Assembly (NCBI RefSeq): GCF_000497445.1
Contig: NZ_CM002285.1
Span: 5,937,281 to 5,949,405 of the forward strand
Direction of reading: 5' to 3'
DNA from: Streptomyces roseochromogenus subsp. oscitans DS 12.976
Lineage (GTDB): Bacteria > Actinomycetota > Actinomycetes > Streptomycetales > Streptomycetaceae
Length of the DNA stretch: 12,125 nt
Shown here: positions 1-12,125 of the stretch, piece by piece
Position numbering within the stretch: position 1 is the stretch's first letter
Layout: the number at the start of each line of letters is the position of its first letter
The notes under the pieces: generated by a model
The model's input: only the letters and a program-made list of their open reading frames with translations
Told to the model about the DNA's origin: nothing
The model's database searches: none
Position numbers and translations under genes: made by a program

Positions 1-114
1 GGGCGCGCTGTCGCCGGGGTGGTCGGCGGGCTCGGCGGGGCCGGACGCGCCGGGTTCCCGCCCCTCGTTCGACGGGGCGGATCCGGGCGAGGCCCAGCCC
101 GGAGTGTCTGTCAT
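1..114 (-). CDS. N-terminal fragment of a Pro/Gly/Ala-rich protein (gene runs off the window)
   Basis: An open minus-strand frame starts with ATG at 114-112 and continues off the left edge, giving 38 codons that begin MTDTPGWASPGSAPSNEGRE. A very good Shine-Dalgarno sequence, AAGGAG (plus-strand 120-125), lies 5 nt before the ATG, and this is the main reason for calling the gene. The visible part is rich in Pro, Gly, Ala and Ser and looks like a disordered cytoplasmic N-terminus. From memory, streptomycetes carry a membrane protein with a similar low-complexity N-terminus divergent from mtnA, but too little is visible here to assign a family. It is divergent from mtnA across 140 bp. Confidence 0.6.
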   Translation of the reverse strand, partial: MTDTPGWASPGSAPSNEGREPGASGPAEPADHPGDSAP

Positions 115-254
115 CGAAGCTCCTTCTCGGTGCCCTTCCGCGGACGCGGCGGCAGGTTGGCAGCCATCGTGCCATGGGGTGGTCACCGGGGGACCGGCCG
201 CGGTGGGCGCTGGATGCCTTCAATTGTCCGCCGGATCCGGGGCAGACTGACCGC
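115..254. promoter_or_regulatory. divergent intergenic region upstream of mtnA
   Basis: These 140 bp separate the two divergent genes and must hold both promoters. No convincing -35/-10 pair stands out. The least G/C-rich stretch is TTCAATTGTC near 218-227, which could include the mtnA -10. The Shine-Dalgarno sequence of the minus-strand gene is at 120-125. Confidence 0.3.
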
Positions 255-1397
255 ATGGCTGATCAGCAGGCGCGAACCGACCGGGACAAGCGGTCGACCG
301 AGATACCCACGATCCGATGGGAGGAACCACCTGAAGGCCCTGTGCTGGTCCTTCTCGATCAGACGCGGCTCCCGGCCGAGGAGGTCGAGTTGGTGTGCAC
401 CGACGCGCCGGCGCTGGTGGAGGCGATCCGTTCGCTCGCCGTGCGCGGGGCGCCGGTGCTCGGGATCGCCGGGGCGTACGGCGTCGCGCTCGCCGCCGTA
501 CGCGGCTTCGACGTGGCCGATGCGGCACGTGCGCTCGAGAGCGCCCGGCCCACCGCGGTGAACCTGTCCGTCGGTGTGCGCCGGGCCGAGGCCGCACACC
601 AGGCCGCGCTGGCGAAGACCGGCGATGCCACCGAGGCGGCCGCGGCGGCTCTGGCCGCGGCGCGGTCGCTGCACCGGCAGGACGCCGAGGCCAGCGCCCG
701 GATGGCGGCCCACGGTCTGGCGCTCCTGGACGAGTTGATGCCCGGTGGCGGGCACCGCATCCTCACCCACTGCAACACCGGTTCGCTGGTGTCGGGCGGT
801 GAGGGCACGGCCTTCGCGGTGGCCCTCGCCGCGCACCGTGAGGGGCGGCTGCGGAGGCTGTGGGTGGACGAAACGCGTCCGTTGCTGCAAGGTGCTCGCC
901 TGACGGCGTACGAAGCGGCCCGCAGTGGCATGGCGTACACCTTGCTCACCGACAACGCGGCCGGTTCCCTGTTCGCGGCGGGCGAGGTGGACGCGGTGCT
1001 CATCGGGGCGGACCGGATCGCGGCCGACGGCTCGGTGGCGAACAAGGTGGGGAGCTATCCGCTCGCGGTGCTGGCGCGATACCACCATGTGCCGTTCATC
1101 GTGGTGGCGCCGGTGACGACGGTCGATCCGGACACCCCCGACGGGGCGTCCATCGAGGTCGAGCAGCGACCCGGCTTTGAGGTGACCGAGGTCACAGCAC
1201 CCCAGGTGCCGGTGACGGGAGCAGGAGGCGGGATTCCGGTGGCACCCCTGGGGACCCAGGCGTACAACCCGGCGTTCGATGTGACGCCGCCCGAGCTGGT
1301 GACGGCCATCGTCACCGAGGAGGGAGCCGTTTCACCCGTGACGGCCGAGGCTCTTGCGGAGCTGTGTGCCAGGTCACGCCAGGTAACGATTAGCTAA
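255..1397 (+). CDS. mtnA: methylthioribose-1-phosphate isomerase MtnA
   Basis: This cytoplasmic enzyme of the methionine salvage pathway isomerises 5-methylthioribose-1-phosphate to 5-methylthioribulose-1-phosphate. The 380-aa product has the family signatures in order: RGAPVLGIAGAYG, HCNTGS with the likely catalytic Cys173, IGADRI with the likely catalytic Asp253 followed by ANKVGSYPLA, and NPAFDVTPPELV near the C-terminus. The 80-residue distance between the Cys and the Asp matches Cys160/Asp240 of the Bacillus subtilis enzyme. An in-frame ATG exists at 174, but the sequence before residue 1 (VFNCPP-like, not conserved in style) argues for the ATG at 255; the Shine-Dalgarno there is weak (GGGG about 12 nt upstream). 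The stop codon TAA (1395-1397) has its last two bases inside the attachment repeat of the mobile element, yet the reading frame is complete. Confidence 0.95.
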   Translation: MADQQARTDRDKRSTEIPTIRWEEPPEGPVLVLLDQTRLPAEEVELVCTDAPALVEAIRSLAVRGAPVLGIAGAYGVALAAVRGFDVADAARALESARPTAVNLSVGVRRAEAAHQAALAKTGDATEAAAAALAAARSLHRQDAEASARMAAHGLALLDELMPGGGHRILTHCNTGSLVSGGEGTAFAVALAAHREGRLRRLWVDETRPLLQGARLTAYEAARSGMAYTLLTDNAAGSLFAAGEVDAVLIGADRIAADGSVANKVGSYPLAVLARYHHVPFIVVAPVTTVDPDTPDGASIEVEQRPGFEVTEVTAPQVPVTGAGGGIPVAPLGTQAYNPAFDVTPPELVTAIVTEEGAVSPVTAEALAELCARSRQVTIS

Positions 1398-1401
1398 TGG
1401 G
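1373..1401 (+). promoter_or_regulatory. displaced native mtrA promoter inside the mtnA 3' end (candidate)
   Basis: In a chromosome without the element this stretch would lie directly upstream of mtrA. It holds two GTnAC half-sites, GTCAC at 1373-1377 and GTAAC at 1383-1387, and then an A/T-richer hexamer TTAGCT at -12 to -7 relative to the ATG at 1402. No Shine-Dalgarno is present, so a leaderless transcript starting at the ATG is plausible. Paired GTnAC half-sites resemble those described for streptomycete MtrA; the 10-bp period here is one base shorter than the form I recall. This is inference from pattern only. Confidence 0.4.
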
Positions 1402-1410
1402 ATGATGTCG
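1396..1410 (+). repeat. attL core (15-bp direct repeat)
   Basis: The 15-mer AATGGGATGATGTCG is identical to 9732-9746. Flanking bases differ at once on both sides (T and G here, G and T at the other copy), so the identity segment is exactly 15 bp. It begins at the second base of the mtnA TAA stop codon and includes the two ATG codons that start mtrA in the other copy. Confidence 0.88.
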
Positions 1411-1425
1411 GCTCGATCGACGGAA

Positions 1426-1467
1426 ACGGCCCCTCCACCTGCGACGATCCGCAGACAAAGGGGCCGT
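1426..1467. terminator. two-tier hairpin between attL and the end of int
   Basis: A perfect 9-bp outer stem pairs ACGGCCCCT (1426-1434) with AGGGGCCGT (1459-1467). Inside it CTGCG (1439-1443) pairs with CGCAG (1450-1454) around a 6-nt loop. It lies 17 bp beyond the int stop codon and 15 bp inside the att core, so it can terminate int transcripts from the right and mtnA or displaced-mtrA-promoter transcripts from the left. On the minus strand only a short TTT follows the stem, so efficiency as an intrinsic terminator is uncertain. Confidence 0.6.
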
Positions 1468-1489
1468 GACATCCAACGGCGACATCAAC
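1467..1489 (+). promoter_or_regulatory. putative integrase arm-type site, left arm
   Basis: This stretch reads TGACATCC-N6-GACATCAAC and recurs with the same spacing and orientation at 9617-9639 next to the other att core. It contains two GACATC units 13 bp apart (1468 and 1481). It overlaps the int stop codon by a few bases. Paired repeats on both sides of the core are the layout of arm-type Int binding sites in pSAM2 and lambda-class attP sites; binding itself is inferred. Confidence 0.55.
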
Positions 1490-2693
1490 GAGGTTTGGCA
1501 TCCGGTCGAGTGGCCTCTAGCTCCCGGATCCGACCCGGCTGCCGAAGCAGACGATCGAGCTGTCCCACGGCCTCAATCACATCGGGGTCCAGGGCTTCAG
1601 CGTAGATGTCCATCGTGGTGGCGATCCGGCTATGCCGCAGGATGGCCTTGACGATCCTCGGGTGCACCTTGAGGTGGACCAGGAGGGTGCCGCAGGACTT
1701 CCGCAGTCCCTTCGGGTTCATCTTGTCGAGGCCCTCGGCCGTGATTACGCGCTGCATGGTCAGGTACAGGTTCGAGGCCAGGAGCGGGTAACCGGTCCGC
1801 GAGATGAAGACGTGTCCGTCAGGGTCGTCGAACCACGGTCGGCCGTTGCTGATCGCACGCTCACGCAGCATGGCTGTACGCATCCGGGTCCAGCGCAGAG
1901 GCGCGATGCACTGAGCCGGGAGTGGCAGGGGAGCCTTCGAGGTCTCGGTCTTGGGATCGAGGTCGATCGTGCCCGCGCTGGAGCGCTGCCGTTGCTGCTC
2001 CACCCACAGGACCCGGTTGTCCAGGTCGATGTTCTCCCAGCGCAGGCCGCACACCTCAGCGCGCCGGAGGCCGAGCAAGCAGAGCAGCAGGAAGGCTGGG
2101 TAGTAGACCGTCAGCCGACGAGCAGCCGCGAGGAAGCGGAGCACAGTCACGGCGTCCCAGCTCTTGCCGCTGTCGGTGGTGGCCCGGACGTGCACGAGCT
2201 TGGCCACGTTTCGGGTAAGGCCGATGTCTTCAACCATCGCGGCCGTGAGCGCCGCCGAGAGGACCCGAAGGGCCTGCCGAGCAGTCTTGGCCCCCTTGGC
2301 CTCCGCGAGCCGCTGCATGACCCCGCGAAGCTCCGCCACGCCCAGCTTGACCATGACCTTGGAGCCCAGGAGCTGGCGTAGGTGGTTCCGCACGCCCTGT
2401 TCGTAGGTCTCGTAGCTCTTCGGCTTCAGATTCGGCTTGACGATCACCTCCAGCCAGTAGTCGAACCAGTCGCCCAAGCTCATGTCCCGAGTCGGAGTCG
2501 GGATGCCGCCGTTGGCGCGGTCGAGGAGATCACGGCGCTTCTGGTCGCACTCGTCGTATGTCTTGCCATAGGCGAACTTCCGCTTCACGGTGCCGTCTGG
2601 CTGCGGGACGTACACCGCTGCCTGGTAGCGGCCGTCAGCCCGCTTCGTGACCGTGCCCGAGCCGTTCGGATTCCGCTTTCGCTGACGTGCCAT
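1485..2693 (-). CDS. int: tyrosine recombinase / site-specific integrase
   Basis: The 402-aa protein catalyses integration at attB and, with Xis, excision of the element. It has an N-terminal arm-binding/SAM-like region (about 1-165) and a C-terminal phage-integrase catalytic domain (about 175-385). Visible catalytic residues are Arg210 in LLGLRRAEVCGLRW, a beta-hairpin Lys near 253, Arg331 in KGLRKSCGTLL, His354 in ILRHS and the nucleophile Tyr364 in TMDIYAEA. The usual His of the HxxR box is Lys328 here, an unusual replacement. The start ATG (2693-2691) overlaps the xis stop codon as TGATG, which indicates translational coupling. The gene lies next to attL and points at it, as is normal for AICE integrases. 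It seems less extremely G/C-biased than the spd genes. Confidence 0.95.
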   Translation of the reverse strand: MARQRKRNPNGSGTVTKRADGRYQAAVYVPQPDGTVKRKFAYGKTYDECDQKRRDLLDRANGGIPTPTRDMSLGDWFDYWLEVIVKPNLKPKSYETYEQGVRNHLRQLLGSKVMVKLGVAELRGVMQRLAEAKGAKTARQALRVLSAALTAAMVEDIGLTRNVAKLVHVRATTDSGKSWDAVTVLRFLAAARRLTVYYPAFLLLCLLGLRRAEVCGLRWENIDLDNRVLWVEQQRQRSSAGTIDLDPKTETSKAPLPLPAQCIAPLRWTRMRTAMLRERAISNGRPWFDDPDGHVFISRTGYPLLASNLYLTMQRVITAEGLDKMNPKGLRKSCGTLLVHLKVHPRIVKAILRHSRIATTMDIYAEALDPDVIEAVGQLDRLLRQPGRIRELEATRPDAKPR

Positions 2694-2881
2694 CAGGCCG
2701 CATCCTCCAGTCGCGCACGGATGTAGTCCTGAACAGCGCTATCCGGTATCCGTCGGCAACGCCCCTCCGTTATCGAGACGAGGCGCTTCTCTCGGATCAG
2801 GTCGTAGACCTTTGAGCGGCTGTACTTGAGCCGGGCCATGACCTCCGGCACGGTGAGCAACTCGGGGACGGCGGTGGTCAT
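2693..2881 (-). CDS. xis: excisionase (MerR/Xis-type helix-turn-helix)
   Basis: This 62-aa protein has the compact winged helix-turn-helix of the excisionase family: LLTVPEVMARLKYSRSKVYD (residues 8-27) gives the helix-turn-helix, followed by an RRIPDSAVQDYI wing/helix. It would bend DNA at the attachment site and direct the integrase to excision. The ATG at 2881-2879 is chosen because it overlaps the rep stop codon as ATGA, and the family usually begins 8-10 residues before the helix-turn-helix. Its stop overlaps the int ATG by one base. The much longer open frame extending upstream in this phase is only the shadow of rep in another frame. Confidence 0.9.
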   Translation of the reverse strand: MTTAVPELLTVPEVMARLKYSRSKVYDLIREKRLVSITEGRCRRIPDSAVQDYIRARLEDAA

Positions 2882-4362
2882 GCGACGGCTCCTTCCAGGT
2901 CGAGCAGGGCGGGTAGTTCTTCGCGTGCTGTCTCGCGGTTGTGCTGGATGTCGCGGCGGATGTTGGCGGCGAGCCAGGATTCGCCGGGGGCGTGGCCGTG
3001 TCCGGCGTAGGTCCAGTGGGCGAGGGTGAGCGTGGTGGCCTCCGTCTCTTCGTCGGGGTCGGGCAGGCCGAGGGCGGCGCGTTGCTGGGCGGCGCGGTAG
3101 TCGGCGCGGACCTGGCGGAGGGCGCCCAGGGTGGTCGAGTACTGGCGGGACTTGGTGGAGAAGTGGCCCCGGAAGCCGAGCATGTGAGCCCAGCGGGCCA
3201 GGTGGCGTTCGGGGTAGAGGGGCTGGAGGTCGATGCACGCTGTCATCAGGCGCCGGGCGTGTTCGGAGATCTCCAGGCGGGCGAGGTCTTCGCCGAGGCC
3301 GGTGCCGTGGCAGCGGGTGCACTGGCTGAGCGCTGATCCGGGGCGGTCGTACACGGTGGAACGGCCGGTGCCCCGGCATGTGCGGCAGTGAACCGGGGCG
3401 TCGGCGGCGCCGGAGATCTCGGCGGCTTTGGTGGCGTACTTGGCGACGTAGGAGGCGACGGCTTGTTCGGTGATCTCGGAGCCTTCGCCGAAGGACTGGA
3501 TCGGGCGCACGTCGAGCTGGGTGCCCCAGGTGAGCGTGCGGGCGGGCTGGTCTCCGGCCGGGTCGATATTGACGGCGACGCGGGTGGCTGCGGCGTGGAT
3601 GGCGTCGGTGAGCAGGTCGAGGGTGGCCCAGGCCGGGGGCGGGCTGTCGGGTCCTTTGCGGCCGTCGAAGCGGATCACGGCATGGAAGTGGACGGCTCCG
3701 CGTTTCTGGTACTCGGCGACCTTGCCGAAGGAGACGCGGGACTGTGCGTGGGCTTCCTTCTGGGTGAGGCCAGCGCGGCGGGCGATCTCGCGGCGCAGGT
3801 AGATCGTGAAGTAACGCCATAGCTCGGGGGCGTGGTTGTTCCACAGCACCGCCCCCGTGTAGTCGTACGACTCGGGATCGAGGGGGGTGCCGAGTTCGGG
3901 TGCGTCTTCGCTGTGGCGGGTGCCGCAGCGGCAGGGCCGGTTGCCGGGCCGGTTGTGGACCGGGCCGAACGAGGGGGCGGTGAGGGTGGCGAAGACGCGG
4001 GGGTGGTCCCGGATCGTTTCGGGGGTGCCCTTGGCAGGGTCGCCGACGAGGCCTGCGCGGATGAGGTGGTAGGTGTCTCCGGCGTAGGTCCAGGCGCAGG
4101 AGGGGCAGCGGGAGGCGCGGCGGTTGCCGCAGGCGACACGGAGCCGGGCGCCGGGCTCGCCGTCCGTTGAGTAGGCATGCAGAGCCTGTCCCGTGGAGGC
4201 GTCGCGGGTGACGGTGGAGCCCATGAGGTGGATCGGGTCGGAGCAGCCGCCGGTGCGGCGGATCTGTTCCTGGAGGCGGTCGAAGCCGGTGGACCCGGCC
4301 AGCCTCAGCAGATCGTTGAGGGTGGCCGGGTCCAGGCCCGCCATGGTGGCGGCGTCGGTCAC
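2878..4362 (-). CDS. repSA: RepSA-like rolling-circle replication initiator
   Basis: The 494-aa protein resembles RepSA of pSAM2, which nicks the double-strand origin to start rolling-circle replication of the excised circle. Motifs run in the usual order: FATLTAPSFGP (124-134), the HUH metal site GAVHFHAVIRFDG with His225 and His227, and VASYVAKYATK with candidate nucleophiles Tyr305 and Tyr309. Cysteine-rich modules occur near the N-terminus (Cys78, Cys86, Cys89, then Cys144/146), and a DnaJ-type pair CRTCRGTG/CTRCHGTG sits at 326-354. The start is GTG (4362-4360), overlapping the stop of the preceding gene as GTGA, with AAGGGGGG as Shine-Dalgarno. Family length is typically about 450-550 aa, so it appears complete. 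Confidence 0.92.
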   Translation of the reverse strand: MTDAATMAGLDPATLNDLLRLAGSTGFDRLQEQIRRTGGCSDPIHLMGSTVTRDASTGQALHAYSTDGEPGARLRVACGNRRASRCPSCAWTYAGDTYHLIRAGLVGDPAKGTPETIRDHPRVFATLTAPSFGPVHNRPGNRPCRCGTRHSEDAPELGTPLDPESYDYTGAVLWNNHAPELWRYFTIYLRREIARRAGLTQKEAHAQSRVSFGKVAEYQKRGAVHFHAVIRFDGRKGPDSPPPAWATLDLLTDAIHAAATRVAVNIDPAGDQPARTLTWGTQLDVRPIQSFGEGSEITEQAVASYVAKYATKAAEISGAADAPVHCRTCRGTGRSTVYDRPGSALSQCTRCHGTGLGEDLARLEISEHARRLMTACIDLQPLYPERHLARWAHMLGFRGHFSTKSRQYSTTLGALRQVRADYRAAQQRAALGLPDPDEETEATTLTLAHWTYAGHGHAPGESWLAANIRRDIQHNRETAREELPALLDLEGAVA

Positions 4363-4556
4363 TTCGTGCCCCCCTTGGTGTGGGCGGAGCCGTGGTTGGC
4401 CTCCCAGCCCTGGACCAGGCGGTGGACTTGGGCGTCACCGGTGGCGGTGGCGCTGGCGCCGCAGTGGCACACGGCGGACCCGGTAGCCGGGGCGTTGGGC
4501 GATGACTTGCTGATGTGCAGGCCGGGGCGGTCCGGTGTCGGGGTCAGGTCGGTCAT
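4359..4556 (-). CDS. small CxC protein of unknown function upstream of rep
   Basis: This 65-aa protein of unknown function has an N-terminus rich in Pro/Ser/Thr and a C-terminal motif CHCGASATATGDAQVHRLVQ (Cys30, Cys32, His45), with a further His55. That arrangement could bind one zinc ion. Similar short CxCG proteins with a V-x-x-LV-x-x-W helix are common in streptomycete mobile elements, as far as I recall, but have no assigned role. The ATG at 4556-4554 follows a good Shine-Dalgarno GGGAGGT that overlaps the stop codon of the preceding gene. Its own stop overlaps the rep GTG as GTGA, so its translation is probably coupled to rep and may set Rep level. Confidence 0.8.
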   Translation of the reverse strand: MTDLTPTPDRPGLHISKSSPNAPATGSAVCHCGASATATGDAQVHRLVQGWEANHGSAHTKGGTK

Positions 4557-4561
4557 GGCAG

Positions 4562-4744
4562 CTACCTCCCAGCCCGGATGAGGGCGGGGGCAGGGAGGCT
4601 GCGGCCGCTGCCCTTGCAGGCCGGGCAGGTGACGGTGAGCGTCTTACGGGTGCCGTCGGTGTTGCGGGTGCCGGTGGTGATCGCGGCGGTGGAGAAGCCG
4701 TCGCAGTCACGGCAGACGGGTATGTTCAGGGCGCGCTGAGGCAT
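4562..4744 (-). CDS. 60-aa zinc-ribbon protein
   Basis: A small basic protein with two cysteine pairs, CRDC (Cys11, Cys14) and CPACKGSG (Cys40, Cys43), the second in the DnaJ-type CxxCxGxG form. The pairs probably hold one zinc ion. The spacing between the inner cysteines (25 residues) is identical to that in the 55-aa protein encoded at 6266-6433, which suggests a shared fold or duplication. The ATG at 4744-4742 is preceded by AGGGAAG at a suitable distance. It ends in TAG five bases before the next start codon. It is the first gene after the intra-operon hairpin and so may head the rep-xis-int transcript. Function unknown. Confidence 0.8.
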   Translation of the reverse strand: MPQRALNIPVCRDCDGFSTAAITTGTRNTDGTRKTLTVTCPACKGSGRSLPAPALIRAGR

Positions 4745-4788
4745 GATGGGGCTTCCCTTTCGGGTCCGTTGGATCAGGAAGAGGTGGA

Positions 4789-4835
4789 GCCGTCCGGGGC
4801 GGCGGATCTTTGGCGAGAGAGCCGCCCCGGAGGGC
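4789..4835 (-). terminator. strong hairpin between transfer genes and rep block
   Basis: A perfect 11-bp stem TCCGGGGCGGC (4793-4803) / GCCGCCCCGGA (4821-4831) is extended by three more pairs after one mismatch (4789-4791 with 4833-4835); the loop is 17 nt. It starts one base after the stop codon of the 61-aa gene. There is no T tract on the minus strand. It may act as a terminator, an attenuator or an RNA-stability element that sets rep-xis-int expression apart from the transfer genes. Confidence 0.6.
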
Positions 4836-4836
4836 G

Positions 4837-5022
4837 TTACTGGATCTGGCCGTCGCGCGTACGACCGGCGTTGAAGATGCGCTTGTCCTCGCGCGTGGCG
4901 GTGCCGTTCTCCAGCCGCTCGCGGATCTCGGCCATGAGCTTGTTGGCCTCGCGCTTGGCCTGCCGATACTCGCGTTCCTGCTTGTCGTAGTCGATCGGGG
5001 GACGCTTGCTGAAGATGCCCAT
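4837..5022 (-). CDS. 61-aa charged helical protein, unknown function
   Basis: I do not recognise a family with a known role. The protein opens MGIFSKRPPIDYDKQEREYR and residues 12-40 are dense in Lys, Arg, Glu and Gln with an amphipathic, coiled-coil-like pattern; the C-terminus is TREDKRIFNAGRTRDGQIQ. No cysteines and no membrane segment are present. The ATG at 5022-5020 begins one base after the TGA stop of the SpdD-like gene, and AAAGG lies 8 nt upstream, so translation is likely coupled. Position beside SpdD suggests a role in intramycelial spread or a partner of the Spd membrane proteins, but this is context only. Confidence 0.75.
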   Translation of the reverse strand: MGIFSKRPPIDYDKQEREYRQAKREANKLMAEIRERLENGTATREDKRIFNAGRTRDGQIQ

Positions 5023-5023
5023 G

Positions 5024-5335
5024 TCAGTGACCTTTCTGCTGGTTGAGGAGGGAGCGGAGGACGACGGCGACCACGGCAACGGACATGCCGGTGATGGCGA
5101 CCGCCAGGAGCAGGGAGACCAGGACCGCGCCGACGACGAGGACCACGGCACCGCCACCGGCGGCCAGGGCGAGCGCGCTGCCGGGGGTGAGCTGGACGGT
5201 GGGCCGGTTCGAGACCGGGGCCACGGGGGCGACCGGGGCCGGGGCCGCCTGAGCGGGGGCCGGGGTGGCGGTCTGCGGCTGGATGACGGTCGGGGGTGGT
5301 GCGGTATCCGGGGGCGGGTACTTCGGGGTGAACAC
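5024..5335 (-). CDS. spdD: SpdD-like membrane protein (plasmid spread)
   Basis: The 103-aa protein resembles SpdD-type proteins that affect intramycelial spread (pock size) of Streptomyces plasmids and AICEs. Residues 1-50 are a Pro/Ala-rich, probably disordered segment; residues 52-95 are almost wholly hydrophobic (ALALAAGGGAVVLVVGAVLV and onward) and can form two transmembrane helices; the tail is short and basic. The chosen start is GTG at 5335-5333, because AGGAG lies 8 nt upstream and the protein then begins FTPKYPPP; an open frame extends further upstream but would overlap the preceding gene and has no better signal. It is followed after one base by the 61-aa gene. Confidence 0.82.
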   Translation of the reverse strand: MFTPKYPPPDTAPPPTVIQPQTATPAPAQAAPAPVAPVAPVSNRPTVQLTPGSALALAAGGGAVVLVVGAVLVSLLLAVAITGMSVAVVAVVLRSLLNQQKGH

Positions 5336-5354
5336 GAGCGGATCTCCTCTCGGA

Positions 5355-5540
5355 TCAGACGGTGCCGCGGTGGGTGCGTGCGGCGAGTTCGGCAGCCGAG
5401 CGGTCACCGTGGTCGGTGGAGAAGCCGCACTTCGGGGCGGTGCAGGCGGCGGCGTGCCGGATCTGACCACGGCCGTTGTTGTACGAGCCGACCTGAACGG
5501 GCCCGATGCTGATCACGTCGTAGAAGCGGTTCGGGCGCAC
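5355..5540 (-). CDS. mobile element transfer protein (61 aa)
   Basis: This small basic protein matches a type that is commonly annotated 'mobile element transfer protein' in streptomycete AICEs. Recognisable parts are SIGPVQVGSYNNGRG (11-25), HAAACTAPKCGF with Cys33 and Cys38 (29-40), and the C-terminal SAAELAARTHR. The start codon is GTG at 5540-5538, decided by a perfect Shine-Dalgarno AAGGAGGT (plus-strand 5547-5554) six bases upstream; the longer frame running upstream is a shadow of the DUF2637 gene. It lies between the two Spd-type membrane genes. The biochemical role is not known to me. Confidence 0.85.
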   Translation of the reverse strand: MRPNRFYDVISIGPVQVGSYNNGRGQIRHAAACTAPKCGFSTDHGDRSAAELAARTHRGTV

Positions 5541-5546
5541 GGTTGA

Positions 5547-5554
5547 ACCTCCTT
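5547..5554 (-). promoter_or_regulatory. consensus Shine-Dalgarno that fixes a GTG start
   Basis: AAGGAGGT on the minus strand, six bases before GTG (5540-5538). It sets the start of the 61-aa transfer protein and excludes the long upstream extension of that frame. Confidence 0.85.
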
Positions 5555-5559
5555 GAATG

Positions 5560-6192
5560 TCAGGCGAGTTGGGCGGCGATGGCCCCGGCGAGGTCGTCAG
5601 GGACACCGAGCCGGGCGCGCAGGGTGGCGGTGTCGATGTCCATGCCGGTGCGGGTGCGGTGGTCGGCGGCGACCTTGCGGGCGTGGTCGACCAGCGCGGG
5701 AGGCACGAGCGGGGCCGTCTCCGGCTGAGCCTCAGCGGTCTCCGGGGTGCTGATCTGCTCCGGCTCCGGGTCGGGTACGGGGGCCGCGGCTGCGGGCGCC
5801 GGCGGAACCGGCACCCGGTCGTCGGCCGGGCTGGGTGAGGGCGAGTGGGCAAGCAGGGTGCCGCCCAGGAAGGCGAGTGCGGGCCATCCGGCGATACCGA
5901 GCCGGAGCAGCGCGGGCGGGTTCGCCAGATCGAGGAATCCGGCGGTGGCCACGTTCGCGCCGAGCGAGGCAACCAGGGCGACGAGGAACCAGCACCAGGC
6001 CAGCCGGGACCGCTGCACCCGCAACCGGCGCCAGGCGGCGACCAGGAGCAGGTCAACCGAGACGGGGTAGGCCCAGGCCTTCCAGCCGGACTGTCCGGCC
6101 GCAGCGGCAAGGTCGTGCAGGTGGGCGAAGGACAGCGCTCCAGCGATCACGGCCTGGATCAGGACGGCATCCGGGCGGATCGAGCGGACCAT
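5560..6192 (-). CDS. DUF2637 membrane protein, SpdB-like
   Basis: The 210-aa protein has four predicted transmembrane helices in its first 117 residues (about 10-32, 38-55, 64-87 and 95-116), the layout of DUF2637 proteins found in AICEs and often linked to Spd function. A Pro/Ala/Glu-rich linker (118-165) leads to a small helical C-terminal domain, ALVDHARKVAADHRTRTGMD and LRARLGVPDDLAGAIAAQL, which looks like a cytoplasmic helix-turn-helix-like module. The ATG at 6192-6190 is chosen over a TTG 18 bases earlier because a perfect AAGGAGGT (6200-6207) precedes it by 7 nt and would overlap the earlier start. It probably works at the septal membrane with TraSA and the other Spd proteins to spread the element within the mycelium. 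Confidence 0.88.
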   Translation of the reverse strand: MVRSIRPDAVLIQAVIAGALSFAHLHDLAAAAGQSGWKAWAYPVSVDLLLVAAWRRLRVQRSRLAWCWFLVALVASLGANVATAGFLDLANPPALLRLGIAGWPALAFLGGTLLAHSPSPSPADDRVPVPPAPAAAAPVPDPEPEQISTPETAEAQPETAPLVPPALVDHARKVAADHRTRTGMDIDTATLRARLGVPDDLAGAIAAQLA

Positions 6193-6199
6193 GGTCTTC

Positions 6200-6207
6200 A
6201 CCTCCTT
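6200..6207 (-). promoter_or_regulatory. consensus Shine-Dalgarno for the DUF2637 gene
   Basis: AAGGAGGT on the minus strand, 7 nt before the ATG at 6192-6190. It decides this start over the in-frame TTG at 6210. Confidence 0.85.
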
Positions 6208-6265
6208 CAAAGAGTTGGGCCAGGCCAGGCGGTCTGTGGTCGGCCGCCCGGTCCCGGCAGCGGGG

Positions 6266-6433
6266 CTAGTCGGCGGGGGCTTCGCCGGAGCCGAAGCAGT
6301 TCAGGCAGAAGCCCGACTGTTCGCCGACCGCGCGATGCTTGCGGCCGACCCGGACCGTGCGAGAGACCTCTCCGGAGCCCTTGCAGACCGGGCACTGAGT
6401 CACCTTGGGCTTTGCGGTCTTGCGCGGAGCCAT
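6266..6433 (-). CDS. 55-aa zinc-ribbon protein
   Basis: This very small basic protein starts MAPRKTAKPKVTQCPVCKGS and has two DnaJ-type pairs, CPVCKGSG (Cys14, Cys17) and CLNCFGSG (Cys43, Cys46), which likely form one zinc site. The ATG at 6433-6431 has a strong Shine-Dalgarno GAGGAG 6 nt upstream. It lies between the Tra translocase and the DUF2637 gene in the same orientation. The cysteine spacing is the same as in the 60-aa protein at 4562-4744. The basic N-terminus and zinc ribbon would suit nucleic acid or protein binding, but no function can be assigned. Confidence 0.8.
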   Translation of the reverse strand: MAPRKTAKPKVTQCPVCKGSGEVSRTVRVGRKHRAVGEQSGFCLNCFGSGEAPAD

Positions 6434-6515
6434 GACGATCTCCTCTCGGTTTTCGGCATGGGGCGGGTAGGGATCTGGCGCGATGCGGTCACGCCGACCG
6501 GGAGTGCAGGGGGTG

Positions 6516-7850
6516 TTACTCGGTGACCGGGAGCGGCTTGACCAGCGGCACCGGCGCCGGGGCGGGGCGGGCGGTCGGCCGGAAGGGGGCCAGGAACGGC
6601 AGGTCCGGGGTGAGGTCGGCGAACTGGCGGCACACGGCCACCACGTCCTCAGAGGAGGACTCCGGGGTGCGGATGCGGGACCAGCCGCCGGAGGTGTCAC
6701 CGGCCACTGCCACACCGGGGCGGTCCGGTGCGATCGTGGTCACGGCCATCACGGCATCCGGAGCGATGTCACCCAAGCCCATCTCGGCCGTCTGCTTGTC
6801 GTTGACCCGGTGCACCACACGCCCGGTGAGCTGAGCCCGCAGCGCGGTCGCGCCCCTGCCCAGGTCGGAGCCGAAGCGCTGCCCGCACACCTCCAGGAAG
6901 ATGCCGACCGCGCGGGCCATCTGACCCAGCCTGACCATCTGCATGACCGAGCGGTCCCGACGCTCCTCCTCCTTCTTCGAGGTCACCAGGAACAGCTCAG
7001 CGACCTCATCCACCAGGACGACCAGGGGCACCGGCCGCGCATCGTCCGGGAGCTCCCACAGATCAGACGCCCCGTGCTTGGCAAGCAGATCGAAACGGTC
7101 TTCCATCTCGGCCACGAGGACATCCAGCAGTCGGGCAGCGTCGTCCGGGGTGATGACCAAGGCGGACAGACGAGGCGCGTAGCGGGTCTGCTCGACACCG
7201 CGCTTGCAGTCGATACCGACCAGGCCGACCGGCAGCCGGGCAAGCCCCTTGATCAGGTTGCGCTGATACATGGACTTGCCGGACTGATTCGCCCCGAGCG
7301 TCAGCGCGTGCGGCACCTTGCGGTAGTCCCGCTCGAACACCGACCCGTCTTCCCGCAGCGCCACCGGCACCACCAGGTCACGGGACTGCGCCGAGCGAGG
7401 CAGCCGGACCCGCCTGAGCACGTCGTAGCCGGTCATCCGCAGCTCGATGCAACCCGGCTTGGTCTCGGCGACGGTCACGGACCGCACACCCCAGGCATGG
7501 CGCAGCCGCTCCGAGGACGCGGCCACATCCGCCGGTTCCAGTCCGGCTGGAAGCCGTAGGGAAACCCGCAGGCCGGTCGACGTACCCCGCACCCGGCGGA
7601 CCTTCGGCGGCACCGGACGGACCTCGCGGCGGGCAACGTTGCGGGTCATGAAGGCCCGCAGGCTGGACGGCTGTACCGTCAGCCCGCACACTTCCATCGT
7701 GGATCGGTACGTCCAGGTGAACCGGCCCCAGGTGGCCGGGAAACCGATCAGCGACCAGTACACGCGCGGGGCGCGGACCTTCGCGTAACCGAGCCCGCCA
7801 GCACCGGCAGCAACGCTGCCCAGCTCAAGCCACGGCGTGACGTCGGCCAT
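6516..7850 (-). CDS. traSA: TraSA/TraB-type FtsK/SpoIIIE DNA translocase
   Basis: The 444-aa protein is the conjugation motor. In Streptomyces elements a single hexameric FtsK/SpoIIIE-like ATPase moves double-stranded DNA between mycelia, acting at the membrane. Visible motifs are the Walker A loop GANQSGKS (186-193), the Walker B strand PLVVLVDE (275-282, Asp281/Glu282) and a later conserved block RVNDKQTAEMGLGD (348-361). A weakly hydrophobic stretch at 9-40 may be the membrane anchor. The ATG at 7850-7848 lies 2 bases after the stop of the SCO3933-like gene, which indicates co-transcription. Length is in the range of short pSAM2-type Tra proteins. No sign of disruption. Confidence 0.93.
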   Translation of the reverse strand: MADVTPWLELGSVAAGAGGLGYAKVRAPRVYWSLIGFPATWGRFTWTYRSTMEVCGLTVQPSSLRAFMTRNVARREVRPVPPKVRRVRGTSTGLRVSLRLPAGLEPADVAASSERLRHAWGVRSVTVAETKPGCIELRMTGYDVLRRVRLPRSAQSRDLVVPVALREDGSVFERDYRKVPHALTLGANQSGKSMYQRNLIKGLARLPVGLVGIDCKRGVEQTRYAPRLSALVITPDDAARLLDVLVAEMEDRFDLLAKHGASDLWELPDDARPVPLVVLVDEVAELFLVTSKKEEERRDRSVMQMVRLGQMARAVGIFLEVCGQRFGSDLGRGATALRAQLTGRVVHRVNDKQTAEMGLGDIAPDAVMAVTTIAPDRPGVAVAGDTSGGWSRIRTPESSSEDVVAVCRQFADLTPDLPFLAPFRPTARPAPAPVPLVKPLPVTE

Positions 7851-7852
7851 GA

Positions 7853-8185
7853 TCAGGCCCCCAGCGGAGTGACCGCCACCGCGCGGAACGAGATGCCGTG
7901 ACGCTTCTGGCCGTTGAACTCCTTCTCCCAGTCACGCGCCTTCAGCCCAGTCACGGCCACCGGCGTACCCGGCTGAAGCCCCTCGGGGAGACCGGTCTCC
8001 GGAACGGTCACCTGGTAGAGGTTCCCCTCTCCCTCGTCCGAGACCAGCAGGCCCACGGTCGACATGTCCGCGCCGGTCTCCCGGTCCACGGCCCGCTCAC
8101 CGGTCTTCTTGTTGACCATCTTGGGTTCCGGGGCGGTCGCCACGAATACCACAGCAGTCGAAAGATCGATCTTGAAAGACGGCAT
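7853..8185 (-). CDS. SCO3933-family protein (AICE regulatory/transfer accessory)
   Basis: The 110-aa protein is of the type that lies between korSA and traSA in the S. coelicolor SCO3932-SCO3937 element and is named SCO3933-family regulatory protein. It starts MPSFKIDLSTAVVFVATAPE and contains VPETGLPEGLQPGTPVAVTG and a C-terminal GISFRAVAVTPLGA; the pattern suggests a small beta-barrel (OB-like) fold, which is my inference. The ATG at 8185-8183 is preferred over a GTG six bases earlier because GAGGGA then sits 7 nt upstream rather than touching the start. It is the first gene of the long minus-strand operon and directly faces the KorSA-like operator array. Confidence 0.82.
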   Translation of the reverse strand: MPSFKIDLSTAVVFVATAPEPKMVNKKTGERAVDRETGADMSTVGLLVSDEGEGNLYQVTVPETGLPEGLQPGTPVAVTGLKARDWEKEFNGQKRHGISFRAVAVTPLGA

Positions 8186-8221
8186 GAGCACATCCCTCGT
8201 TCTGGGAGGCCGCCTGACGCA

Positions 8222-8234
8222 ACCTCTCTAGACA
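8222..8234 (-). promoter_or_regulatory. KorSA-like operator copy 1
   Basis: TGTCTAGAGAGGT on the minus strand, an exact inverted copy of 8251-8263. Its flank also matches copy 3 over 15 bp (minus-strand GGAGATGTCTAGAGA). Confidence 0.6.
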
Positions 8235-8239
8235 TCTCC

Positions 8240-8269
8240 AGGAAAGCACGTGTCTAGAGAGGTCGTCAA
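8240..8269 (-). promoter_or_regulatory. possible promoter of the minus-strand transfer operon
   Basis: Minus-strand TTGACG (8269-8264) is a good streptomycete -35. The hexamer 18 bases on, TTTCCT, is a poor -10, so the call is tentative. Operator copy 2 fills the spacer and copy 3 abuts the -35, which would let the regulator block this promoter. Confidence 0.35.
8251..8263 (+). promoter_or_regulatory. KorSA-like operator copy 2
   Basis: TGTCTAGAGAGGT; forms a perfect 13-bp inverted repeat with copy 1, 16 bp apart. The core GTCTAGAG fits the GTnTAnAC operator shape of HutC-type GntR regulators at all but the last base. Confidence 0.6.
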
Positions 8270-8270
8270 G

Positions 8271-8285
8271 GGAGATGTCTAGAGA
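8271..8285 (+). promoter_or_regulatory. KorSA-like operator copy 3
   Basis: GGAGATGTCTAGAGA; core TGTCTAGAGA at 8276-8285, 25 bp from the core of copy 2 in the same orientation, and inverted to copy 1. Confidence 0.6.
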
Positions 8286-8318
8286 CGTTGTTTCGCGAAG
8301 GATTGCGGCTACACGCAC

Positions 8319-8357
8319 TGAGCGGGTGCCCCACCCATGGCCTAGGCTGTCTAGAGA
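8319..8357 (+). promoter_or_regulatory. promoter of the KorSA-like gene with operator copy 4
   Basis: TGAGCG (8319-8324) and TAGGCT (8343-8348), 18 bp apart, form a possible promoter. TGTCTAGAGA (8348-8357) covers the expected transcription start and lies 18 bp before the ATG. A repressor at this site would regulate its own gene negatively. Confidence 0.45.
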
Positions 8358-8375
8358 AGAGAGGAGGGCTCCGGA

Positions 8376-9134
8376 ATGGCCAACACCGACGACGACCGTC
8401 GGCCGAAGTATCAGCGGATCGCGGACTCCCTACGTGAGGCGATCCAGTCGGGCGAGTACGGTCCCGGTGATCGGCTTCCGGGAGAGAACGACCTGATGGC
8501 CGAGCATGGCGTAGCCCGCATGACGGCTCGCCAGGCCCTGGGTGTGCTCAAGGACGAAGGGGTCGCCGAGTCCCGCAAGGGCGCAGGCGTGTTCGTGCGC
8601 GACTTCCGCCCCCTGAGGCGTCGAGGCATCCAACGGCTCTCGCAGGAGCAGTGGGGTAGCGGCCGGTCGATCTGGGCCGCCGACATCGAGGACCGCTCGT
8701 TGGTGGTGGACCAGGTGACGGTGTCGGAGGAGGCGCCGCTGGAGCGCGTCAAGTTGGTTCTGGAGCTGGCCGACGAGGACAGCGTGTGTGTGAGGCGCCG
8801 ACGGTTCGTCCTGGATGGGAAGCCCGTTCTGCTCGCGACGAGCTATCTGCCAACGTCGGTGGTCGCAGGCTCCGCAATCACCCAGGAGGACACGGGCCCC
8901 GGCGGCACCTACGCCAGGCTTGCCGAACTCGGATACAAGCCAGTGCACTTCCGCGAAGAGATCCGGTCACGCATGCCCTCGAAGGATGAGGCGGGACAGT
9001 TGAGCATCTCCGCAGGAACACCGGTCATTCTCATCTGCCGGACCGCGTTCGCGGACGAAGGACGCCCCGTAGAGATCAACGAGATGACGCTCGATGCCGC
9101 CTCGTACATCCTTGAGTACGACTTCGACGCGTAG
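8376..9134 (+). CDS. korSA: KorSA-like GntR/HutC-family repressor
   Basis: The 252-aa protein has an N-terminal GntR winged helix-turn-helix (about 10-78; signatures YQRIADSLREAIQSGEYGPG and HGVARMTARQALGVLKDEG) and a C-terminal UTRA ligand-binding domain (about 100-245, ending in the typical MTLDAASYILEYDFD). This is the HutC subfamily to which KorSA of pSAM2 belongs; KorSA represses pra and its own gene and so controls replication and transfer. The ATG at 8376 has GAGGAGGG 7 nt upstream. The gene is divergent from the transfer operon, and four copies of a TGTCTAGAGA motif lie in the shared gap, consistent with control of both directions. The UTRA domain implies a small-molecule signal, but the ligand cannot be read from sequence. 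Confidence 0.9.
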   Translation: MANTDDDRRPKYQRIADSLREAIQSGEYGPGDRLPGENDLMAEHGVARMTARQALGVLKDEGVAESRKGAGVFVRDFRPLRRRGIQRLSQEQWGSGRSIWAADIEDRSLVVDQVTVSEEAPLERVKLVLELADEDSVCVRRRRFVLDGKPVLLATSYLPTSVVAGSAITQEDTGPGGTYARLAELGYKPVHFREEIRSRMPSKDEAGQLSISAGTPVILICRTAFADEGRPVEINEMTLDAASYILEYDFDA

Positions 9135-9135
9135 C

Positions 9136-9145
9136 CCTGCGCAGG
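9136..9145. repeat. short palindrome after the regulator gene
   Basis: CCTGCGCAGG is a perfect 10-bp palindrome directly after the stop codon of the KorSA-like gene. It could contribute to termination but has no loop or T tract of its own. Confidence 0.3.
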
Positions 9146-9169
9146 CTGTTACAGGTTTCTCTACCTCAT

Positions 9170-9275
9170 CAAGCCCCGGCTGCGCTCCGCTCCGCCGGGC
9201 GCGCTCCCGGCTCCGCTGCGGGCGCCGCTCCTGCCTCCGGCCCGCTCCGCCCGCACTGCGCCGACGCGCGCCCAC
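9170..9275 (+). repeat. GC-rich CGCTCC-repeat tract with terminator-like hairpin
   Basis: This tract repeats CGCTCC and GGCTCC units at irregular spacing. CCCGGC (9175-9180) and GCCGGG (9194-9199) form a 6-bp stem with a 13-nt loop, and further short stems are possible downstream. It probably ends transcription of the regulator gene. Similar C/G-rich tracts after genes on Streptomyces plasmids are familiar to me, but I cannot identify this copy. It encodes no credible protein. Confidence 0.45.
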
Positions 9276-9418
9276 TGGTGGATAGGGCCGGTGGCCATGA
9301 GTCGATCACCGCAGAACGCGGCCAGGGTCAGAACAGTGCCTCCGGCGGGGGATCGGCCGACACCGGGATGGAGGGGGCGCCGCCGCCGACTGCGGGTCCG
9401 TCGTGGTGGATGCTGGGG
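9276..9418. other. non-coding stretch, nothing recognised
   Basis: Open frames cross this stretch on both strands, but none has a Shine-Dalgarno sequence with a matching start, conserved motifs or a plausible product. I see no RNA gene. It lies between the GC-rich tract and the large hairpin. Confidence 0.5.
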
Positions 9419-9568
9419 GCTCCCATCCCGCACACCATCGACCCAGGCAGAGCCGAGCAGACGCGGCCCCTGGCGTCCAGGTCGTTCGTACAGTGGCGCG
9501 CTCCACCTGGACGCCAGGAACCACGCCTGCTCCACAGAGTGTGGGTCGACGGCGTACGGGATGGGAGC
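9419..9568 (-). other. large imperfect hairpin (64-bp arms, 22-nt loop)
   Basis: Arms 9419-9482 and 9505-9568 pair without gaps at 50 of 64 positions. Perfect blocks include the 13 bp next to the loop (CTGGCGTCCAGGT / ACCTGGACGCCAG) and 12 bp at the base. Of the 14 imperfect positions, 8 are A-C oppositions on the plus strand, which become G.U or G.T wobbles on the minus strand; only one is the opposite type. On the minus strand 58 of 64 positions can therefore pair. Candidate roles are a single-strand origin for lagging-strand synthesis, a structured RNA, or a relic of a palindromic element. Confidence 0.6.
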
Positions 9569-9616
9569 TGGGGCGCGTGGTGGGTAAGGGTGTGGGGCTG
9601 GTGTCGGCGGACGAGC

Positions 9617-9639
9617 TGACATCCGTCACTGACATCAAC
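9617..9639 (+). promoter_or_regulatory. putative integrase arm-type site, right arm
   Basis: TGACATCC-N6-GACATCAAC, matching 1467-1489 in sequence, spacing and orientation; only the central six bases differ. It contains two GACATC units 13 bp apart. It lies 92 bp from the attR core. On the excised circle the two arm sites would flank the core. Confidence 0.55.
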
Positions 9640-9724
9640 ATCGGCAGACAGGGGCAGACAGTGACGGCCCGGTACGACTAAGGTCACCGGCCAGTGACCT
9701 CCCTCACCAGGGCACCTGTCACTG
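9625..9724. repeat. four GTCACTG repeats beside attR
   Basis: GTCACTG occurs at 9625-9631 and 9718-9724 on the plus strand and as CAGTGAC at 9659-9665 and 9692-9698. The first two form the inverted pair CCGTCACTG/CAGTGACGG. Start-to-start spacings are 34, 33 and 26 bp. Between them GGCAGACAG occurs twice in tandem (9643-9651, 9653-9661) with a 10-bp period. These look like protein-binding sites of the recombination complex or of a regulator. Confidence 0.45.
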
Positions 9725-9731
9725 TTATGAG
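9683..9731 (+). promoter_or_regulatory. element-supplied upstream region of mtrA (candidate promoter)
   Basis: This stretch now stands where the native mtrA promoter was. It has GTCACC-N5-GTGACC (9683-9699), which fits the paired GTnAC pattern I recall for MtrA sites, and TATGAG at 9726-9731, exactly -12 to -7 from the ATG at 9738. The -35 position holds only CTCACC. No Shine-Dalgarno is visible. The half-sites overlap the GTCACTG repeats, so they may instead belong to the recombination machinery. Confidence 0.35.
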
Positions 9732-9746
9732 AATGGGATGATGTCG
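9732..9746 (+). repeat. attR core (15-bp direct repeat)
   Basis: Identical to 1396-1410 (AATGGGATGATGTCG). It contains the first two ATG codons of mtrA and the following TCG codon, so integration restores the 5' end of the mtrA coding sequence. Confidence 0.88.
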
Positions 9747-10427
9747 TTTATGAAGGGACGAGTCCTTGTCGTCGACGACGACACCGCACTGGCCGAGATG
9801 CTCGGCATTGTGCTGCGTGGTGAAGGTTTTGAGCCGTCTTTCGTAGCCGACGGCGACAAGGCGCTGGCCGCTTTCAGGGAGACCAAGCCCGATCTGGTGC
9901 TGCTCGACCTGATGCTGCCCGGACGGGACGGCATCGAGGTGTGCCGGCTGATCCGGGCCGAGTCCGGGGTGCCGATCGTGATGCTCACGGCGAAGAGCGA
10001 CACCGTCGACGTGGTCGTGGGCCTGGAGTCGGGCGCCGACGACTACATCGTCAAGCCGTTCAAGCCGAAGGAGCTGGTCGCCCGGATCCGCGCGCGGCTG
10101 CGCAGGTCGGAGGAGCCGGCACCGGAGCAGCTGACCATCGGTGACCTGGTCATCGACGTGGCCGGGCACTCGGTGAAGCGGGACGGGCAGTCGATCGCAC
10201 TGACCCCGCTGGAGTTCGACCTGCTGGTCGCGCTGGCCCGCAAGCCGTGGCAGGTGTTCACGCGTGAGGTGCTGCTCGAGCAGGTGTGGGGCTACCGGCA
10301 CGCTGCCGACACGCGGCTCGTCAACGTGCATGTCCAGCGGCTGCGTTCCAAGGTCGAGAAGGACCCGGAGCGGCCGGAGATCGTGGTGACCGTCCGTGGT
10401 GTCGGTTACAAGGCCGGGCCGAGCTGA
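9738..10427 (+). CDS. mtrA: two-component response regulator MtrA
   Basis: This OmpR-family DNA-binding regulator, conserved across actinobacteria, controls development, cell-wall functions and antibiotic production in Streptomyces. The 229-aa product has a receiver domain (about 7-120: acidic pocket Asp13/Asp14, phosphoacceptor Asp57 in LVLLDLMLPG, Thr84, Lys106 in KPF) and a C-terminal winged helix (about 135-226, ending VVTVRGVGYKAGP). ATG codons occur at 9738, 9741 and 9750. None has a Shine-Dalgarno, so the exact start is uncertain and a leaderless transcript is possible; 9738 gives the form MMSFMKGRVLVV. The first codons lie inside the attR core, and all DNA upstream belongs to the mobile element. 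One base separates its stop from mtrB. Confidence 0.97.
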   Translation: MMSFMKGRVLVVDDDTALAEMLGIVLRGEGFEPSFVADGDKALAAFRETKPDLVLLDLMLPGRDGIEVCRLIRAESGVPIVMLTAKSDTVDVVVGLESGADDYIVKPFKPKELVARIRARLRRSEEPAPEQLTIGDLVIDVAGHSVKRDGQSIALTPLEFDLLVALARKPWQVFTREVLLEQVWGYRHAADTRLVNVHVQRLRSKVEKDPERPEIVVTVRGVGYKAGPS

Positions 10428-10428
10428 C

Positions 10429-12125
10429 ATGTCCGGGGACAGCGCCGCTTCGGCTCCCGGCCGGTCCGGGGCCCGTCCGGGGCGGGCTGTCGGCCGGACT
10501 ACGGGTGCGCGGTTCAGGAGTCTTTTTGAGGGCGGGCTGCTTGAGGGCGGGGTCCAGGGCAGCCCGGTCCTCAGGCTGTTCCTGCGCTGGGTGCGCCGTC
10601 CGCTGCTGCCGGTGATGCGGCTGTGGCGGCGCAACATCCAGCTGAGGGTCGTCGCCACGACGCTGGTGATGTCGCTGGGCGTCGTCCTGCTGCTGGGCTT
10701 CGTCGTGATCGGGCAGGTGCGCAACGGCCTGCTGGACGCGAAGGTGAGGGCCTCGCAGAGCCAGGCCACGGGCGGTTTCGCGGTGGCCAAGCAGAGGGCC
10801 GACGAGGCGGCCAGCGGCGCCGCCACCGGTGGGGCCGCCGGGACCGGTACCGCGGACGGCACGTCGACCACGGACGGCCGCCAGTCGCAGAACGTCATCC
10901 AGTGGATGAGCGACCTCGTGGAGTCGCTGTCCAGCGGCGGCGCGGGCGCCTTCGACGTCGTCACGCTGCCCGTCGGTGACGACAGCGGTGGCGGGCGCAG
11001 CCCGCGTGGCTCCGGGTACGTCAACCCGACCTCCAGCGTGCCCGCCGATCTGCGCGAGCGGGTCAACAGCGGCACGACGGCCGCGCAGAGCTACACCCGG
11101 ATCGTCTACTCCAACGGCAAGGACTCGCAGCCGGCGCTGGTCATCGGCAAGCAGGTCAACGACCCCAACGGGCGGCCGTACGAGCTGTACTACCTCTTCC
11201 CGCTCACGCAGGAGGAGAAGTCCCTCAGCCTGGTCAAGGGCACGCTGGCGACCGCCGGGCTGTTCGTCGTCGTCCTGCTCGGTGCCATCGCCTGGCTGGT
11301 GGTGCGCCAGGTCGTCACGCCGGTGCGGATGGCGGCCGGGATCGCGGAGCGGTTGTCCGCCGGGCGGCTGCAGGAGCGGATGAAGGTCACCGGCGAGGAC
11401 GACATCGCGCGCCTGGGCGAGGCCTTCAACAAGATGGCGCAGAACCTCCAGGTGAAGATCCAGCAGTTGGAGGACCTGTCGCGGATGCAGCGCCGGTTCG
11501 TCTCGGACGTCTCACACGAGCTGCGTACGCCCCTGACGACCGTCCGGATGGCCGCCGACGTCATCCATGAGGCGCGCGAGGACTTCGACCCGGTGACCGC
11601 GCGGTCCGCCGAGCTGCTCGCCGACCAGCTGGACCGGTTCGAGTCGCTGCTCGCGGACCTGCTGGAGATCAGCCGGTTCGACGCGGGCGCGGCAGCCCTG
11701 GAGGCAGAGCCGATAGACCTCAGGGAGGTCGTCCGGCGTGTGGTCAGCGGTGCCGAGCCGCTCGCGGAGCGCAAGGGCACGCGCATACGCGTGGTCGGCG
11801 ATCAGCAGCCCGTCGTCGCCGAGGCCGATGCCCGGCGCGTGGAGCGCGTACTGCGCAACCTCGTCGTCAACGCCGTCGAGCACGGCGAGGGCAAGGACGT
11901 CGTCGTCAAGCTCGCCGCGGCGGGCGGCGCGGTCGCCGTCGCGGTGCGCGACTACGGCGTGGGACTCAAGCCGGGCGAGGCGACGCGTGTGTTCAGCCGC
12001 TTCTGGCGGGCGGACCCGGCACGCGCGCGTACCACCGGCGGTACGGGCCTCGGGCTGTCGATCGCCCTGGAGGACGCGCGGCTGCACGGCGGCTGGCTGC
12101 AGGCCTGGGGTGAGCCGGGCGGTGG
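10429..12125 (+). CDS. mtrB: sensor histidine kinase MtrB (3' end outside the window)
   Basis: The membrane sensor kinase partner of MtrA; 565 codons are visible and the C-terminus is cut by the window edge. Order of parts: cytoplasmic basic N-terminus (1-70), transmembrane helix about 72-97, extracellular sensor region about 98-271 with an Ala/Gly/Thr-rich insert, second transmembrane helix about 272-294, HAMP linker, the dimerisation/phosphoacceptor box FVSDVSHELRTPL with His363, then the ATP-binding domain with N box LRNLVVNAVEHG, G1 box VRDYGVGL and G2 box GGTGLGLSIA. The ATG at 10429 lies one base after the mtrA stop and the pair is surely co-transcribed. In streptomycetes lpqB normally follows, beyond this window. 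Confidence 0.96.
   Translation, partial: MSGDSAASAPGRSGARPGRAVGRTTGARFRSLFEGGLLEGGVQGSPVLRLFLRWVRRPLLPVMRLWRRNIQLRVVATTLVMSLGVVLLLGFVVIGQVRNGLLDAKVRASQSQATGGFAVAKQRADEAASGAATGGAAGTGTADGTSTTDGRQSQNVIQWMSDLVESLSSGGAGAFDVVTLPVGDDSGGGRSPRGSGYVNPTSSVPADLRERVNSGTTAAQSYTRIVYSNGKDSQPALVIGKQVNDPNGRPYELYYLFPLTQEEKSLSLVKGTLATAGLFVVVLLGAIAWLVVRQVVTPVRMAAGIAERLSAGRLQERMKVTGEDDIARLGEAFNKMAQNLQVKIQQLEDLSRMQRRFVSDVSHELRTPLTTVRMAADVIHEAREDFDPVTARSAELLADQLDRFESLLADLLEISRFDAGAAALEAEPIDLREVVRRVVSGAEPLAERKGTRIRVVGDQQPVVAEADARRVERVLRNLVVNAVEHGEGKDVVVKLAAAGGAVAVAVRDYGVGLKPGEATRVFSRFWRADPARARTTGGTGLGLSIALEDARLHGGWLQAWGEPGG

Follow-up and report, generated by a model that had tools for sequence, protein, structure and literature searches.

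What drives a global regulator once a mobile element has inserted directly in front of its gene? MtrA is such a regulator, governing both development and the production of antibiotics in Streptomyces. We analysed a stretch of 12,125 bp, hereafter the window (G000:C1:5937281-5949405 of a 9.78-Mb genome), in which the gene order is mtnA, an element of 8.3 kb, mtrA and the start of a gene that we take, from its position beside mtrA, to be mtrB. A preliminary description of this DNA proposed that the element had replaced the promoter of mtrA, and that its insertion might act as a reversible switch of the regulator. We compared the window with other loci of the genus, and asked where the new upstream DNA comes from, what it would do at mtrA, and how it came to precede mtrA in other genomes.

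An integrated element at the 5' end of mtrA

The gene preceding the element (174..1397, plus strand) is mtnA-like, matches PF01008 and presumably encodes methylthioribose-1-phosphate isomerase. The element is bounded by two copies of a 15-bp core, AATGGGATGATGTCG, at 1396..1410 (attL) and at 9732..9746 (attR). The copies are spaced by 8336 bp and, at up to one mismatch, are the sole matches to the core in the 9.78-Mb genome. A relative (G326, locus L404) has the empty site: its sequence aligns to positions 7-1410 (93.4%) and 9732-12125 (95.8%) of the window, the two alignments overlap by exactly the 15-bp core, and positions 1411-9731 have no match in this empty-site region. The repeated core and the empty site confirm the earlier statement that all of the DNA directly 5' of the mtrA start is element DNA. 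The point of insertion is the 5' end of mtrA, which is intact from 9738 and complete downstream of attR (9738..10427, plus strand, a response regulator gene). The N-terminus of MtrA is not replaced, since its first codons belong to the shared core and are encoded unchanged at attR.

Most genes of the element are on the minus strand. They encode a tyrosine recombinase (int, 1485..2693, PF00589/PF14659), a Xis-like HTH protein (2697..2881, HTH_17), a RepSA-type replication initiator (2878..4362, PF20199, E=2.3e-147), a DUF2637 protein recognised by its domain match (5560..6210, presumably Spd-like) and a TraB-like FtsK/SpoIIIE protein (6516..7850, PF01580). A GntR/UTRA regulator, also recognised by domain match and presumably KorSA-like, is encoded on the plus strand (8376..9134). 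By this gene make-up (Int, Xis-like, RepSA, TraB-like, GntR) the 8.3-kb element is an AICE: Int and the Xis-like protein are encoded between direct-repeat att sites, together with the RepSA initiator and an FtsK/SpoIIIE translocase, from which transfer is predicted.

Both ends carry repeats that are putative arm sites of Int, i.e., TGACATCC...CGACATCAAC on the left (1467..1489) and TGACATCC...TGACATCAAC on the right (9617..9639); the latter are decayed or lost in most loci that lack an element. A hairpin lies between the attL core and the 3' end of int (1426..1467). It has a z of -3.8 and a consensus fold common to seven left ends, in which two of the 14 pairs have changes on both sides. This hairpin may be a terminator or an insulator, stopping the displaced mtrA promoter (described below) from reading into int. 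The displaced promoter, being leaderless, would read a 67-codon ORF (1402-1605) into the left end, and this ORF overlaps the 3' end of int on the opposite strand. Near the right end there is an imperfect inverted repeat (9419-9482 / 9505-9568), with arms of 64 nt that are 78% complementary and 22 nt apart, a possible replication or transfer origin.

The displaced promoter and its putative substitute

The original promoter of mtrA, hereafter type A, lies inside the last codons of mtnA (1372..1401, plus strand). The preliminary description had placed the native upstream region at attL, 8.3 kb from mtrA, and we confirmed its sites there: GTCAC at 1373-1377, GTAAC at 1383-1387 and TTAGCT at 1390-1395. 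The gene is now preceded by a block that runs from GGGCAGACAGT to the start codon (9652..9737, plus strand), hereafter type B, which cross-genome comparison and the attP of a circular relative identify as a putative portable mtrA promoter. It contains the pair GTCACC-GGCCA-GTGACC at 9683..9699 (-55 to -39), CTCACC at 9703..9708 (-35 to -30) and, read from the sequence, TATGAG at 9726..9731, exactly -12 to -7 from the ATG at 9738. The pair GTCACC-N5-GTGACC and the TATGAG are thus as they had been described. The pattern GTNACC-N5-GTNAC occurs once in the window, with 0.10 occurrences expected and at least one in 17 of 200 shuffles. A further candidate promoter upstream, CAGACA-N18-TAAGGT (9655..9684, plus strand), is a guess read from the sequence, and does not fit the P2 reported at -79 in S. 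venezuelae. A consensus promoter scan of 9560-9800 returned no sigma-70 site.

The pair fits the published consensus for MtrA in Streptomyces, GtnAcC-n5-GTnAcn (PMC13189361, in the part cited here). According to the parts of PMC5487470 used here, the main start of mtrA is at +1 of the start codon in both S. coelicolor and S. venezuelae (dRNA-seq), i.e., the transcript is leaderless, and a ChIP peak of MtrA lies at about -50 of mtrA in S. venezuelae. In the same species MtrA binds the site TCTCAAG at -34 by SPR, and activation of the operon has been suggested (PMC5487470, PMC13189361, same parts). CTCACC sits at roughly the place of this site in the window. Given a leaderless start at +1 and a peak near -50, the positions of the -10 element (-12 to -7) and of the boxes (-55 to -30) make sense, and the layout of the block is like that of the S. 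venezuelae promoter, as judged from the published positions. A scan of the genome contigs with the published S. venezuelae site was too loose, giving at least 119 stretches, with no Streptomyces among the 80 titles listed.

Sequence and published transcription start layout therefore uphold one half of the preliminary reading: the replacement of the upstream region of mtrA by a promoter-like block of the element's own end is supported. We infer that this block is an MtrA-responsive leaderless promoter replacing type A.

The block is carried by the element

Beyond what had been described, the block is portable. A circular record of S. formicae (NZ_CP071873.1) is 27,773 bp long and consists of some 2.7 units, each of about 10,384 bp, in tandem. 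Its proteins include an Int with 92% identity to that of the window, a replication initiator and an FtsK protein. Along its attP, the arm repeats are followed by the type B block, the core, the sequence of the left-end hairpin, an arm repeat and int. Hence, the free form carries the promoter block. Four plasmid records match mtrA, and this record does not belong to them. A circular form with attP is thereby known for the S. formicae relative, and excision is predicted for the copy in the window. We note that this "plasmid" (L406), with some 2.7 units of a 10.4-kb AICE, may be a replicating circle, a multimer or an assembly effect. In the plasmids collection one record has a similar block, and in the phages collection no similar block was found at E≤1e-3.

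We found Int, or a part of it, with at least 75% identity (E≤1e-60) in eight of the 392 genomes, and all eight have it at the mtrA site. These are G000 (the genome of the window), G127, in which the junction at the mtrA site is split over two contigs, G369, G176, G096 and G143, as well as G099 and G243, where Int is broken. A type B block flanks the element or its remnant on both sides in G369, G176 and G099, so insertion there exchanged one B block for another; over 82 bases the two flanking copies are 99% identical in G369 and 91.5% identical in G176.

Arm repeats with type B blocks were also seen away from mtrA. One instance is a second AICE-like region in G376 (L398 12400, G376:C1:4471398; L402 13857-13930), beside a tRNA-Gly gene and 1 Mb from mtrA, which encodes a distant Int (23%) and relatives of RepSA and TraB. 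The other two, in G040 (L395 9007) and G011 (L383 6765), have no mtrA nearby.

Two types of upstream sequence and their spread

At type A loci mtrA follows immediately on the end of mtnA (..GGTCACGCCAGGTAACGATTAGCTAATGGGATGATG), and attL of the window has this form. Type B loci have GGGCAGACAGT-N12-CGACTA-NN-GTCAC .. GTGA .. CTCACC .. GTTA(C/T)GAGAATGGGATGATG, as at attR. A pattern search allowing up to three mismatches found the first part of type B in 103 of the 392 genomes of the genus. At up to two mismatches type B is in 93 of the 392, by a hand count that omits 10 genomes with only three-mismatch rows; in one of the 93, G040, the block sits away from mtrA. The pattern for the start of mtrA matched 240 of the 392 genomes.

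We fetched 140 regions, picked from matches to the mtrA start, to type B and to mtrA, of which 138 contain mtrA. The Streptomyces among them comprise 52 type B loci, 43 type A loci and three others, namely two elements with a variant block (G096 and G143) and G173. Twenty further regions were picked because type B matched: in 17 of them the block is 96 or 97 bases upstream of the mtrA ATGAAG, and the remaining three have the block without mtrA. All 160 regions were thus chosen, not random. Type B precedes mtrA in 69 of the fetched loci, and a second result that goes beyond the preliminary description is that it does so in many Streptomyces without a recognisable element.

The sister genera g6, g7, g13, g16 and g17 have B-like blocks of their own (12 rows), several of which adjoin TGACATC-like repeats by eye. 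In other genera of the family, the loci L109-L111, L113, L115, L116, L118 and L122 have B-like blocks with GTGAC..TCACC and without GGGCAGACAG, and TGACATC-like repeats adjoin several of these. Perhaps a like process took place there with other element lineages.

These observations bear on the other half of the preliminary reading, by which insertion would re-wire the level of MtrA and so form a reversible switch of development and antibiotic production. Types A and B do differ in the number and spacing of MtrA-like sites, and in the window both cores are apparently intact, as are int and the xis-like gene. There is also a precedent, as the promoter supplied by a dusA element is weaker in expression than the native one (PMC8409611, in the part cited here). 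However, the strong conservation of the MtrA boxes (see below) argues for preserved control, B has been exchanged for B in G369 and G176, and type B occurs without an element in many lineages, which makes such a switch doubtful. Conservation of the boxes points to a substitute that fits the gene, and not to a disruption. We also think it unlikely that the block is a control handle, i.e., that MtrA bound at the B block (attP/attR) couples excision or transfer to development, that switching between A and B reversibly changes MtrA dosage, and that decay then leaves the host its standing promoter, so that insertions would repeatedly have rewritten the control of a master regulator across Streptomyces.

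Relics at loci without an element

Six of the 52 type B loci were set aside as elements, Int relics or islands (G369, G176, G127, G099, G243, G206), and the other 46 were tested for remains of an element. The spacing between mtnA and mtrA in these 46 loci, which were not scored as elements, ranges from 126 to 4083 bp. Measured from the mtnA stop to mtrA in 51 type B loci, distances are 126, 186, 341, 459, 943, 1605, 2775 and 4421 bp, with others up to 11,616 bp. Among the 46, G252 retains a 43-residue fragment of Int at 67%. Upstream of the block, G033 and G252 have intact arm repeats, CTGACATCC-N5-CTGACATCAAC; elsewhere these are altered. Similarity to the arm sites at their fixed position was significant, relative to shuffles, in 20 of the 46 loci at 0.05 and in 19 at 0.01; the same test was not significant in 26. 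Among the 38 loci with gaps shorter than 800 bp, left-end similarity was found in eight (p≤0.05), within 25 bases of the mtnA stop in seven of these, and not detected in 30. The strongest left-end relics are those of G382, G033, G388 and G172, and a decayed attL core could be seen by eye after mtnA in G033, G382 and G164. Recognisable ends of the element thus survive in a minority of the 46 loci.

For the type A sequence in the last part of mtnA, the mean match to the consensus is 0.90 in the 43 type A genomes, 0.54 in the 46 type B genomes and 0.41 in shuffles; judging from these values, it decays once displaced. By eye, the displaced piece of the window (1372..1401) equals the type A consensus, so the insertion in the window is probably recent. 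When the proteins of the window element were compared with the larger gaps, several gaps were without a match, including those of G206, G107, G013, G110 and G273. The ORFs in the gaps of G206, G107, G013 and G110 resemble, by eye, P450s, a glycosyl hydrolase and a transporter, and an acetyltransferase. The island of G206 (L131) spans 8.2 kb between mtnA and mtrA, has intact arm repeats and no match to the proteins of the window element. By eye, its ORFs resemble genes for two cytochrome P450s, an aldo-keto reductase and a regulator, and biosynthetic cargo is possible.

Type B without an element looks like what remains of elements, and the block seems often to outlive the element that carried it.

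Direction and number of changes

We built a FastTree phylogeny of mtrA-mtrB-lpqB DNA from 137 of the 140 regions (two without mtrA and a short one were omitted, and the genome of the window is not included). It requires at least 14 changes between A and B, which are changes rather than insertions and may include excisions and gene transfer; the count is equal when well-supported branches alone are used, and the shuffled mean is 45.8. For this count two states were assigned by hand, B for G096 and A for G173. The tree represents one linked locus, and came with warnings for long branches, for an uneven base composition and for an outgroup not confined to one side of a branch.

None of the 22 rows that split first in the tree has type B, and neither do G402, G399 and G413, which branch near the base of the remaining rows. 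In nine of these 25 rows mtnA abuts mtrA. The other 16 have no mtnA directly upstream and mostly have an A-like GGTCAC..TAATG; they were scored as A because type B is absent. Type A looks ancestral.

An alternative explanation is that type B is the old native promoter of mtrA in Streptomyces, that the element captured it, and that the type B genomes without an element were never invaded. The block must indeed derive at some time from an mtrA-like promoter, type B is common (the 93 of 392 genomes, one with its copy away from mtrA), and many type B loci have no detectable relic. Against this stand the 25 early rows without type B, nine with mtnA abutting mtrA and 16 with no mtnA directly upstream, as well as the decayed arm sites, left-end sequence and attL cores that lie beside type B in part of the element-free genomes. 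Moreover, type A has decayed at the loci with type B and is intact at those in which mtnA directly adjoins mtrA. We hold a native origin of type B to be distinctly improbable.

Conservation of the block

We aligned 41 of the 46 tested loci without gaps. Their identity to the window is 43% in the arm region and 82% in the block. The motifs GCAGACAGT, GTCAC, GTGA, CTCACC, GAGAATGGGATGATG and GAGAATGG are invariant or nearly so in these 41 loci. Some of this conservation follows in part from the choice of loci, as GCAGACAGT, CGACTA and GTCAC belong to the type B pattern and GGGATGATG to the mtrA-start pattern; GTGA, CTCACC and GTTA(C/T)GAGAAT are outside the selection patterns, and their conservation is independent of this choice. 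The ectopic copies that have arm sites and no mtrA (G376, G040 and G011) provide a natural control, small at n=3. They show, respectively, the changes GTCGC and CGGCTA, GTGCC, and CGACTG, and keep others of the motifs. The conserved block was also considered as coding sequence, and this was set aside since, by eye only, the upstream frames differ between loci.

Int and Xis sites would be expected in the P' arm of the element, and it is there, next to the TGACATC repeats, that the GTCAC/GTGAC repeats are found. However, a role of the latter as integrase and excisionase binding sites alone, with none at mtrA, has very little to recommend it, as they are nearly invariant in the 41 aligned loci while the TGACATC repeats decay, and as the three copies away from mtrA have some motifs mutated and others kept. 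Being kept at mtrA while the arms decay, and in part mutated elsewhere, the boxes are not merely recombination sites.

Discussion

We propose that an AICE carries a portable mtrA promoter, and that its recurrent insertion and decay made type B the standing promoter of many species. We give this explanation a probability of about 0.84; that most of the first-splitting rows have no adjoining mtnA weighs slightly against it and in favour of a native origin of type B.

The integrase of the AICE would recombine at the junction of mtnA and mtrA. Next to its core, attP would carry a complete substitute promoter for mtrA, i.e., type B (9652-9737) with its MtrA-box-like sites and a leaderless -10. On integration, type A, which lies within the last codons of mtnA, would end up at attL, 8.3 kb from mtrA, with type B taking its place before the gene, an arrangement that can be read directly from the window. 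Type B would then most likely drive mtrA with autoregulation by MtrA kept, in line with the conservation of the block and with the data from S. venezuelae and S. coelicolor. A substitute promoter that keeps autoregulation would make an insertion before an important regulator tolerable. Where int, xis and both cores are intact, as they are here, excision would be expected to restore type A. From the comparison of loci, decay of the element body would let the displaced promoter and the recombination sites rot, and type B would stay as the permanent promoter of mtrA. This domestication appears to have been repeated in Streptomyces, and probably also in sister genera.

Integration at the 5' end of a gene by elements that supply a new promoter is known already, as is the decay of AICEs. 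In the parts of the papers cited here, dusA elements (IMEVchUSA3; PMC8409611, PMC4482086) likewise integrate at the 5' end of their target and provide a new promoter at attR, and expression after integration was shown by a lacZ fusion (PMC8409611). They change the N-terminus and supply weaker signals, whereas the mtrA element leaves the protein unchanged and targets a global regulator. The block of the mtrA element further differs in having regulator boxes and in persisting in many species where the element is absent. SXT at prfC, as cited in PMC8409611, also equips its target gene with a new promoter at the 5' end but, unlike the mtrA element, replaces the N-terminus; relic promoters are unmentioned in the part of that account used here.

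AICEs such as pSAM2 likewise have an integrase, RepSA and an FtsK-type transfer protein (PMC3218068, PMC9513070, in the parts cited here), and the decay of integrated copies has been described (PMC9513070). According to the same parts, AICEs with tyrosine integrases are mostly in tRNA genes, with the exception of the pSLS integrase subfamily (PMC3218068), and 36 tRNA sites and 14 protein-gene sites have been counted (PMC9513070). The AICE at mtrA differs in its site from those in tRNA genes. The words "mtrA" and "promoter" are absent from the main texts of PMC3218068 and PMC9513070. Our literature search, which left out preprints, most subscription papers and supplements, found no AICE targeting mtrA and no mtrA promoter derived from an element. 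Thus, three things appear to be new: a family of AICEs that targets mtrA, an attP with a conserved and portable promoter block containing regulator boxes, and the repeated domestication of this block.

In S. coelicolor, sco3014 lies directly upstream of mtrA, as in type A, and Som et al. read it as inserted in this species (PMC5487470, in the part cited here). Our comparison suggests the reverse, that species with type B gained DNA between mtnA and mtrA, and by extension S. venezuelae may have done so too. This may explain why the DNA preceding mtrA has been reported to differ between S. coelicolor and S. venezuelae.

Bringing a fitted replacement promoter would be a way for an element to target the start of an important gene. 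Since the promoter cannot be lost as the element decays, the process would ratchet. Complete, decaying and fully domesticated stages are found side by side, making promoter capture by mobile elements directly testable. If much of the genus has a domesticated mtrA promoter, findings on the control of mtrA would not be transferable between species of Streptomyces without regard to their promoter type.
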